A stretch of DNA of 64,000 nt, from positions 1 to 64,000 of the forward strand of contig DASXUN010000020.1 of assembly GCA_036504815.1 (NCBI GenBank), written 5' to 3'. The notes below the pieces were generated by a model. It worked only from the letters and a program-made list of their open reading frames with translations. It ran no database searches and was not told the origin of the DNA. How positions within the stretch are numbered: the stretch's first letter is position 1; each line of letters opens with the position of its first letter. Below, one piece after another: positions 1 through 64,000 of the stretch. The position numbers were made by a program, and so were the translations under genes. Source of the DNA: Gemmatimonadaceae bacterium (lineage in GTDB: Bacteria; Gemmatimonadota; Gemmatimonadetes; Gemmatimonadales; Gemmatimonadaceae).

Positions 1-111
1 GCGCGCGCCGACATCTTTGATTACATCGAACGCTTCTACAACCCCATCCGGAGGCACTCGACGCTTGGCAACAAGAGCCCGATCAACTTCGAGCGGGCGG
101 CAGTAGCTTAA
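1..111 (+). CDS. IS3-family transposase (OrfB), C-terminal fragment cut by window edge
   Basis: The reading frame is open from the window edge and ends at TAA. The last 36 residues contain the motif [15 protein letters not shown], the conserved tail of the rve (DDE) integrase domain of IS3-family OrfB proteins (family knowledge), just beyond the third catalytic acidic residue. The enzyme would catalyse copy-and-paste transposition of its element. Only the 3' end is visible, so intactness cannot be judged. The gene stops about 30 bases before the disrupted HEPN gene resumes. Confidence 0.8.
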
Positions 112-141
112 CTCACTGTCCACGCAACCCGGCGCAGCTCA
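1..141 (+). mobile_element. Right end of an IS3-family insertion sequence
   Basis: This covers the transposase tail plus about 30 bases after its stop codon. Bases 117-141 resemble the right terminal repeats of IS3-family elements as I remember them and end in CA, the usual terminal dinucleotide. Immediately after base 141 an unrelated HEPN reading frame resumes without a start codon, which is what an insertion into that gene would leave. The exact end is inferred: the left end and target duplication lie outside the window. Confidence 0.5.
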
Positions 142-479
142 ATCTCGTCGGACATGCAATTGAACTGTCCCTGAAGGCGCTCCTCCTGAAGAAGGGAGCA
201 ACCCTCCGAGGCATTCGCAAGTATGGGCATGCGTTGGAGAAGCTGTACGCCGCAGCCAGTGCTGTAGGTCTTGATGACCTCGTCGCGCTAACAGTCGAAG
301 AGCGTGCCACGATCGGTCACCTAGACATGCTGTACTCGACGAAGCAGTTGGAGTACATAGTCACCGGCGCCCGAACATACCCAGTACACGGGCCGCTGGA
401 GGCCGCGGCCCTCAAGATCGTAAACGCCATTGCTCCGATTGTAGGATATGCCAACAATCGTCTGCCGCATGCGATCTAA
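142..479 (+). pseudogene. HEPN-domain protein, 5' end lost to IS insertion
   Basis: The frame is open upstream of the first ATG (234) and already encodes recognisable HEPN sequence there: NLVGHAIELSLKALLLKKG, then GHALEKLY and a final helix with the pattern LDMLYSTKQLEYIVTG. HEPN domains are all-helical and occur in RNase toxins and nucleotidyltransferase partners of toxin-antitoxin modules. No Rx4-6H RNase motif is visible in what remains. The true start and first helix were removed by the IS. The stop TAA sits in the R'' box of an attC site, so the gene was cassette-borne. Confidence 0.65.
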
Positions 480-515
480 CCTGACGTTGCTGCTGACGAA
501 CGCCAGTCGTTATAC
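474..515 (+). other. attC-like recombination site 1 (after HEPN remnant)
   Basis: R'' is ATCTAAC (474-480, containing the HEPN stop) and R' is GTTATAC (509-515). Between them, CTGACGTTGCTGC can pair imperfectly with TGACGAACGCCAG. At 42 bp it is shorter than typical attC sites (about 57-141 bp). It shares the string TTGCTGCTGACG with the next site. The R' box is exactly complementary to the R'' box after the next gene. Confidence 0.55.
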
Positions 516-688
516 GGCTCTCGCTCCGCGCCTCCTTCCTGAAAGGTCGCTTGACTGGGCCACGGGCCTCCCACTAAATTGACACCGTCCTCATCGATGT
601 TCGCTTGGCGCACTTCCGCGTTAGCGTCCACGGTGTAGGGCAATCATCGGCGGTGCACTCATCGTGAGTCACTTGCCAAGGAGGCTCT
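516..688 (+). other. Cassette 5' leader upstream of the AIPR gene
   Basis: This is 173 bp without a supportable ORF. It contains a TTGACA hexamer (579-584), a possible -35, but no convincing -10 at the right distance. A strong Shine-Dalgarno, AAGGAGG, ends the leader. Cassettes are usually promoterless; this one has room for its own promoter, but I cannot prove one. Confidence 0.35.
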
Positions 689-1867
689 ATGTCGTCGTTT
701 CGATTTCCCACCAAGCAGTTCCGCTCGCTGCCTTCGCCGACAGGCAACTCCAAGCTCGGCGTCTTCTTTTCCCCCGCGGCCACGCTGCCGCGCGACCTCT
801 GGGACTGGCGCGAGGTGAATCCGCGCGAGGTCAACCGCCGAAGCTCTGTCTACAAGGCCATCGTGCAGACGCTCCGCGACGAACCCGGGCGCTTCCACGA
901 GCGTAACCGCGGTATCACCGTAGTCGCGGATGACCTGTCGTTCGACGACAAGCGGCAGGAGGTGATCCTCCATCTCAACGACCAAAGCCTGCACGGTGTC
1001 GTCGACGGCGGACACACGCTGGACGCGATCTTGGAGGCGCAGAAGTCTCCCCCGGAAAATGGCTGGCCTGCGAGCGTGTTCATTAAGGCGATCACCGGCG
1101 TGGAACCCGACCAGATTGCAGAGATCGCTGGCGGGCTGAACACGAGCCAGCAAGTCGACCTGAAGAGCCTAGAGAATCTCAAGGATCACTTTGCGGCGCT
1201 TCAGCAGGTCTTGGCCGACCATCCGTACGCAGAGCAGATTGCGTACAAGATGAATGAGGTCAAGCCGGTCGATGTTCGTGAGATCCTGTACTACCTTGCA
1301 GTGTTCGATTGCTCCGAGTACGACGAGAAACGGCATCCTGTTGCGCTCTTCGGACGGAAGGAAGGCATCGTCCGCCGCTTCGCTGAACAGGCCAAGGACT
1401 CGAAGGCCGGCGATTCGTTCAGCGTTCTCATCTCGAAGGCCCCTGAGATCCTGTGGCTTCGGGATACGATCGAGAAGCGCGCACTCAAGTTCAACATCGG
1501 ACGCTACAAGGTCGGAAAGGGCACGCGCGTGCGGAGCCAAAGCCACCGCGACAATCAGCTCGTTTTCCTCAATGAGCAGGTCAACGGCAAGATCCCGCTC
1601 GGGTGGATCATGCCGATGCTCGCCGGATTCCGCGCAAACGTCGATTGGAACAAGCCGAAAGGTACGTTCAGCTGGATCATGCCACTCGATGAACTCGTCG
1701 ATGCCTGTATTGAGGGCCTCATTCTGGGCATCCAGGACGTGCATGAGCAGGAGAACGCAAGGCCGGAGTACGTTGGGCGTAATTCGCTTTCCTGGCGCAT
1801 CAGCTACAATGTGGTGTCGCAGGCAATCCTCGAGCGCCAGTTGGCGCAGGCGAAGAAGGGCCGCTGA
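689..1867 (+). CDS. AIPR-family (abortive infection phage resistance) protein
   Basis: A 392-residue protein of the AIPR family (PF10592), named after lactococcal abortive-infection proteins and often found in phage-defence loci. Visible family hallmarks are ERNRGI (about 71-76) and HGVVDGGHTLDAIL (about 102-115), matching the 'NxGI ... VNGxQT' core, followed by an Asn-rich stretch GGLNTSQQVDL. There is no signal peptide or membrane segment. The ATG has a near-perfect Shine-Dalgarno AAGGAGG at 677-683. It is a single-gene cassette flanked by attC-like sites with exactly complementary outer boxes, and its terminator lies inside the downstream attC. The biochemical activity of the family is not settled; the defence role is inferred from family and context. 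Confidence 0.78.
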   Translation: MSSFRFPTKQFRSLPSPTGNSKLGVFFSPAATLPRDLWDWREVNPREVNRRSSVYKAIVQTLRDEPGRFHERNRGITVVADDLSFDDKRQEVILHLNDQSLHGVVDGGHTLDAILEAQKSPPENGWPASVFIKAITGVEPDQIAEIAGGLNTSQQVDLKSLENLKDHFAALQQVLADHPYAEQIAYKMNEVKPVDVREILYYLAVFDCSEYDEKRHPVALFGRKEGIVRRFAEQAKDSKAGDSFSVLISKAPEILWLRDTIEKRALKFNIGRYKVGKGTRVRSQSHRDNQLVFLNEQVNGKIPLGWIMPMLAGFRANVDWNKPKGTFSWIMPLDELVDACIEGLILGIQDVHEQENARPEYVGRNSLSWRISYNVVSQAILERQLAQAKKGR

Positions 1868-1880
1868 GAAGCAAGGAGCC

Positions 1881-1991
1881 GTATAACCAGCAATTGCTGC
1901 TGACGGCGCCGTAGGGTGGTAGCCGCTGGCGGGCCGAGCCCGCCAGCGGCATTCTTTTTCACGCGCCGCAGCAGAATTGCAGTCGTTAGGT
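1881..1991 (+). other. attC-like recombination site 2 (after AIPR)
   Basis: R'' is GTATAAC (1881-1887) and R' is GTTAGGT (1985-1991, fits GTTRRRY). The inner arms CAGCAATTGCTGCTGACGGCGC and its near-complement ending GAATTGCAGTC form a long imperfect hairpin with unpaired bases, the layout by which integron integrases recognise folded single-stranded attC. The variable loop contains an intrinsic-terminator hairpin. This is the clearest attC in the window. Confidence 0.72.
1922..1959 (+). terminator. Rho-independent terminator inside attC site 2
   Basis: A perfect 12-bp stem GCCGCTGGCGGG/CCCGCCAGCGGC (1922-1933, 1939-1950) with a 5-base loop is followed by ATTCTTTTT. It would end AIPR transcription and insulate the next cassette. 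It forms the variable terminal structure of the attC. Confidence 0.85.
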
Positions 1992-2001
1992 GGCCACCCT
2001 C

Positions 2002-3396
2002 ATGACCGGTAAACGAGTACGTGTGCGCCAAGCTGTGGTTGCCGCAATCACCGTCGGCCTGATCGGCACGTGCGTTGCCGTGAGGCCGGACCGTGCAATT
2101 CGAGTTGGATCGGCACTGGTGAGCCAGACGTTGTGCTCTGCAACTTTCGTTTCTGGCTTGTCACCTGATCGTGCCTACGCCACGACGCTTCGCCCGATGG
2201 GTCACCTTGACCTCCTGGACCCCGTGCTGCGGTACCGCGTCGACACGGTGACGGGCACCGTGAGCACGAGTGTGGCAGGCCTGTTTCGGAGCCGCGCCGT
2301 CCACCGATTTGGCGCTGGATGTGTTCTGCTCCACGGTAATCCCCCGCCGTCACTCCGCATCCAGCCTTTGCCTCCCGACTCAGCCGACTCAGCCGCAGTT
2401 GTGGAAACGCCGAATGACCGTGTCAGGGCCGTCCTGGATCGAGCGTTCTCTCGGCCCGAGCTGGCGACCACCGCCGTCGTCGTGCTGCATGGTGACTCGA
2501 TCATCGCTGAGCGCTACGCGTCTGGGTACGGAACCATGACGCGACTTCAAGGTTGGTCGCTCAAGAAATCAGTCATCAACGCCGTCGTAGGCATTCTGGT
2601 CCGCGAAGGGCGCCTGGATGTACACCAACGTGCGCCGGTCCGCGCCTGGAGCCGCTCAGGCGACCCGCGCCGCGCGATCACCGTTGACGACCTGCTGAGA
2701 ATGACGAGCGGCTTGGCGTTGCGGGAAACGAACTCGGGGTTCGATCCGGTATCGCGGATGCTCTATCTCGAGCGCGACATGGCGGCTTTTGCCGAGCTCG
2801 CGCACCTTGAAGCGCCACCGGGTAGTGAATGGCACTACAGCACAGGCAACACTGTCATCCTTGGGCGCATCATTCGTGATGCAGTCGGCGGGAGCGCCGA
2901 TGACGTCGCCCGCTTCGCGCGCGCAGCATTGTTCGCTCCGGTGGGCATGCGGACGGCCGTGCTTGAGTTCGACGCCACCGGCGTACCGATCGCGATGTAC
3001 GCGAGCGCGCGAGACTGGGCGAGGTTTGGTCGGCTGTTTGCGACTGACGGAGTCGTTGGAGTGCAGCGCATCTTGCCAGAGGGGTGGGTCACGTACTCGA
3101 CCACACCGACTTTGCAGTCCGGCTACGGTGCGGGTTGGTGGCTTGGAGGGCCGTCGTGGCGCCCCGACTGGCGGTTGCCGTCGGATGCCTTCTACGCCGC
3201 AGGTCATCTCCATCAAAAGGTACTGGTCATTCCTTCAGCTGGGATCGTCATTGCGCGTTTCGGGACCACCCACGCGCCCGACGATGGCCTCGGTGTTGTG
3301 GCTCAGGAAGTGCTCGGCGCGCTGCACCCACACAGCATCGCATCATCAACTCCGAAGGCAGTCGGAGTCAATGGGCCAAGGAACCCGTTCAAGTGA
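2002..3396 (+). CDS. Serine hydrolase, beta-lactamase/transpeptidase-like fold (cassette-borne)
   Basis: A 464-residue protein with an N-terminal hydrophobic segment (about 10-27), so probably exported or membrane-anchored. The catalytic SxxK is SLKK (Ser about 186), a Tyr motif YSTGN follows, and late in the domain GHLHQ replaces the KTG triad, as in 6-aminohexanoate-dimer hydrolase-type class C relatives. These cleave esters or amides by an acyl-serine route; the substrate is unknown. I prefer the ATG at 2002 because the in-frame GTG at 1990 overlaps the attC R' box. The approximately 100 residues before the catalytic domain are unusual. It is a cassette gene; its R'' box lies 8 bases past the stop. 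Confidence 0.82.
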   Translation: MTGKRVRVRQAVVAAITVGLIGTCVAVRPDRAIRVGSALVSQTLCSATFVSGLSPDRAYATTLRPMGHLDLLDPVLRYRVDTVTGTVSTSVAGLFRSRAVHRFGAGCVLLHGNPPPSLRIQPLPPDSADSAAVVETPNDRVRAVLDRAFSRPELATTAVVVLHGDSIIAERYASGYGTMTRLQGWSLKKSVINAVVGILVREGRLDVHQRAPVRAWSRSGDPRRAITVDDLLRMTSGLALRETNSGFDPVSRMLYLERDMAAFAELAHLEAPPGSEWHYSTGNTVILGRIIRDAVGGSADDVARFARAALFAPVGMRTAVLEFDATGVPIAMYASARDWARFGRLFATDGVVGVQRILPEGWVTYSTTPTLQSGYGAGWWLGGPSWRPDWRLPSDAFYAAGHLHQKVLVIPSAGIVIARFGTTHAPDDGLGVVAQEVLGALHPHSIASSTPKAVGVNGPRNPFK

Positions 3397-3403
3397 GTCG
3401 GCC

Positions 3404-3498
3404 ACCGAACTATGATTTAAGCTGCCGGCCGCACCGCAGCTCATCGCAATCACTGGCTGGCGGCGGTGCGGCCGCAGCTTAAGCCTTATCCGTTAGCC
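3404..3498 (+). other. attC-like recombination site 3 (after serine hydrolase)
   Basis: R'' is ACCGAAC (3404-3410) and R' is GTTAGCC (3492-3498, one base off GTTRRRY). The inner arms, 3417-3437 and 3463-3482, are perfectly complementary except for one extra C in the left arm, an extrahelical base of the kind attC sites use for strand choice. R'' complements the opening box of its own cassette (GTTAGGT) with one mismatch. Confidence 0.7.
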
Positions 3499-3522
3499 CG
3501 CTCACGTCCATCGTCGTCACGC

Positions 3523-3837
3523 ATGCCGCGTTGGTCCCGCGATGCCGCCGTTCTCCACCGCCGCTACCCCGACGAGCGCTGGGTCGGGTCGTGTTCGCGC
3601 GCCGACGCCGCGTTCCTGCTGCGCTACGATCACCATGTCGTTTGGGTCGGCGGGCGTCCGGCGCTGCTGCTGACCTACGCGTGGGCGGCCGCGGGGCTCG
3701 ACGCGCACGCGGAGCCGCTCGCGTTCGAGGTGAGCTTCACGTATCCTCGCGGGCACCGGGCGGCGCCGCGGGAGGTGCAGGCGGTGGTCGACCGGATCCC
3801 GTTCGCGCCGGCGGAACCCCGCGATCTCGCCGGCTAA
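3523..3837 (+). CDS. Hypothetical cassette protein (104 aa)
   Basis: A small soluble protein, rich in Arg and aromatic residues, with no signal peptide or membrane segment and no domain I recognise. The ATG at 3523 lies 25 bases after the R' box of the preceding attC, and the stop TAA is inside the following R'' box (GGCTAAC), a compact cassette layout. No strong Shine-Dalgarno is visible. A competing ORF at 3531 in another frame has a composition typical of a shadow frame. Orphan small proteins are common in integron cassettes. Confidence 0.5.
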   Translation: MPRWSRDAAVLHRRYPDERWVGSCSRADAAFLLRYDHHVVWVGGRPALLLTYAWAAAGLDAHAEPLAFEVSFTYPRGHRAAPREVQAVVDRIPFAPAEPRDLAG

Positions 3838-3928
3838 CGAATCGCTGACGCTGACGAGCTCGCGCATCCTCCCGACCGCATCCACAACTCCATCCCCGCG
3901 CGTTCGCAGCTTCGCTCAAGCGTTAGGC
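3832..3928 (+). other. attC-like recombination site 4
   Basis: R'' is GGCTAAC (3832-3838) and R' is GTTAGGC (3922-3928), a perfect GTTRRRY. The inner arms GCTGACGCTGACGAGCTCGCG and CGCGCGTTCGCAGCTTCGC pair imperfectly. R'' is the exact complement of GTTAGCC, the box that opened this cassette. Confidence 0.68.
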
Positions 3929-3944
3929 TGCATCAAGGATCCGC

Positions 3945-4439
3945 ATGACGCGTCCAACGTTCACCGTCGCAGGGGGATCCATGGGCGAATCTTCCGTGCC
4001 GCTCCCCGGTGGCCTCCCGTTCAGCGCTCGGCGCAACCATGAATCGCCTCCCGTTGTCGAACAACTCGGCTGGCGCTATCACCACATCGGCATTCCCACC
4101 ACCAAGGTCCAGGCCGACGAGACCCACCTTGAGCCGTTCGGGCTGTTCGTCTCCGGTTTCAGTGCCAGCCCGTACGGCATCGAGTGGATGCGCTTCGAGC
4201 AGGACAGCCCGCTACCCGAACTCATCCGCACCGTGCCGCACGTGGCGTTTGAGGTCGAGGATCTCGATACAGCACTCGAAGGCCAGCACGTCATCTACCC
4301 CCCCGGCTCTCCATCCGAAGGCGTACGCTCGGCCATGATCGTTCACAACGGCGCTCCGGTGGAGCTCATCTGGTTCCGCAAGCCAATGCCTTCTCCGGGT
4401 GAGCCTGAAGTCCCGCTTCGAAGCCCAGCGGACGCGTAA
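3945..4439 (+). CDS. VOC/glyoxalase-like protein (cassette-borne)
   Basis: A 164-residue protein with one vicinal-oxygen-chelate-type unit. The start YHHIGIP has the metal-ligand His typical of the first beta-strand, HVAFEV marks the second half, and the domain ends PVELIWFRKP with a ligand-like Glu. VOC enzymes bind a divalent metal and include glyoxalases, dioxygenases and antibiotic-resistance proteins; the substrate is unknown. AAGGA precedes the ATG at 3945 with good spacing; an internal ATG at 3981 is an alternative. The stop lies in the box GCGTAAC, which complements the opening box GTTAGGC with one mismatch. Integron cassettes often carry VOC-type resistance genes, but that role is not shown here. 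Confidence 0.75.
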   Translation: MTRPTFTVAGGSMGESSVPLPGGLPFSARRNHESPPVVEQLGWRYHHIGIPTTKVQADETHLEPFGLFVSGFSASPYGIEWMRFEQDSPLPELIRTVPHVAFEVEDLDTALEGQHVIYPPGSPSEGVRSAMIVHNGAPVELIWFRKPMPSPGEPEVPLRSPADA

Positions 4440-4501
4440 CCAAGCGTTGCGCACACAGTACCCACGCGCAGCTCGGAGTGGGTACGCTATTTTCGGTTAC
4501 C
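4434..4501 (+). other. Degenerate attC-like end / terminator hairpin after the VOC cassette
   Basis: It begins with R''-like GCGTAAC. A hairpin GTACCCAC...GTGGGTAC (4459-4490 region) followed by GCTATTTTC could terminate transcription. The only candidate right box is GTTACCA near 4496, which does not fit GTTRRRY. I read this as the decayed or terminal site of the array. Confidence 0.4.
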
Positions 4502-4531
4502 ATCGTCCCCCCCCGAAAAGGAGCATCTTCG

Positions 4532-4993
4532 ATGACCAAGGTGACACCCTTCCTGATGTTCAACGATCAGCTCGAGGCGGCGATGGAGTTTTACACCGCC
4601 ACGTTCCCTGACTCCCAAATCAGGAACGTCGCCCGCACGGGCAAGGACGGTCCAGTCGCGTCCGCCGAGTTCGTCGTCGGTGGTCAGGCCTTCATGGGCT
4701 ACAACGGGGGTTCGTACTTCTCCTTCTCCGAAGGCTTCTCCCTCTATGTTGACTGCGCCGACCAGGCGGAAGTCGACGAGTATTGGGACAAGCTCGTCAA
4801 GGCCGGCGCGACGCCGACGGCGTGCGGCTGGATCAAGGATCCGTTCGGCCTCTCCTGGCAGATTGTCCCGCGGCGATTCATGGAGCTGATTCGCGACAAG
4901 GATCCCAAGAGAGTGAAGGCCGTGATGGAGGCCATGATGACGATGGTGAAGCTCGACGTGGCGGCCCTTGAGCGCGCCTACAATGAGGCGTAG
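4532..4993 (+). CDS. PhnB-like VOC protein (3-demethylubiquinone-9 methyltransferase-like domain)
   Basis: A 153-residue protein of the PF06983 type. MTKVTPFLMFNDQLEAAMEF is the family opening, followed by a GQAFMGYNGG segment and the closing DPFGLSWQIVPRRF motif. Despite the family name these are VOC-fold proteins of mostly unknown function, not methyltransferases. The ATG at 4532 has AAAGGAG 8 bases upstream and was chosen over the upstream in-frame start at 4478, which would run through the terminator. It is followed after 34 bases by a SnoaL-like gene. No attC-like site follows, so it lies outside the cassette array. Confidence 0.82.
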   Translation: MTKVTPFLMFNDQLEAAMEFYTATFPDSQIRNVARTGKDGPVASAEFVVGGQAFMGYNGGSYFSFSEGFSLYVDCADQAEVDEYWDKLVKAGATPTACGWIKDPFGLSWQIVPRRFMELIRDKDPKRVKAVMEAMMTMVKLDVAALERAYNEA

Positions 4994-5027
4994 CAGGCTG
5001 AAACGCCCGCGTCGTGGAGGGTAGCAG

Positions 5028-5417
5028 ATGTCCCCTGAGGAACAGAGCATCCGTCACGTTCATTCAACCTGGATCCGCGCCGTCAATGCTGGCGATCTGG
5101 CGCGCTTGCTCACGTTGATGACGGACGATGTGGTGTTTCTCACTCCGGGCCAAGCGCCGGTTGGCCGCGAAGCGTTTCCGGCAGGCTTCTCGACCGCCCA
5201 CCAGCAGTTCCAGGTGCTTTGTGTCAGCGAACTGGAACGGATCGTGGTTGTCGGCGACGTCGCCTATACCACTTGCCGTGACTCGTTGTCCACGACACCA
5301 CGCGCCGGAGGAGAAACGACGGTGCTCGCCGGACATCGGATGACCATCTACCGCAAACAGTTGGACGGTCGTTGGCTCCTGGCTGCCGATGCCCATACGC
5401 TGACTTCGGAACCTTAG
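5028..5417 (+). CDS. SnoaL-like/DUF4440 nuclear transport factor 2-fold protein
   Basis: A 129-residue protein with the pattern of the SgcJ/EcaC/DUF4440 group: an N-terminal helix with WIRAVNAGDLARLLTLMTDD, then VVFLTPG and a C-terminal strand set with the end GRWLLAADAHT. The NTF2-like cone fold binds small hydrophobic ligands; some members are isomerases or cyclases, many have no known activity. GGAGGGTAGCAG precedes the ATG. It is cytoplasmic, with no signal peptide. It is probably co-transcribed with the PhnB-like gene. Confidence 0.78.
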   Translation: MSPEEQSIRHVHSTWIRAVNAGDLARLLTLMTDDVVFLTPGQAPVGREAFPAGFSTAHQQFQVLCVSELERIVVVGDVAYTTCRDSLSTTPRAGGETTVLAGHRMTIYRKQLDGRWLLAADAHTLTSEP

Positions 5418-5449
5418 ATTTCACACCTCCACTCGCCTCTCACCACGCC

Positions 5450-6964
5450 ATGAACACTCGCACGCTCGCCGCGGTCGCGGTCCTCGTCGCCGCGCAGTCC
5501 GCGCACGCGCAGCAGACACCGCTTGACGGCTTCGACGCATACGCCGCCAAGGCCATGGCCGACTGGCGAGTGCCCGGCATGGCCATCGCCATTGTGAAGG
5601 ACGACCAGGTTGTCTTCTCGAAGGGCTTCGGTGTCCGCGAGCTGGGCAAGCCCGAGCCGGTCACCGAGCACACCCGCTTCGGCATCATGTCCACCACCAA
5701 GGCGTTCACCACGATGCTGCTCGCGATGCTCGCGGACAGCGGCGCGCTGTCGCTGGACGATCACGTCAGCAAGCACCTCCCCACCCTCCAGTTTTCCGAC
5801 CCATACGTCACGCGCGAAGCCACGGTGCGCGATCTCGTGACGCATCGCATTGGCTTCGCGGATCCTGGCTATCTGTGGGCCGAGAGCGGCCTGACGTTCG
5901 CGCAATTGTACGACCGCGTGCGCCTCGTGCCGGCGCAGACGAGTTTCCGTTCGCACTACGCATACAACAACGTGAGCTACGCGCTGGCGGGTGAAGTGGC
6001 CGCGCGCGCCGGCAAGTCCAGCTGGCAGTCACTCACGAGCGCGCGCATCTTCACGCCGCTCGGCATGAGCGAGAGCTTCGCCGACGCGGCGCTCATGCTG
6101 GCCGCCGGCACCAACGACGTGAGTGCGCCGCACGGCATCGTGCGCGACACCGTGCGACGACTGCCGGTGGCGCCGGGCGTGGTGGACAACGTGGCCCCCG
6201 CCGGCGCGACGTTCTCCAACGTGGTCGACATGGCCAAGTGGATGCGCTTCCTGCTCGACTCGGGCCGCGTCAACGGCAAGCGGCTCGTCAGTGCGGCGCG
6301 CTTCAACGAACTCTGGACGCCGCAGACCGTCATTCCCCAGCCGGACTTCTACCCGACCACCACGCTCACCAAGCCGCACTTCACGGCATACGGGCTCGGC
6401 TGGTTCCTTGAGGATTATCGCGGCGAGTTCGTCGTCTTCCACACCGGCAGCATCGAGGGACGGACGGCGATCGTCGGCCTCCTGCCCGAGCGCCGGCTCG
6501 GCATAGTGATCTTCACGAACCTCGATCACAGCGAGGTGCGTCACGCGCTCATGTACACGGTGTTCGATCGCTACATCGGCGCGGAGGCCAAGCCGCACGA
6601 CTGGAGCGCCGAGCTGCGCGCGATGTACAAGACTTTCTCCGACAGCGCCCTCGCTCGGCAGAAGCGAGCGGACGAGAAGCGCGTCCTGGGAACCAGGCCG
6701 TCGCTGCCACTCGACAAGTACACGGGCGCCTACGCGGATCCGCTCTACGGCAACGCCACCGTGCGCATGGCGGACGGGAAGCTGACGATCACCGTGGGCA
6801 CGTCGAGCGGAACGCTGGAGCACTGGCACTACGACATATTCCGCGCGACATGGGACGATTCGTTCAACAGTCCGGCGCTCGTGTCGTTCGTCCTCGACGC
6901 CGATGGCGCGGTCGGCGAGGTACGGCTTCCCGGATCGCCGCTCAGGTATCGCCGCACCAAATAG
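5450..6964 (+). CDS. Secreted serine hydrolase (beta-lactamase family) with C-terminal DUF3471-like domain
   Basis: A 504-residue protein with a signal peptide (residues 1-20, cleavage after AHA). The catalytic domain has SxxK as STTK (Ser81), a YNN tyrosine motif and FHTGS in place of KTG, the set seen in class C-like penicillin-binding/esterase proteins. The last approximately 110 residues resemble the DUF3471 beta-barrel domain often fused to these enzymes. It is periplasmic, with the substrate unknown (peptide, ester or beta-lactam). The start was placed at the ATG giving a clean signal peptide; the open frame extends 78 bases upstream into the preceding gene. Confidence 0.87.
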   Translation: MNTRTLAAVAVLVAAQSAHAQQTPLDGFDAYAAKAMADWRVPGMAIAIVKDDQVVFSKGFGVRELGKPEPVTEHTRFGIMSTTKAFTTMLLAMLADSGALSLDDHVSKHLPTLQFSDPYVTREATVRDLVTHRIGFADPGYLWAESGLTFAQLYDRVRLVPAQTSFRSHYAYNNVSYALAGEVAARAGKSSWQSLTSARIFTPLGMSESFADAALMLAAGTNDVSAPHGIVRDTVRRLPVAPGVVDNVAPAGATFSNVVDMAKWMRFLLDSGRVNGKRLVSAARFNELWTPQTVIPQPDFYPTTTLTKPHFTAYGLGWFLEDYRGEFVVFHTGSIEGRTAIVGLLPERRLGIVIFTNLDHSEVRHALMYTVFDRYIGAEAKPHDWSAELRAMYKTFSDSALARQKRADEKRVLGTRPSLPLDKYTGAYADPLYGNATVRMADGKLTITVGTSSGTLEHWHYDIFRATWDDSFNSPALVSFVLDADGAVGEVRLPGSPLRYRRTK

Positions 6965-7029
6965 TGATCGCGCACATCGGCTCGAGTGCAAGCTACCGAG
7001 CAACTGGCGCTGGACTTCACGGAGACAGC

Positions 7030-7506
7030 ATGACGGTGAAGCGCATGGACAACGTCGGCATCGTGGTGGAAGACCTCGATGCCGCCGTCGCATTCTTCAC
7101 GGAGCTCGGCCTCACCCTCGAGGGTCGGATGCCCATCGAAGGCGACTGGGCCGGCCGCGTCACCGACGTGCGCGACCAGCGTGTCGAGATCGCAATGATG
7201 CGCACCCCCGACGGCCACAGCCGCCTGGAACTGTCGCGTTTCAACGCCCCCGCCATTGCGTCCGACCACCGCTTGGCGCTCGTGAACTCACTGGGATACC
7301 TGCGTGTCATGTTCGCCGTCGACGACCTCGACGATACCTTGGCCCGACTCAGCAGGCTCGGCGCGACGGTGGTCGATGAGGTCGTCAACTACGAGGACAT
7401 CTACCGACTCTGCTACATCCGGGGTCCCGAAGGCATCCTCATCGGCCTTGCCCAACAGCTTGGGACGCAGGCGTCACGAGAAGATCCCGCGAAGAGCAAG
7501 CGCTAA
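7030..7506 (+). CDS. VOC-family protein (glyoxalase/bleomycin-resistance type)
   Basis: A 158-residue protein. MDNVGIVVEDLDAAVAFF is the classic first betaalpha unit of VOC proteins, and LGYLRVMFAVDDLDDTLARL starts the second. The end, YIRGPEGILIGLAQQL, supplies the closing metal-ligand-type Glu. Expected to be a metal-binding cytoplasmic enzyme or drug-sequestering protein; the substrate is unknown. GGAGACAGC precedes the ATG. It ends 4 bases from a convergent AHSA1-like gene, so transcripts from the two strands overlap. Confidence 0.85.
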   Translation: MTVKRMDNVGIVVEDLDAAVAFFTELGLTLEGRMPIEGDWAGRVTDVRDQRVEIAMMRTPDGHSRLELSRFNAPAIASDHRLALVNSLGYLRVMFAVDDLDDTLARLSRLGATVVDEVVNYEDIYRLCYIRGPEGILIGLAQQLGTQASREDPAKSKR

Positions 7507-7510
7507 CTTC

Positions 7511-8002
7511 TCAACGTTTCATCCCGATCACGTGCGCAACGAACTGGTCGACGGCCATCTCGGTGCCCTGGTAGAAACCCGACGCCTTGTTCGTCTCGAG
7601 GTCCGCGGCGTTCCGGTGTAGCGCCGTGAAGACGTAGCGCGTGCCGGTTCCCGCCGCTTCCATCGTCACGATGGCGGTGATCGGGATGTCGTCGAAGACG
7701 GCCGGGCGATACCCGGGGAACAGCATCGAGGTCCAGACGAGCCGTTCCATCGGCACCACATCCAGGAAGCAGCCGAGGTTGGGCGCTTCCGGACCGTCGC
7801 CCACGGCGATGTCGATGCTGAAGATGCCGCCCGGCCGCACGTCCATCTCGGCGCGCACCACACGCCCCCACGGCTTGGGCATGTACCACTCCTTGAGGTG
7901 CTCCGGCTTCGTCAACGCTTCCCACACGAGCCGCGGCGGCGCGTCGATGAACCGTTCGATGGCGAAGTCGAGCGTCGGGTCGAAGGCGAATTGCTTGCGC
8001 AT
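7511..8002 (-). CDS. SRPBCC/AHSA1-family protein
   Basis: A 163-residue START/Bet v1-type protein. FAIERFIDAPPRLVWEALT and LKEWYMP match the AHSA1 opening, and GFYQGTEMAVDQFVAHV the closing helix with the family 'GW..l.kL' position altered. The fold forms a hydrophobic ligand pocket. The start is 5 bases beyond the stop of the ArsR gene, so the pair forms an operon, a very common ArsR-AHSA1 pairing. The ligand and role are unknown. Confidence 0.85.
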   Translation of the reverse strand: MRKQFAFDPTLDFAIERFIDAPPRLVWEALTKPEHLKEWYMPKPWGRVVRAEMDVRPGGIFSIDIAVGDGPEAPNLGCFLDVVPMERLVWTSMLFPGYRPAVFDDIPITAIVTMEAAGTGTRYVFTALHRNAADLETNKASGFYQGTEMAVDQFVAHVIGMKR

Positions 8003-8006
8003 CGGG

Positions 8007-8339
8007 TTACTCCCTCTTCGTGAGATGTTTGACGTATTCGTCGAACCGGTCGAGTCGCGCTTCCCACACCCGACGACGCGCGGCCAGCCAGTCTTCGACG
8101 ACCTCGAGACGTTCGGGGGCAATCTCATAGGTCCGCACACGCCCGCACTTGCTGGATCGCACCAATCGGCTCCGTTCGAGCACCGACAGGTGCTGCACGA
8201 ATGACGGGAGCTGCATGTCGAACGGCGCCGCCAGTTCGCTGACCGTGGCGGGGCCCGCCGACAGTCGCTCCAGGACCTTCCGCCGCGTCGGGCTGGACAA
8301 GGCGGCAAAGACTGCGTCCGTAGCTGCGGATTGAACCAT
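8007..8339 (-). CDS. ArsR-family winged-helix transcriptional regulator
   Basis: A 110-residue protein with an HTH in the order SPTRRKVLERL, then TVSELAAPFDMQLPSFVQHLSVLERSRLV, then the wing KCGRVRTYEIAP. The CxCxD metal site of ArsR itself is absent (only a lone Cys in SSKCG), so it belongs to the non-metal ArsR subgroup that partners AHSA1 proteins. It likely represses its own operon: an inverted repeat overlaps the -35 of the predicted promoter upstream. Confidence 0.88.
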   Translation of the reverse strand: MVQSAATDAVFAALSSPTRRKVLERLSAGPATVSELAAPFDMQLPSFVQHLSVLERSRLVRSSKCGRVRTYEIAPERLEVVEDWLAARRRVWEARLDRFDEYVKHLTKRE

Positions 8340-8384
8340 TTCCGACCCCTTCCCCGTGTCTGGGTTACCTGACCTGCCTGAGGG

Positions 8385-8426
8385 ATACTACAACGGTGCA
8401 ATACTTTTGTAAATACCTAAGTATTG
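8385..8426 (-). promoter_or_regulatory. arsR promoter with overlapping operator-like inverted repeat
   Basis: On the minus strand TTTACA (8413-8408) and TAGTAT (8390-8385) are separated by 17 bases. The inverted repeat CAATACTT (8399-8406) / AAGTATTG (8419-8426) straddles the -35, a natural operator for ArsR autorepression. The AT-rich island stands out in GC-rich DNA. Confidence 0.6.
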
Positions 8427-8451
8427 GCAGACCGGCAAGTCGGCAGTAGTG

Positions 8452-8473
8452 GTCCGGACCGATCGGTCCGGAC
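8452..8473. promoter_or_regulatory. Perfect 22-bp palindrome, candidate operator
   Basis: GTCCGGACCGA is followed directly by its exact reverse complement. It lies between the divergent arsR promoter and the haem-binding-protein operon, 90 bases before that operon's first ATG. Length and symmetry suit a TetR-type or other dimeric regulator. No cognate regulator is identified. Confidence 0.45.
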
Positions 8474-8562
8474 GATTTCCCGCCTTGGCGCGGCCAGCTT
8501 ATCGGCCGTTCACCGTCGCGATGCCGCTCATCGCGATGCCACCCGTCAAAGCGAGGAGTCCC

Positions 8563-9057
8563 ATGAGATCGATCATGCAGCGCGCAGTCATCGCGGTCAC
8601 CGCCGGTGTCCTGGTCGCGGCCGCGGTCGTTCGTCCCGCCAGCGCCCAGGGCGCATCCGAGGCCAGTCGCTCCATCCAGGCACAGCCCGGCACGTCGCGC
8701 CCGCTGGCCGCCGTGCTCACCCGCTCCTGCGGCGACTGTCACTCCCGCACGATGGCGCCGGGGTGGTACACGAAGGCGCCGCTCTTCTCCACCATCATGA
8801 CACGCGCCGCCCGCAAGGGACGCAAGTCCGTCGACTTCTCGGAGTGGACCGGCTACTCGCCCGACCAGCAGCGTGCCTTCCTGGCCGCGTCGTGCGCCGA
8901 CGCGACCGCCGGGACGATGCCGATGCCGGCGTACCTCCGCTTCCGCCCCGAGGCGCGGCTGTCGCCCGAGGACATCGCGACCATCTGCTCGGCCTCCCGC
9001 TCCAACGCCATCACCACGGCGGCGAGCGCGCCTCAGCCGGCGGGGAGGATCCCGTGA
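8563..9057 (+). CDS. Secreted haem-binding-domain (cytochrome c-like) protein
   Basis: A 164-residue protein with a signal peptide (about 1-29, ending ASA^QG). A single haem-attachment motif CGDCHS (about residue 64-69) and the following WYTKAPLF fit the 'haem-binding domain' family (PF14376). Two further Cys in ASCAD and TICSAS may form a disulfide. It is periplasmic, perhaps an electron carrier. GAGGAG precedes the ATG. It is first gene of a five-gene operon in which all later genes overlap by 4 bases. Confidence 0.78.
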   Translation: MRSIMQRAVIAVTAGVLVAAAVVRPASAQGASEASRSIQAQPGTSRPLAAVLTRSCGDCHSRTMAPGWYTKAPLFSTIMTRAARKGRKSVDFSEWTGYSPDQQRAFLAASCADATAGTMPMPAYLRFRPEARLSPEDIATICSASRSNAITTAASAPQPAGRIP

Positions 9058-9548
9058 ACGCGTCCGGGCAGACCATGACGCTCCAGCAGAAGGTCGACGA
9101 CTTCCTGGCCCAGGAGCGCATCGCCGTCGCCGGGGTGTCGCGCGACAACTCGCACCACCCCGTCGGCAACCTGATCTACCACCGGCTGAAGGCGAGCGGT
9201 CATCTCGTCTTCCCCGTCAGCCCGCACCTGACGACGTTCGCGGGAGAGCGCTGCTATCCCGACGTGGCGTCGATTCCGGGCGGTGTGAGCGCGGTGATGA
9301 TCATCACGCGCCCGGAGGTCACCGAGCAGGTCGTGCGCGACTGCTACGTGGCCGGCGTCCGCCGCGTGTGGATGCACCAGTCGCTCGCCAAGGGATCGAG
9401 TGTGTCCCATGACGCGGTGATGTTCTGCCGCGAGCACGACATCCGCGTCATCGCCGGCGCGTGCCCGATGATGTTCGGCCCAGGAGTGGACCTGGGACAC
9501 GCCTGCCTTCGCCTCTACCTCAAACTCACCAGAGGGCTGCCCACATGA
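9054..9548 (+). CDS. CoA-binding-domain protein (YccU-like)
   Basis: A 164-residue Rossmann-type protein. RIAVAGVSRDNSHHPVG is the nucleotide-binding opening, then VFPVSPH, a MIITRPE strand and RRVWMHQSL, matching the PF13380 CoA_binding_2 pattern. The closing GACPMMF also fits. The GTG start at 9054 overlaps the upstream stop (GTGA) and has GGGAGGAT before it; an ATG at 9075 is a weaker alternative. The physiological ligand and role of these small proteins are unknown. Confidence 0.8.
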   Translation: MNASGQTMTLQQKVDDFLAQERIAVAGVSRDNSHHPVGNLIYHRLKASGHLVFPVSPHLTTFAGERCYPDVASIPGGVSAVMIITRPEVTEQVVRDCYVAGVRRVWMHQSLAKGSSVSHDAVMFCREHDIRVIAGACPMMFGPGVDLGHACLRLYLKLTRGLPT

Positions 9549-10051
9549 CACGCCGCCAGATTGCCTGGATTCTCCTCCTCATCGTCGACATCGGATACGT
9601 CGCGTGGGGCGCGGCTGCTGCGCTCGCGCCCGATCAGCTCCTCGGTCCGGGGGGAAAAGCCATTCTCCCCGCGGGCTACGAAGGCTTCTCCGGCGCCTCC
9701 TGGTCGGCGCTTGCCGCGTCCGCCACCGGATACATGACCGTGCTGTATCGCCTGCACGGCACCAACTGCGTGCTCTTCGGCTTCATGGGGAGCGCCGTTA
9801 CCCTCACCGCGTTCCGCCGCGGCGAACGCTGGGCGTGGTGGACGCTGCTCATTGGCCACACGCTCGCCCTTGGCTCGGCGATGACGTACGACAAGGTGGT
9901 GAACGCCATCGGGCCGTTGGAGCTGACGGAATACCTGGGGCTGTTCCTGGTCTGGAGTGCGTTCGCGATCTCCGCGCCGAGTCGCGCGTCCGGGCGTTCG
10001 CGGCCTGTCGCGGGGCCAGGCGTGACGCAATTCGCGGGGCGCGCCCGATGA
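9545..10051 (+). CDS. Four-helix integral membrane protein of unknown function
   Basis: A 168-residue protein with hydrophobic segments at about 6-26, 55-75, 85-105 and 130-145, typical of small DoxX-like or DUF4345-like inner-membrane proteins, though I cannot assign a family. A charged tail of about 25 residues follows. It overlaps the preceding gene by ATGA and the following gene by 4 bases, so translational coupling is likely. Confidence 0.65.
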   Translation: MTRRQIAWILLLIVDIGYVAWGAAAALAPDQLLGPGGKAILPAGYEGFSGASWSALAASATGYMTVLYRLHGTNCVLFGFMGSAVTLTAFRRGERWAWWTLLIGHTLALGSAMTYDKVVNAIGPLELTEYLGLFLVWSAFAISAPSRASGRSRPVAGPGVTQFAGRAR

Positions 10052-10878
10052 AACTCGAGATCATCTCCCGCTTTCCGGCGGGAGACGAGCGCCCCACGCC
10101 GCTCCTCTTTGTTCACGGCATGCTGCACGGCGCCTGGTGCTGGGCGACGCATTTCCTGGACTGGTTCGCCCGCCGTGGCTTCGCATCGTACGCTGTCAAC
10201 CTGCGCGGCCACGGCGAGAGCGAGGGGCGCGATCGTCTGCGCTGGACGCGCATCGCCGACTTCGTGGACGACGTCGCGAGTGCGGTGGCGCAGCTGCCGC
10301 GGCCACCCGTGCTGATCGGCCATTCGATGGGCGGTTTCATCATCCAGAAGTACCTCGAGCGACACGACGCACCCGGCGCCGTGCTGCTCTCGACGCCGCC
10401 GCCGTCGGGAATGCTGCGGGCGATGCTCCGCGTCGCCCGCCGTCGTCCGCTGCTCTTCACGCGGATCATGGCGACGCAGCGGGTGTCATCGCTGGTCGCG
10501 ACGCCCGCGCTGGCACGCGAGGCGTTCTTCTCGCCGGATTTCCCGGAGAGCTCGCTGCGACGGTGCTGGCAGTTGATGCAGGACGAGTCGTTCAGGGCGC
10601 TGCTCGACATGGCAGGGCTCGATCGGCCGAACGCGGCTGCCGTGAAATCGCCGCTGCTCGTGCTGGGCGCCGAGCGAGACGCCATGCTCTCGCGCGACGA
10701 CATCGAGGCCACGGCGCGTGCCTATCACACGGCGTTCGAGATCATTCCGGGCGTGGCGCACAACAGCATGCTCGAGCAACGCTGGGAGTCGGTGGCCGAA
10801 CGGATCCTGGCGTGGCTCACCGCAGAATCACATCGAGACGAACTCTTAGACGTTCTTGCCAAGGGAGGCATACGATGA
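10048..10878 (+). CDS. Alpha/beta hydrolase
   Basis: A 276-residue protein with the full hydrolase-fold signature: LLFVHGMLHGAWCW (oxyanion region), nucleophile elbow GHSMGG, the LLVLGAERDAML strand carrying the acid, and the catalytic His in GVAHNSM. There is no signal peptide. Expected to be a cytoplasmic esterase or lipase-like enzyme; substrate unknown. It is fourth in the operon with 4-base overlaps on both sides. Confidence 0.87.
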   Translation: MKLEIISRFPAGDERPTPLLFVHGMLHGAWCWATHFLDWFARRGFASYAVNLRGHGESEGRDRLRWTRIADFVDDVASAVAQLPRPPVLIGHSMGGFIIQKYLERHDAPGAVLLSTPPPSGMLRAMLRVARRRPLLFTRIMATQRVSSLVATPALAREAFFSPDFPESSLRRCWQLMQDESFRALLDMAGLDRPNAAAVKSPLLVLGAERDAMLSRDDIEATARAYHTAFEIIPGVAHNSMLEQRWESVAERILAWLTAESHRDELLDVLAKGGIR

Positions 10879-11678
10879 CACGCTCGCGCTTGATGAACAC
10901 GATTGCAGTGGCCGTCGCCCTCATCCCGGCGATGGCGAGCGCGCAGCGCCGGCCCAGGCTCCACGTGAATCCCAGGTGGAAGGAGTGCTCCATCCAGCTC
11001 GATTCGTCGCTCACGCAAGCGGCCTGGCGCCAGTTCACGGAGGAGGCGGCGCAGGTGCTGTACTTCCGCCCGCTCGCCGACGCGCGGCCTATGGGGCGTG
11101 GCAAGTTCGAGTTCGCGTTCATGCAGTGGCAGACGAACGTCGATGACCGCGATGCCGCCTGAAACGACACCTTCGTGCACCCGGATTCCCTGCACTGGCT
11201 GTATGAGGGGAGCGGTCTGCAGTTCCCCGGACTCGCGTTCCGCGCCGGCCTGACGTCGTCGAGCGACGTGGGGTTCTACTTCACGAGGAACATTCAGGCC
11301 AACTACGGGGCGTACGGGGCGCAGGTGCAGCAGCACCTCGTTCGCTTCGCGGGCGAGTGGGATCTGTCGGCGCGGGCGAGTTTCGTCTCGCTCTTCGGGC
11401 CGGAGGACGTCGACCTCAAGGTTTACGGAGGCGATATGGTCGCGAGCTGGAAGGGGTGGACGTACGCGCGGGCCTCGTTGGTGCCCTACGCGGCCGTCGC
11501 CACGTACCTCGCGCAGTCGCACCAGAAGTCGACGGTGGTGACGCTGGCCGACGAACGTGCGCTCGGTATGATGACCACGGTCGGCGCGCAGCTGCAATAC
11601 GCGGCGGTGCGCATCGGGTGGGAGGCGACCTTCGCGCGGGTGCCTTCGGTCTCGATGAAGTTCAGCGTCGGCCGGTAG
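10875..11678 (+). pseudogene. Outer-membrane beta-barrel-like protein split by an in-frame TGA
   Basis: The 5' part (10875-11162) encodes a signal peptide (cleavage near SAQ) and a Trp/Gln-rich segment. A TGA at 11160-11162 interrupts it, and the same frame stays open for 171 further codons to TAG at 11678, with alternating hydrophobic/aromatic strands and a C-terminal barrel-like end (MKFSVGR). The whole 267-codon frame reads as one secreted protein. No alternative start with a Shine-Dalgarno follows the stop. The options are a nonsense mutation, stop readthrough or a sequencing error. It is last in the operon. Confidence 0.7.
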
Positions 11679-11697
11679 CGTCAGGCGTCGCCTGACG
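11679..11697 (+). terminator. Short hairpin after the barrel gene
   Basis: CGTCAGGC / GCCTGACG with a 3-base loop starts immediately after the stop codon. It has no T-tract, so it may be an RNA-stabilising or weak termination structure. Confidence 0.4.
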
Positions 11698-11737
11698 ACA
11701 GGCTGGTCGAGGTGAGCGGCGCGCACGGGCCGCTCTG

Positions 11738-12961
11738 GTGCGGTTCGCCATGCCCAATACCTTTTGCGGCATGGCGAGCCTCACCCTCGACCTCGTCCAG
11801 GTCGCCGCGATCATCGGCGCGCTGCAGGGATTGTTGCTCGCCGGCGTCCTGATTGCGCAGCGCAGCAACGTCACGGCTAACCGGTTGCTCGCGGCGTTGA
11901 TGGCGACCTTCAGCGTCTATTTCGCGTGGGGCCCGTACTACACCGCCGGGCTCTATCGCGTCTATCCGCACTTCATTCTCGTCTCCTACCTGACGCCCTG
12001 GGTCTTCGGGCCGCTGGTCTATCTCTACACGCGCGCCGCCAGCGACCGATCGTGGCGCTTTGGCCAACGCGAGTTGCTGCACTTCGCGCTGGTCACTTTG
12101 GTCTTCCTCCTGGCCCTGCCCTTCTTCACCAAGAGCGGCGCCGAGAAGATCGCTCTCTGGGATGCCTGGGGCGCGACCGGCGGGCCGGATGATCGCCGCG
12201 TGGGGCCGCCGCTGCGCTACATCGATCCCCTCAAGTACGTCTCGGGGATCGCGTACTCGGCGGCGACGGTGCTCTACCTGCTCCGCCACCGGCATGACGT
12301 CGAGCACAGCTACTCCAACCTCGCCCGCGTCAATCTCCGCTGGCTCGTCTGGTTGAGCAGCGCGACAGGCGGCATCTGGCTGCTGGCTGCCGGACTGGTC
12401 TACCTGCAGGTTCGCGTCAGCCTGCGCGACGCCGACATCACGTTGGCGATGGCGCTGCTCGTGTACGCCATCGGCTACATGGGGCTCCGCCAACCGGAGA
12501 TCTTCCGGCTCGCCGCCGTCGAGGTCCCGGTCGTCAATACGGCTGAGTCAGGAGAGGCGGCGGCTCCGGACGCGACGGCCAAGCCATCGCCGGAGCGATC
12601 CGGTCTCGGAGAAGACGAGGCGCGCCAGCTCGAGACTACATTGCTCGCGGCGATGGAGCGCGACCAGCCCTGGAAGAACTGTGAACTGACGCTCCCCGAG
12701 CTGGCGGCGTGCCTCGACACGACGACGCACAAGCTGTCGGAAGTGCTCAACGCGCGGATGGGCCAGACGTTCTACGATTTCGTGAACGGCTATCGCGTGC
12801 GCGAGGTGCAGCGGCGCATCAAGGCCGGCGACGCACGCGCCCTGAAGATGCTGGCGCTCGCCATGGACGCGGGCTTCGCCTCGAAGTCCACTTTCAATGA
12901 TGTGTTCAAGAAGCAGACGAACCAGACGCCGTCGAGCTATCGCCAGGCGGTCGGCGGTTGA
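11738..12961 (+). CDS. Membrane-anchored AraC-family transcriptional regulator
   Basis: A 407-residue protein from the GTG start. About seven hydrophobic helices occupy roughly residues 15-245, resembling 7TM sensor modules. A low-complexity linker (about 260-300) follows, then an AraC-type HTH domain over the last approximately 100 residues (LAACLDTTTHKLSEVL... FASKSTFNDVFKKQTNQTPSSYR). It probably senses a membrane or external signal and binds DNA from the membrane. Alternative starts are ATG 11750 and ATG 11771; the last gives the usual short N-terminus before helix 1. The target is unknown. Confidence 0.85.
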   Translation: MRFAMPNTFCGMASLTLDLVQVAAIIGALQGLLLAGVLIAQRSNVTANRLLAALMATFSVYFAWGPYYTAGLYRVYPHFILVSYLTPWVFGPLVYLYTRAASDRSWRFGQRELLHFALVTLVFLLALPFFTKSGAEKIALWDAWGATGGPDDRRVGPPLRYIDPLKYVSGIAYSAATVLYLLRHRHDVEHSYSNLARVNLRWLVWLSSATGGIWLLAAGLVYLQVRVSLRDADITLAMALLVYAIGYMGLRQPEIFRLAAVEVPVVNTAESGEAAAPDATAKPSPERSGLGEDEARQLETTLLAAMERDQPWKNCELTLPELAACLDTTTHKLSEVLNARMGQTFYDFVNGYRVREVQRRIKAGDARALKMLALAMDAGFASKSTFNDVFKKQTNQTPSSYRQAVGG

Positions 12962-13001
12962 CGCCGGCAGTCGCGGCGTCATTTGCCGGAGCTGAGAGAC
13001 C

Positions 13002-13619
13002 TTGACCAGACCGACCACGGGCTTGGTATACCTGCACGAGATCGTGCTGCCGGGAGAGCCGTCCGGCGGCCGGCATCTTTGCGTCTGCCTGTCGACCGCC
13101 GAGTACGCCGAGGAGACCGGCCTCGCGGTGATCGCGAGCCTGCGGAAGATCCGAAGCACCTGGTGGCGGCCGCTGGTGGACCGCGACGACTTCACGCCCG
13201 TCGGCGCATTCGAGCCGCTCGACCAGCCGCGGGCGGTGGACACGTCGCAGATGGTGTCGGTGCCCGTCACCTCGCTCACGTCGCTCGCCGGACGCGTCTC
13301 GGAGCGCGTGGTGACCGACACCATGGAAGTCCTGCCCGCGCTCTTTCAGTTGCGTGGCCCCTGGGAGGTGCGCGGCGCGGTGCACCGCATCCATGGCTGG
13401 CCGGAGGGGACCGACGCCGTCCTCGTGCTGAACGACGACGCGCTCGACAACCCCTCGGTGCGATACTTCCTGGCGGTGCCCTACGAGGAGGGCGACTGGC
13501 GCAAGGCGCTGGTGCTCATCAACGCCGAGGATCTCGGCGAAGAGGTGCGTGTACTCAGTGATGCGGAGCAGGTGCTGTTGAGCAAGGACCTGCGAAGCAT
13601 CTTCCCGCTGCCGGGCTGA
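13002..13619 (+). CDS. Hypothetical protein (205 aa)
   Basis: An acidic soluble protein with no signal peptide, membrane segment or family I recognise. It starts at TTG (13002) preceded by GCTGAGAGACC; no strong Shine-Dalgarno. Coding character is supported by GC3 bias and by the dense antisense and shifted frames lacking sensible composition. Motifs such as MVSVPVTSLTSLAG, LRGPWEVRG and VLNDDALDNPSVRYFLAVP suggest an alpha/beta domain. It follows the membrane AraC gene in the same orientation, 40 bases away. Confidence 0.6.
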   Translation: MTRPTTGLVYLHEIVLPGEPSGGRHLCVCLSTAEYAEETGLAVIASLRKIRSTWWRPLVDRDDFTPVGAFEPLDQPRAVDTSQMVSVPVTSLTSLAGRVSERVVTDTMEVLPALFQLRGPWEVRGAVHRIHGWPEGTDAVLVLNDDALDNPSVRYFLAVPYEEGDWRKALVLINAEDLGEEVRVLSDAEQVLLSKDLRSIFPLPG

Positions 13620-13656
13620 CGAGACTGGTGCGGTCCCCCCCCTCAAGGAGCACGCA

Positions 13657-13746
13657 GTGTCCAAGGTCATCGCATTGATGTCCATGTCGCTCGACGGTTA
13701 CGTCGCCGATGGCCGGGCCACTCCCCCGAGGAGATCCGGGCGATGA
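13657..13746 (+). pseudogene. Remnant of a dihydrofolate reductase/RibD-C-type gene
   Basis: After AAGGAG, the GTG start opens VSKVIALMSMSLDGYVAD, the conserved N-terminus of the RibD C-terminal/dihydrofolate-reductase family. After GYVADGR the frame degenerates and stops at TGA. Another frame then reads HSPEEIRAMKDAIAGTEPIDD to a TGA at 13784, perhaps the tail of the same or another gene. About 150 expected residues are missing, so an internal deletion is the simplest reading. Confidence 0.6.
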
Positions 13747-13853
13747 AGGACGCCATCGCCGGAACGGAACCGATCGACGATTGAGCGGTACACGCGCCGA
13801 CGGGACGCGACGCGCCGACCGACGGCATTCTCACTTGACCATTCACTCCACTC

Positions 13854-14315
13854 ATGACCGCTTCCATTCTCGTGCGCGCGATTCAGCAGGGCGACTATGA
13901 GGCCTGGCTCCCGCTCTGGCATGGCTACAACGCGTTCTACGGCCGCAGCGGCGCGACGTCACTTCCCGAGGAGATCACCCGGACGACGTGGCACCGCTTC
14001 TTCGAGCCGAGCGAACCGGTGCATGCGCTCGTCGCCGAATCGGACGGCAAGGTGGTGGGGTTGGTCCACTACCTGTACCATCGCAGCACGACACGGATCG
14101 AGCTCACCTGCTACCTGCAGGACCTGTTTACGGCGGAGAGCGCGCGCGGTCGCGGCGTGGGACGGGCGTTGATCGAGGGAGTGTACCAGGCGGCGCGAGC
14201 GGCGGGGATTCGGCGCGTCTACTGGCAAACGCACGAGACGAATGCCGCGGGTCGCCTACTGTACGACAAGGTGGCCCGGCACGCGGGTTTCATTGTGTAC
14301 GCACAGGACGTCTAG
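13854..14315 (+). CDS. GNAT-family N-acetyltransferase
   Basis: A 153-residue single-domain acetyltransferase. ILVRAIQQGDYEAWLPLW is the opening helix, YLQDLFTAESARGRGVGRAL holds the acetyl-CoA-binding R/QxxGxG/A loop (RGRGVG), and WQTHETNAAGRLLYDK is the typical motif B segment with a conserved Asn and Tyr. The substrate is unknown. It follows the DHFR remnant by about 70 bases. Confidence 0.87.
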   Translation: MTASILVRAIQQGDYEAWLPLWHGYNAFYGRSGATSLPEEITRTTWHRFFEPSEPVHALVAESDGKVVGLVHYLYHRSTTRIELTCYLQDLFTAESARGRGVGRALIEGVYQAARAAGIRRVYWQTHETNAAGRLLYDKVARHAGFIVYAQDV

Positions 14316-14380
14316 CACTTGCCCGTCGAATAGCGCCATACTGTAGAATGTTGCCCGACCCTCGGCGGAGGATTCCGGTG

Positions 14381-14785
14381 ATGCGTCGCACACTGATGAC
14401 GGCAGCGCTGCTCGGGGCGATCGGGACCGCGCCGCCACTGCTCGCGCAGGCGGTCACGGCTAATGCCGTCCCGACTGTCGCCGGAAACCTTCGGTTGATG
14501 CAGGCCATGCGCGAGCAGCTGAGCGTCGGCTACGCGCCGCAGCGCCAGCCAACGTGGCTCCTCCAGCAACAGGGTCCGGACCGGCCGCTTGTGCGCCAGT
14601 TGGTGACCGTACCCGACAATCCGGCGGCGCCGCCGCCGCTCGCCGAGTCGCGCCAGTGTCCGATGCCGGTCGTCTCGGTCGACCCGAAAGGGCTCGCGCC
14701 GATGCCAGTCGCGCGCGCCGACACGGCGAAACTGGAACGGATGCTTGTCGCCCGATCATCGTGCGTGAATCCGCTGGCGCGGTGA
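14381..14785 (+). CDS. Secreted hypothetical protein
   Basis: A 134-residue protein with a signal peptide (about 1-23, ending LLAQ) and a Pro/Gln-rich mature part with two Cys (SRQCPMPV, RSSCVNP) that could pair. No known domain. GCGGAGGAT precedes the GTG/ATG pair at 14378/14381; either could be the start. Expected to be periplasmic or extracellular. Function unknown. Confidence 0.6.
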   Translation: MRRTLMTAALLGAIGTAPPLLAQAVTANAVPTVAGNLRLMQAMREQLSVGYAPQRQPTWLLQQQGPDRPLVRQLVTVPDNPAAPPPLAESRQCPMPVVSVDPKGLAPMPVARADTAKLERMLVARSSCVNPLAR

Positions 14786-14870
14786 CCCGCTCTGACCGCC
14801 CCGTGATCCCACGCCGTTAGCCTTTCCTTCACCGAGTCAACGATGCCCCCGTCATCAATCCGGCACGCAC

Positions 14871-14993
14871 GTGGACTGGGTCCAGGTGTTTGAGAGCGCC
14901 GTCGTCGCCGCGAAAGTACGCCAGGTGGTCGAGCCCGCGAACGAGCAGAACCTCGACCGGCTGGAGTCGGTGCTCGCGGGTACCAATGCCTGA
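14871..14993 (+). CDS. Short ORF (40 aa), uncertain
   Basis: From GTG the frame encodes VDWVQVFESAVVAAKVRQVV and a helix-like remainder to TGA. No Shine-Dalgarno is visible. It may be the C-terminal relic of a deleted gene or a chance ORF between the secreted protein and the DUF1801 gene. No family recognised. Confidence 0.25.
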   Translation: MDWVQVFESAVVAAKVRQVVEPANEQNLDRLESVLAGTNA

Positions 14994-15026
14994 ACGCGCG
15001 CCCGACCGCCTCGCCACGGAGCCGCA

Positions 15027-15443
15027 ATGACCAGAGAGACTTCTCGGGCCAAGGACTCGGAGCGCGCCGCCGGAGCGCGCGCGTCCGATCTCATCGACCA
15101 GCGAATTCGCGACCTCGGCGATTGGCGCGGCGAGACGCTCGCTCACATGCGCGCGCTGATTCTGGACGCTGATCCGGAGATGACCGAGGAGTGGAAGTGG
15201 ATGGGGACCCCGGTCTGGTCGCACCACGGGGGCGTCTGCACGGGCGAGACGTACAAGAGCGTGGTGAAGCTCACCTTCTTCAAGGGCGCGTCGCTCGAGG
15301 ACCCGTCGCGGCTGTTCAACGCCAGCCTCGAAGGCAACGCGCGGCGGGCGATCGACCTCCACGCCGGCGAGCGCGTCAATGCGCGGGCCTTCAAGGCCCT
15401 CGTGAAGGCGGCCGTGGCGCTGAATGGTTCATCGAAGCGGTAG
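15027..15443 (+). CDS. DUF1801-family protein
   Basis: A 138-residue protein. RALILDADPEMTEEWKWMGTPVWSHHG and KLTFFKGASLEDPSRLFN match the DUF1801/YdhG pattern (a helix then 'W..PvW...G...' and 'KlTFf.Ga'). These small alpha/beta proteins are cytoplasmic and uncharacterised, resembling iron-chaperone frataxin-like folds. The start ATG has a weak GAGCCGCA leader. Confidence 0.8.
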   Translation: MTRETSRAKDSERAAGARASDLIDQRIRDLGDWRGETLAHMRALILDADPEMTEEWKWMGTPVWSHHGGVCTGETYKSVVKLTFFKGASLEDPSRLFNASLEGNARRAIDLHAGERVNARAFKALVKAAVALNGSSKR

Positions 15444-15528
15444 GCGCCGGCGTGGTTTCCGCCGGCACGATATGTGGTATGTTGAAATCTGGTATTCGAG
15501 CAGGCCCCCCGTACCCGGAGTGTATCCA

Positions 15529-15801
15529 ATGCCCCAGTACCTGATCGAACGCAACATTCCTGGCGCCGGCAAGCTGACCCCCGCCGAGTTGAAGGGGATC
15601 TCGCAGAAGTCGTGCGGCGTCCTGAATGCGATGGGTCCGCAAATCCAGTGGGTGCACAGCTACGTGACCGGCGACCAGATCTACTGCATCTACCGCGCGC
15701 CCAACGAAGCGATGGTGCGCGAGCACGCCCAGCGCGGTGGCTTCCCGGCGGATCGTGTGTCGGAGATCAAGACGGTCATCGATGCGACCACGGCCGAATA
15801 G
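15529..15801 (+). CDS. DUF4242-family (nickel-binding-type) protein
   Basis: A 90-residue protein opening MPQYLIERNIPGAGKLTPAEL, with VLNAMGPQIQWVHSYVTGDQIYCIYRAPN and the closing REHAQRGGFPADRVSEI. This is the DUF4242 pattern, whose members are ferredoxin-fold-like and described as nickel-binding in databases. Role unknown. The start was set at the ATG beginning the conserved domain rather than the upstream open frame. It is followed after 11 bases by a methyltransferase gene, probably co-transcribed. Confidence 0.8.
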   Translation: MPQYLIERNIPGAGKLTPAELKGISQKSCGVLNAMGPQIQWVHSYVTGDQIYCIYRAPNEAMVREHAQRGGFPADRVSEIKTVIDATTAE

Positions 15802-15812
15802 CGGAGGCGCCA

Positions 15813-16238
15813 ATGCTCACTTCTCCATTGCCGCTCGCATTGGTCCTGGCGGCACTGGCCTACCTGGGGGCGACGGGCAACCTGTTCTCCGCCGCGCCTG
15901 CCGCCATCGCGGCGCAGGTGGCGGCCGCCGCCCTCAGTCTCTGGGCACGACGATCATTTCAGCAGGGCACGTTCCGCGTGTGCGCCGCTCCCGGCGGCGC
16001 GGTGATTCGCCGCGGACCGTATCGATTCATGCGGCACCCGATGTACACGGCGATGCTGCTCTTCTCCTGGACCGCCGTGCTGAGTCACTGGTCGGGCACT
16101 TCGGCGAGCGTCGGCGTCGCCATCACCGCCGTGATCATCGCCAGGATCGTCGCCGAGGAGCGGCTGCTGCGCGCGCAACTCCCCGGGTATGTCGAGTACG
16201 CGCGCGAAGTGAAAGCCGTCGTACCTTACCTGATCTAG
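15813..16238 (+). CDS. Isoprenylcysteine carboxyl methyltransferase-like membrane protein
   Basis: A 141-residue integral membrane protein with about four helices. The C-terminal SAM-binding signature of ICMT/PEMT proteins is present: GPYRFMRHPMYTAMLLF followed by EERLLRAQLPGYVEYAREV. Bacterial members methylate lipids or small molecules; the substrate is unknown. GGAGGCG precedes the ATG. It ends convergently to the membrane protein on the other strand. Confidence 0.85.
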   Translation: MLTSPLPLALVLAALAYLGATGNLFSAAPAAIAAQVAAAALSLWARRSFQQGTFRVCAAPGGAVIRRGPYRFMRHPMYTAMLLFSWTAVLSHWSGTSASVGVAITAVIIARIVAEERLLRAQLPGYVEYAREVKAVVPYLI

Positions 16239-16249
16239 GAGCGGAGGAT

Positions 16250-16267
16250 CCGATAGCGCGCTATCGG
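16250..16267. terminator. 18-bp perfect palindrome between convergent genes
   Basis: CCGATAGCG/CGCTATCGG lies between the methyltransferase stop and the stop of the convergent gene (it overlaps the latter's end). It has no T-tract, so it may be a weak bidirectional terminator. Confidence 0.35.
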
Positions 16268-17607
16268 AACCCGAAAACCACCGGGAAGACCGCCACCACG
16301 ATCCACGCCCACGCGGCGTAGACGGGGAGGTACGCGGTTTGCCACCGCTCGAGCGGCGCAAAGCCCGCGCGTCGAGTGAGGAACTTGCCGTAGAGCACGG
16401 CCGACCAGCCAAGGTTCACCACGAGAATGATGTTCTCGCCGAGCGCCGCCACCTTGTTGGGGCTGAAGCCGAACGCGGAGATGCGCGCCACGATGGCCGA
16501 CAGGGCCATCGCATCCACCAGCAGGGCGCAGATGACCAGCGCGAACTGCAGGACGTCGAAGAAGCCGGCCGGCTTCTGCGGATCGCGCGCCGAGATGGCG
16601 TACAGGAGCATCCCGACCACGAGCACCAGCAGCAGGTCGAAGCCGATGAGCGTCTCGCGCTTCATGTCCACGCCGCTCCCGGTCACCAGCGTGGTGCCGA
16701 GGAAGACGAGGAGCAGGCCCGTGAAGAGCGGCGTGAAGATGTACGTCAGCACCGGCGCCATGTTCTCGATGACGCTCTGCTTGGCCTCCACCAGCATGCC
16801 GGCAATCACCACCGCCCCCGCCGCGCCGCACGGGAGAATCCAGTTCTGCATGAAGTGCTCTGGATTGAGCCCGATGGCCTGGAAGATGAACATCGTCGTC
16901 CCCATCAGCACGCCGCCGCCGAGCGCGATGAGCACGAAGTAGATGAACCACTCGCCGGTGAAGCGGACGTAGTTCATGCGCTGGTCGTGGCTGCGCCACG
17001 CGCCGCCGGCATACGCGACGCCGGCCGTGAGCCAGAGCGCCATCGGCAGGTGCAGCGCCGCCAGCCGTTCGGTGTCGCCGAGCGGCGTGAACGGGAGGAG
17101 GTTCATCAGCAGCGCGCCCACCGCGAAGAAGGCGGCGAGCCCGACGCGCGTCTTGGTGTCGACGCCGCGCTTCCACACGAAGAAGGCGGTGAGGAACGGG
17201 AGCACGAACAGGCTGAGGTTGCGCAGGTAGAACGACTCCGCGGCCTTGTCGTGCATGGACAGGCCGAAGAACGCCGGGAGCTTCACCGCCACCGCGGCCC
17301 CCACGGCGCACCCGATGGCCACGCCGACCTCGCGCCGCCAGTCCGTGCCGCCGGTGGCGGCGTCCGCCACGACGAGCCGTTTCCAGAGACGCTCCGAGTG
17401 CTCGCGCGCGAACTCGCGGGCGATGCCGTCAAGGCGGCCGAGCCGGTTCACGCCGATCAGGAAGGCCTCCTCCTCGGACAGCCCCGAGGCCTGGAGATCG
17501 GCCACCTGGCTGCGCAGGTGGTCCTCGAGCTCGTTCACGTCCGCGGCGTCAATGGCCCGCCCGCGACTCACGTACGACCGCCATTCCTTGATCAGTTCTT
17601 CCAGCAC
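16261..17607 (-). CDS. Permease-prefix-domain multi-spanning membrane protein
   Basis: A 448-residue protein. The first approximately 75 residues form a soluble helical prefix (LEDHLRSQVADLQASGLSEE, then EAFLIGVNRLG) like the 'permease prefix domain' common in Acidobacteria/Gemmatimonadota. About eleven hydrophobic helices follow, DUF4153-like in feel. GTG start with AGGAGG upstream. It lies 45 bases downstream of padR in the same transcript, the usual PadR-membrane-protein pairing, suggesting PadR-controlled membrane stress or transport function. No catalytic motif is seen. Confidence 0.75.
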   Translation of the reverse strand: MLEELIKEWRSYVSRGRAIDAADVNELEDHLRSQVADLQASGLSEEEAFLIGVNRLGRLDGIAREFAREHSERLWKRLVVADAATGGTDWRREVGVAIGCAVGAAVAVKLPAFFGLSMHDKAAESFYLRNLSLFVLPFLTAFFVWKRGVDTKTRVGLAAFFAVGALLMNLLPFTPLGDTERLAALHLPMALWLTAGVAYAGGAWRSHDQRMNYVRFTGEWFIYFVLIALGGGVLMGTTMFIFQAIGLNPEHFMQNWILPCGAAGAVVIAGMLVEAKQSVIENMAPVLTYIFTPLFTGLLLVFLGTTLVTGSGVDMKRETLIGFDLLLVLVVGMLLYAISARDPQKPAGFFDVLQFALVICALLVDAMALSAIVARISAFGFSPNKVAALGENIILVVNLGWSAVLYGKFLTRRAGFAPLERWQTAYLPVYAAWAWIVVAVFPVVFGFR

Positions 17608-17652
17608 GGGGATGCCTCCTGCGCAGCGCCGCTCGCCGTCTCGCGGCGCGCG

Positions 17653-17985
17653 CTACTTCGAGTTGAACGGGGTCGCACGCAGTGCCTTGTTGACGATCTG
17701 CCACTGCCGCTTCTGCTGCTCCAGTTCCTCGGCGCCCGCCTTGGTCAACTGGTAGTACTTCCGTCGCCGACCCGTCTCCGATTCGCCCCAGCTCGACTTC
17801 ACGAGCGCGTCGCGCTCGAGGCGATGCAGGACGGGGTACAGCATGCCGTCGGTCCATTGCATCTCGCCGCCCGACAACTCACCGACGCGCCGGATGATGG
17901 CGTACCCGTAGCTCTCCCCCTCGGCGAGGATGGAGAGCACCAGCGGTGTAGCCGACGCGGCGACGAGATCCTTGCCGATAGCCAT
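17653..17985 (-). CDS. PadR-family transcriptional regulator
   Basis: A 110-residue winged-helix protein of the short PadR-s2 type: LVLSILAEGESYGYAIIRRV, then GTLYP-like DGMLYPVLHRLERDALV, then the wing GRRRKYYQLTKAG, and a C-terminal dimerisation helix. PadR proteins repress adjacent operons and release DNA on binding small molecules. Its upstream region holds a good promoter flanked by an ATACATAGA/TCTATGTAT inverted repeat, so autorepression is likely. Confidence 0.9.
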   Translation of the reverse strand: MAIGKDLVAASATPLVLSILAEGESYGYAIIRRVGELSGGEMQWTDGMLYPVLHRLERDALVKSSWGESETGRRRKYYQLTKAGAEELEQQKRQWQIVNKALRATPFNSK

Positions 17986-18023
17986 CAGCGACGGAGACGG
18001 CGGAGTGAGGGTGGAAACGACAG

Positions 18024-18064
18024 ATACATAGATCCATTATACATTGCAGTTCTATGTATTGCAA
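18024..18064 (-). promoter_or_regulatory. padR promoter with flanking PadR-type operator
   Basis: On the minus strand TTGCAA (18064-18059), 17 bases, then TATAAT (18041-18036). The inverted repeat ATACATAGA (18024-18032) / TCTATGTAT (18051-18059) brackets the -10. PadR operators commonly contain ATGT...ACAT half-sites, which both arms show. Confidence 0.7.
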
Positions 18065-18130
18065 GCCTCCTTGTTGAAGCGACTTTCTGTCGGACGCGAC
18101 TTCTTCGCCGCCGCACCAGGAGCGACCGCA

Positions 18131-18637
18131 ATGACATCGGCACTCACCGACCTCGAATCGCTGGCCGAACGGATTCGCCTCCCGACGGGCGGGATTGCCT
18201 TCATCCTCTGGCGCGACAAGGCACCGCAACTGCTCGTGCGGGCGCGCGGCGGTTTCTCGATGGACCACATTCCCCTGCAGAAGGCATTCGACGCAGGGCT
18301 AGTGGAGTGCACCATCACCCGCATCACCGCCAACACGATGGCCGTGGCGCGCGCGCCGCTCCCCAATCAGGACATCCTGCTCGAAGGGAACACGCTGCGT
18401 GGCGTCGACGCGGAGAAGGTGGTCGCCGGCAGCGAGTGTCTCCTGATGGAGGTGAAGGCGACGGCAGATGGCGAGTCGAAGGTCGTCGGCCGCCGGCTGT
18501 TGGGCGACGCGCATTCGATGACACAACGGCTCGCCGAGCGGAAGCGAGACGCGCCGGAGTGGGAAATGCATCTGCTGCAGGGGCCACGTCCGCAATACCT
18601 GACGCGGTGCGTGGTCTCGATGCCGGTCATCAAGTAG
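18131..18637 (+). CDS. Hypothetical protein (168 aa)
   Basis: A soluble protein without signal peptide. The repeated pattern of beta-strands (GGIAFILWRDKAPQLLVRARG, TMAVARAPLPNQDILLEGN) suggests a small beta domain, but I recognise no family. Divergent from padR; its ATG lies about 70 bases from the PadR operator, so PadR could also regulate it. The start was chosen at the ATG after GACCGCA; the frame is open further upstream, over the operator. Confidence 0.55.
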   Translation: MTSALTDLESLAERIRLPTGGIAFILWRDKAPQLLVRARGGFSMDHIPLQKAFDAGLVECTITRITANTMAVARAPLPNQDILLEGNTLRGVDAEKVVAGSECLLMEVKATADGESKVVGRRLLGDAHSMTQRLAERKRDAPEWEMHLLQGPRPQYLTRCVVSMPVIK

Positions 18638-18645
18638 GCGCGCAG

Positions 18646-18915
18646 TCAGCCCGTGCGCGCATCGACGCCAAGCAGTTCGCGCTTCTCGGTGTCGGTGAGC
18701 CTGACGTCGGCCAGGTCATCACCCGCGGCCAGCGCCTTGCGCTCAGATTGCCGGGCGATGACGAGCGAGGCCGAGGCGAATGCTGCGCCCGCCAGCATGA
18801 ACGGCGCGAGGAAGGCCGGCAAGGAGGCTCGCCACGCCGATGCCGATCCCGGTGATCGCCCAGCCGACCGCCCAGGTGATCCCCATCCCGATGGCGCCGC
18901 GCAGGCGGCGCGTTG
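18646..18915 (-). pseudogene. Frameshifted membrane-protein gene remnant
   Basis: On the minus strand one frame reads RLRGAIGMGITWAVGWAIT and a Gly-rich hydrophobic helix. A frame change near 18820 is needed to continue into APFMLAGAAFASASLVIARQ and the charged tail ending LLGVDARTG and a stop at 18646. The two halves together look like one two-helix membrane protein. No start codon with a Shine-Dalgarno is visible. I interpret it as a decaying gene. Confidence 0.55.
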
Positions 18916-19000
18916 TGCAGATCTTCTCATTATAAGTTCAGCAGGGCGACCGCCGGCGCGCAGGACATTCGAGCACCCAGACCCGTATGCGGAGGAGAGG

Positions 19001-19234
19001 ATGGGCAAGCGACTGCAAACCTATGAAGCCGAGGGCATCACCGTCACGTTCGATCCCGCGGTCTGCGTGCACTCGGGGGTCTGCTTGCGCGGGTTGCCGC
19101 TCGTCTTCGACGTGCGCCGCAAACGCTGGATTCACGCCGAGGCCGCCTCTCCGGAGGAGATCGCCGCCCAGGTGGACCGCTGCCCGTCGGGCGCGCTGCA
19201 GTATCAACGGACATCGACCGGTCGCCACGAATGA
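19001..19234 (+). CDS. YjdI-like mono-cluster Fe-S protein (Fer4_19)
   Basis: A 77-residue protein. FDPAVCVHSGVCLRGLPLVF and the later DRCPSGALQY are the Cys-bearing segments of the Fer4_19/YjdI family, small proteins predicted to hold one Fe-S cluster. GGAGGAGAGG directly precedes the ATG. It is cytoplasmic. It lies 164 bases upstream of the molybdenum hydroxylase operon in the same direction, but a direct link is not shown. Confidence 0.83.
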   Translation: MGKRLQTYEAEGITVTFDPAVCVHSGVCLRGLPLVFDVRRKRWIHAEAASPEEIAAQVDRCPSGALQYQRTSTGRHE

Positions 19235-19398
19235 CCTCCTGCCGGACCGCGGTCGCACCGAGGTTGCCGGTCAGTCACGGCGCGCTCATCATCTGGCTGC
19301 TGGCAAAGGGGTTCGCGGAGCCGCGCACCCAACAGTAGAATTGAAACAGAGGCCCCCCGATCCGACTATCGACCCGCGCGCACGCGCAGGGAGGTTCG

Positions 19399-20031
19399 AT
19401 GACCGATCGCGGCACCAAGGGGCCTGACGATCCAAAACGCGTCAGCCGACGCGGATTCCTCACGACGGTATCGAGCACCGCGGCGGCGGCGGCCGTCGCC
19501 GGCGCCGCCATTCCCGTCGCCGCCGAGCCGGCGCCGCGCGACGAGTCGGAGCCGACGCGCATCGTCCTCAACGTCAACGGACGGAAATACCGCCTGGGTG
19601 TCGAACCGCGCGAGACGCTGATCTCGGTGCTGCGCGAGCGGCTCGGCCTGATCGGCGCCAAGCCGGGCTGCGAACGCGGCGAATGCGGCGCCTGCACGGT
19701 GCTGCTCGACGGCACCACGCGGTACTCCTGCATGACGCTTGCGGTCGAGGCGCAGGACAAGGTCATCACGACGGTGGAAGGGCTCGCCCAGGGTGAAGAG
19801 CTGAGCGACGTGCAAAAGGCCTTCGTCCACGAAGACGGCTATCAGTGCGGCTTCTGCACGCCCGGGCAGGTGATGGCGGCGGAAGGGCTGCTCCGCCGGA
19901 ACCCCAACCCGTCCATCGACGAGATCCGGCTGGGGATGAGCGGCAACCTGTGCCGGTGCGGCGCCTACGGTCACATCTTCAAGGCGGTGCAGCGGGCCGC
20001 GTCCACTCGCAAGAGCGGAGGTGCCCAATGA
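19399..20031 (+). CDS. Tat-exported [2Fe-2S] subunit of a molybdenum hydroxylase (PaoA/XdhC-like small subunit)
   Basis: A 210-residue protein. A Tat signal SRRGFLT (residues 16-22) and Ala-rich hydrophobic stretch precede two [2Fe-2S] domains: plant-ferredoxin type CERGECGAC (C91, C96, C99 plus a later Cys) and the all-helical domain with CGFCTPG and CRCGAY. It passes electrons from the Mo site to FAD. It is the only subunit with a signal, so the complex is probably exported folded, as known for E. coli PaoABC. First gene of a three-gene operon overlapping the next by ATGA. Confidence 0.93.
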   Translation: MTDRGTKGPDDPKRVSRRGFLTTVSSTAAAAAVAGAAIPVAAEPAPRDESEPTRIVLNVNGRKYRLGVEPRETLISVLRERLGLIGAKPGCERGECGACTVLLDGTTRYSCMTLAVEAQDKVITTVEGLAQGEELSDVQKAFVHEDGYQCGFCTPGQVMAAEGLLRRNPNPSIDEIRLGMSGNLCRCGAYGHIFKAVQRAASTRKSGGAQ

Positions 20032-22334
20032 GAGAGCCCAACATCTATTGGTCAGAGTCCCTCGAGGCCGAAGAAGGCCCGGGCTTCACGCCCGACGTGA
20101 CCGACCTGCCGCCGTGGGACAAGACCACCGTGGTGGGGGCGCCAATCCCGCGCATCGACGGCCACGACCGCGTGAGTGGCACGGCCGTCTACACCCGCGA
20201 CCTCATCCTGCCGGGGATGCTGCACTGCGCGATCGTCCGCTCGCCGCATGCGCATGCGATGGTCAAGAAGATCGACGTCACCGCGGCGAAGGCGATGCCT
20301 GGCGTGCACGCGATCATCACGTGCGATTCGCCGGACGCGAAGATCCCGTGGATCCTCACCGGCCAGGGACCGTTCAGCCAACTGCTCGACCCGCATTGCC
20401 GCTACGAAGGCGAGGAAGTGGCCGCCGTCGCGGCGGAGACACCGCTGCAGGCGGCGGACGCGGCGCGTGCCATCGTGGTGGAGTATGAGCGGCTGCCGAT
20501 GGTGGTGGATTACGAAGCGGCAATCAAGCCGGACGCACCGAAGGTGCACGAGCGCGGCAACCAGCCCACGCCCACGCGAACCAGTCAGCGCGGCGATGTG
20601 GCGGCGGCCCTCGCAAAAGCCGATGTCGTCGTCGAACGGACGTTCCGCACGCCGTGCGAGCTGCACGTCCCGCTGGAAGTGCACGGGTCGGTTTCGCAGT
20701 GGGACAGCGGCAAGCTCGAGGTCTGGGACAGCACGCAGGGCGTGTACGCCGTGCGCGACTCGTTGGCGCTGGCGTTCAAGCTGCCGCTCTCCTCGGTGCG
20801 CGTGACGAGCCCGTTCATGGGCGGCGGCTTCGGCGCCAAGCTGGAGCTGGGCAAGTACACGGTGATCGCCGCGGCGCTCGCGCGCCTCACGGGGCGCGCG
20901 GTCAAGTGCGTGCTGACGCGCGAGGAGATGTTGCGCTGTGTCGGCAACCGGCCGGCGAACACCATCACGGTCAAGGCCGGCGCGCACAAGGACGGCACGC
21001 TGGCCGGCATCGACGCCACGCTGCTCGGCGCGTCCGGCGCGTACCCGAACGGGGCGACGTCGAGCTACCTGATGCTCGACCTGTACCAGTGCGCCAACGT
21101 GCGCGCGACCGACACGTCGGTCCTCATCAACGCCGGTCAGGCGCGCGCCTTCCGCGCGCCCGGCTATCCGCAGGCGGCGTGGGCGCTCGAGCAGGTGATG
21201 GATGAACTGGCGATGAAGCTCGGCATGGATCCGGTGGCGTTCCGGCTGAAGAACATCGCCACCGTGAGCCAGCTGCGAAACAACCAGCCGTACACCTCCA
21301 CCGGCCTTGCCGACTGCCTGACGAGCGGCGCCGAGAAGTTCGGCTGGGCGGCGACACACAAGCAGGGCGCGTCGAAGAGCCATCTCAAGCGCGGCGTGGG
21401 GATGGCGGCCGGCATGTGGGGCGGCCCGGGATCGCCGAGCGCCACGGCCATCGTCAAGCTGTACCCGGACGGTTCCGCAAACGTCAACTCGGGCGCAGCC
21501 GACATCGGGACGGGGACCAAAACGATCTTCGCGCAGGTGGTCGCCGAGGAACTCGGCGTGCCGGTGGACAAGGTGCGCATCGAGTACGCCGACACGGCGA
21601 CCACGCAGTACGCGCCGAGCTCGGGCGGCAGCCAGACGGTGCTGGTGAACTCGCCGGCGGTGCGCGCGGCGGCGGCCGACGTGAAGAGCCAGCTGCTCGC
21701 GCTGGCGGCCGAGGAGTTGAAGAAAGACGTGGCCACGCTGAGCGTAAAGGACGGGAGCATCGTCATCGCCGGCGAGAGCAAGCCAGTCCCCTTCTCCGCC
21801 CTGCGCAGCCTGGCCCAGCGCCAGCAACTGGTGGGGGTCGGACGCCGCGCCCCGCATCCCGCGGGGAAGGTGGCGCTTCCGTTCGCCGCGCACTTCTGCG
21901 AGGTGGAGGTCAACACGCGCACCGGCGCCGTGCGCGTGGTGCGCTACCTGGCGGCCCAGGACTCGGGGCGCGTGATGAACGCGCTCACCTTCGAGAACCA
22001 GGTGCTCGGCGGCGTCACGATGGGCATCGGGTTCGGGCTGACCGAGAACCGCGTGATGGATCGCCAGACCGGCAAGCTGGCCAGCGGATCGTGGCACGAC
22101 TACAAGATCCCCACGGCGATGGACTTCCCGGCGGACTTCGAGCTCGTGGCGGTGGATCCGCACGACAAGGAATGCAACTCGGTGGGCGCCAAGGGACTCG
22201 GCGAGCCGGCCACCGTTCCGTCCGCGGCGGCGATTGCCAACGCGGTGTGCCATGCCATCGGCGCTCGCATGCTCGATGCGCCCATCACCCCGGCGTCGAT
22301 CGTCACCGCGCTGGCCACCAAGGGAGGGCGCTGA
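20028..22334 (+). CDS. Molybdopterin-binding catalytic subunit (PaoC/xanthine dehydrogenase-like)
   Basis: A 768-residue protein with both Ald_Xan_dh domains: VGAPIPRIDGHDRVSGTAVY at the start, GGGFGAKLELGKY in the Mo-cofactor region, SSGGSQTVL in the second, and the catalytic Glu motif GAKGLGEPA near the C-terminus. It would hydroxylate aldehydes or N-heterocycles at a Mo-oxo-sulfido centre. No signal of its own; exported with the small subunit. It starts inside the previous stop (ATGA), and the FAD gene starts 1 base after its stop. Substrate unknown; aromatic aldehydes are the likeliest by analogy with PaoABC. Confidence 0.93.
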   Translation: MREPNIYWSESLEAEEGPGFTPDVTDLPPWDKTTVVGAPIPRIDGHDRVSGTAVYTRDLILPGMLHCAIVRSPHAHAMVKKIDVTAAKAMPGVHAIITCDSPDAKIPWILTGQGPFSQLLDPHCRYEGEEVAAVAAETPLQAADAARAIVVEYERLPMVVDYEAAIKPDAPKVHERGNQPTPTRTSQRGDVAAALAKADVVVERTFRTPCELHVPLEVHGSVSQWDSGKLEVWDSTQGVYAVRDSLALAFKLPLSSVRVTSPFMGGGFGAKLELGKYTVIAAALARLTGRAVKCVLTREEMLRCVGNRPANTITVKAGAHKDGTLAGIDATLLGASGAYPNGATSSYLMLDLYQCANVRATDTSVLINAGQARAFRAPGYPQAAWALEQVMDELAMKLGMDPVAFRLKNIATVSQLRNNQPYTSTGLADCLTSGAEKFGWAATHKQGASKSHLKRGVGMAAGMWGGPGSPSATAIVKLYPDGSANVNSGAADIGTGTKTIFAQVVAEELGVPVDKVRIEYADTATTQYAPSSGGSQTVLVNSPAVRAAAADVKSQLLALAAEELKKDVATLSVKDGSIVIAGESKPVPFSALRSLAQRQQLVGVGRRAPHPAGKVALPFAAHFCEVEVNTRTGAVRVVRYLAAQDSGRVMNALTFENQVLGGVTMGIGFGLTENRVMDRQTGKLASGSWHDYKIPTAMDFPADFELVAVDPHDKECNSVGAKGLGEPATVPSAAAIANAVCHAIGARMLDAPITPASIVTALATKGGR

Positions 22335-22335
22335 C

Positions 22336-23316
22336 ATGCTCCCGACTTTCTCATATGTGAAGCCGACGACGCTCGGCCAGGCGCTGCGCGAACTCTCCGC
22401 GCCGGGCGCGCGCGTGCACGCGGGCGGCACCGACCTGCTCGGCTGCCTGCGCGACCGCGTCTATTCGGCAACGAAGCTCGTCAGCCTGAACGGGCTTGAT
22501 GAACTGCGCGGCGTCAGCGAGCTGTCGAATGGCGGTCTGCGCATCGGGGCGCTGACGACGCTCGCCGAGATCGCCGCGCATCCGCTGATCCAGAAGCGGT
22601 ATCACGCGCTGTCCGCCGCGGCGGGGGCCGCGGCCAGTCCACAGCTGCGCAACCAGGGGACGATCGGCGGCAATCTCTGCCAGCGGCCGCGCTGCTGGTA
22701 CTTCCGCGGCGATTTCCCGTGCGCGCGCAAGGGCGGCGACACCTGCTTCGCCAAGGAAGGCGAGAACCAGCTGCACGCCATCCTCGGCGGCGACGTGTGC
22801 GTGATGGTGCATCCGTCGGACACGGCGCCGGCGCTGATGGCGCTCGACGCCAGCGTGCGCCTCGTCAGCCCTCGCGGGTCACGCACGCTGGCGCTCGACG
22901 CGTTCTTCGTGCCCGCGACCAAGGACTACACGCGCGAGACCGTGGTGGAGGCGGACGAACTCGTCACCGACATCCTGCTGCCGGCTCCGGCGGCGGGGAC
23001 GGTCAGCACCTATCGCAAGCTGCGCGCGCGCGGGGCGTGGGACTTCGCGCTCACCGGAGCGGCGGTCGTGCTTTCGCTCAAGGGGAAGAAGGTCGCACAG
23101 GCCCGCGTGGTGCTGTCCGGCGTGGCGCCGATCCCGTGGCGGGCGCCGGCCGTGGAGAAGGAGCTCATCGGGCACGAACTGTCCGACGGTTTGATCGAGC
23201 GGGCGGCGCAGAAAGCCGGCGTTGGCGCGGTGCCGCTGTCGGGCAACGCGTACAAGGTGTCCCTGGCCCGCGGCGCGGTGATGGAAGCGCTGAGCGAGGT
23301 GCGCGCCGCCGGTTGA
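22336..23316 (+). CDS. FAD-binding subunit of molybdenum hydroxylase (PaoB-like, with Fe-S insertion)
   Basis: A 326-residue protein. ARVHAGGTDLLG is the FAD pyrophosphate loop and NQGTIGGNLCQRPRCWYFRG the second FAD motif. The Cys-rich insertion (C in NLCQRPRC, FPCARKGG, DTCFAKEG) matches the segment that binds a [4Fe-4S] cluster in E. coli PaoB (YagS), separating it from plain XdhB. The CO dehydrogenase flavoprotein C-terminal domain closes it. Gene order here is small-large-FAD, unlike small-FAD-large in E. coli paoABC. Confidence 0.92.
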   Translation: MLPTFSYVKPTTLGQALRELSAPGARVHAGGTDLLGCLRDRVYSATKLVSLNGLDELRGVSELSNGGLRIGALTTLAEIAAHPLIQKRYHALSAAAGAAASPQLRNQGTIGGNLCQRPRCWYFRGDFPCARKGGDTCFAKEGENQLHAILGGDVCVMVHPSDTAPALMALDASVRLVSPRGSRTLALDAFFVPATKDYTRETVVEADELVTDILLPAPAAGTVSTYRKLRARGAWDFALTGAAVVLSLKGKKVAQARVVLSGVAPIPWRAPAVEKELIGHELSDGLIERAAQKAGVGAVPLSGNAYKVSLARGAVMEALSEVRAAG

Positions 23317-23392
23317 GCGACAGCCGCCCGCGGAACATTGTGCGTCCCCGCCCCGGTACAAGGGGAGAGGACGCACAATCCGGAGGAGCCCC

Positions 23393-23803
23393 ATGAAGTT
23401 CGCAAACCGTTGGACTGTTCTCGCGGCCGCGCTATTGCTCGGCGTCGCGAGCGTCAATCTTGCCGCCCAGGGCCGGTCGTCGGAGCAGCGCGGAGGCCGT
23501 GGCCACAAGGACAAGGGGCGCGACAGCGCGGCGTCGGTGATCTTCCGCGACGGGGATCGCGCCGCATACCAGAACTACTTTGCGACGCACGCGATGTCGG
23601 CGAAGCCGCTTCCCCCGGGGATCGCCAAGAACCTCGCGCGGGGCAAGCCGCTGCCGCCGGGGATCGCCAAGCGCGCCCTGCCGCCCGACCTGCTGCGCAT
23701 CGCGCGCCCGATGGACGGGGTGTCATACGGGATCGTTGGCGACGCGGTGGTGGCGACGCGCGCCGGGGTCATTATCGATATCTTGACGGGAGTGTTCAAG
23801 TAG
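23393..23803 (+). CDS. CigR/RcnB-like periplasmic protein
   Basis: A 136-residue protein with a signal peptide (about 1-25, LAAQ). A basic linker with RGHKDKGRD is followed by two LPPGIAK repeats (KPLPPGIAKNLARGKPLPPG region), ALPPDL and a C-terminal strand pair GVIIDILTGVF. This repeat is the signature of the RcnB/CigR-like periplasmic family, whose members affect metal homeostasis or virulence in enterobacteria. The role here is unknown. AGGAG precedes the ATG. Confidence 0.8.
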   Translation: MKFANRWTVLAAALLLGVASVNLAAQGRSSEQRGGRGHKDKGRDSAASVIFRDGDRAAYQNYFATHAMSAKPLPPGIAKNLARGKPLPPGIAKRALPPDLLRIARPMDGVSYGIVGDAVVATRAGVIIDILTGVFK

Positions 23804-23831
23804 TCCTCCACTCCCCTCATCGCGCGACTGC

Positions 23832-24476
23832 ATGCGACGCCTGCTTCCCTGTCTCGCATTCCTTGCCGTACTCGCCGCCTGCCACCGCCCCGTTCCGCTC
23901 ACCGCGCCGACACCGGCGGGACTCGACGCCATCGGCCCGGACAGCTTCACCGTCCGCTTCACCACGACGCGCGGCGCCTTTGACCTGAAGGTGCATCGCG
24001 ACTGGTCGCCGCGCGGCGCCGATCGCATCCACTGGCTGGTGAACCATCGGTACTACGACGGCGTGCGGTTCTTCCGCGTCGTCCCGAATTTCGTCGTGCA
24101 GTTCGGGATGAACGGCGACCCGGCGGTGCAGCGCGCGTGGAAGGACCGCCGTTTTGCCGACGACACGGTGAAGCGCGGCAATGTGCGCGGCACGCTGTCC
24201 TTCGCCACCGGCGGCCCCAACACGCGCACCACGCAGCTCTTCATCAACCTCAAGAACAACCAGCGCCTCGACCCGCTGGGGTTCAGCGTCGTGGCGCAGG
24301 TGGTGGCCGGGATGGGAGTGGTCGACTCGCTGTACCAGGGCTACGGCGACGGTCCGCCGCGCGGGAAGGGCCCGAGCCAGGACGCGATTGCCAAGGAAGG
24401 CGAGGCGTACCTGGCGCGCGAGTTTCCCAAGCTCGACAAGGTGCTCACGGCACGGGTCATCCGGCGGTGGCGGTAG
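23832..24476 (+). CDS. Cyclophilin-type peptidyl-prolyl isomerase lipoprotein
   Basis: A 214-residue protein with lipobox LAAC (Cys17), so membrane-anchored in the envelope. The cyclophilin core is present: YYDGVRFFRVVPNFVVQFG (active-site Phe/Arg strand), GTLSFATGGPNTRTTQLFIN and GFSVVAQVVAGMGVVDSL. It would catalyse cis-trans proline isomerisation during folding of exported proteins. It follows the CigR-like gene by 28 bases, likely one transcript. Confidence 0.9.
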   Translation: MRRLLPCLAFLAVLAACHRPVPLTAPTPAGLDAIGPDSFTVRFTTTRGAFDLKVHRDWSPRGADRIHWLVNHRYYDGVRFFRVVPNFVVQFGMNGDPAVQRAWKDRRFADDTVKRGNVRGTLSFATGGPNTRTTQLFINLKNNQRLDPLGFSVVAQVVAGMGVVDSLYQGYGDGPPRGKGPSQDAIAKEGEAYLAREFPKLDKVLTARVIRRWR

Positions 24477-24489
24477 CACGCGGGGCGGT

Positions 24490-24532
24490 TTCATCACGGA
24501 GACACCCCGTGCTCTCCAGTCTCCGTGATGAA
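24490..24532. terminator. 14-bp perfect inverted repeat between convergent genes
   Basis: TTCATCACGGAGAC and its exact complement flank a 15-base loop containing another CTCTCC. It can terminate both the cyclophilin transcript and the opposing response-regulator transcript. The vocabulary (CACGGAGAC) matches the large palindrome near 47.9 kb, so it may be a miniature dispersed repeat. Confidence 0.6.
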
Positions 24533-24564
24533 GCGCCAGCGGCATGCGCGATGAAAGAAACCGG

Positions 24565-25728
24565 CTACCTCGCGAAGAACTCCTTCGCGACCCGCTCCGA
24601 CTGGTCGTCGGTGAGCTGGCTCAGCTCGCCGCGGTAGATCGCGTCGTCGGCCTCGGTGCCCGTCGCGGCATCACCGAGCAGCCCCTTCATCTGGCTGCGG
24701 AACTTGTCGATGTCCTCCTCGAACATCGCCACGGCCGCCTTGCCGATCTTCAGCTGCGGGATCTCGACGTCCAGCTTGTCGGCGTCGATGACGCAGATCC
24801 AGTTCTTGGCGTACGGCGTCATCTCGAGCGCCTCGAGGTCCTCGCCGAGCATCGCGTTGACCTTGGTCACGCGCCCGCTCACCGGCGACCCGAACTGCAC
24901 ACGGCGCTTCTTCTGCCGCACCACGAACAGCGGCTGGCCGGCCTTGACCGTCATCCCGATGGGCGGGAACTCGATGGAATCCACCGGGCCGAGCAGCTTC
25001 TTGGCGAAGTCGTCCATGCCGACCTTCACCGAGCCGTCCTGCGCCATCGTGGCCCAGGTGTGCCCCGGGGCGATGAACGCGCCGCCCGGGATGGAGAACT
25101 CGCTGCGCCGCACGCGATCGGCCTCGGGGAGGTGCGACACGTGCACCGACGGCTTGAGCAGCTTGGCGATGCGGTCCTGCCGGCGGATGAGCGTCTTCTT
25201 CACGAAGGCGAGCAGTTCATCCTCGGTGAACGGCTTCTGCACGTAGTCGGTGGCGCCGAACTTCATGCAATCCACCGCCGTCTCCACTGTCGCGAAGCCG
25301 GTGATGACGATCACGTCGATGTCGGGGCGCATGTGCTTGACCGCCTTCACGACGTCCACGCCGTCCATGGCGGGCATCTTGAGGTCGGTGAAGACGAAAT
25401 CATAGTGGTGCGTCTGCACCAGTCCGAGCGCCTCCTGGCCCGTCTGCACCGTGTCCACGGCGTAGCCGTCGAGGACCAGGATCTTGCGGAAGGAATCCAG
25501 GATGACGTTCTCATCGTCCACGCAAAGGATGCGGGCGACGGGGTCGGACACCTCGGCCCGCTTGAGCGTCTTGGCCTCGCGCGACACATCGAGCTTGAGG
25601 CTCACTGCCAGCGCCTCCTCGCGCTCGCGCCGCTTGGCTTTCTCGCTCAGGGACTTCGTGACCTCGCGCACGCCGATATCGGCGAGCACGAACAGCACGA
25701 CAGAAACGAGCAGGAGTAGGAGTACCAT
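24565..25728 (-). CDS. Membrane-tethered response regulator with C-terminal GcvH-like lipoyl domain
   Basis: A 387-residue protein. An N-terminal transmembrane helix (2-20) and charged linker lead to a receiver domain (about 65-185; acidic pocket DDE at 71-73, phospho-acceptor D115, K165). The C-terminal 190 residues resemble the glycine-cleavage H protein: GMTVKAGQPLFVV, SPVSGRVTKVNAML, then PYAKNWICVI. By hand alignment Lys274 falls 8 residues before the PVSG proline, where GcvH carries lipoyl-lysine. It is last in the redox operon, separated by 28 bases from the previous regulator. Role inferred: signal-dependent redox or acyl carrier, not shown. Confidence 0.8.
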   Translation of the reverse strand: MVLLLLLVSVVLFVLADIGVREVTKSLSEKAKRREREEALAVSLKLDVSREAKTLKRAEVSDPVARILCVDDENVILDSFRKILVLDGYAVDTVQTGQEALGLVQTHHYDFVFTDLKMPAMDGVDVVKAVKHMRPDIDVIVITGFATVETAVDCMKFGATDYVQKPFTEDELLAFVKKTLIRRQDRIAKLLKPSVHVSHLPEADRVRRSEFSIPGGAFIAPGHTWATMAQDGSVKVGMDDFAKKLLGPVDSIEFPPIGMTVKAGQPLFVVRQKKRRVQFGSPVSGRVTKVNAMLGEDLEALEMTPYAKNWICVIDADKLDVEIPQLKIGKAAVAMFEEDIDKFRSQMKGLLGDAATGTEADDAIYRGELSQLTDDQSERVAKEFFAR

Positions 25729-25756
25729 ATGGGTGAGTCCTCAACTGAGTTGACGT

Positions 25757-26563
25757 TCACATCCGATCGGAACTGCACGCGGTCAGATGATGCAGGTCGT
25801 ACTGCAACTCGGAGGGGAGCACCCGGTAAAGCCATCCGTCAAAGTACGGATCGCGCTCCAGTCCGGCAGGCGTCGCTGCCATCGCCGCGTTTACTTCCAC
25901 CACCCGTCCGGTCACCGGGCCGAGCACGCTGTGCTCCAGCCCGTCGGCGGCCGTGACGGTCGCGCAACTGCTGCCCTGCACCAGCTCATCGCCTTCGGCG
26001 GCGAGCGTCACCGCCTGGATGCTGTCCACGGTCCGCAGGAAGAGGTCCGTGACGCCCACCTTCGCCGTGCCATCGCGCTCCTGCATCAGCCAGGAGTGGT
26101 AACCCAGGCGGAAGTACGAGGGCGGCGGCGGCACCCAGGCGATCGAATCGGGGCGCTCGTCGTGCGCCGACGCCTCGGCTTCCGCCCGCAGCCGCGCATA
26201 GACCAGCCCGCGGCGCACCGAGGCGAGCAGTTCGTCCGACGTGAACGGCTTCGGGATGAAGTCGATGGCTCCGGCCCCCAACGCGCGCACCGCGTTCTGC
26301 ATCGTCGACATCCCGGTCGTCAGGATGACGGGCGTGTTGATGCGGCGGCGGCGCAGGTCGGTGAGAAAGGCGAAGCCGTCCACATCGGCCATCATCACGT
26401 CGCTGATGATCAGGCGGAACCCGGCGCGGAGCACGTGCCCCATCCCCTCGGCGGCGTCGCGGGCGACTTCCACCGTCAAACCGTCCGCCGTGCAGACCCG
26501 ATGCACCGCGTGGGTGATCACGTCTTCGTCGTCCACGACGAGAATGTCACGACTGGGCTTCAT
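25757..26563 (-). CDS. Response regulator with GcvH-like domain lacking the lipoyl lysine
   Basis: A 268-residue protein. The receiver domain (about 6-120) has DDED at 11-14, phospho-acceptor D55 and KPFT at the end. The C-terminal domain again has GcvH features (LAAEGDELVQGSSCATV, GPVTGRVVEVNAAM, then GWLYRVLP), but the position 8 residues before the conserved proline is Gly, not Lys, so it probably cannot be lipoylated. Its ATG overlaps the stop of the sensor kinase gene. It is soluble, without the membrane helix of its neighbour. Confidence 0.8.
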   Translation of the reverse strand: MKPSRDILVVDDEDVITHAVHRVCTADGLTVEVARDAAEGMGHVLRAGFRLIISDVMMADVDGFAFLTDLRRRRINTPVILTTGMSTMQNAVRALGAGAIDFIPKPFTSDELLASVRRGLVYARLRAEAEASAHDERPDSIAWVPPPPSYFRLGYHSWLMQERDGTAKVGVTDLFLRTVDSIQAVTLAAEGDELVQGSSCATVTAADGLEHSVLGPVTGRVVEVNAAMAATPAGLERDPYFDGWLYRVLPSELQYDLHHLTACSSDRM

Positions 26564-28434
26564 GGCTCTACCGGTATGCGGATGGTGAACGTCGTGCCGA
26601 TCCCCACTTCGCTGTCGACCGAGATCGACCCGTTGTGGTTGTCGATGATGCCCCAGATGACGGCGAGGCCGAGGCCGTTGCCCTTCTGTCCCTTCGTGGA
26701 ATAGAAGGGCTCGAAGATGCGCGGGATCTCGTCGCGCGGGATGCCGGAGCCCGTGTCGCGCACCTGGATCTCGATGAAGTCCCGGTCGCCGCCCTTCTCG
26801 AGATCGGCCCACCGCTGCCAGGTGCAGTTGCGGTTGGTGCACCCTTCCACGAAGCCCTTGCCCGGCACCTCGAACTGGAAAGTGGCGGAGCCGCACTCCG
26901 GGCACGGCGACCCGTGCACGTTGAGCGAGGCGGCGCACTCGGGGCACATCACCTCGACGTGCATCCCGGGCTCCGGCGCGATGCCGAACTGGTGCCGCGC
27001 CATCCCGTACATCGGGTCGCGGTAGATGAACCCCTCATTCCCCTCGAAGCGCACCCGCACGCGAATGGACGGCTTGTTGTCGATGCGCACTTCGGCGTTG
27101 ATCAGGCTGTGCCGCTTGGGGCACTGCGCCTTCTTGATCTGCGTGATGCCGACGGGCGAGAGCTTGAGCCGCGACGTCGCCACGGTGATGGTGCCGCCGC
27201 CGGCGTCGGGGCCGATCGCGTCGGACGCGTTGACGAACAGGTTGATGAAGACCTGCTGCATCTGGTTCGCGTCCACCGTGACCGCGGGGACGTCGGCGCC
27301 GAGCTCCTGCACCAGCTTCACCCGATTGAGCTGCAGCTGGTTCTCCACCACCGCGGCCGCGCGCGCGATGACGTCATTGATGGCGGCCTGCCCCTTCTTG
27401 GGCACCGACTGCCGCGCGAAGTCGAGCAGGCTCTTCACGATCTCGCGGCAGCGGATCGTCTCGCGCACGATGACCTTGAGGTCTTCCTGCACCTCGGGCT
27501 GGTCCTTGGTGCGCTTCTGCAGGAACGAACTGTAGGTGAGGACGCCCGTCAGCGGGTTGTTGATCTCGTGCGCCACGCCAGCCGCGAGCCGGCCCAGCGA
27601 GGCGAGCTTGTCGGACTGGACCAGCTGCAGCCGCGCCTCCGAGAGGCGCTGCGTCATGTTGTTGAAGGAGCGGGCGAGCATGCCCAGCTCGTCATCCCGT
27701 TCCTCGGGGATCACGTAGTTGAGGTCGCCGCCGGCGACGTGGCGCGTGGCTTCGGCGAGGCGCCGCACCGGCACCGTCACCCAGCGCCGCACCAGCAGGC
27801 CGATGATCAGGCTGAGGGCGAAGAACGCGCCCACCGCCAGGATGAGGACTTCCATCTGGCCGCGGTGGATGGCCTTGTCGATCTCGGCCAGGGGCAGCGT
27901 CACGTCGAGGACGCCCAGCACCTTCTGCGACCGCGGGTGATAGTGGCAGGCCGCGGAGGAGCAGGTGCGCGTGTTGTAGATGGGGTTGATGATGCCAAGC
28001 GTGCGCCCGGAATCGGGGTGCACGCGGTAGACGCGCGTCCGCTCCGAGATGTCCACCTTCTCGAGCGGCTGGTCGGCCTTGTGGCACAGGGTGCACGCCT
28101 CGGCGTTCTTGTCGAGCGACTTGCCCATCTCCGCGCTGTCCGACGAGTAGATGACCGTGCCGGACTTGTTGATGATGCGGATCCGCTGGATGCTCGGGTC
28201 CTGCCCGATGCGCCGCACCGTCTCGTGGATGCGCTCCTGCTGGTTGAGGAGCATGTCGAACTCGGTGCTCGACTTGACCGCCTCGCTCAGCTGGTTCGCA
28301 TGCCGCTCGACTTCCGCCAGCATGGCCCGGTTGTCGGACCGGCTGTTGAAGAAGGCGAAGGCCGCGATCGTCACGAGGGCGATGAGCCCCACGGCGACCG
28401 TGAGCTTCGAGCCGAGCGTGCGGAAGAACTTCAT
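26560..28434 (-). CDS. Sensor histidine kinase with periplasmic haem motifs and a zinc-ribbon-like insertion
   Basis: A 624-residue protein. Helix 1 (about 10-28) and helix 2 (about 193-213) bound a periplasmic domain with CTLCH (114-118) and CSSAACH (158-164), suggesting covalent haem. HAMP (about 214-265) and HisKA follow with His289 in HEINNPL. In the ATPase domain the N box (FVNASDAIG, about 400-408) is followed by a roughly 130-residue insertion (422-552) with Cys at 438, 497, 500, 511, 514, 532 and 537. Then come G1 DTGSGIP and the G2 loop GNGLGLAV. It likely senses redox state for the cytochrome operon it sits in; cognate regulators are the two downstream. Confidence 0.85.
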   Translation of the reverse strand: MKFFRTLGSKLTVAVGLIALVTIAAFAFFNSRSDNRAMLAEVERHANQLSEAVKSSTEFDMLLNQQERIHETVRRIGQDPSIQRIRIINKSGTVIYSSDSAEMGKSLDKNAEACTLCHKADQPLEKVDISERTRVYRVHPDSGRTLGIINPIYNTRTCSSAACHYHPRSQKVLGVLDVTLPLAEIDKAIHRGQMEVLILAVGAFFALSLIIGLLVRRWVTVPVRRLAEATRHVAGGDLNYVIPEERDDELGMLARSFNNMTQRLSEARLQLVQSDKLASLGRLAAGVAHEINNPLTGVLTYSSFLQKRTKDQPEVQEDLKVIVRETIRCREIVKSLLDFARQSVPKKGQAAINDVIARAAAVVENQLQLNRVKLVQELGADVPAVTVDANQMQQVFINLFVNASDAIGPDAGGGTITVATSRLKLSPVGITQIKKAQCPKRHSLINAEVRIDNKPSIRVRVRFEGNEGFIYRDPMYGMARHQFGIAPEPGMHVEVMCPECAASLNVHGSPCPECGSATFQFEVPGKGFVEGCTNRNCTWQRWADLEKGGDRDFIEIQVRDTGSGIPRDEIPRIFEPFYSTKGQKGNGLGLAVIWGIIDNHNGSISVDSEVGIGTTFTIRIPVEP

Positions 28435-28437
28435 ACG

Positions 28438-29565
28438 CTATTTCTTCGCCGCCTCACGGGCGACGGGCTTGCCCGGCTTCTGCGCCGGCCAGGCCTTGTC
28501 GTCGTGACAGCTGGCGCACACAGGTTTGGCGCGGAACGTCTTGTCCTCATGGCAGCTCGCGCACTCGATCTCCTGGTGCTGCTCATCGAGCACGAGGCCG
28601 GCGTGCGCGTGGTTGAACTTCGCCTGCCACCCCTTGTGGCAGCTCTCGCAGTCGGTGCCGAGCCTCGCGTAGGTTCCGGCGGTCTTGTGGCACTGCTTGC
28701 AGTCGAGCCGCGCGTGGAACCGGTTGAGGGTGAAGCCGGTGCGGCGCCCGTGGTCGAAGGCGAGCGCGCGCGACGCCATGCCCTTGTGACAGGTGGCGCA
28801 GGCGTCGGTGGTGTGGCAGTTGGCGCAGCGCTCGTGGGCCTGCTCCTCGGTCAGCCCGGCCGCGGTCTGCCGGGTGATCGCGGCCTGGCCCAGCGCGGCG
28901 CGCTTGCGATCGTGGCAAGCGCCGCACGACTCCTGCTGGTGGCAGTCGGCGCAGGCCAGCCCGAAGCGGTCGGTGTGGTCCTTGTGGAAGAACGTGACCG
29001 ACTGCCCCTGCTTGGCGTGCGTCTCGTAGATGATGCGATCGGGCGTGGTGACCTTGGTCTTGGTTGCCACCACGACTCCCGCCTTGGCGTGGCAGGTGCT
29101 GCACGTGCCGGTCGGGTTCCACTCGCGGTGGCATTCGATGCACTGGCGGTGCAGCGCGGCCTTGAGGTCGGGCTTGCCCAGTTCCTCGCGCTTGCGCGAC
29201 ACGGCATGGCAGTTCTTGCACTTCTGGATGGGGCGGGCCTGGTCGTAGTGATGGCAGCCCGCGCACCCCTTCCCCGTCTCGGCCATGTGCGCGTGCTCGC
29301 GGTGCGGGAACTGCACCGGCCCGTACGTCTTGCTCGAGGTGCTGAGGGTGAAGGTCCCCGGCGCCTCGTCGACGGCGTGATAGCCGGTGATCTTGAGACG
29401 CGGACAGGCGGAGAGGGCGGGCGTGTTCTTGGTGGGCGTTGGCGAGGTGTGGCACGCCTTGCAATCCATGGCGACGCCGGTGCCGCGCGACGCCGGGCGT
29501 CCCTGCGTGGCCGCCGTCGCGCTGGCGACGAGGAGGAGCAGTCCGACGGAGGTGATGCGGGTCAT
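28438..29565 (-). CDS. Periplasmic multihaem cytochrome c (13 CXXCH motifs)
   Basis: A 375-residue protein with a signal peptide (about 1-20). I count 13 CXXCH haem-attachment motifs (for example CKACH, CAGCH, CIECH, CSTCH, CADCH, CESCH and two CASCH). Many extra His, such as in FPHREHAH and FFHKDHTD, can serve as distal ligands. It would carry electrons in the periplasm between the HybA/NrfD-type membrane module and an unidentified partner. It lies between the NrfD-like gene (4 bases away) and the sensor kinase (3 bases away). Confidence 0.9.
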   Translation of the reverse strand: MTRITSVGLLLLVASATAATQGRPASRGTGVAMDCKACHTSPTPTKNTPALSACPRLKITGYHAVDEAPGTFTLSTSSKTYGPVQFPHREHAHMAETGKGCAGCHHYDQARPIQKCKNCHAVSRKREELGKPDLKAALHRQCIECHREWNPTGTCSTCHAKAGVVVATKTKVTTPDRIIYETHAKQGQSVTFFHKDHTDRFGLACADCHQQESCGACHDRKRAALGQAAITRQTAAGLTEEQAHERCANCHTTDACATCHKGMASRALAFDHGRRTGFTLNRFHARLDCKQCHKTAGTYARLGTDCESCHKGWQAKFNHAHAGLVLDEQHQEIECASCHEDKTFRAKPVCASCHDDKAWPAQKPGKPVAREAAKK

Positions 29566-29569
29566 GGCA

Positions 29570-30805
29570 TTATCCCCGGACGGAGTATTTCGAGGCGGGC
29601 ATCATCCGGCGATCGGGCAGGCTGATGACCGGGAAGTTGAGCACGATCACGCGATAGAGCAGCACCAGGATCGAGATGAACCCCACCGTGACCGAGATCT
29701 CCCCGAACGAGGGGTAGTAGGGATGCGTCGCGTAGGGCGGCGTGTACGCGATGATGAAGTTGTTGATGCGATTCAGCAGCACCCCGCCCACGACGAGCGT
29801 CGCGGCGACGAACAGGAGCAGCGGCGATTTTTGCACCGCCGGTGACATGAACATGCGGAGCGGCACGACGATCCCGAACAACATCTCGATCACGTACATC
29901 ACGCTCTCGACGCTGAACGTCCTGAGGTAGACGAACGTCTCGCGAATGAACAGGTCGCCGAGCTTCGCGGCGAGGTAGATGCCGAGGAGCGTCGCGACCA
30001 TCCGGCCCATGCGGCCGAGGATGTGCATCTCGGGCTTGAGCCCGAAGGACCGCGCCGCGATGAGCGACTCGAAGATCACCATCGGGAAGCCGACGGAGAT
30101 GGCCGAGAGCAGGAAGAGGAGCGGCAGGATGGGAGTCTGCCAGAGCGGGTGCATCTTGGCGCCCGCGATCACCATCAGCGTGCCGAGCGACGACTGGTGC
30201 AGCGTCGAGAGGACGACGCCCATGATGATGAAGACGAACATCGTCTTGGAGAGCGTGCGGTCGAGCAGGCGCAGCAGCCGGTCCACCGGCTCGTTGACCC
30301 GGGCGAGCGCCCCCGGGAGGTCGACCCGCCCGATGAACCGCTCCGTCACGATGGGGAGGAACTCGATGTACAGCACGGTCATGTAGATCATGACGCACAT
30401 GCCGACTTCGAAGAGCGCCGAGCTCCCGTTCCACATGATGAGCGGGTGCCAGATGTAGTAGTAGCGGCCGATGTCGATGCTGACGCCGATCGCCACCATC
30501 GTGTAGCCGAGCATCGCGGTGAGGAGCGCAGGACGCACGACCGCGTGATACTGCTCGCGGTGCATCACGTGCCCGAGCGCGGCCGTGGTGAAGCCGCCCG
30601 CGGCGAGGGCGACGCCCGCGGCGACGTCGATGCCGATCCAGATCCCCCACGGATACTGGTTGTTCAGGTTGGTGACCGCCCCGATGCCGAACAGGAAGCG
30701 GCCGCCGAGCCAGAAGAGCCCGTTGGCGGCGAGCAGGAGCAGGACGATGACGCCGGGCGTGAGGAACTTCCGGTCGATGGCCTGCGGACGGTGGAAGTGG
30801 GTCAC
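29570..30805 (-). CDS. NrfD/HybB-like quinone-interacting membrane subunit
   Basis: A 411-residue integral membrane protein with about ten helices. NQYPWGIWIGIDVAAGVALA near the N-terminus is the characteristic NrfD/PsrC/HybB motif, followed by GRYYYIWHPL and LSTLHQSSLGTLM (a conserved HybB-type segment). Such subunits exchange electrons with menaquinone and pass them to or from the Fe-S subunit. Its ATG overlaps the stop of the Fe-S gene by 4 bases, so the two form a coupled pair. Confidence 0.92.
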   Translation of the reverse strand: MTHFHRPQAIDRKFLTPGVIVLLLLAANGLFWLGGRFLFGIGAVTNLNNQYPWGIWIGIDVAAGVALAAGGFTTAALGHVMHREQYHAVVRPALLTAMLGYTMVAIGVSIDIGRYYYIWHPLIMWNGSSALFEVGMCVMIYMTVLYIEFLPIVTERFIGRVDLPGALARVNEPVDRLLRLLDRTLSKTMFVFIIMGVVLSTLHQSSLGTLMVIAGAKMHPLWQTPILPLLFLLSAISVGFPMVIFESLIAARSFGLKPEMHILGRMGRMVATLLGIYLAAKLGDLFIRETFVYLRTFSVESVMYVIEMLFGIVVPLRMFMSPAVQKSPLLLFVAATLVVGGVLLNRINNFIIAYTPPYATHPYYPSFGEISVTVGFISILVLLYRVIVLNFPVISLPDRRMMPASKYSVRG

Positions 30806-31707
30806 GACTGCTCCTCCTCGTCCTCACTGCGCTGCCGCGACGTCCACATCACGGCGCCGAGGAGCGCGTAGAGCGAGACCGGCGGCACGAAGTAGGCGAA
30901 GATGCCATGCTGGATGCTCTCGGAGACGCCGGGCGCGGGCTTCTCGCCAAGCTTCGGGAAGGCCAGCTGATCGAAGTTCCGGTCGGCGAGGTAGCACCAG
31001 CTGGTGCCGCCCACCTCGCGCTCGCCGTAGACGTGGTCGACGTAACGGTCGGGAGCGCGGCGGATCTTGTCGCGCGCGACGCGCACCAGTTCCTCGCGCG
31101 GCCCGAAGGTGAGCGCCTCCACGGGGCACGACTCCACGCAGGCCGGCAGCTTGCCCTGGGCCTGGCGGTCGACGCAGAAGTCGCACTTCATGATGCGCGG
31201 CTGGATGGCCTTGCGATACTCGAACGCCGGGATCTGGAACGGGCACGCCACCATGCAATAGCGGCAGCCGATGCACTTGTCGGTGTCCCAGACGACGGCG
31301 CCATTCTCGTGCTTGGTGATGGCGCCCACGATGCAGGCCGACACGCAGGCCGGATGGTCGCAGTGCATGCACTGCACCTTCACCGTCGTGGCGAGGTCCG
31401 GCTGCGCCGGGTTCTCGAACTTGTTGACGACGGTCAGCGCCGTCTCGTCCGGTCGCCGCATTTCCTCGAGCGGCTTCGGATCCTCGTACGTGTCGAGTGG
31501 CGGCGTCTCCAGGTCGTGCGCCGTCTTGCAGGCCCATTCGCAGTTGCGGCAGCCGATACAGACCGTGGTATCGACCAGCACGCCCATGCGATCGGGCGAG
31601 AGAATGTTCTTGGGGCCGGCGTTCGCGGTGCTTGGGGTGAGTCCGGCTGCTACAGCGGTTATGGCAGTGCTGGCCTTGAGAAAAGACCGGCGGCTTGTCG
31701 ATTTCAT
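30802..31707 (-). CDS. HybA-like Tat-exported 4x[4Fe-4S] ferredoxin subunit with C-terminal membrane anchor
   Basis: A 301-residue protein. A Tat signal SRRSFLK (residues 5-11) is followed by four Cys clusters: CIGCRNCEWACK, CMHCDHPACVSAC, CIGCRYCMVACP and CDFCVDRQAQGKLPACVESC. A hydrophobic helix near the C-terminus (FAYFVPPVSLYALLGAVMW) anchors it, as in HybA. It relays electrons between the NrfD-like subunit and the periplasmic cytochrome. The ATG at 31707 gives a normal Tat start; the in-frame start at 31722 is less likely. First gene of the minus-strand redox operon. Confidence 0.92.
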   Translation of the reverse strand: MKSTSRRSFLKASTAITAVAAGLTPSTANAGPKNILSPDRMGVLVDTTVCIGCRNCEWACKTAHDLETPPLDTYEDPKPLEEMRRPDETALTVVNKFENPAQPDLATTVKVQCMHCDHPACVSACIVGAITKHENGAVVWDTDKCIGCRYCMVACPFQIPAFEYRKAIQPRIMKCDFCVDRQAQGKLPACVESCPVEALTFGPREELVRVARDKIRRAPDRYVDHVYGEREVGGTSWCYLADRNFDQLAFPKLGEKPAPGVSESIQHGIFAYFVPPVSLYALLGAVMWTSRQRSEDEEEQS

Positions 31708-32154
31708 TACGTGCCCTCGCAACCTTAGCTGAGGGGGGCATTGTCACCATACGACGCGGAACGGGCAGCGCCTAGCGTAGCAGGGATTACGCGGTGTAGG
31801 GCTTTACCACGTGTGCCGCGTGAGTGGAGCGCTCTCGGCGCAAACGCGGCCGTGGCAATACCCGCTTCTTCGAGGCTGCTTTTCTCCCCGCGTCACGCGG
31901 CGTTATTGGCCCGCGCGACGCCAGACGTCGCACGAGGTGTAGGGCCTTTCCTTCGTCGCCTGCGAGGCAAAGGCGCTCAGTCCGCGCACGCCGTGTCGGC
32001 GGTTTGTCAGGGAAGAAACAGGCGTGTCACCCGCGGCACCCCGTCATCGTTCGGTACAGTTGATGCGTACGCGGGGATGCGGGACTCGACCGGGTGCCGC
32101 AGATTCCGGGGCCGCCGCGTGGCGGCTCCTCGCCACCCTCATGGGAGTTCCGAG
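31708..32154. other. 447-bp intergenic region between divergent genes, no gene seen
   Basis: The divergent promoters of the HybA-like operon and the M19 peptidase must lie here. A frame upstream of the peptidase is open across the region but encodes no signal peptide or family sequence, with Arg/Ala-rich shadow composition. I found no convincing RNA gene, repeat or consensus promoter. Confidence 0.4.
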
Positions 32155-33468
32155 ATGCTGCGCTCGCGTCTGCTCCGCGCCCTCACGCTGTGCCTGGCGT
32201 CCGCCGCCATCGCCGGCGCGCAGGACGATCCCGCGCTCGCCGCCAAGGCGCGTGCCATCCACGCCAAGGCCATCAAGATCGACACCCACGTGGATTTCAA
32301 TCCGGCGCAGATGATCGGGCCGCCTCCGAACTACGTCACCGGCATCGAGCGCAACAAGGTGGACCTGCCGAAGATGGAGCGGGACGGACTCGACGCCGTC
32401 TTCTTCAGCATTTACGTCGGACAGCGGCAGGACTTCAGCGATTCGGGTTACGCCGCCGCGAAGGCGGGCGACCTCGAGAAGTTTGACGCGGTGCATACAC
32501 TCGCCGAGAAAATGGCGCCCGACCGGATCGCGATCGCGTACACCGCCGCCGACGTGCGGAAGATTCATGCTGCGGGCAGGAAGGTGGCGCTGATGGGCGT
32601 GGAGAACGGCTATGGCATCGGCACCGACCTCACGAACGTGAAGCTGTTCTACGACCGCGGCGCGCGGTATCTCTCGCTGGCGCACGACGGCCACAACCAG
32701 CTTACCGACTCCGGCACCGGCGAGACCGACGGCGTCTGGCGCTGGAACGGTCTCAGCCCGCTGGGCCGGCAGGTGGTGGCGGAAGCGAACCGGCTCGGCA
32801 TCATGCTGGACATCTCGCACCCGTCCAAGGCGTCAAACCTGCAGGTGATGGCGCTGTCGAAGGCGCCGGTGATCGCGTCACACTCGGGCGTGCGGGCGCT
32901 GTGCGACGTGCGCCGCAACCTCGATGACGAGCAGCTGCTGGCGCTCAAGAAGAACGGCGGCGTGGCGCAGATGGTGGCGCTGAGCGGCTTCGTGAAAGTG
33001 CCGGCCCCTGACTCGCCGGAGCGCGCGGCGGCCATCGCGGCACTGCGCGCCGAGTTGGGAATGCCGCCACGCGGAGGTCAGGGTCAGACAGCCCAGGCTG
33101 CCGGCCAAACCGCCGGCCAGGGCGCCGCCCGCCGCCCCGGTGGCGCACCAAACGACTCGCTGATGGCGGTCTACCGGCAGAAGCTCGCGGCCATCGACGC
33201 CCAGTTCCCGCCGCCGCCGCGCGCGACGGTGAAAGACTTCGTGGACCACATCGACTACGCCGTGAAGCTCATCGGCATCGATCACGTCGGCATCTCGTCC
33301 GATTTCGACGGCGGCGGCGGTGTGGTGGGCTACGACAACGCCAGCGAATCGATCAACGTGACCCTCGAGCTCGTGCGGCGCGGCTACAGCGAGAAGGACA
33401 TCATTGCGCTGTGGGGAGGAAATTTGCTGCGGGTGATGGAGGCGGTTGAGAAGATTGCGAAGAGATGA
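32155..33468 (+). CDS. Secreted membrane dipeptidase (peptidase M19, renal dipeptidase family)
   Basis: A 437-residue protein with a signal peptide (about 1-22). Zinc ligands of M19 are visible: the HxD pair in KIDTHVDF, the bridging Glu in MGVENGYGI, His in DISHPS and SHSGVRALCDVRRN. The C-terminal end HVGISSDFDGGGGVVG is a family signature. A low-complexity Gln/Gly/Ala insertion (GGQGQTAQAAGQTAGQGAAR region) interrupts the domain. It would hydrolyse dipeptides, including those with D-residues, in the periplasm. The ATG at 32155 begins a clean signal peptide after GGGAG. Confidence 0.9.
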   Translation: MLRSRLLRALTLCLASAAIAGAQDDPALAAKARAIHAKAIKIDTHVDFNPAQMIGPPPNYVTGIERNKVDLPKMERDGLDAVFFSIYVGQRQDFSDSGYAAAKAGDLEKFDAVHTLAEKMAPDRIAIAYTAADVRKIHAAGRKVALMGVENGYGIGTDLTNVKLFYDRGARYLSLAHDGHNQLTDSGTGETDGVWRWNGLSPLGRQVVAEANRLGIMLDISHPSKASNLQVMALSKAPVIASHSGVRALCDVRRNLDDEQLLALKKNGGVAQMVALSGFVKVPAPDSPERAAAIAALRAELGMPPRGGQGQTAQAAGQTAGQGAARRPGGAPNDSLMAVYRQKLAAIDAQFPPPPRATVKDFVDHIDYAVKLIGIDHVGISSDFDGGGGVVGYDNASESINVTLELVRRGYSEKDIIALWGGNLLRVMEAVEKIAKR

Positions 33469-33472
33469 TTGA

Positions 33473-33690
33473 GGTGCAGGGGCACGGTACAGGGTGTGGT
33501 GCAAGGGCACGGTACACAGTGGGGTGCAGGGTGCACCGGAGAAGCGGCGTGCGTCAGACCCGACTCCTCCCTCCGCACCACACTCCGCACCCCGCACCTT
33601 GCGCCACACCCTGTACCGTGCCCTTGCACCCCGCCCTGTACCGTGCCCTTGCACCCCACCACGTACCGTGCCCCTGCACCCGAACACACC
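33473..33690. repeat. Inverted array of GTACCGTGCCC[C/T]TGCAC-type units
   Basis: The right half has three copies of GTACCGTGCCCYTGCAC (about 33617-33677). The left half (33475-33535) has two copies in inverse orientation, GTGCARGGGCACGGTAC, plus a partial one. Related CACCACACTCCGCACCCC runs sit between them and recur near 37.76 kb. It lies between the M19 peptidase and the next gene and could form a large hairpin. Confidence 0.75.
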
Positions 33691-33694
33691 ATCC

Positions 33695-34813
33695 GTGACC
33701 CCGCCACCTCCAGCGATCATTGGCCAGCCCCTCTCCACCGTCGACACTCCCGCGCTCATCCTCGACCTCGACGCGTTCGAGCGAAACGTGGCGCGCATGG
33801 CGGACATGCTGCATGGCACCGGCGTCCGGCTGCGCCCGCACGCGAAGAGTCACAAGTGCGCGGAGATCGCCAAGCGCCAGATGGCGGCTGGCGCGGTCGG
33901 GGTCTGCTGCCAGAAGGTGAGTGAGGCCGAGGCGCTGGTGGATGGGGGCGTCCCGGATGTGCTGATCTCCAACGAGATCGTCGGCACCGAGAAGCTCGAT
34001 CGCGTCTGCGCGCTCGCGCGCCGGGCGAAGCTCGGCATTTGCGTGGATTCCGCGGCGCACGTTTCCGCACTGGCGGCCGCCGCGGCTCGCGCCGGCGTGC
34101 GCCTCGACACGCTGGTGGAAGTGAACGTGGGCGGCAATCGATGCGGCGTGGAGCCGGGCGCGCCCGCGCTCGCGCTGGCGCAGTTGATCGCGCAGTCCGA
34201 TCATTTGCGCTTCGCCGGGCTGCAGGCCTATCAGGGGAGTGCGCAACATATCCGGGCCGTCGCCGACCGCCGCGCCGCCATTGCCGGCGCCGTGGAGCGG
34301 GTGCGCGTGTCGCGCGAGCTGATCGTCGGGCACGGCATTCCGTGCGACACCGTCACCGGGGCCGGCACCGGGAGCTTTCCGCTGGAGCTGGAGAGCGGCG
34401 TCTTCGACGAACTCCAGCCGGGCTCGTACATCTTCATGGACGTGGACTACGGCCGCAACACCTTCAGCGACGCGTGGCCGCCGTTCGAGCACAGCCTCTT
34501 CATCTGGACCACCGTGATGAGCCGACCCGACGCGCCGCGCGCGGTGGTGGATGCCGGCCTCAAGGCGATGTCCTTCGATTCGGGAATGCCGGGCGTCTGG
34601 CGGTGGCCGGGCGTCGAGTACGTGAATGAGTCCGACGAGCACGGCGTGCTCGCCATTGCCGCGGGCGCCAAGGGACCGGTGCTCCGCGACAAGCTGCTAC
34701 TGGTGCCGGGACACTGCGACCCCACCGTCAACCTGCACGACTGGTTCGTCGGTGTGCGGCGCGGCGTGGTTGAGGCGCTGTGGCCGGTCAGCGCGCGCGG
34801 CGCGATCCGCTGA
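33695..34813 (+). CDS. D-threonine aldolase-like PLP enzyme (DSD1/alanine racemase-fold)
   Basis: A 372-residue protein. VDTPALILDLDAFERNVARM opens the TIM-barrel, and LRPHAKSHKC holds the PLP lysine (first Lys). The C-terminal metal site reads PGHCDPTVNLHD: the HxD pair matches the Mn-binding type of bacterial D-threonine aldolases. It cleaves D-threonine-like beta-hydroxy D-amino acids. GTG start, directly after the repeat array; upstream in-frame starts would translate the repeats. It overlaps the next gene as TGATG. With the upstream M19 dipeptidase this suggests use of D-amino-acid peptides. Confidence 0.88.
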   Translation: MTPPPPAIIGQPLSTVDTPALILDLDAFERNVARMADMLHGTGVRLRPHAKSHKCAEIAKRQMAAGAVGVCCQKVSEAEALVDGGVPDVLISNEIVGTEKLDRVCALARRAKLGICVDSAAHVSALAAAAARAGVRLDTLVEVNVGGNRCGVEPGAPALALAQLIAQSDHLRFAGLQAYQGSAQHIRAVADRRAAIAGAVERVRVSRELIVGHGIPCDTVTGAGTGSFPLELESGVFDELQPGSYIFMDVDYGRNTFSDAWPPFEHSLFIWTTVMSRPDAPRAVVDAGLKAMSFDSGMPGVWRWPGVEYVNESDEHGVLAIAAGAKGPVLRDKLLLVPGHCDPTVNLHDWFVGVRRGVVEALWPVSARGAIR

Positions 34814-35667
34814 TGCCACTGTTTCGGCGGCACGACGGCGACCTGATCCGCGGCGAGCGGCCGATTCGGCGCATTATGCCGTATCTGATGCCCGGCCGGA
34901 ACGAGAGCATCGTCTTCAATGACTCGACGTTCCGGATCGAGAAGACGCGCGGCTGGCTCAAGGCCTACAACCGCAGCCACACCCAGCACGCCACGCTCTT
35001 CCACGTCCTGGCTTACGCCGTGGCCCAGGCGTTGCACGCGCGGCCGGAGCTGAACCGCTTCGTGTCGGGCGGACGGCTGTACCAGCGGCGTGGCGTGCAG
35101 ATCTCGTTCGTGGTGAAGAAGGAACTCACGGACGAGGGCCAGTCGACGACGGTCAAGCTCGAGGTCGCGCACGGCGAGCCGTTCGCCGATTTCGCCGGAC
35201 GGCTGGTAACCACCATTCGAGACGCCCAGCAGACCGAGCGCGCGGTGGACCGGGAGACCGCGTTGATCATGCTCCTCCCCGGACCGTTGGTGCGGGCGCT
35301 CGTCGCGTTCGCCAAGCGGCTCGACCATTGGAACCTCTTTCCGCGCTTCATGACGGCCTCCGACCCGATGTTCGCGAGCATCTTCCTCGCCAACCTCGGC
35401 TCGGTGGGCATCAGCGACGCCTATCACCACCTGTACGAGTACGGCACGGTCTCGATCTTCGGCGCCGTGTCGGCTCCGGCGTACATGCCGTTTGTCGAGG
35501 GCGAGACGCTCGTGGTCAAGCCGGGACTGCGGGTGCGCTGGAGCTTTGACGAGCGCATCCACGACGCCTTCTACAGCGCGCGATCGCTCAGCCTCGTGCG
35601 CGACATTCTCGAGACACCCGAGAAGCACCTGGGTCCGCCCGACGGCGATCCCGCATATCGCGGATAG
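34813..35667 (+). CDS. 2-oxoacid dehydrogenase E2-type acyltransferase-fold protein with altered catalytic motif
   Basis: A 284-residue protein matching only the E2 catalytic (CAT-like) fold: no lipoyl or peripheral-subunit-binding domain. HATLFHVLAYAVAQAL and FLANLGSVGISDAYHHLYEYG (the GS.. hydrophobic core and the trimer strand) are recognisable. The usual DHRxxDG is DERIHDA: the catalytic His is replaced by Glu and the Gly by Ala. It is either inactive, uses another residue, or acts as a small-molecule acyltransferase. Translationally coupled (TGATG) to the D-threonine aldolase-like gene. Confidence 0.72.
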   Translation: MPLFRRHDGDLIRGERPIRRIMPYLMPGRNESIVFNDSTFRIEKTRGWLKAYNRSHTQHATLFHVLAYAVAQALHARPELNRFVSGGRLYQRRGVQISFVVKKELTDEGQSTTVKLEVAHGEPFADFAGRLVTTIRDAQQTERAVDRETALIMLLPGPLVRALVAFAKRLDHWNLFPRFMTASDPMFASIFLANLGSVGISDAYHHLYEYGTVSIFGAVSAPAYMPFVEGETLVVKPGLRVRWSFDERIHDAFYSARSLSLVRDILETPEKHLGPPDGDPAYRG

Positions 35668-35689
35668 CGATTGGCCACCCGATGAGGAC

Positions 35690-35720
35690 GGGGCTCGCGA
35701 TGACTGGCATCGCGAGCCCC
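35690..35720. terminator. Bidirectional terminator hairpin
   Basis: A perfect 13-bp stem GGGGCTCGCGATG/CATCGCGAGCCCC with a 5-base loop lies between the convergent E2-like and GH97 genes. No T-tract on either side, as is frequent in GC-rich genomes. Confidence 0.6.
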
Positions 35721-35742
35721 GCGCACGTTCACCCAGCCGCGT

Positions 35743-37728
35743 CTACCGCGGCGAGATGCGCGCCGCGAAGCCGCCGCCGGGGGCGAGCCGCAGCGTCAGC
35801 TTGTCGCTCGCCGAGAGCCGCAGCTCCGCGTGCTCGTAGTCCACGCCGGCACGGTCGGCGTTCGGTCCATCGCGGAACACCTCGGCCGTGAAGGCGCCGG
35901 CGCCAAGCCAGGCGAGGTCGATGTCCACGGCCCGCGCCGTCCAATTCGTGAGCGCACCGAGGTACCAGTCGGCGCCCGAGCGCCGGGCCACCACGATGTA
36001 TTCGCCCACCTTGGCACTCAGCACCTTTGTCTCGTCCCACACCGTCGGCACTCGCGAAAGGAAGGCCAACGTCTCCGGCTCCTTGCGGTAGTTCGACGGC
36101 GAGTCCGCGAGCATCTGCAGCGGACTCTCATAGACGACGTACATCGCCAGCTGCTGGCAGCGGGTTCCCTGGCTCATCGGCCGGGCCCAGACCGGCTTGA
36201 AGTCGGCCTTGGTGGCGTTGATCATCGCGCCCGGCGTGTAATCCACCGGGCCGGCCAGCATGCGCATGAACGGGAACGTGACCGCGTTCTCGGGTGAGGC
36301 GAGCTCGCTCCACTTGCTCTGCTCGAGGCCAAGCACGCCTTCGCTGGTCACGACGTTCGGATGCGTGCGATAGAGTCCCGTCGGCTTGTATGCGCCGTGG
36401 AAGTCGACGAGCAGGTGCCGCTTGGCGGCCTCCTTCGCCACCCGCTCGTAGAAGTTGACCATCCACTGATCCTCGCGCTGCATGAAGTCGACCTTGATCC
36501 CCTTCACGCCCCACTTCTCGAACTGGTCGAGCGCCGGCTGCAGCTGCAGGTCGAGCGTCTTCCAGATGACCCACATCACTAGGCCGACGTGTTTCGCCCT
36601 GGCATGCTCGGCGATCGCCTCCATGTCGATGGCCGGCACCGTCGCGAGCAGGTTCCCAAGCGGATACCACCCTTCGTCGAGGATGATGTAGGGAATGCCG
36701 TTCTCGGCGGCAAAATCGATGTAATGCTTGTACGTCTCGGTGTTCACGCCGGCGCGGAACGGCACGCCGTAGATGTTGTTGGCGTTCCACCAGTCCCACG
36801 CGACGAGCCCCGGCCAGATCCAGCCGGTGTCGGTCATCGTCGTCTCGGAGGCGAGGCGATAGACGAGGTCCGTGTCGAGCAGCGTCTCGTCGTGCTCCGC
36901 GATCACCAGCGCCCGCCACGGGAAGGCGCGCGTCCCCGTGGTCTTGGCGATGTAGCCTTCGCGCTCGGTCACGACTTCGTCGCGGTCGCGGCGGAGCTCG
37001 ACCTTCTTGGGATACGCTGGGAAGAGGCCGCGCAGCGTCAGCGCGGCGGTGTCGCCGGTGAGATCCATGCCGGGATAGTCGAACAGGTCGGCTTCGGTGA
37101 TCACCGCCTTCACGCCGTCGGGGAGCACGATCATCGCGGGAAGTGACGAGAAGCGCTTGCCGATCTCGCTCACCTTCACCTGCTTGTACTGCCGTTCCTG
37201 GTGCGACTGGAAGCTGGTCTCTTCCGGGAAGTACGTCAGGTGGTCGCCGGCCCAGGCGAAGGTCGCGTCCTCGTTCACCACGGTAATGTCGCCCGGCAGC
37301 GCCGTGACGAAGCGATACGCCACGCCATCGTCGTACGCGCGAATGAGCAGCGCATAGCCGCCGGCGAAGTCGATGCGCCGCGCATTGTAGTGATCGCGCA
37401 CCTCGGCGCGCTTCACACGCACAACCGGACGCAGAACGTCATCGACGGCCGAGGTACTGGTTGCCTTGACGACGGGCTTGGCGCCGAGCACCTGTCCGTC
37501 CGCGAGCGTGATGCCGAGGCGCGACGGCTTGAGGATGGTCTTGCCGCGCAGCGTGACGGCCCAGGTGAGCTGCTCGCCCACGCCGACCGTGACGCTGAGC
37601 GCTCCGTTCGGCGAGGTGACGGTGAGCGGTGCCGCCGCGCGGCTTGCCTTTTGCGCCATCACTTCCGTCGACGCTACGGCCAACAAGGCCGCCAGCGCTG
37701 CAATTGATGTTCGTCCTCGAACCATCAT
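35743..37728 (-). CDS. Glycoside hydrolase family 97 (alpha-glycosidase), secreted
   Basis: A 661-residue protein with a signal peptide (about 1-25, VMAQ). It has the three GH97 parts: an N-terminal beta-sandwich (starting LTVTSPNGALSVTVGV), a catalytic barrel with PYIILDEGWYPLG, GVKGIKVDFMQREDQ and LLVDFHGAYKPTG, and a C-terminal beta-domain (GALTNWTARAVDIDL). The Asp in IKVDF suggests the retaining, alpha-galactosidase-like subgroup, whereas inverting SusB-type enzymes use a Glu base; this is inferred. It is periplasmic and acts on alpha-linked oligosaccharides. Confidence 0.9.
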   Translation of the reverse strand: MMVRGRTSIAALAALLAVASTEVMAQKASRAAAPLTVTSPNGALSVTVGVGEQLTWAVTLRGKTILKPSRLGITLADGQVLGAKPVVKATSTSAVDDVLRPVVRVKRAEVRDHYNARRIDFAGGYALLIRAYDDGVAYRFVTALPGDITVVNEDATFAWAGDHLTYFPEETSFQSHQERQYKQVKVSEIGKRFSSLPAMIVLPDGVKAVITEADLFDYPGMDLTGDTAALTLRGLFPAYPKKVELRRDRDEVVTEREGYIAKTTGTRAFPWRALVIAEHDETLLDTDLVYRLASETTMTDTGWIWPGLVAWDWWNANNIYGVPFRAGVNTETYKHYIDFAAENGIPYIILDEGWYPLGNLLATVPAIDMEAIAEHARAKHVGLVMWVIWKTLDLQLQPALDQFEKWGVKGIKVDFMQREDQWMVNFYERVAKEAAKRHLLVDFHGAYKPTGLYRTHPNVVTSEGVLGLEQSKWSELASPENAVTFPFMRMLAGPVDYTPGAMINATKADFKPVWARPMSQGTRCQQLAMYVVYESPLQMLADSPSNYRKEPETLAFLSRVPTVWDETKVLSAKVGEYIVVARRSGADWYLGALTNWTARAVDIDLAWLGAGAFTAEVFRDGPNADRAGVDYEHAELRLSASDKLTLRLAPGGGFAARISPR

Positions 37729-37734
37729 GATGCC

Positions 37735-37806
37735 TCCTTAACGACCCCGTCCCCCCGCACCACACTCCGCACCCCTCCCCCGCACCCTGTTCCCTGCACC
37801 CTGCAC
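37735..37806. repeat. C-rich low-complexity spacer with CACCACACTCCGCACCCC
   Basis: This 70-bp stretch is made of CCGCACC/CCTGCACCC units. It shares CACCACACTCCGCACCCC with the repeat array at 33.5 kb. It lies between two minus-strand genes. Confidence 0.5.
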
Positions 37807-40800
37807 TCACATCGCAATCTTCGGTTTCGGCGCCGGCACAATCACCCCCGGCACCTTGGCGTCCTGCAGTAACTTGTTGAACGCCGGCACGTCCTGCTGC
37901 TCGATGGCGTCGACGTCGGCTTTCAGCGCCTTCCACAGCTGTTCGAGGTCGGCGAACCGGTCGCGCATCGGCTGCGTCACCACGTCGTTCCCCTCGAGAT
38001 TGCCGAGGAGGAAGACGTACTGCGCGTTGATGCCGTTGCGATAGTTGATGATGTCCTGCCCGTTGCGCGACTTGGTGGTAAGCTTCGGGTCGACCGCGTC
38101 CACCTTCCCCGCGATCCCCTTCCCCTTGTCCGAGATCGTCGCGGCCTGCTCGACGTCCTTGGTGCGCTCGACGATCTTCTGCACCTGCTCCTTGATGTCG
38201 CGCAGGCGCAGCACCGATTCGTGAATTTCCTTCACCCGCGCGACGATGGCCCGCGACAGCGAATCGCGCGCGGCGACGTCCGCTGGATCGGACGAGCGCC
38301 GCGGATCGGGGAGCACGTCGAATGTCTGTGACTCGACGATCTTGCCGTAGGTCAGCCGCGCCGTGTAGCGCCCCGGCGTGACGAGCGCGCCGCCGTTCGG
38401 ACCACCAAAGAGGGAGATCCCCTCGAGTTGTGTCGGCGCATCGGCGCGCAGGTCCCACTGCATCGCGTTGAGACCGGCTTTCAACGCCAGGCGATTCGAC
38501 GGCGGGCCGCTGCGACGACCGCCGCTGGCCGCCGCCGCAGCGCCGGCGGGTGCCTTGGACGAGTAGCTGCGCATCACCGCGCCGCGCGCGTCGAGAAAGT
38601 CGATGGTCAGCGTCGCGTTCGAGTCAGGAACGGTCGCGAAATGGTAGTAGACGCTTGCCCCGGCCGGCGCGTTACGTCCGGCATCGCGCACCGGCGGATT
38701 AGCGCCGGGCACCTGCAGCGCCTGCCGTGGCGCGAAGAGGTGCACCGGTTTCCTGACGATGCTGTCCGCGAGCTGCCGCACGGCGCTGAGATCATCGAGA
38801 ATCCAGAACGCACGCCCCTCGGTGCTCGCGTACAGGTTGTCGTGGCGGACCACCAGGTCGGTGACCGGCGTGACCGGGAGGTTCTGCGAGAACGGCTGCC
38901 AGAGGCCGCCGTCGTCGAACGAGATGTAGACGCCCGTTTCGGTGGCGGCATAGAGCAACCCGGCACGCGCCGGATCGGCGCGCACGCTGCGCACCGGCTC
39001 GCCGTCGCGCAGGCCCGTGGTGATCTTCGTCCACGTCTTGCCGTAGTCCGTCGTCCGGAAGGCGTAGGGCGTGTACTCGCCACGGCGGTCACGACGGAAG
39101 GCGAGGTACGCGGTCCCCGCGTCGTGCGGTGAGGCGTCGATGTGATTCGACAGTCCTTCGCCGACGCCGGTGGGCGTCACATTCGTCCACGACTTCCCGC
39201 CATCTCGCGTCACCTGCACCAGCCCGTCGTCGGTGCCGACCCAGAGGACGCTGGCATCCCGGGGCGACTCGCTGATCGTCACGATAGTGTTGTAGATCTC
39301 GCCGCCCGCGCCCTCGTTGGTGATGGGGCCGCCGCCGAATCCCTGCGTGGCCTTGTCATTGCGGGTGAGATCGGGCGAGATCGGCGCCCAGTGCCGGCCG
39401 CGGTCGCTCGTCTTGAACAGCACGTTGCCGCCGTGATAGACGACGCGCCCGTCGTGCTGCGAGACGACAATCGGCGCCGTCCAGTTATAGCGATAGCGCG
39501 TCTGGTCGGACGGCTCGGTGAGGTTGAGCGCCGGATACGGCATGATCTCGCGCGGCAGCCCCGTCTGCATATCGAGCTCGTCGATGATGCCCTGATAGCA
39601 GCCGCCATAGACGTAGCGCGGGTTCTTGCGATCGACGCCCACGTTGGCGCTCTCGCAGCCGGGGCCCGACTGCCAGTCGTCGGCGCCGATGGACCCGCCG
39701 TCGGTGCGACTCTTGATGATCACCGACGAATTGTCCTGCTGGCCGGCGTACAGGCGGTACGGATAGACGTCGTCCACCGCCACGTGATAGAACTGCGCGG
39801 TCGGCTGGTTGTCCTGCGTGCTCCAGCTCTTGCCGCCATCGAGGGAAATCGACGCGCCGCCGTCGTTGGCGTTGATCACGTAGCGCGAATCGGACGGGTT
39901 GATCCACAGCTGGTGATTGTCGCCGTGTTTGGCTTCGACCGTCGCGAAGGTGCGGCCGCCGTCGATGGAGCGCATGACCGGCGCGTTCATCACCCAGACG
40001 ACGTCGGCATTCCTGGGATCGGCGGTGATGTTCATGTAGTACCACGACCGCGTCTGAATCAGGCGGTCCTCGCTCAGTAGGCGCCACGTCTTGCCGGCGT
40101 CGTCCGACCGGTACAGCCCGCCCTTCTCCGCTTCGACGATCGCGTAGACGCGCTCCGGATTGGCCGGCGAGACGTCGACGCCAATCTTCCCCATCAGTTT
40201 CGGCAGCCCGTCGGTGAGGCGCGTCCACGTGTCGCCCCCGTCGGTGCTCTTCCAGATGCCACTCCCGGGGCCGCCTGAACGCACCATCCACGGCAGGCGC
40301 TGATGGTCCCAGAACGCGGCGTACAGCACGCGCGGATTGGTGGGATCCATGGAGAGCGCGCTGGCGCCACTCGTCGCATTCTCGCCCTTCAGCACCAGCG
40401 ACCAGGTCTTGCCGCCGTCGCTCGACCGGTAGACGCCGCGATCGGGCGTCCCGGTCCACCGTTCACCCTGCGCCGCGACGTAGACGAGGTCGGCATTCCT
40501 GGGGTGCACGCGGATGTTGGAGATCTGCTTCGTCTTCTCGAGCCCAATGCGCACCCACGTCTTGCCCGCATCGGTAGACTTGTAGACGCCGTCGCCGAAC
40601 GACGACGACTGGCCGCGCACGGCATGCTCGCCCGTGCCCACATACACGACATTCGGATCGGACTCGGCGACCGTGATGGCGCCAATGGAACTCGTCTTGA
40701 AGTAGCCGTCGGAGATGTTCCGCCAGCTCAGCCCCGCGTCGTCCGTCTTCCAGACACCGCCGCCCGTGTAGCCGGCGTAGTAGGTGAACGGCTGCCCCGT

Positions 40801-40998
40801 CACCCCCGTCACCGCAACCGCTCGGCCGCCGCGGAACGGACCGATGTTCCGCCACTGCAGGGCGCGGAACGCCGAGGAGTCGAAGGCCACCGCCGCGGCC
40901 GGCGCGACGGAGGGGGTCTTGGGGCGTTGCGCGCCCAGCGGGAGGGCGAGCAGGAGCGAGAGGGGGATCCAGGGGAGCCAAGGGAGCCGGGCGCGCAT
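37807..40998 (-). CDS. Secreted VPS10/sortilin-like beta-propeller protein (paralogue 1)
   Basis: A 1063-residue protein with a signal peptide (about 1-23, LGAQ). About ten BNR-type repeats of the form SxDGGKTW / STDAGKTW (for example KTDDAGLSWRN, RSSDGGKTWSL, RTTDYGKTWTK) form sortilin-like propeller(s), followed by a C-terminal region with FnIII-like strands and a coiled segment (KEIHESVLRLRDIKEQVQKI). Members of this family are annotated as glycosyl hydrolases by fold similarity to sialidases; no sialidase active site is evident. Likely periplasmic or surface-bound. Divergent from paralogue 2, 138 bases away. Confidence 0.85.
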   Translation of the reverse strand: MRARLPWLPWIPLSLLLALPLGAQRPKTPSVAPAAAVAFDSSAFRALQWRNIGPFRGGRAVAVTGVTGQPFTYYAGYTGGGVWKTDDAGLSWRNISDGYFKTSSIGAITVAESDPNVVYVGTGEHAVRGQSSSFGDGVYKSTDAGKTWVRIGLEKTKQISNIRVHPRNADLVYVAAQGERWTGTPDRGVYRSSDGGKTWSLVLKGENATSGASALSMDPTNPRVLYAAFWDHQRLPWMVRSGGPGSGIWKSTDGGDTWTRLTDGLPKLMGKIGVDVSPANPERVYAIVEAEKGGLYRSDDAGKTWRLLSEDRLIQTRSWYYMNITADPRNADVVWVMNAPVMRSIDGGRTFATVEAKHGDNHQLWINPSDSRYVINANDGGASISLDGGKSWSTQDNQPTAQFYHVAVDDVYPYRLYAGQQDNSSVIIKSRTDGGSIGADDWQSGPGCESANVGVDRKNPRYVYGGCYQGIIDELDMQTGLPREIMPYPALNLTEPSDQTRYRYNWTAPIVVSQHDGRVVYHGGNVLFKTSDRGRHWAPISPDLTRNDKATQGFGGGPITNEGAGGEIYNTIVTISESPRDASVLWVGTDDGLVQVTRDGGKSWTNVTPTGVGEGLSNHIDASPHDAGTAYLAFRRDRRGEYTPYAFRTTDYGKTWTKITTGLRDGEPVRSVRADPARAGLLYAATETGVYISFDDGGLWQPFSQNLPVTPVTDLVVRHDNLYASTEGRAFWILDDLSAVRQLADSIVRKPVHLFAPRQALQVPGANPPVRDAGRNAPAGASVYYHFATVPDSNATLTIDFLDARGAVMRSYSSKAPAGAAAAASGGRRSGPPSNRLALKAGLNAMQWDLRADAPTQLEGISLFGGPNGGALVTPGRYTARLTYGKIVESQTFDVLPDPRRSSDPADVAARDSLSRAIVARVKEIHESVLRLRDIKEQVQKIVERTKDVEQAATISDKGKGIAGKVDAVDPKLTTKSRNGQDIINYRNGINAQYVFLLGNLEGNDVVTQPMRDRFADLEQLWKALKADVDAIEQQDVPAFNKLLQDAKVPGVIVPAPKPKIAM

Positions 40999-41136
40999 GT
41001 CGGGATTGGGTGGGAGGTCCAGTGCGAAATTTGCCCCGCGGCGCGCCCACGGCTAGCGGTCTGACCGCCGCCAACGATAGAAGGGGGCGCGGCGTACCTC
41101 TACGTCATCCCCGCCCCAACACGCCCGAGGACCTCT

Positions 41137-44100
41137 ATGCGATTCCGTCTGGCTCTCCTCCTCTGCGGCGCCGCGACCTCGCTGCACGCGCAGGCGCTCG
41201 ACTCGGCCGCCACGGCCGCCATGAAGTGGCGCAACGTCGGTCCGGCCAACTTCATGGGCCGCCTCTCCGACGTGGCCGGCATCCCCGGCCCCAGCAAGAC
41301 CCTGTTCGTCGCCGCCGCGGCCGGCGGCGTCTGGAAGACGACCAACAACGGGCAGACGTGGCGCCCGGTCTTCGACGACAAGCGCGTCGCCTCGATGGGC
41401 GTGCTCGCGATCGCGCCGTCGGACACCCAGCAGGTCTGGCTCGGCACGGGCGAGCCGCACTCGCGCAACAGCATCGAACCCGGCGCCGGCATCTACAAGT
41501 CGGTGGACGGCGGGCTGACCTGGAAGCTGATGGGGCTCGAGAAGACCCAGCACATCGGGCGCATCGCGGTCGATCCGCGGAACCCGAACGTCGTGTGGGT
41601 GGCCGCCCTCGGCGCGGCCTGGAAGAGCAACCCCGAGCGCGGGCTGTACAAGACGACCGACGGCGGCACCACGTGGCAGCTGGTGAAGTTCGTCAGCGAC
41701 AAGGCGGGCTTTGTTGACGTCATGATCGACCCGCGGAACTCCGACGTGGTGTACGCCGCCTCGTATGAGCGTCTCCGCACTCCGTACTCATTGAAGAGCG
41801 GCGGCCCCGGCTCGGCGCTCTGGAAGACGACGGACGGTGGCAAGACCTGGACGGAGATCACCGGCAACGGATTCCCGACGGGCCCAAAGGGTCGCCTCGG
41901 GCTCGCGCTGGCGGCGAGCAACCCCGACATCCTCTACGCGATGGTCGAGGCGGCCAAGCCGTCCAAGGACGGGAAGTTCGCCGCCGAGCGCGTGCCGGCC
42001 GACAACGGACTGTATCGCTCCGCCGACGCGGGCAAGACGTGGGTGAAGACGAACAACGCCAACGTGCGCCCGTTCTACTACTCGCAGGTGCGCGTCGATC
42101 CCACGAATCCCGATCGCGTCTACTTCTCGTCGACGCAGATGCAGGTGTCGGATGAAGGCGGCAAGAACGCGCGTCCCGCCGCGCAGTCGGTGCATGTGGA
42201 CGACCACGGCATGTGGATCGACCCGAACGACCCGGAGCGGCTGGTCATCGCCAACGACGGCGGCATCGCGATCTCGTTCGACAAGGGCGGCAATTTCATC
42301 CAGCCGATGAACCTGCCGCTGGCCCAGTTCTACGAAGTCAGCTACGACATGCACGTGCCGTACAACGTCTGCGCCGGCGCGCAGGACAACGGCACGTGGT
42401 GCGGGCCGAGCCGCAGCAAGAACGGGTCGGTGAACCTGGCCTACTGGTTCACCATCTCCGGCGGCGACGGCTTCTACACGGCGCAGGACCCGACGAATTC
42501 CGACATCGCCTTCGGCGAATCGCAGGGGGGCAATGTCTCGCGCGTGAACGTCCGCACCGGCGAGCGCGCCGGCCTGCGCAAGCCGTCGTGGCAGGAGCAG
42601 TACAAGCGGTGGGAGGATTCCATCGCGATCGTGCGCGGCGACATCACCAAGCCCGCCACCAAGGAAGTGACGGCCGTGGTGAATGCGCTCAAGGCAAAGC
42701 AGAAGGCCGACTCGATGGACCTCGCGCTGCGCTTCAACTGGAACTCGCCGTTCTTCCTGTCGCCCCACAACCCGCAGACGTTCTACTTTGCGGGCAACCG
42801 CGTGCTCAAGAGCACCAAGCAGGGCGACGACCTGTTCCTGATCTCGCCCGACCTGTCGAAGAAGCTCACGGCGAAGATCGACACGTCGATGAACCTGACC
42901 GGCGGCATCACCCTCGACGCGACTGGCGCCGAGACGTACGGCACGGTGGTCGCGCTGGCCGAATCGTACGTGAAGCCCGGGCTGCTCTTTGCCGGCACCG
43001 ATGACGGCAACGTCTGGAAGTCCACGAACGACGGCGCCGCGTGGGAGAACCTGAGCGCGCGCTTCCCCGGCCTGCCGGGCGAGCTGTACGTGGCGCGCAT
43101 CGAGCCGTCGCACTTTGACTCGCTCACGTTCTACGTGGCATTCGACAACCATCGCTACAACGATTTCGCGCCGTATCTGTACGCGACCAACGACGGCGGC
43201 AAGACGTTCCGTTCGATCGCCGGCAACCTCCCCAAGGACATGCCGGGCGACTTCCTGCACGTGGTGCGCGAGGACCCGACCAACGCGAACCTGCTCTTCG
43301 TGGGGTCGTCGGTGGCGGTCTACGCGTCGCTCGACAAGGGCGCCACGTGGTCGCGCCTCATGAGCGGGATGCCGACGGTGCCCGTGTACGACCTCAAGAT
43401 CCATCCGCGCGACCACGAACTGATTGCGGCCACGCACGGTCGCGGCATCTGGGTTGCCGACATCACGCCGCTGCAGCAGATGAACGCGACGGTGCTCTCC
43501 GCCGACGCGCACCTCTTTGTGCCGCGCACCGCGTATCAGTGGGGCGAGGAGCCGACGCGCATGGCGAGCGGCAACGGCAACGCGCAGGCATTCTTCGCGA
43601 CGCCGAGCCCCGCGTACGGCGCCGACATCTTCTACAAGCTCGGGGCGGATGCGCCGTCGACGGTGCGCATCACGATTGCCAACGCCGCCGGCGACGAACT
43701 GGCCACGCTGAACGGCACGGGCGGCAGCGGCCTGCGCTCGGTCAACTGGAACTTCCGCAGCACCGCGCGGCCGCCGGTGGCGCCGGCGGCACTGTCGCCG
43801 TCGGAGAAGCGCGATTCGATCCTCAAGGCGACGCGCGCCCCGGCCGTGCTCGACTCGCTCGCCAAGGCCAACTACGACAGCACCGCGCTCGCGCGCACCC
43901 GGCAGTTGCTGAACCCGCCGGCCGGCGCGGGTTTGGGCGGACGCTTCGGTGGCGGCGGACGAGGCGGCGTGGGGTGCGAGCGTCCACTCACGCAGTGGGA
44001 CATGTTCTGCGCTCGGCCGGGCGAAGGCCAGGCGCCTCGCCCGGGTGCGGCCGACGCGGCCGCCGAGGGCGGCGTGCAGCGCGGCGGCACCGAGACGGAC

Positions 44101-44319
44101 GCCGTGAAGAAGATTTTCGTGCTGATCGGCCTCAAGGTGCCGGCCCCGGCGGGACGCGGTTTTGGCGGCTTTGGCGCCGGCGGCAGCGAAGCCAGCACCG
44201 GGACGTACCTCGTGACCCTGAAGGTGGGCGACAAGACGTACAAGCAGTCGCTGCGCGTCGAAGGGAACAGTGGCGACGGCAGCGCCGTTGCCCCCTTTGA
44301 CGAGGACGACGACCGATAG
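41137..44319 (+). CDS. Secreted VPS10/sortilin-like beta-propeller protein (paralogue 2)
   Basis: A 1060-residue protein with a signal peptide (about 1-18, LHAQ). BNR repeats are obvious: KTTNNGQTWRP, KSVDGGLTWKL, KTTDGGTTWQL, KTTDGGKTWTE, RSADAGKTWVK. It ends with a Gly/Ala-rich region (GGRFGGGGRGG) and a beta domain (TYLVTLKVGDKTYKQSLRVEG) that resembles a secretion/FlgD-like C-terminal module. Same architecture as its two neighbours, so it arose by duplication. Binding or enzymatic function unknown. Confidence 0.85.
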   Translation: MRFRLALLLCGAATSLHAQALDSAATAAMKWRNVGPANFMGRLSDVAGIPGPSKTLFVAAAAGGVWKTTNNGQTWRPVFDDKRVASMGVLAIAPSDTQQVWLGTGEPHSRNSIEPGAGIYKSVDGGLTWKLMGLEKTQHIGRIAVDPRNPNVVWVAALGAAWKSNPERGLYKTTDGGTTWQLVKFVSDKAGFVDVMIDPRNSDVVYAASYERLRTPYSLKSGGPGSALWKTTDGGKTWTEITGNGFPTGPKGRLGLALAASNPDILYAMVEAAKPSKDGKFAAERVPADNGLYRSADAGKTWVKTNNANVRPFYYSQVRVDPTNPDRVYFSSTQMQVSDEGGKNARPAAQSVHVDDHGMWIDPNDPERLVIANDGGIAISFDKGGNFIQPMNLPLAQFYEVSYDMHVPYNVCAGAQDNGTWCGPSRSKNGSVNLAYWFTISGGDGFYTAQDPTNSDIAFGESQGGNVSRVNVRTGERAGLRKPSWQEQYKRWEDSIAIVRGDITKPATKEVTAVVNALKAKQKADSMDLALRFNWNSPFFLSPHNPQTFYFAGNRVLKSTKQGDDLFLISPDLSKKLTAKIDTSMNLTGGITLDATGAETYGTVVALAESYVKPGLLFAGTDDGNVWKSTNDGAAWENLSARFPGLPGELYVARIEPSHFDSLTFYVAFDNHRYNDFAPYLYATNDGGKTFRSIAGNLPKDMPGDFLHVVREDPTNANLLFVGSSVAVYASLDKGATWSRLMSGMPTVPVYDLKIHPRDHELIAATHGRGIWVADITPLQQMNATVLSADAHLFVPRTAYQWGEEPTRMASGNGNAQAFFATPSPAYGADIFYKLGADAPSTVRITIANAAGDELATLNGTGGSGLRSVNWNFRSTARPPVAPAALSPSEKRDSILKATRAPAVLDSLAKANYDSTALARTRQLLNPPAGAGLGGRFGGGGRGGVGCERPLTQWDMFCARPGEGQAPRPGAADAAAEGGVQRGGTETDAVKKIFVLIGLKVPAPAGRGFGGFGAGGSEASTGTYLVTLKVGDKTYKQSLRVEGNSGDGSAVAPFDEDDDR

Positions 44320-44336
44320 CAGGCACCGCGTGTCGC

Positions 44337-44386
44337 GCACGGGGGATGGCGAGGTGGCCATCCCCCGTCGTGCGTCGGCGTTTTTC
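44337..44386 (+). terminator. Hairpin terminator after paralogue 2
   Basis: The stem GCACGGGGGATGGC / GCCATCCCCCGTCGTGC (bulge GTC) is followed after about 8 bases by TTTTT. It lies between paralogues 2 and 3 and suggests separate transcripts. Confidence 0.6.
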
Positions 44387-44470
44387 GCTGGCAGACCTCT
44401 CCCGAATGCGCGAGCTTCAAGCCCGGATGACCTGCTGCATCGCGCACCCGCACACTTCCCTCGCCTTCCC

Positions 44471-47400
44471 ATGACGCGCCAACTGACTGCTTCACTGCGC
44501 ACCCTCCTGCTCGCCGCCCCGTTCAGCGTGCTCGCGCAGGGCGCCATCGCACCGGCCAAGCCCGCTACACCCGCGAAGCCGGCCACCGCACCTGCCAAGC
44601 CCGCGACGCCCGCCAAGTCGGCGGCCGCCGATTCCGCCAAGGCGGCCACCGACACGACGCCCAAGTCGCCGTTCAACACCGAGGCCTTCGGCGGGCTGCG
44701 CGCGCGCAACATCGGCCCGGCCATGACCTCGGGGCGCATTGGCGCGCTCGCCGTGCATCCCAGCAACCCCGCGATCATCTACGTCGGCGCGTCGTCGGGC
44801 AACCTCTGGAAGTCGGTGAATGGCGGCGCCACCTGGCAGCCGATCATGGACCGCGAGGGCGCCTACTCCATCGGGTACATCGCCATCGACCCGCGCAATC
44901 CGAACGTCGTCTGGGTGGGGACGGGTGAGAACAACTCGCAGCGCTCCGTGGCCTACGGCGACGGCGTCTACAAGTCCGAGGACAACGGGCGCACGTGGAA
45001 GAACGTCGGCCTCAAGCAGTCGGAACACATCGGCAAGATCGTGGTGGATCCGACCAACAGCGACATCGTGTACGTCGCCGCGCAGGGTCCGCTGTGGAGC
45101 GCCGGCGGCGATCGCGGCCTGTACAAGACCAGCGATGGCGGCAAGACGTGGGAACAGGTGCTGAAGATCAGCGACCACACGGGCGTCTCCGACGTCGTCG
45201 TCGATCCGCGCAACCCGAAGGTGCTGGTGGCGTCGTCGTACCAGCGCCGCCGGCATTTCTTCACGCTCATCAACGGCGGCCCCGAGAGCGCGATCCATCG
45301 CAGCACCGACGGCGGCAAGACGTGGACGAAGGTGAACACCGGCCTGCCGAGTGAGGAGCTGGGGCGCATCGGCCTCGCCATCTCGCCGGTGAACCCCGAC
45401 ATCCTGTACGCCAACGTCGAGGCCGCCAATCGCAAGGGCGGCGTCTATCGCTCCATCGACAACGGCGTGACGTGGGAGAAGCGCTCGGACTTCAACCAGG
45501 GCTCGATGTACTACGGCCTGGTCTGGGCCGATCCAGTGAACGTGGACCGCATCTACATCCCCGACGTCTACACCCAGGTGTCCGACGACGGCGGCCGCAC
45601 GCTGCGCCAACTGGGGCAGCGCAGCATGCACGTGGACAACCACATCCTGTGGGTGGACCCGAAGAACACCGACCACCTGCTGATGGGCAACGATGGCGGG
45701 CTCTACCGCAGCTGGGATCGCGGCGGCACGTGGGCGTTCTATGAGAACCTGCCCATCACGCAGTTCTACGACGTGGACGTGGACTACGACCTGCCGTTCT
45801 ACCACATCGCCGGCGGCACGCAGGACAACTACTCGCTGCACGGTCCGTCGCGCACCCGCTCCGATCACGGCATCCTGAACCAGGACTGGGTGGTGACGCA
45901 GGGCGGCGACGGCTTCGTCTCGCGCATCGACCCCGAAGATCCGAACACCGTCTACGCCGAGGCGCAGCACGGCGCGATGGTGCGCGTGGACCGTCGTACC
46001 GGCCAGCGCATCGGCATCCAGCCCACCACCGAGCCCAACGAGCCGCCGGCGCGCTGGAACTGGGACACGCCCATCCTCATCTCGCCGCATTCGCACACCC
46101 GGCTCTTCACCGCGTCGCAGCGGCTGTATCGCAGCGAGGATCGCGGCAACACGTGGACGGCCGTCTCGGGCGACCTCTCGCGCCAGATCGACCGCAATGC
46201 GAAGCTCGTGATGGGCAAGCTCTGGGGCCCCGACGCGGTGGCGAAGAACCAGTCCACGGCGCTCTACGGCAACATCAGCGCCATCTCCGAGTCGCCCAAG
46301 ACCGAAGGGCTGCTCTACGTGGGAACCGACGACGGCCTCATCCAGGTGAGCGAAGATGGCGGCAAGAACTGGCGCCGCGTCGACTCGCTGCCGGGCGTGC
46401 CGAAAGACGCCTATGTCGCACGTGTGAAAGCGTCGCAGCACGACGCGAAGACGGTCTACGTGGCCGTCGAGAACCACCAGAATGGCGACTACAAGCCGTA
46501 CCTGCTCAAGAGCACCGACGCCGGACGCACCTGGACGTCGATCAACGGCGACCTGCCGGCGCGCGGCTCCAGCTATGCGTTCGCCGAGGACCATGTGGAT
46601 CCGAACCTGCTCTTTGCGGGCACGGAGTTTGCCGCGTGGGCCAGCAAGGACGGCGGCAAGCACTGGTTCAAGCTTCCCGGGCTCCCGACCATCGCGGTGC
46701 GGGACCTGGTGATCCAGAAGCGCGAGCACGATCTCGTCATCGCGACGTTCGGCCGCGGCTTCTACGTGCTGGACGATTACACCCCGCTGCGCCGCGCCAC
46801 GACGGCGTCGCTCAAGGTGGCCGGCGTCGAGCCGGTGCGCCGCACCTGGTTGTACATCACGACGCAGAGCTACGGTGGCCGCGGCAAGTCGTTCCAGGGC
46901 GAGAATTTCTACACGGCCGACAATCCGCCCTTCGGCGCGGTGATCAACTACTACCTCCCCGAGGCGCTGAAGACGAAGCAGGCCAGGCGCGTCGAGGCGG
47001 AGAAGGCGGCGGAGAAGGCGGGCAAACCGATCAGCTATCCCGCGATGGCCGCGCTGAAGGCGGAGGCGCTGGAAGAGGCGCCGACAATCCTCCTCACCAT
47101 CTATGACTCAACCGGCGCGGCGATTCGCACCCTGACCGGACCGACGGGCAAGGGATTCCAGCGCGTCGCGTGGGATCTGCGCATGGCGGCCGGCACACTG
47201 GGCCGCGCCCGCCCCGCCGGCGGCGAGGGCGAGGGCGACGGCGGCGGCTTCGGGCCAAGCGGTCCGTACGTCGCTCCCGGCACGTACGCGGTGACGGTGG
47301 CGCAGCGCGTCGACGGCGTCGTCACGCCGATCGGCACGAAGCAGACCATCGAGGTGCTCAACGATCCCGCCGGCACGGTGACGATGGCCGAGCACGCGGC

Positions 47401-47854
47401 GCGGGCGAAGTTCATGACGCGCCAGCGCGAGCTGCAGCGCCACGTGAGCGGCGCCGTGGAGCTGGCCACCGCCACGCAGACTCGGCTCGACGCCATGAAG
47501 CGCGCCGCCGATCAGGCCCCGGCAGTGCCGGCGGCCGTGGCGGGAGACGTGCGCGCCGCGATCAAGACGCTCCGCGGTATCGTCGAGGCGCTGCGCGGCG
47601 ATGACATCCTCGCCGCGCGCTACGAGGCGACACCGCCGTCCCTTAGCGAACGCGTGGGCGTCGACATGGGGCGCTCGCTCAGCATGCCGACGAACACGAT
47701 GGAGCGCGATCTCGCCATCGTGGCCGAGCAGCTGGGGCCGCAGGTGACGGCGCTGCGCGCGCTCGTGCAGGAGACCATCCCGAAGATCGAGACGGCGCTC
47801 GAGAAGGCCGGCGCACCGTACACGCCGGGGCGCGTGCCGGAGCCGGGTCGGTAG
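44471..47854 (+). CDS. Secreted VPS10/sortilin-like beta-propeller protein (paralogue 3)
   Basis: A 1127-residue protein with a signal peptide (about 1-22) and then an Ala/Lys/Pro repeat linker (APAKPATPAKPATAPAKPAT) that may span the peptidoglycan or be disordered. BNR repeats follow (KSVNGGATWQP, KSEDNGRTWKN, KTSDGGKTWEQ, RSTDGGKTWTK, KSTDAGRTWTS). The C-terminus has a helical stretch around MTRQRELQRHVSGAVELATA. The ATG at 44471 begins the signal peptide; the frame is open upstream into the previous terminator. Fold and role as for its paralogues. Confidence 0.85.
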   Translation: MTRQLTASLRTLLLAAPFSVLAQGAIAPAKPATPAKPATAPAKPATPAKSAAADSAKAATDTTPKSPFNTEAFGGLRARNIGPAMTSGRIGALAVHPSNPAIIYVGASSGNLWKSVNGGATWQPIMDREGAYSIGYIAIDPRNPNVVWVGTGENNSQRSVAYGDGVYKSEDNGRTWKNVGLKQSEHIGKIVVDPTNSDIVYVAAQGPLWSAGGDRGLYKTSDGGKTWEQVLKISDHTGVSDVVVDPRNPKVLVASSYQRRRHFFTLINGGPESAIHRSTDGGKTWTKVNTGLPSEELGRIGLAISPVNPDILYANVEAANRKGGVYRSIDNGVTWEKRSDFNQGSMYYGLVWADPVNVDRIYIPDVYTQVSDDGGRTLRQLGQRSMHVDNHILWVDPKNTDHLLMGNDGGLYRSWDRGGTWAFYENLPITQFYDVDVDYDLPFYHIAGGTQDNYSLHGPSRTRSDHGILNQDWVVTQGGDGFVSRIDPEDPNTVYAEAQHGAMVRVDRRTGQRIGIQPTTEPNEPPARWNWDTPILISPHSHTRLFTASQRLYRSEDRGNTWTAVSGDLSRQIDRNAKLVMGKLWGPDAVAKNQSTALYGNISAISESPKTEGLLYVGTDDGLIQVSEDGGKNWRRVDSLPGVPKDAYVARVKASQHDAKTVYVAVENHQNGDYKPYLLKSTDAGRTWTSINGDLPARGSSYAFAEDHVDPNLLFAGTEFAAWASKDGGKHWFKLPGLPTIAVRDLVIQKREHDLVIATFGRGFYVLDDYTPLRRATTASLKVAGVEPVRRTWLYITTQSYGGRGKSFQGENFYTADNPPFGAVINYYLPEALKTKQARRVEAEKAAEKAGKPISYPAMAALKAEALEEAPTILLTIYDSTGAAIRTLTGPTGKGFQRVAWDLRMAAGTLGRARPAGGEGEGDGGGFGPSGPYVAPGTYAVTVAQRVDGVVTPIGTKQTIEVLNDPAGTVTMAEHAARAKFMTRQRELQRHVSGAVELATATQTRLDAMKRAADQAPAVPAAVAGDVRAAIKTLRGIVEALRGDDILAARYEATPPSLSERVGVDMGRSLSMPTNTMERDLAIVAEQLGPQVTALRALVQETIPKIETALEKAGAPYTPGRVPEPGR

Positions 47855-47860
47855 GACACG

Positions 47861-48041
47861 CTGGCCTTTTTCACCACGGAGGCACGGAGAACTACCTGAG
47901 GGCCACAGAGGACTACCACAACTGGTGGTAACGACATCGCGCCACGCAATCTCTGCGTGGCGCGCGTTGTTACTCCAAGAAGTTGCAGTTTCTCCGTGGC
48001 CCTCAGGCGGTTCTCCGTGCCTCCGTGGTGAAGAAGGCCAG
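47861..48041. repeat. 181-bp long imperfect palindrome with CACGGAGGCACGGAG arms
   Basis: The outer ends CTGGCCTT...AAGGCCAG enclose TTCACCACGGAGGCACGGAGAAC and its exact complement GTTCTCCGTGCCTCCGTGGTGAA. Within them are CCTGAGGGCCAC / GTGGCCCTCAGG and a central hairpin CGCGCCACGCA / TGCGTGGCGCG. Length and nested symmetry suggest a non-coding mobile palindromic element or a very strong bidirectional terminator between convergent genes. Confidence 0.8.
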
Positions 48042-48048
48042 ATCGCGC

Positions 48049-49158
48049 CTACGCCCCGATCAGCACGCCGTATCCGCGTCCGCGCGCGTCCACCGGCCAC
48101 GACGTCACGACCTCGCCGTGACTGATGCCGAAGATCACGTCGTTGAGATGCGTCACGATGCAGACGTGGTTGGGCACCACGCGCACCTGTTCGCCCACCT
48201 GCGGCCGCCAGTCGGTGTTCGCCAGGTCGAGGATGCCGTGCTCCTCGCTCATCCGCGACACGATGACCTCCGGCCGGTCGAGCAGCGCGCCCCACCCTTC
48301 GCCGCCGGCGCCGCGGATCGGCTCGCGCCCCAGCGCCTTGGCGCCGGCGTCAATGACGGCCTGTCCGGGGACGCTCGTGCTCACCACAGTGGCCAGCACC
48401 GTGAAGGCGCAGTCGGCCCACTTGCACGCCCCGATTTCGGCGGTCGTGCGGTCGTTGTAGACGTACGTTCCCGGGCGAATCTCGGTGACGCCCGTGATCT
48501 CGTGCGAGCGCCACATGGTAGGCGTCGAACCGCCGCTCACCACGGCCGGCGGCAGGCCGGCGTCCGCGAAGGCCTCTAGTGCCTCACCCACGCGATGGCG
48601 CAGCCGCGCCAGCGCCGCGTCCTGCGACATCACCGGCTCGCGGATGTGTCCGGGGTAGAACGCAATCCCCGAGAACTCGAGGGGCGGATTGGCGGCGACA
48701 TGCCGCGCCAGGGTGATGGCGTCGTCCAGGGACGGCACGCCGACGCGGTGCATCCCGGCGTCGAACTCCACCGTCACCGCCACGGCCCGGTCGTGGCGCA
48801 CCGCCGCGGCCGCGAGTTCATCGATGGCATGCGCCGAGTCGAGCTGCACGCGCAGGGCCACGTCCTCGCGCACGGTGAAGAGCCGGTCGAGCTTCGCGTG
48901 GCCGACCACCGGATAGGCCACCAGCAGGTCATCGGTGGCCTGCTGCATCACGGTGGCCTCGTGCGGCGTGGCGCAGGTGAGGCCGGCGGCGCCGCGACGG
49001 ACCTGCTCGCGTCCCACGTGCACCGACTTGTGCGTCTTGGTGTGCGGCCGGAGGGCGAGGCCGTGCGCGTCCGCGTACGACTGCATCGCGTCCAGGTTGT
49101 GCGCCATCACGTCGACGTCGACGAGCGGCACGGGGGTTTCGAGTTGATCAAGGGTCAT
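48049..49158 (-). CDS. D-serine dehydratase/D-threonine aldolase-like PLP enzyme, HxC metal site
   Basis: A 369-residue protein of the same family as the gene at 33.7 kb. VPLVDVDVMAHNLDAMQ opens the barrel and LRPHTKTHKS carries the PLP lysine. The C-terminal metal site is PNHVCIVTHLND: HxC, as in Zn-dependent D-serine dehydratase (DSD1) rather than the HxD of Mn-type aldolases. It may therefore dehydrate D-serine-like substrates; this is inferred. The ATG at 49158 has GAAGG upstream; a GTG at 49185 is an alternative. The two paralogues are only distantly similar. Confidence 0.85.
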   Translation of the reverse strand: MTLDQLETPVPLVDVDVMAHNLDAMQSYADAHGLALRPHTKTHKSVHVGREQVRRGAAGLTCATPHEATVMQQATDDLLVAYPVVGHAKLDRLFTVREDVALRVQLDSAHAIDELAAAAVRHDRAVAVTVEFDAGMHRVGVPSLDDAITLARHVAANPPLEFSGIAFYPGHIREPVMSQDAALARLRHRVGEALEAFADAGLPPAVVSGGSTPTMWRSHEITGVTEIRPGTYVYNDRTTAEIGACKWADCAFTVLATVVSTSVPGQAVIDAGAKALGREPIRGAGGEGWGALLDRPEVIVSRMSEEHGILDLANTDWRPQVGEQVRVVPNHVCIVTHLNDVIFGISHGEVVTSWPVDARGRGYGVLIGA

Positions 49159-49207
49159 AAGGCCTTCTCTGCCGGTACGGGTCACGGGCGTGGACGTTGC
49201 GGCGCGC

Positions 49208-49381
49208 TCAGTAGATCAGCTCAGCCCAACGGCCTTCCCCGACCAGCGTCGCCCGCTGCCGCGTGTCGACGGCGACGTCGATGTGCCGCAACTCCGTGTC
49301 GCTGTCCTCGGCGGTGAAACGCGTGGACCTCACTACCGTGACGCTGATGGGATCTTTCGTGTCGTAGTCCTTGAGCTGCAT
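49208..49381 (-). CDS. Small protein (57 aa), possibly a truncated oxidoreductase N-terminus
   Basis: GGGAGAA precedes the ATG well. The sequence MQLKDYDTKDPISVTVVRST and FTAEDSDTELRHIDVAVD resembles the opening strand pair of ferredoxin-NADP-reductase-like proteins (a 'xPEDS..EvRh' pattern), but it stops after 57 residues, so it may be a relic. It lies upstream of, and reads toward, the D-serine-dehydratase-like gene. Assignment is weak. Confidence 0.4.
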   Translation of the reverse strand: MQLKDYDTKDPISVTVVRSTRFTAEDSDTELRHIDVAVDTRQRATLVGEGRWAELIY

Positions 49382-49688
49382 CGTGTTCTCCCGGTGTGCC
49401 GTCATCGATGGTCCGAATCGCATCGGGCACATAGTCGGGGGACCGTTGAGGCGGCGCACGCCTTGCGGGCGATGAGCCGACACGCATACCGCGAATGCTC
49501 CGGCACAACCCTAAGATACACGCGCGGCGAGGGCGACGGAGGGGTCGGACCGGCAGCATCCGCCTTGCGCCTGCTGCGTTGTTAGTTGGCACGCAGGACA
49601 ACCGGCGAGATGCGCCCATCCGTAAGCAAAACGGGGCTGCAGAGGGCGACGAGTGCCGTCGGAGTCGTGCCACCCTGCACGGCAGTGA
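49382..49688. other. 307-bp non-coding stretch
   Basis: No ORF with plausible composition, no terminator with a T-tract and no repeat was seen. It contains GTTAGTT near 49582 within TGCGTTGTTAGTTGGC, considered and rejected as an attC box. It separates the minus-strand small gene from the regulator gene that ends at 49689. Confidence 0.3.
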
Positions 49689-50285
49689 CTACTCGTCCGG
49701 GCGAAACTCGGCACGAGCGCATCGGGGCGCGCGACGTTCACCCCAAGGTTGTCTCTCGACGCCACTGGGCCGGTCGGGCGCAACGCTTTCCAGCATCAGG
49801 AGCTCGGCAAACGCGCGACCTTCAGCATGCGATCGCCGACGCAGATCCAGCAGGTCCATTCCGGCGGCACGGCGGGCCAGTCGTCGCAGTGAAGTCCTAT
49901 CCGCCATGCCGAGACGCCGCGCGAGCTCCTGCGAGGAGGCGCATTCATGCAGCGATGACGCCAATATCACGGCGAGTCGTACCCGATCGCACAGCCAGCC
50001 TACGGAGTGTCCGCATGTCGTATGAGAGCGCCGATGCAACGTGGCGCGGCTGATTTGGAGGTGTGAAGCCAGTCGTTTCGCACAGAGTTGGTCGAGGCCA
50101 ACCGCGAACATCGCGTTCACAAGACCGGCGGCACGCCCGGTCTGGCTCGCCTCTGCAAGCAGTTCCCGCGCTTTCGCTTCGGTGTTGCGCGGCAGAGTCA
50201 GGAACTGGTGACGCGGCATCGCACGCCTGGGGCTCGCGGGCACCTCCGGGAACGCTCGTCGTCCCGGCGTCTCGGCTGCGGACAT
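49689..50285 (-). CDS. AraC-like helix-turn-helix regulator (198 aa)
   Basis: Two HTH-like segments are visible: AKRLASHLQISRATLHRRSH and SSQELARRLGMADRTSLRRLARRAAGMDLLDLRRR, with the spacing of AraC/XylS DNA-binding domains, though divergent. An N-terminal basic region rich in Arg/Pro precedes them; there is no ligand-binding cupin. GAGGAGGAA directly precedes the ATG (50285). It is divergent from the Cys-rich peptide gene with a 271-bp shared promoter region, so it is the natural candidate regulator of that operon. Confidence 0.65.
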   Translation of the reverse strand: MSAAETPGRRAFPEVPASPRRAMPRHQFLTLPRNTEAKARELLAEASQTGRAAGLVNAMFAVGLDQLCAKRLASHLQISRATLHRRSHTTCGHSVGWLCDRVRLAVILASSLHECASSQELARRLGMADRTSLRRLARRAAGMDLLDLRRRSHAEGRAFAELLMLESVAPDRPSGVERQPWGERRAPRCARAEFRPDE

Positions 50286-50556
50286 CGGTTCCTCCTCGAA
50301 CGTATGCGTACCAACTGCGGATTGTCGGTCGTCCGCGCCAGAGGTCCGATACATCGCCTGCCCGCGACCGCGAGGCCGCCCCGGTCGCGTCCTTCCACAG
50401 CCGAACTTGCTTATTACATTATGTCACTTTCTAGGCACCCGTCAAGCCGGTGAGACATTTTGCGGGCTTGCCTCCGCCACGCCACCTGTTATGCTATGCC
50501 ACTCGTTGCATTCCTGACGCGGCCACGGGAAGTGTGTCCATCGAACGGAGGGGACG
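50286..50556. promoter_or_regulatory. Divergent promoter region, regulator / Cys-rich peptide
   Basis: For the peptide (plus strand): TTGCCT (50468-50473), 16 bases, TATGCT (50490-50495), about 60 bases before the ATG. A second AT-rich island at 50408-50435 (TTGCTTATTACATTATGTCAC) could hold a promoter or operator for the divergent regulator. Shine-Dalgarno GGAGGGGA lies just before the peptide ATG. Confidence 0.5.
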
Positions 50557-50811
50557 ATGCGCAATCGCATGGGGTTGCTACTTCGCGGGTTGGTGGTGGG
50601 GTTGGGTGCACTGGCGCTGGTGACAACGCCATCGTCCGCGCGTGCCACACCGCGAGGATGTGTGTTGTGTGGGTCGACCTGCAGCTACGCGGGCATCGCG
50701 TGCATGCAAATGTGCGGCGTGATGGGCGCGACCTGCGAATGGACGGGATCTTGCCTCGGCAACAACGGCACGTGGTATCCCGCGACCATTACCTGCTTCT
50801 ACGAAGCGTAG
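50557..50811 (+). CDS. Secreted 8-cysteine small peptide
   Basis: An 84-residue protein. The signal peptide runs about 1-30 (hydrophobic GLVVGLGALALV, cleavage after SARA). The 54-residue mature part has Cys at 35, 38, 42, 49, 53, 60, 66 and 80, enough for four disulfides or metal ligation, and many Gly. No family is recognised; it is not obviously a lanthipeptide precursor, since it has a Sec-type signal and no leader/core split. GGAGGGG precedes the ATG. It has its own promoter and is followed by a terminator-like hairpin, then by a CPGC thiol oxidoreductase gene. It may be a structural, toxin-like or bacteriocin-like peptide; function unknown. Confidence 0.72.
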   Translation: MRNRMGLLLRGLVVGLGALALVTTPSSARATPRGCVLCGSTCSYAGIACMQMCGVMGATCEWTGSCLGNNGTWYPATITCFYEA

Positions 50812-50824
50812 ACTAGGCCCCCAG

Positions 50825-50878
50825 GCCGCACGCTGGCGCAACCATTGCGAACAGTGGCGCGCCGACCGTGCGGCTTTT
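50825..50878 (+). terminator. Terminator/attenuator after the Cys-rich peptide gene
   Basis: GCCGCACG (50825-50832) and CGTGCGGC (50867-50874) close a larger stem containing TGGCGCAACC...GTGGCGCGCC pairing, followed by TTTT. Placed between the peptide and downstream genes, it would give more peptide mRNA than downstream mRNA. Confidence 0.6.
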
Positions 50879-50943
50879 GACACCCCTGGTGCCATCGGAT
50901 TCCCCCGATCCCTCACCCGGTGAATTCATCGAGGCTCACTCCG

Positions 50944-51633
50944 ATGACCGCGCGTCTTGAGCGCACCCTGAATCTGCTTCTCACGTCCGCCGCCGTCTGC
51001 ATTGCCGCGGTACTCCTGTACCGTGAACTGCGGCCTGGCGTGTCTGTGGCGATCGATGACGGCCCCTTACGCGCAACCCGCTTTATCGAATGGCCCGAGG
51101 CGATGACCCTCGGTCGATTGAGTGGAAGTTCCTCGGCGACGCTTCAGGTACTGGTCTTCTCCGACGTGGAATGTCCTGGTTGCCGTGCATTCCACTCGCT
51201 CGCGCGGACCGTGCAGCAGGCGGACAGCCTATCGCTCGCCGTGCGGCTGATCCCGTTCCCCCTGCCGCAACACCGCTTCGCAACCCCCGCGTCGCGCTTG
51301 CTTGAATGCGCTCGAAGTGAGGGGTACTTCGATACCATGTTGGACGTGTTGTACTCCCACCAGGATTCACTCGGATTGAAGGATTGGGCGTCGTTTGCCG
51401 AGGAGGCCGGGTGGCCCGCCGGGATGCGCGCCGATCGGTGCGCGATGAGCAGCGAACCGGTCCCGTACCTCACCGACGCGAAGGCATTCGGCGAGCGGGC
51501 CGGCGTCCGGGCGACGCCGACCGTCGTCGTAAATGGATGGCGACTGAACCGCGTGCCGACGCAGGCCGAACTGTTCGAGGCACGGGACCGCGTTCGAGCC
51601 GGCCGGAACGCGTTTGGCGACACGACGCGCTAG
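50944..51633 (+). CDS. DsbA/thioredoxin-4-like thiol oxidoreductase with CPGC motif, membrane-anchored
   Basis: A 229-residue protein. A signal-anchor helix (about 9-26) places the domain in the periplasm. LVFSDVECPGCRAFHSL holds the CPGC redox motif (77-80), and GVRATPTVVVNGWRL the cis-proline loop. The helical insertion between them (about 110-175) is typical of DsbA-like thioredoxin folds and contains two further Cys (ECARSEG, DRCAMS). It would form or isomerise disulfides, and the Cys-rich peptide just upstream is the obvious substrate (inference). A GTG at 50920 is an alternative start. Confidence 0.85.
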   Translation: MTARLERTLNLLLTSAAVCIAAVLLYRELRPGVSVAIDDGPLRATRFIEWPEAMTLGRLSGSSSATLQVLVFSDVECPGCRAFHSLARTVQQADSLSLAVRLIPFPLPQHRFATPASRLLECARSEGYFDTMLDVLYSHQDSLGLKDWASFAEEAGWPAGMRADRCAMSSEPVPYLTDAKAFGERAGVRATPTVVVNGWRLNRVPTQAELFEARDRVRAGRNAFGDTTR

Positions 51634-51687
51634 CGCGCTCGACGGAGCGCCGTAGCTTCCTTGTCACCGGGATTGCGGAGAGACAAC

Positions 51688-52044
51688 ATGCTAAGACTGG
51701 TGCTCGCGTGGAGCGTGTGGCTTGCTGGATCCTCGGCGCAAGCGCAGGCGGTATTCCAGTCCACAGGGGATGTCGAAGCAACCGTCCAGGTGATCTACAA
51801 GGGGCTGTTCGCCGGCGTCACGCTGCCGAAGGAAGTGCGGGACAGTGCAGTACGGGTGATTCGTGCTGAACACACGCGCCAGGTCGCGATCGACGGACGC
51901 GCACCGGGGGCGTGGGATCGGCGCATCGCGCTGAATCGCTGGCGAGATTCGACCCTGCGTGTCCTCCTGCGGAACGACGCGGACCGCAAGACGTTCAATG
52001 CAAACGCCGAGCGACTTCGCCCACAGGGTCGTCCTCCGCAGTAA
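51688..52044 (+). CDS. Small secreted helical protein (118 aa)
   Basis: A signal peptide (about 1-20, SSAQAQA) precedes a charged mature part predicted largely helical (TLPKEVRDSAVRVIRAEHTRQ, then ALNRWRDSTLRVLL), loosely like Spy/CpxP-type periplasmic chaperones but without their LTxxQ motif. GCGGAGAGA precedes the ATG. It ends 13 bases before the GTG of the receptor gene in another frame, so one operon is likely. Function unknown. Confidence 0.6.
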   Translation: MLRLVLAWSVWLAGSSAQAQAVFQSTGDVEATVQVIYKGLFAGVTLPKEVRDSAVRVIRAEHTRQVAIDGRAPGAWDRRIALNRWRDSTLRVLLRNDADRKTFNANAERLRPQGRPPQ

Positions 52045-52057
52045 CGGGAAACGCGGC

Positions 52058-55000
52058 GTGCGCCGGCCGAGTGCGCTCTCGCTGATTGTGGGCGTCACCA
52101 GCGCTTTCCTTCCGTCCCTCGCATCGAGTCAGATCGAACCGAGTGGATCGGAGGTCAGGGTGCTGGGGCGGGTTGTCGACGACCTCGACCGACCTATCGC
52201 GGGCGCGGCGGCGACGTGCGAACCTCACGTTGCCGACGCACCCATGAGGTCGGAGAGCGACGGGCACGTCCTCGTCCGATGTGGAAACGACGGCTCCGGG
52301 AGTTGGCGCATCCGCCTCCGTGCGATCGGCTTCTCGCCTCGCGTCGTGGTAGTCACGGCGGCGGAACTCCGCGCGGGCCAGGCTCCGCGGTGGGTGCTGC
52401 AGCCGCACATTCAGGATGTCGGCGCCGTTCGCGTCGTCGCGGTGCGACCCCGCCCTCCGCGTGACGACGCACGCACTGGCCGGCAGCCGGGGGCGAACGA
52501 AAGCCTCGTCGACATGGGAACTGGAATGTCCGGTGACGTGACGGGGAACGCCGGGGCGTCGCTTTCGTCCATCGCTGCGCTCGTCGCCCCGCCCGGTGCA
52601 AATGGTTTGCGGGCGATCAGCGCGTTCGGGCAAGGGGGAGACCAAAACCGTGGCGCTCTGAACGGCGTCGACTTCGAGGGCGAGCTGCCCCGTGATGGAC
52701 TCCGGCGGGCCGTTCGCCTCTCAACGTACGACCCCCGCGTGGGCCGCTTCAGCGGGATCCTGCTCAGCAGCACCATCGGCAGCGGCTCCTCCGTGCGACT
52801 GCGAGCCACGCGCTGGTCCGCCGAGTACGGCGTGCCCGCCAACCTGAGCGGCGATCACACGACCAAGCGGGCGGTGGCCAGCGTCACCATGAGCGGTCCG
52901 CTCCCAAGGATAGCCAAGTTCGCGAATCTTTCGGCGCAGGTCAGCCTGGCGCCGGACGCCGGATACTCGGTGCTATCGCAGCCTGCCACTCGGGCGGGAG
53001 GCGGTTCGCCCTCCTTGGCGACTGTGGAGGGGTTACGTCGCGCCAACGAGCTGTTTGGTGCAACTCCCGAACCCCGCGCGGCGCGGCTGGATCGGACCGC
53101 GATCGGCGCCTCGGCGATCACGCGGGTGGACCTTACCAAAGCGGGCGAGTCGGGGTCGACAACCGATGGTACTTTGTTCTACCTGCTCTCTCAGGCCTCG
53201 ATCCGAGCAACTCCGGGGGTGGGGCTGTCACCGTGGACCGCGTGGTCGCGCACGGTCCGGACGCAATCGGCGGCATCCCAGACCACGCTGGTGTGGGCGC
53301 CCTACATTCGCAGCATGCTCGGCGAAGCACGGCTGTCATATTCCGTCAACACGAGCAGTTCGACGCCGAGCTTCCTGGCACCCGAATTGAACGTGATGGT
53401 CGTGGACAGCGTTACGAACGCAGTTGGTCTCGCGATGCTTGGCGGCGCGTCACTGGGGATCAGCCGGACCGCGAAGCAGCAGTGGCTCGCGAGTTGGGAT
53501 GCGTCGTGGATGACGCGTGACCGTCGGCATCGGTTCAATGCCTTCACGGATGCGATTGCGTACGACGTTGCCGTTACCCAGCAGATGGGTTCGACGGCAG
53601 CGTGGAATTTCGCATCGCTGGATGCGCTCACGAGGAATCACGCAACCTACTTTGAACGACTTGACGTTCATCCGACGGCGAGACTGCGGGCGCTGCGAGG
53701 ATCGGTCGCCCTCTCGGACGTGATGACCCTGAGTCAGCAGGCACGTCTCGGCGGCGCCGAGGAAGGGCGCGGCCTCACGCTGCAGCTGGGCCTTCGACTT
53801 GACTGGGACCGTGGGGGGCGCGGGGCTACCCGCGACCATCGTGCGGACTCCGTGTTCGCCATTCGCACGGGCGTGGTGAGCGCGACGACCCGATTGGCTC
53901 CCATGCTTGGATTCACGTGGGGGCGCGGCGTCGTGACGCTCTCCGACAATGGGTTTGTCACCGACACGCGCACCAAGATCAGCGGCGGCATCCGCGTCTA
54001 TCGCGGCGTGACCGAACCGCTCTCTCACATCCCGGTCTTCCAAGTCAGTGATCGCAGCGCACCGCGGGAACTTCGCTGCACCGGGGACGCGGTACCGCCA
54101 GCGCCGTACGGGTGGCCCTCAACCGTCGCGTTGCCCGACCGCTGCCTGTCTGGCGTGCCGGTTTTGTTGACGGCGCCGGGCCGCGGCATCACGGCTGCTG
54201 CGCGCTCGTACGAACCAGCGAGATCCACTCGAGCGGAGCTGAGGGTGCGACATGTCGTCGGTGCCACGCTGGTCCTGCTCGCGGGCGTCTCGGTGGCCGA
54301 AGGTGCCTCCGGCGTGCAAGCCGTGGATCGCAACCTGCGGGAAATGCCCACTTTCGTGCTCGGCGAGGAGGGCGCTCGCCCCGTGTTCGCGCCGGTGACG
54401 GCGATCGATCCGCGGAGCGGTCGCATCTCGCTCGGCGGGTCTCGCGTCGACTCGACGTACGCGGCAGTTCTGGAGCGCCATTCCGATCTCGGCGCGCGCT
54501 TCCTACAGCCAACCATTGGCCTCACGTGGCGCTCGCGGCCGGGGCGGGCTTTGTCGCCGGTCTCGGCCGCCTCAGCCGACCTCGGGAATGCGCTGACGGT
54601 GTCCTATGCGCTGACGGAGGGCAGGTCGCAGGTCACCGGCTTCACCGGACCCACAATCGGGGATCCGCGACGTGCGCAGTGGTCGCGCCAGCAAACGCCG
54701 CAGCACGCGGTAGTCGTCGAAGCCACCGCGCTCCTCGGCGCGCATGTGAGGTTCTCGGCGCTGTTCCGGGCGACGTCTGGATACCGTTACACTCCGATGG
54801 TTTCAGCTGACGTGAATGGAGACGGCCTCGCCAATGATGCGGCGTTCATTTCGCCGGCGCTTGAAGTTGCCCGACTCGAGGACGGGCATGCTCGCCAGTG
54901 CGTGCGACGACAGCGAGGTCGGATTGCGGCCCTCAATTCCTGTAAATCGGGCTGGGGCCTCGCGCAGAACTCGCTGGCGGCCACCTTGGCTCCGGGGTTC

Positions 55001-55747
55001 CTCTTCGGCAGCGACCGCGTGGCTTTCACGATCCTCGTCAGTAATCCGATTACCGCACTCGACCGCCTCGTGCACGGAGGCGGCGCCCTCCGCGGATGGG
55101 GGCTGACGAATCTGCCGGATCCAACACTCCTGGTGCCGGCGTCCTTTGATCCGGCGCGGCGGGCGTTCACATACCAGCTCCGCACCGCGTTCGGACGCTC
55201 CGACCGAAGGGACAACTACGTGGTCAATCCGCTGCGACTCATCGTTGACACGCGGATTACCATGGGACCACCACTTGAGGACGAGTGGCTGCGTCTGTTC
55301 GTCCGGGATCTACGACATGACGGTAGGGTGCCGAAGGCGGAGGAGTTTCAGGAGCAGCTGGTGAGCAACGCCGAGGCGTTTGGAGGCACCGAGGGGATGC
55401 TGCTGCTTCGTCTCCAAGAGCAACTCGGCCTGACGAGCGTCCAAGCTGAGTCGCTGCGAAGCATCGAGCAAGAACGGCGTACCTACCGCCTGGCAAACTA
55501 TCTTCCCCTCGCGACCAGCCTCGCAGCGAGAAAGCCAGAGGTCGGTTCTCGCGCGCTGCGGAAGCTCTACGGCGACGCGGTCCGGAGCTCGCTCGAGCAC
55601 TCCTTTGTCATTCGGCAGCGGATTCGGGAGGTGCTGACTGACGAACAGGAATCCTGGCTCCGGATGCGCCGCATCGCCTTGCTGCTGTTCATGACCCGCG
55701 CGGAGGCCGAACGCACTTGGTCAGGTCGTCAGGTGCTGCCGCAGTAG
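52058..55747 (+). CDS. Large TonB-receptor-like outer-membrane protein with carboxypeptidase-regulatory-like N-terminus and helical C-terminal extension
   Basis: A 1229-residue protein. The GTG at 52058 begins a signal peptide (SALSLIVGVTSAFLPSLASS). A carboxypeptidase-regulatory-like beta-sandwich follows (VRVLGRVVDDLDRPIAGA to WVLQP), then a plug-like region (SIAALVAPPGANGLRAISAF, ALNGVDF) and a long barrel of alternating strands, including a Ca-binding-like DVNGDGLANDA loop as in TonB-receptor-like CarboxypepD_reg OMPs. After the barrel come about 170 residues of helix-rich sequence (EEFQEQLVSNAEAFGGTEGM to the C-terminus). No TonB box was identified. Putative importer or exporter for the peptide system; inferred from position. 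Confidence 0.78.
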   Translation: MRRPSALSLIVGVTSAFLPSLASSQIEPSGSEVRVLGRVVDDLDRPIAGAAATCEPHVADAPMRSESDGHVLVRCGNDGSGSWRIRLRAIGFSPRVVVVTAAELRAGQAPRWVLQPHIQDVGAVRVVAVRPRPPRDDARTGRQPGANESLVDMGTGMSGDVTGNAGASLSSIAALVAPPGANGLRAISAFGQGGDQNRGALNGVDFEGELPRDGLRRAVRLSTYDPRVGRFSGILLSSTIGSGSSVRLRATRWSAEYGVPANLSGDHTTKRAVASVTMSGPLPRIAKFANLSAQVSLAPDAGYSVLSQPATRAGGGSPSLATVEGLRRANELFGATPEPRAARLDRTAIGASAITRVDLTKAGESGSTTDGTLFYLLSQASIRATPGVGLSPWTAWSRTVRTQSAASQTTLVWAPYIRSMLGEARLSYSVNTSSSTPSFLAPELNVMVVDSVTNAVGLAMLGGASLGISRTAKQQWLASWDASWMTRDRRHRFNAFTDAIAYDVAVTQQMGSTAAWNFASLDALTRNHATYFERLDVHPTARLRALRGSVALSDVMTLSQQARLGGAEEGRGLTLQLGLRLDWDRGGRGATRDHRADSVFAIRTGVVSATTRLAPMLGFTWGRGVVTLSDNGFVTDTRTKISGGIRVYRGVTEPLSHIPVFQVSDRSAPRELRCTGDAVPPAPYGWPSTVALPDRCLSGVPVLLTAPGRGITAAARSYEPARSTRAELRVRHVVGATLVLLAGVSVAEGASGVQAVDRNLREMPTFVLGEEGARPVFAPVTAIDPRSGRISLGGSRVDSTYAAVLERHSDLGARFLQPTIGLTWRSRPGRALSPVSAASADLGNALTVSYALTEGRSQVTGFTGPTIGDPRRAQWSRQQTPQHAVVVEATALLGAHVRFSALFRATSGYRYTPMVSADVNGDGLANDAAFISPALEVARLEDGHARQCVRRQRGRIAALNSCKSGWGLAQNSLAATLAPGFLFGSDRVAFTILVSNPITALDRLVHGGGALRGWGLTNLPDPTLLVPASFDPARRAFTYQLRTAFGRSDRRDNYVVNPLRLIVDTRITMGPPLEDEWLRLFVRDLRHDGRVPKAEEFQEQLVSNAEAFGGTEGMLLLRLQEQLGLTSVQAESLRSIEQERRTYRLANYLPLATSLAARKPEVGSRALRKLYGDAVRSSLEHSFVIRQRIREVLTDEQESWLRMRRIALLLFMTRAEAERTWSGRQVLPQ

Positions 55748-55808
55748 TGTCAAGACGTCGCACGCCTGACTGGCGCGACCCGACGGCCGGAGGAGCTCGC
55801 TCACTCCC

Positions 55809-58175
55809 TTATCGCCGGAAGAGGTAGCTGGCTTTCAGGAAGAAGGCGTCGTCGCGGCGCACGAGGTGCTCGAACCGCATTGGTTCGGGCTCGGTCATGC
55901 GCGCGCCGTATCCTACATAGAATACGGTGCCGGGCTGCGGCTGGTACAGGACCAGCCAGTCCACGCGGAAGGCATTGCTGCGATACGCGCCGGCGCTCGC
56001 CCAGCCGCCGGCGCTGCGCCGCAACAGCGGATACCCCGTGCGTCCCTCGTCCCGCAGGTCGAGCATCGCCTCGCTGACGTACTCGCCGATGACCCGCGCC
56101 GAAAGCGCGCGCGTGGCCTGATACTCCAGCTTCAGGCGCGGATTCCGGAACAGTCCGACGGCGCCGCCGCCGTGCTTGCGGTCGTACTCCTGCATCTGGT
56201 ACGTCGCGCTCAGCCGCAGCTGTTCGGAGGCCCGCAACTCCGCGCCCACCTGGACGAAGACAATATCGGCCGACGCCCACTCGTAGAAATTCTCGTCCTG
56301 CCCCCACAGCAGCAGCGTGTTGAACTGCAGCCAGCGAAACTGCGGCGACGCGACCCGAACGGCGTAATCGCGATTCGGGAGGCGCGGCGTCCCCGTGAAC
56401 GGCAGGGTGTCGATGCCGCCGCCGGGGCGCGGGGCCGCGATGCGGTAGAGCGCGCCATAGTATCGGGGGTCGTAGCCGAAGCTCTCGAGCAGCCAGGACA
56501 GCCCGACGTTCCACCCACCGCGCATATTGGCGTCGAGATTGAAGTGCAACTGCTTGTCACGCGCATCGCCGCGCTCGAGGAAGCGGTCGTAAAACCAGAC
56601 GCCGCCGATCTGCATGTTCGGCGTCACCGTCTCCAGCCACCCGCCCGCCGGCCGGAAATGCGTGTACCGCGGGTGGATGCTCAGATGCGTTTGTCCGACG
56701 CGCCGCAGGAAGCCGCTCTCGGTGCGAAAGTCGGGGTGGAGGCCCGTGAGACTGGTGGTCCACCCGAAGGCGCGCCCGTTGCGTGACGTCCGCAGGTCCC
56801 ACAACGGCGCGCTGACCGTGCGCCCGTCGCGCTCGGTGCGCGAGCCGGCCGCCTGCAGGCTCGCCGAGTAGATGCGTCCGCGCACCACGTTCACGTCGAC
56901 GTCGAGCACCCGATTGCTGTTGCCGCCGTCCACGCGGTCGGTGTACAGCACGCCGGCGCGCCCCTGCGCGCCGAGGTCGCGCGTGAGGCGCAGGATGTTG
57001 AACAGCGGCCGGTCACGCCCCGTGGTGCTCGCGGCGCGATCGTCCAACGCGGACAGGTAGCCGAGGTTGGTCGCGCCGACCTTGCCAGTGAGCTTCATCG
57101 CCGCCACGGGCTGCACCACCCGGCGCGTGTAGACGAGACCGTTGGGCGCACGCAGCTGCTCGATGCCATCCAGGAAGAAGGGACGCTTCTCCGGATAGGA
57201 GAGGGCTTGTCGGGGATCGTACACAAACTGCCCCTCGTCGGCCTCGACCTGCGAAAAATCGGGGTTCACGGCGCCGTTGAGGGTGAGGTTGTTGGTGATT
57301 CCCCACCTAACGTTGGCGCCGACGTCGGGATCGTTGCCGCGATACGTCCAGCGGCCGTCGGCGTCACTCGGCCGGCCATTCACGCGATCGGTGACTTCCG
57401 GGGTCAGGTCGAGCACGAGCCCGCGGCGCATGCCAGTCAGTCCCGTCAGCCGTCCCGACTGCGCGAGGAACGAGGCGCCGGCCCGCTGCGCCGGCGCCCA
57501 GCTGTCCTCGGAGCCGGCGTGCTGCACCACCCGCGTCACATTCAGCCCCCACGCCTGCGAGGCGGCCGACTGGTAGCGCAGGGACTTGAATGGCACCCGC
57601 ACCTCGACCTCGTAGCCCCACGACGTCAGTCGCCCCTTCGACTGAAAGACGAAGTCGGGGCTGAAGTCCACGCTCTCGCGCGATTGCACGCGATTCATGA
57701 AGCTGCTGGTCGCGAGCTGCCCCGCCTCCTTCAGCACCCCGTCGGCCTGGACGCCAAGCGGATTGACCATCAGGACGGTGGCCTGCCGTCCATCATTGAA
57801 CGTGCCGATCAGCAGCTGCACATAGTCGTCGCTGTCGATGCGGTCGCGCTCGGCGAGCGTGGCGCGCACCTCGCCGTGCGCCTCGAAGGCGCGGATGCCG
57901 AAGTGCATGGCGGTCGGCGAATACCAGACGAGCACCTCGGTGCTGTCCAGCGCCGCGATGCCGTCCTTCGGCGAGAACTGCGAGAAGCCGGTGAGCCGCG
58001 CCGCGCGCGACCAGGCGGGCTCGTCGAGCACGCCATCCACCGTGATGGTCGCCTCGATGCGCGGCGGCGCCACCGCGACCTCGCCCCGCCGGCCGTGGTG
58101 GACCAGCGTCGAGTCGGCCGGCGGCAGCTGCAGCGCGGTCAACGAGGCAAGGACGGCAAGGATCGTCGGCAGCAT
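55809..58175 (-). CDS. DUF5916 outer-membrane beta-barrel protein with CBM9-like domain
   Basis: A 788-residue protein with a signal peptide (about 1-17). The N-terminal domain IEATITVDGVLDEPAWSRAA, VLVWYSPTAMHFGIRAFE and DDYVQLLIGTF match the CBM9-like sugar-binding sandwich. The DUF5916 body follows (YPEKRPFFLDGIEQL is a hallmark), a beta-barrel ending in LKASYLFRR with a terminal aromatic-Arg like OMP C-termini. The start was set at the second Met (58175) after GGGG; 12 upstream in-frame codons are possible. Likely binds or transports oligosaccharides at the outer membrane. Confidence 0.87.
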   Translation of the reverse strand: MLPTILAVLASLTALQLPPADSTLVHHGRRGEVAVAPPRIEATITVDGVLDEPAWSRAARLTGFSQFSPKDGIAALDSTEVLVWYSPTAMHFGIRAFEAHGEVRATLAERDRIDSDDYVQLLIGTFNDGRQATVLMVNPLGVQADGVLKEAGQLATSSFMNRVQSRESVDFSPDFVFQSKGRLTSWGYEVEVRVPFKSLRYQSAASQAWGLNVTRVVQHAGSEDSWAPAQRAGASFLAQSGRLTGLTGMRRGLVLDLTPEVTDRVNGRPSDADGRWTYRGNDPDVGANVRWGITNNLTLNGAVNPDFSQVEADEGQFVYDPRQALSYPEKRPFFLDGIEQLRAPNGLVYTRRVVQPVAAMKLTGKVGATNLGYLSALDDRAASTTGRDRPLFNILRLTRDLGAQGRAGVLYTDRVDGGNSNRVLDVDVNVVRGRIYSASLQAAGSRTERDGRTVSAPLWDLRTSRNGRAFGWTTSLTGLHPDFRTESGFLRRVGQTHLSIHPRYTHFRPAGGWLETVTPNMQIGGVWFYDRFLERGDARDKQLHFNLDANMRGGWNVGLSWLLESFGYDPRYYGALYRIAAPRPGGGIDTLPFTGTPRLPNRDYAVRVASPQFRWLQFNTLLLWGQDENFYEWASADIVFVQVGAELRASEQLRLSATYQMQEYDRKHGGGAVGLFRNPRLKLEYQATRALSARVIGEYVSEAMLDLRDEGRTGYPLLRRSAGGWASAGAYRSNAFRVDWLVLYQPQPGTVFYVGYGARMTEPEPMRFEHLVRRDDAFFLKASYLFRR

Positions 58176-58246
58176 GATGGGGGAGTGCGGGGGGACTGCA
58201 CCCTTACGCAAGCGGCGCGCGAGATGCTGACATAAGTTAGCACCTC

Positions 58247-59215
58247 ATGGAGACCATGAACTTCGCCGCGATCCCGACGCCCAAGGGGCCGGAGGAACAG
58301 GGCGACCTCGGCTTTGGCGCCGTCGTCTCGACCGCGAGCCGGAAACGCCTGCTGAACCAGGACGGCAGCTTCAACGTGCGGCGCGTGGGCTTGCCGTGGA
58401 CGGAGGTGGTCAGTCTCTACCACAGCGCCCTGACGCTGACCTGGCCCGCCTTCTTTGGCTGGGTGGTGCTGATCTACCTCGGCATCAACCTCGTCTTCGC
58501 GGTGCTGTACCTGCTGTGCGGCAGCAGCGCCATCGTCGGACCCGACATCGCCTCGATGGGCGGGGCCTTCGGGCGCGCCTTCTTCTTCTCGGTGGAGACC
58601 TTCGCCACCATCGGGTACGGCAACATCAGCCCGCACGGGCTGGCGCCGCACCTGGTCATGACCGTCGAGGCGCTCGTCGGCGTGCTGGCCCAGGCGCTGA
58701 TCACCGGCCTCTTCTTCGCCCGTTTCGCCCGCCCGACCGCGCAGATCACGTTCAGCCGGCACGCGGTCATCGCGCCGTTCCGCGACGGCAAGGCGCTGAT
58801 GATCCGCATGGCGAACCGTCGCAAGAACGAGCTCATCGAGCTCAAGGCCTCGCTTTCCTTCTCGTTCCTGGACAGCTCGAGTGGCGTGGCCATGCGCCGC
58901 TATCGTCCGCTCACGCTGGACCGCGGCGAAGTCACCTTCTTCCCGCTCGCGTGGACCATCGTGCACCCCATCACCCCCGCGAGTCCGCTCTGGGGCCTCG
59001 ACGCGGCGGCGCTGCAGGAGAAGGACGCGGAGATCCTGCTTCTCCTCTCGGGGACGGACGACACGTTCGCGACGACGGTGCACGCCCGCACCTCGTACAA
59101 GCCCCACGAGCTGCGCTGGGACGCGAAGTTCACGAACATCTTCAACCCGCCCGACGCGGCGGGCGTGATGTCGCTCGACATCAGCCGCCTCGACGAGGTG
59201 CAGCCCGTCGCCTGA
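58247..59215 (+). CDS. KirBac-type inward-rectifier potassium channel
   Basis: A 322-residue protein with two transmembrane helices (about 66-90 and 130-155), a pore helix and the K+ selectivity filter TIGYGN (121-126). The cytoplasmic C-terminal IRK immunoglobulin-like domain follows (ARPTAQITFSRHAVIAPFRD onwards, with RMANRRKNELIELKASL and the closing YKPHELRWDAKFTNIF). The interfacial slide helix precedes TM1. It conducts K+ out of or into the cell, gated by lipids or pH in relatives. Start ATG 58247 or 58256. A strong terminator follows. Confidence 0.95.
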   Translation: METMNFAAIPTPKGPEEQGDLGFGAVVSTASRKRLLNQDGSFNVRRVGLPWTEVVSLYHSALTLTWPAFFGWVVLIYLGINLVFAVLYLLCGSSAIVGPDIASMGGAFGRAFFFSVETFATIGYGNISPHGLAPHLVMTVEALVGVLAQALITGLFFARFARPTAQITFSRHAVIAPFRDGKALMIRMANRRKNELIELKASLSFSFLDSSSGVAMRRYRPLTLDRGEVTFFPLAWTIVHPITPASPLWGLDAAALQEKDAEILLLLSGTDDTFATTVHARTSYKPHELRWDAKFTNIFNPPDAAGVMSLDISRLDEVQPVA

Positions 59216-59238
59216 GGCGCCTCGCCCGTTGAGGCACG

Positions 59239-59266
59239 GCGGGGGAGGCCGGCTGGCCTCCCCCGC
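59239..59266. terminator. Bidirectional terminator hairpin
   Basis: A perfect 12-bp stem GCGGGGGAGGCC/GGCCTCCCCCGC with a 4-base loop lies between the convergent KirBac and SET-domain genes. Confidence 0.7.
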
Positions 59267-59272
59267 GCCACA

Positions 59273-59800
59273 TCACCCGTCGGCGTGCTTGTCGGTGTGC
59301 CGCGCCGCCACGTGGTGTGGCTTGCGGCGCTTGGGCTTGCGGGCGGCGAGGATCGTTCCGCGGCAATGCTTCGTCCCGCAGAAACAGGCGTAGCGCGCCT
59401 CGTCCGCCGCCGTCTCGGTGCCGTCGCGCTCGTAGGCGTAGTCGTAGAAGAGCTCGGCGCCCTTGGAGATGGGACGGATCGCACAGATGAACACCCGGCC
59501 GCGCGTGATGACGGCCTCGCAGTTCGGCGTGCACGAGTGGTTGATGAAACGGGCATCGTTGCCGCCCACCGACGCATCGATCACCGTCTGCCGCGACACC
59601 GAGAACAGGAAGGTGTGGTGCCGTGTCATCGTCGCGTCGTCGTAGCGCGCGTCGGCAACGGCGTGCGAGATGCGCTCCCCCAGATACTCGATGACGCGCT
59701 CGCCCTTCTTTATGTCGCGGGTGGCGAAGGCGCCGCGCCCGGCGATGGCGGAGCGGCGGATCTTGAACGGGACGGCGTCGGGCTGCGAACGAGGCGGCAT
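59273..59800 (-). CDS. SET-domain protein (putative lysine methyltransferase)
   Basis: A 175-residue stand-alone SET domain. RSAIAGRGAFATRDIKKGERV is the SAM-binding opening (GxG), INHSCTPNCEA the NHxC/SxPN active-site motif, ELFYDYAY the ExxxDY motif, and CFCGTKHCRG a post-SET Cys cluster that usually binds zinc. A C-terminal Lys/Arg/His-rich tail may bind nucleic acid. SET proteins methylate lysines with SAM; bacterial substrates are mostly unknown. No signal peptide, so cytoplasmic. Confidence 0.92.
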   Translation of the reverse strand: MPPRSQPDAVPFKIRRSAIAGRGAFATRDIKKGERVIEYLGERISHAVADARYDDATMTRHHTFLFSVSRQTVIDASVGGNDARFINHSCTPNCEAVITRGRVFICAIRPISKGAELFYDYAYERDGTETAADEARYACFCGTKHCRGTILAARKPKRRKPHHVAARHTDKHADG

Positions 59801-59901
59801 GGAGTGGGGGCGGAAGGATGGTGCAAGCTAATCGCCCGCAAAGACTGGACCAACGAGGGCACAGGCTGGCGTGAGCCGCCGGCTTCGTGCATCGTGCTCC
59901 C

Positions 59902-61272
59902 ATGCCTCAATCCAGCGTGAATCCCGCCACCGGCGACATCCTCGCCGCGATTGCCGACCATACTGACGCCGACGTCGAACGCCTCGTGGCGCGCGCGGCG
60001 GCCGCCGCCCGCAACTGGCGCGCCACCTCGCACGCCGAGCGGTCGGCGATGCTGCGCCGCCTCGCCGACCTGCTCGACGGCGAACGCGAGGCGCTGGCGC
60101 GCCTCGCGACGCTCGAGATGGGAAAGCCCATCGTCGCCTCGCGCCAGGAAGTGGCCAAGTGCGCCCTCCTCTGCCGCTACTACGCCGACGAGGCGCCGGC
60201 GATGCTCGCGCCCGAGCGCGTGCGCCGCGACGGCGTGGAGGACGGCGCCGTGCACTTCCTCCCGCTTGGCGTGCTGCTCGCCATCATGCCGTGGAATTTC
60301 CCCTACTGGCAGGCCATCCGCGCCGCGGCGCCCGCGCTCGCCGCCGGCAACGTGGTGATGCTCAAGCACGCGTCGAACGTGCCGCAGTGCGCGCTGGCCA
60401 TTGAACGGTTGTGTGTGGCGGCGGGCGCCCGCGACGGCGCCTTCACGACCCTGCTGATCAACGGCGCGCGCGCCGGCGCGTTGATCGACGATCCCCGCAT
60501 CGCGGCCGTGACGCTCACCGGTTCCGAAGCCGCCGGACGCGATGTGGGTGCGCGCGCCGGCCGAGCCGTGAAACCGTGCGTGCTCGAACTCGGCGGGAGC
60601 GACCCGTTCGTCGTGCTGCCCAGTGCCGACCTGGCCGCGGCGGCCGAAACCGCCGCGCGCGCCCGCTGCATCAACAATGGCCAGTCGTGCATCGCGGCCA
60701 AGCGCTTCATCGTCCACACCGACATCTTCGACGCGTTCGCCGAACGGTTCGTCGCCGCGATGCGGGCGCTGGCGATGGGCGATCCGCTGCTCGACGGCAC
60801 CGAGATGGGTCCGCTCGCCACGGCGTCCATCCGCGCCGAGGTGGTCGATCAGGTGCGACGCACCGTTGCCGCCGGCGCGCGCGTCCTCTGCGGCGGCGAG
60901 GTGCCCTCGGGTCAGGGGCACTTCTACCCGCCCACCGTGCTCGCCGACGTGCCGCTCGACTCCGCCGCGGCGCGCGAGGAAGTGTTCGGCCCGGTCGCGC
61001 CGCTCTTCCGGGTCGCCAGCGCCGATGACGCGCTGGCGCTGGCCAACGACTCGGCCTTCGGGCTGGGCGCGTCGGTCTGGACGCGCGATCCCGCCGAGGC
61101 GCGTCGCTTCGCCGCGGGTATCGAGGCCGGATCGGTCTTCATCAACGCGATGGTGGCCAGCGATCCGCGTTTCCCGTTCGGCGGCGTCAAGGCGAGCGGC
61201 GTCGGGCGCGAACTGGCCCGCGAGGGGTTGCGCGCCTTCGTGAACGTGAAGACGGTGCGCGGCGCGCCCTAG
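59902..61272 (+). CDS. NAD(P)+-dependent aldehyde dehydrogenase (succinate-semialdehyde dehydrogenase-like)
   Basis: A 456-residue ALDH. IMPWNFPYWQAIR binds the cofactor, TLTGSEAAGRDVGARAGRA is the Rossmann Gly motif, LELGGSDPFVVL carries the catalytic Glu, and NNGQSCIAAKRFIV holds the catalytic Cys. The EVFGPVAPLF and FPFGGVKASGVGREL motifs close it. The 456-residue length and the GQSCIAAKRF motif resemble the short GabD2/Sad-type succinate-semialdehyde dehydrogenases. Cytoplasmic. Start ATG 59902; upstream frame open only 15 bases. Confidence 0.93.
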   Translation: MPQSSVNPATGDILAAIADHTDADVERLVARAAAAARNWRATSHAERSAMLRRLADLLDGEREALARLATLEMGKPIVASRQEVAKCALLCRYYADEAPAMLAPERVRRDGVEDGAVHFLPLGVLLAIMPWNFPYWQAIRAAAPALAAGNVVMLKHASNVPQCALAIERLCVAAGARDGAFTTLLINGARAGALIDDPRIAAVTLTGSEAAGRDVGARAGRAVKPCVLELGGSDPFVVLPSADLAAAAETAARARCINNGQSCIAAKRFIVHTDIFDAFAERFVAAMRALAMGDPLLDGTEMGPLATASIRAEVVDQVRRTVAAGARVLCGGEVPSGQGHFYPPTVLADVPLDSAAAREEVFGPVAPLFRVASADDALALANDSAFGLGASVWTRDPAEARRFAAGIEAGSVFINAMVASDPRFPFGGVKASGVGRELAREGLRAFVNVKTVRGAP

Positions 61273-61285
61273 CGCCGCCGCGCGC

Positions 61286-63046
61286 CTACCGCGGCCGCAG
61301 GAAGAAGCGCCGCGTCGCCTTCCACCAGCGCGACCAGCGCGTGGCGCGCCGTTCCTGCCGCGCCAGCTCGCGCGTGAGGGCGCGCCACTCCCTCCGCATT
61401 TCCGACGCGTCGCGGAAGCGGCGCTCGGGCTCGGGCGAGAGCGCCGTCGCCAGCCAATCCGCGAGTTCCCGTGGAAAGGCGCTCAGGTCAACCTTGCCGG
61501 CCAGCTGCTGTGCGAGAATGGCGCGCGCGTCGCCGCCGCCGAACGGCAGCTTGCCAGTGAGCGCAAAGACCACGATGCCCGCCACCGCGAACAAATCGGC
61601 CGCCACGCCCTGCGCCTCGCCCAGCAGCTGCTCGGGCGCGGCGAAGGCCGGCGTCCCCGACGCGCCCATCTTGTCGTCGCCGAGGGCGTTGGCGATGCCG
61701 AAATCCGACAGCCGCCACCGGCGGTAGCGATCGATGAGGATGTTCTCGGGCTTGATGTCGCGATGGATGATGCCGTTGGCGTGGGCCTGGCCCAGTCCGT
61801 CGAGGATGGCGTCCACCTGCGGCGCGATCTCCTGCAGCCCGCGCGGTCCCTGGCGTGCCACCAGGTCGGCCACCGAGCCTTCCTCCTGCACTTCCATGAT
61901 GTACCACGACACATCGCCCTTCGAGTCCCACGCATAGATGGGCACGATGGCCGGATGCTTGAGCTGCGCCGCCAGCCGCGCCTCGCGGCGGAAGCGCGCG
62001 ACCGCGTCCTCGTTTCGCGCGATGTTGGGGTGGAGCATCTTGAGCGCGACTTCGCGCTCGAGCGACAGGTCGCGCACGCGCCACACCGAACCGAACTGGC
62101 CCGTGCCGAGCGACGCGAGCACTTCATAGTCGTCGCCCGTCGCCCAGCGCAGGCGGTCTTCCTCCGACACGGCCCGGTATTCGCCCGACGACTGGTCCAC
62201 TCCGACGAGCAAGGGCGTGCCCGTTCCCGAGATGCGCTCGATCTGCCGCAGCAGCGCGGCGAGGTTGAAGAACCGGTCGCCCGGCTCGGGCGCGAGCGAG
62301 CGGTCAATCAACTCGGCCACGCTGGCCGGCACGTCGGGACGCACGAAGCGAATCGGCGGCACGCCATCGCGCGGCGGCAGTTCCCCCGTGAGAATCGCGA
62401 AGCAGACCGCGCCCAGCTGCCACTGGTCGCTGGCCGGCGTCGGGCGCCAAGGCCCGCTGGCGAGTTCCTGCGGCAGCGGGACCCAGCGGGCATCAGGGCG
62501 CAGGCCGGCCGGCGTCTCCTCGGGAGTCACGGCCCACTGCCAACCCAGCAGGTAGAGCCGCCCCGCCGGCGTCGTGTAGATATTGTCGGGCGACACGGCC
62601 CCGTGCGGCGTGCCCGAGTCGTGCAGGTACGCGAGCGCCGAGCCCACGCCGCGCAGCACGCGCAGCATGTACGGCACCGTCTCCGTGCCAATGCGCCGCA
62701 GCCGGGCGCCCACCGTCTCGCCCGCCACCCAGCGGCGCAGATAGCCCGGACCGCGGCGGCTCTCACGATACCGGCGCCAGAAATGGTATGCCGTCGGGAT
62801 GTTCGGGTGATTGCGATGCGCGAGCTGCCGCGCCTCCGCGAACAGCCAGCTCTCGTGCGCGGGATCGGGCGCCGTCACGAGCGCGAGCGGCCGGTCGAAG
62901 GCGTCGATCACCTGCATCGCGTGCCGGTACGGCGTGGCCACCCCTTCGTCGCCCCAGCGCCAGCCGGGCGGCAGCTCCCAGCGATCGAGGTGCAGCGGGA
63001 TGTCCTTGGATCGCTTCTGCGGCGGCGTGGAGGCGAAGACGTTCAT
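61286..63046 (-). CDS. Tandem Ser/Thr kinase: N-terminal pseudokinase plus C-terminal active kinase
   Basis: A 586-residue protein from the ATG at 63046. The first kinase-like domain (about 15-255) reads HGAVSPDN at the catalytic loop instead of HRDxKxxN and LGWQWA instead of DFG, so it is probably inactive. The second (about 308-565) is complete: LGTGQFGSVWRVRD, ALKML (Lys), HRDIKPENIL, DFGIAN and a GTPAFAAPEQL activation segment. A basic tail with WSRWWKATRRFFLRPR may touch the membrane. The upstream start at 63118 would overlap the histidine kinase gene by 56 bases; 63046 leaves a 16-base gap. Likely one operon with that gene. Confidence 0.85.
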   Translation of the reverse strand: MNVFASTPPQKRSKDIPLHLDRWELPPGWRWGDEGVATPYRHAMQVIDAFDRPLALVTAPDPAHESWLFAEARQLAHRNHPNIPTAYHFWRRYRESRRGPGYLRRWVAGETVGARLRRIGTETVPYMLRVLRGVGSALAYLHDSGTPHGAVSPDNIYTTPAGRLYLLGWQWAVTPEETPAGLRPDARWVPLPQELASGPWRPTPASDQWQLGAVCFAILTGELPPRDGVPPIRFVRPDVPASVAELIDRSLAPEPGDRFFNLAALLRQIERISGTGTPLLVGVDQSSGEYRAVSEEDRLRWATGDDYEVLASLGTGQFGSVWRVRDLSLEREVALKMLHPNIARNEDAVARFRREARLAAQLKHPAIVPIYAWDSKGDVSWYIMEVQEEGSVADLVARQGPRGLQEIAPQVDAILDGLGQAHANGIIHRDIKPENILIDRYRRWRLSDFGIANALGDDKMGASGTPAFAAPEQLLGEAQGVAADLFAVAGIVVFALTGKLPFGGGDARAILAQQLAGKVDLSAFPRELADWLATALSPEPERRFRDASEMRREWRALTRELARQERRATRWSRWWKATRRFFLRPR

Positions 63047-63062
63047 GGCTTCGTGAAATGTG

Positions 63063-64000
63063 TCAGACCGCACTACGCCCGACCAGCCGAATGGTGACGA
63101 CGGTTCCTTCGCCGGCACCGCTGGCCACGTCGATCCCCCCGCCCCACCCTTCGATCAGCCGCCGGCTGATGGCGAGGCCCAGCCCGCTTCCGCTGGTGCG
63201 CGTCGAGAAGTGCGGCTCGAAGATCCGCGGCAGCACATCCGCCGCAATGCCGTGCCCGTCGTCGCGCACCACGATGCGCACGGCACTCTCGCCCTTGCCC
63301 AGCGAGACGCGCACCTGGCGCGCCCCCGCGTGACGCGCATTCTCGAGCACATTGAGCAGCGCCTCGCGCAGCTCGGGCTCGCGCGCGAACGCCATGACCG
63401 AGCTGGCTGCCCCGTCCATGTGCCATTCGACGCCGCCAACGCCGAGCTGTTCCAGTCGCACCACATCGGCCACGATGGCGGCCACGTCCACGGCATCCGG
63501 CGGCGCCTGCTCTTCGGGAAGCATCCCGTAGCGGCTGAACGCACGGGCGATCTCATCGAGCCGGTCGATCTCGGCGAGTATCCGCTCGACGTTGTCGTCG
63601 AGCACTTCGTCAAAATCCACCCGCGCGTCGCGCCGTGCGCGCCGCAGATGCTGCATGCCGAGCCGCATCGGCGTCAGCGGGTTCTTGATCTCGTGCGCCA
63701 CCTGGCGCGCCATCTCGCCCCAGGCGAGGACGCGCTGCGCGCGCGCCAGTTCGCTGAGGTCGTCGAGCGTGATCACCGCGCCGCGCGCGCCGCGCAGCAG
63801 GCGCGTCAGGCGCACGTGCAGCTGCACGCCGCCGTGGCGTTCGATGTCGAATTCCTCCTGCTCCGCGACGCCGGAGAGGAACCGATGCAGGCGCTCGGCA
63901 AGCGGCGTTTCGAGCACGTCGCTCGCGACCACGCCCGGCATCGCCCCCGCGTGCAGCAGCGCCACCGCGCGCGGATTGATGAGCGAGATGCGCCCCTCCG
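63063..64000 (-). CDS. NtrY/PAS-type sensor histidine kinase, C-terminal part (5' end beyond window)
   Basis: The frame is open at the right edge. PAS-like sequence (EGRISLINPRAVALL... VVASDVLETPL, HGGVQLHVRLTRLL) leads to HisKA with MARQVAHEIKNPLTPMRLGM (His in the H box), then the N box (ALLNVLENARHAG), G1 DDGHGIA, F box and G2 GSGLGLAISRRLIEGWGG. The HEIKNPLTPMRLG variant is typical of NtrY-like kinases that act with NtrX-type regulators. The sensor part and membrane segments are outside the window. It immediately precedes the tandem kinase gene. Confidence 0.88.
   Translation of the reverse strand, partial: EGRISLINPRAVALLHAGAMPGVVASDVLETPLAERLHRFLSGVAEQEEFDIERHGGVQLHVRLTRLLRGARGAVITLDDLSELARAQRVLAWGEMARQVAHEIKNPLTPMRLGMQHLRRARRDARVDFDEVLDDNVERILAEIDRLDEIARAFSRYGMLPEEQAPPDAVDVAAIVADVVRLEQLGVGGVEWHMDGAASSVMAFAREPELREALLNVLENARHAGARQVRVSLGKGESAVRIVVRDDGHGIAADVLPRIFEPHFSTRTSGSGLGLAISRRLIEGWGGGIDVASGAGEGTVVTIRLVGRSAV

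Follow-up and report, generated by a model that had tools for sequence, protein, structure and literature searches.

The window analysed here is a 64 kb stretch of DNA, positions 1-64000 of contig C20 and its left end, so that the array described below sits at a contig end. The cassette genes of this array all lie on the plus strand, in tandem with four attC sites. Sites were scored with R2, an attC covariance model made from a structural alignment of 43 attC sites of relatives with zero window sequence (A2 is likewise window-free), and E values were computed for the 757 kb searched. The features are as follows, all on the plus strand.

1-141, plus strand: right end of an IS3-family element, also the end of C20; transposase C-terminus at 1-111 (PF13333 rve_2, above cut-off) and terminal inverted repeat at 126-141
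142-479, plus strand: HEPN-like ORF fragment (153-479), the 3' part of a truncated cassette; weak PF05168 HEPN match (E 0.056, below cut-off); stop in R''
474-515, plus strand: attC 1, short (about 43 bases); R2 24.0 bits, E 0.01; R' pairs exactly with the R'' at 1881
689-1867, plus strand: cassette 2 gene, AIPR-domain protein of abortive-infection type (PF10592, E 8e-27; weak matches to AbiU/MzaE)
1881-1991, plus strand: attC 2; R2 64.2 bits, E 2e-13
1990-3396, plus strand: cassette 3 gene, serine beta-lactamase-fold family (PF00144, E 6e-24)
3404-3498, plus strand: attC 3; R2 28.9 bits, E 5e-4
3522-3837, plus strand: cassette 4 gene, small protein of no known family (no Pfam, PADLOC or NCBIfam match); stop in R''
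3832-3928, plus strand: attC 4; R2 43.6 bits, E 6e-8
3945-4439, plus strand: cassette 5 gene, an ORF glyoxalase/VOC-like by eye only, no Pfam match; stop in R''
4434-4460, plus strand: R'' and L''-like remnant of a truncated last attC at the array end, GCGTAACCAAGCGTTGCGC; no R2 match

Each window cassette from the second onwards opens with a GTTNNNN box and closes with a complementary NNNNAAC box. Read from the sequence, the boxes of cassette 2 (GTTATAC at 509-515, GTATAAC at 1881-1887) and of cassette 4 (GTTAGCC at 3492-3498, GGCTAAC at 3832-3838) are exact complements, and a single mismatch occurs in those of cassette 3 (GTTAGGT at 1985-1991, ACCGAAC at 3404-3410) and of cassette 5 (GTTAGGC at 3922-3928, GCGTAAC at 4434-4440). 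An earlier note on this DNA had described these four pairs, two exact and two with one mismatch, and all are present. The stop codon, TAA, falls within the R'' box in three of the five window genes (477-479, 3835-3837 and 4437-4439). A covariance search of the kind proposed in the earlier note returned exactly four attC sites in the 64 kb window at E ≤ 0.05 with R2, all on the plus strand, although by score alone attC 1 is marginal. Past 4440, neither the R2 search nor the sequence revealed a complete fifth attC, and the R''/L''-like remnant stands there alone. A strict RYYYAAC/GTTRRRY scan had given zero matches in the window because the boxes here are degenerate; it was superseded by a relaxed scan and then by the covariance models. 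RF04001, considered as a possible attC family, proved not to be one, and the Rfam search gave sub-threshold chance matches only.

Circular cassette integration predicts that R' of one site should pair with R'' of the next, and this cassette-wise complementarity is what we observed. Across the four variable bases, R'(n) and R''(n+1) paired perfectly in 76% of 88 neighbouring site pairs from the window genome and its relatives, compared with 9% for R' and R'' of the same site. Matches across cassettes numbered 323, against a mean of 195 and a maximum of 220 in 10,000 shuffles. Together with the four sites found by the window-free model, this pairing bears out the claim of an integron cassette array. 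In an alignment of related attC sites that takes in three window sites (A1), 89% of the helix cells were paired and 154 cells had changed on both sides (59 in shuffles), a value that 0/500 shuffles reached. Two columns of the 5' arm of the attC alignment (16 and 23) are unpaired, in agreement with the extrahelical bases claimed previously. Known attC L'' arms likewise carry unpaired bases.

Could these inverted repeats instead be ordinary intergenic hairpins, such as terminators or REP-like elements, between unrelated chromosomal genes? The presence of a terminator-like hairpin in attC 2 speaks for this, as does the bottom-strand folding suggested in the earlier note, which held for only half of the sites: attC 2 and attC 3 folded far better than shuffles as single strands (z -7.6 and -5.5), whereas attC 1 and attC 4 did no better than shuffles under a plain energy model (z -1.3 and +1.4). 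Against it stand the attC model matches, the cassette-wise box pairing, the extrahelical columns and the stops inside R'', as well as the patchy occurrence of the genes (the AIPR gene is present in 3/179 family genomes), none of which would be expected of terminators. The matches to a window-free attC model and the pairing across cassettes refute the ordinary-hairpin reading, to which we give next to no credence, and leave the sites as attC sites of a cassette array.

Among the cassette genes, the AIPR gene is plausible defence-type cargo by its sequence, having a strong match to PF10592 and weak, partial PADLOC matches to AbiU and MzaE; PADLOC gave zero matches for the other window cassettes. 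Its leader carries a weak promoter-like site (551-580) with a scan score close to chance. No convincing attC was found beside the AIPR relatives in two other genomes (G047 and G025), so these relatives give no example of the gene in a cassette outside the window. At 1922-1950, the loop region of attC 2 contains a GC-rich hairpin of 13 pairs followed by ATTCTTTTTC, which resembles an intrinsic terminator; attC 2 may therefore also end transcription of the AIPR cassette.

An integron integrase gene is present on another contig of the same genome, C27. It is the sole above-cut-off match to the family in the genome (C27:1155-2096, near the left end of the contig; TIGR02249, 420 bits). The predicted IntI aligns end to end with the VchIntIA structure 2A3V, through the IntI-specific extra region, with R, K, HxxR, H and Y in place, and thus appears from its sequence to be full, with catalytic residues intact. 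Its best named relative, 85% identical, comes from a Gemmatimonas sp. MAG, which agrees with the Gemmatimonadota host proposed in the earlier note. On the 3' side of intI lies a putative attI, conserved among genus relatives as TCTAATCGTC|GTTA and followed by variable cassette sequence; the 3' flank of intI is kept in the genus up to TCTAATCGTCGTTA and diverges beyond. Such conservation up to the crossover, with variation beyond it, is expected of attI. The first cassette past attI holds an ORF (138-890 of C27, minus strand) of no Pfam family and meets an IS3-type element where the contig ends. Both attI and the first cassette sit 3' of intI in the same direction as the integrase gene, which is the reverse layout. 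In at least four genomes of the genus, glnS adjoins intI. A sigma-70 scan between intI and attI found nothing, which says little for this phylum. Between the two also lies a palindrome of about 35 bases that is kept in the genus, TGATAGGTnGGC...GCnGnCTATCA (L007:905-1075, minus strand). The C-terminal tail of IntI, roughly 50-60 residues, is conserved, and its DNA contains another inverted repeat, AGGCTGAC...GTCAGCCTAAC (L007:905-1075, minus strand).

C20 and C27 each start about 140 bases inside opposite ends of an IS3-type element, and the exact 16-base terminal repeat of this element occurs in the whole genome only at C20:126-141 and C27:125-140. In two genus relatives that have no intI at the locus (G174 and G114), the two flanks are direct neighbours, ordered and oriented as predicted: homologues of window 19.3-30.4 kb directly precede the gene next to glnS (of window 28.5-19.3 kb in G174 and of window 30.4-23.8 kb in G114). 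Because of this unique repeat pair and the flank synteny, we infer, with good support, that C20 and C27 are linked through the IS. If the contigs join in this way, intI and attI would lie upstream of the window, where the earlier note had proposed to look for them. Inspection by eye found no target-site duplication around the IS, and the cassettes on its two sides are truncated; a deletion or rearrangement linked to the IS is therefore likely at the array. Window positions 4.4-19.3 kb are likewise extra compared with the intI-less relatives (4441-19300 is absent between the flanks in G174), and the variable region is therefore larger than the cassette array.

Taken as one locus, the window array is very probably the distal part of a single chromosomal integron, sedentary and of reverse (inverted-integrase) type, judging from the sequence evidence of an intact IntI, a conserved attI, four attC sites, cassette-wise pairing and the absence of intI at the locus in some relatives. 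The inferred order would start with glnS and its neighbour gene and continue through intI and attI to a first cassette, which the IS3-type element cuts; beyond the IS would follow the truncated HEPN-like cassette, the AIPR and beta-lactamase-fold cassettes, the small-protein cassette and the last one. As is known of integrons, IntI would recombine the folded bottom strand of an attC with attI or another attC, and circular cassettes would enter beside intI, oriented as intI is. Later the IS would have split the array, probably together with a neighbouring deletion.

The earlier note saw no integrase and considered a relic or a CALIN. In the second form, the array would have no physical link to the intI of C27 and would persist by chance or be supplied in trans. 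In favour of this, no contig carries both intI and the window array, and the genome does contain two more attC clusters without an adjoining intI, one of five sites at 172.9-176.6 kb of C4 (L089:12870-16624 = G000:C4:172869-176623) and one of three sites at 427.7-429.4 kb of C21 (L090:10688-12443 = G000:C21:427687-429442), most of whose sites were also recovered by the window-free model. These two clusters are CALIN-like, as the window array probably is not. Two findings make a CALIN in the window improbable: C20 and C27 break off within opposite ends of a single IS, with just two exact copies of its terminal repeat in the genome, and the intI-less relatives have the flanks adjacent, in the order and orientation predicted. 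An intact intI and a conserved attI would be separated from the window only by an IS, and the suggestion that the array lacks an integrase does not hold if the contigs join as proposed. The reading as a split reverse integron is accordingly the one we retain.

We then asked how common this layout is in the phylum. An IntI match at E ≤ 1e-60 was found in 148/395 sampled Gemmatimonadota genomes, and one above the curated cut-off in 138/395, about a third. Among arrays that could be scored, i.e. those with attC sites detected near intI, 56/57 were reverse, with the array 3' of intI and co-directional, and 200/200 sites were consistent. The nearest intI loci of other phyla in one database scan comprised 24 divergent and 6 reverse cases (6/30). 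The attC model was trained on sites from the 3' side of intI, so a model-free check of orientation was made via assembly breaks. For 44/74 minus-strand intI genes the contig start, on their 3' side, was no more than 2 kb away, compared with 3/76 plus-strand genes, for which the contig start is the 5' side (Fisher p 2e-14). This concentration of assembly breaks 3' of intI fits arrays on that side. The only scorable divergent (classical) integron of the phylum is in G346 (L062, G346:C347).

One orientation change suffices on a tree of the 88 IntI whose orientation was scored. The divergent IntI, that of G346 included, all fall to the same side of a branch with an SH-aLRT of 98. Monophyly of the reverse Gemmatimonadota IntI was not rejected (AU p 0.60). 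Being unrooted and quickly made, the tree is silent on which layout is older. The IntI of G346 groups with divergent IntI of other phyla, which suggests a separate acquisition of this integron. Overall, the survey suggests that an IntI lineage keeps its integron orientation stably.

One review lists Gemmatimonadota integrons (PMC8618304), Treponema is known to have the reverse layout (PMC3607928, PMC7691350), and another review names an inverted integrase group of IntI (PMC10500605). As in the Treponema denticola reverse integron (PMC3607928, PMC7691350), the locus is chromosomal with attC arrays and gene stops inside R'', a stop position also known from a reverse-integron cassette (PMC7691350); the two differ in phylum, and here glnS adjoins intI and an IS splits the array (our tree is without Treponema IntI). 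Like the inverted integrase group, the IntI studied here is on the reverse side of the tree's single change, with Planctomycetaceae and a Synechococcus, whereas Gemmatimonadota make up most of the members in the present survey, a weight that depends on sampling. The IntI family, attC architecture and cassette chemistry are shared with classical integrons (class 1; Vibrio, Xanthomonas, Chloroflexota, cyanobacteria), in which, unlike here, intI and cassettes diverge from attI. Gemmatimonadota integrons and the reverse group are both already known. The phylum-level orientation pattern is the more interesting result, and in the openly licensed literature searched we found no report of the reverse layout in Gemmatimonadota or of its near-fixation there.

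It is conceivable, though we rate it slightly below an even chance, that Gemmatimonadota are a main reservoir of a single old reverse-integron lineage in which cassette expression may be coupled to integrase transcription. If so, the use of newly captured genes may also be coupled to integrase transcription and not opposed to it, as it is in class 1. The locus adds an intI-attI-attC set from a phylum abundant in soil and water and outside the usual study organisms, and the phylum offers many natural cases for studying cassette expression and integrase regulation in reverse integrons. Assembly breaks at ISs and arrays can make complete integrons resemble integrase-less clusters.

Among the genes at the C4 and C21 clusters are those for a GNAT, a protein of beta-lactamase fold, a DUF6933 protein and an mREase_II-like protein. 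The C21 cluster lies among genes with PADLOC matches (mREase_II, PD-T7-4 and PDC-S41), and it is the Schlafen-type helicase (PDC-S41) that adjoins it.
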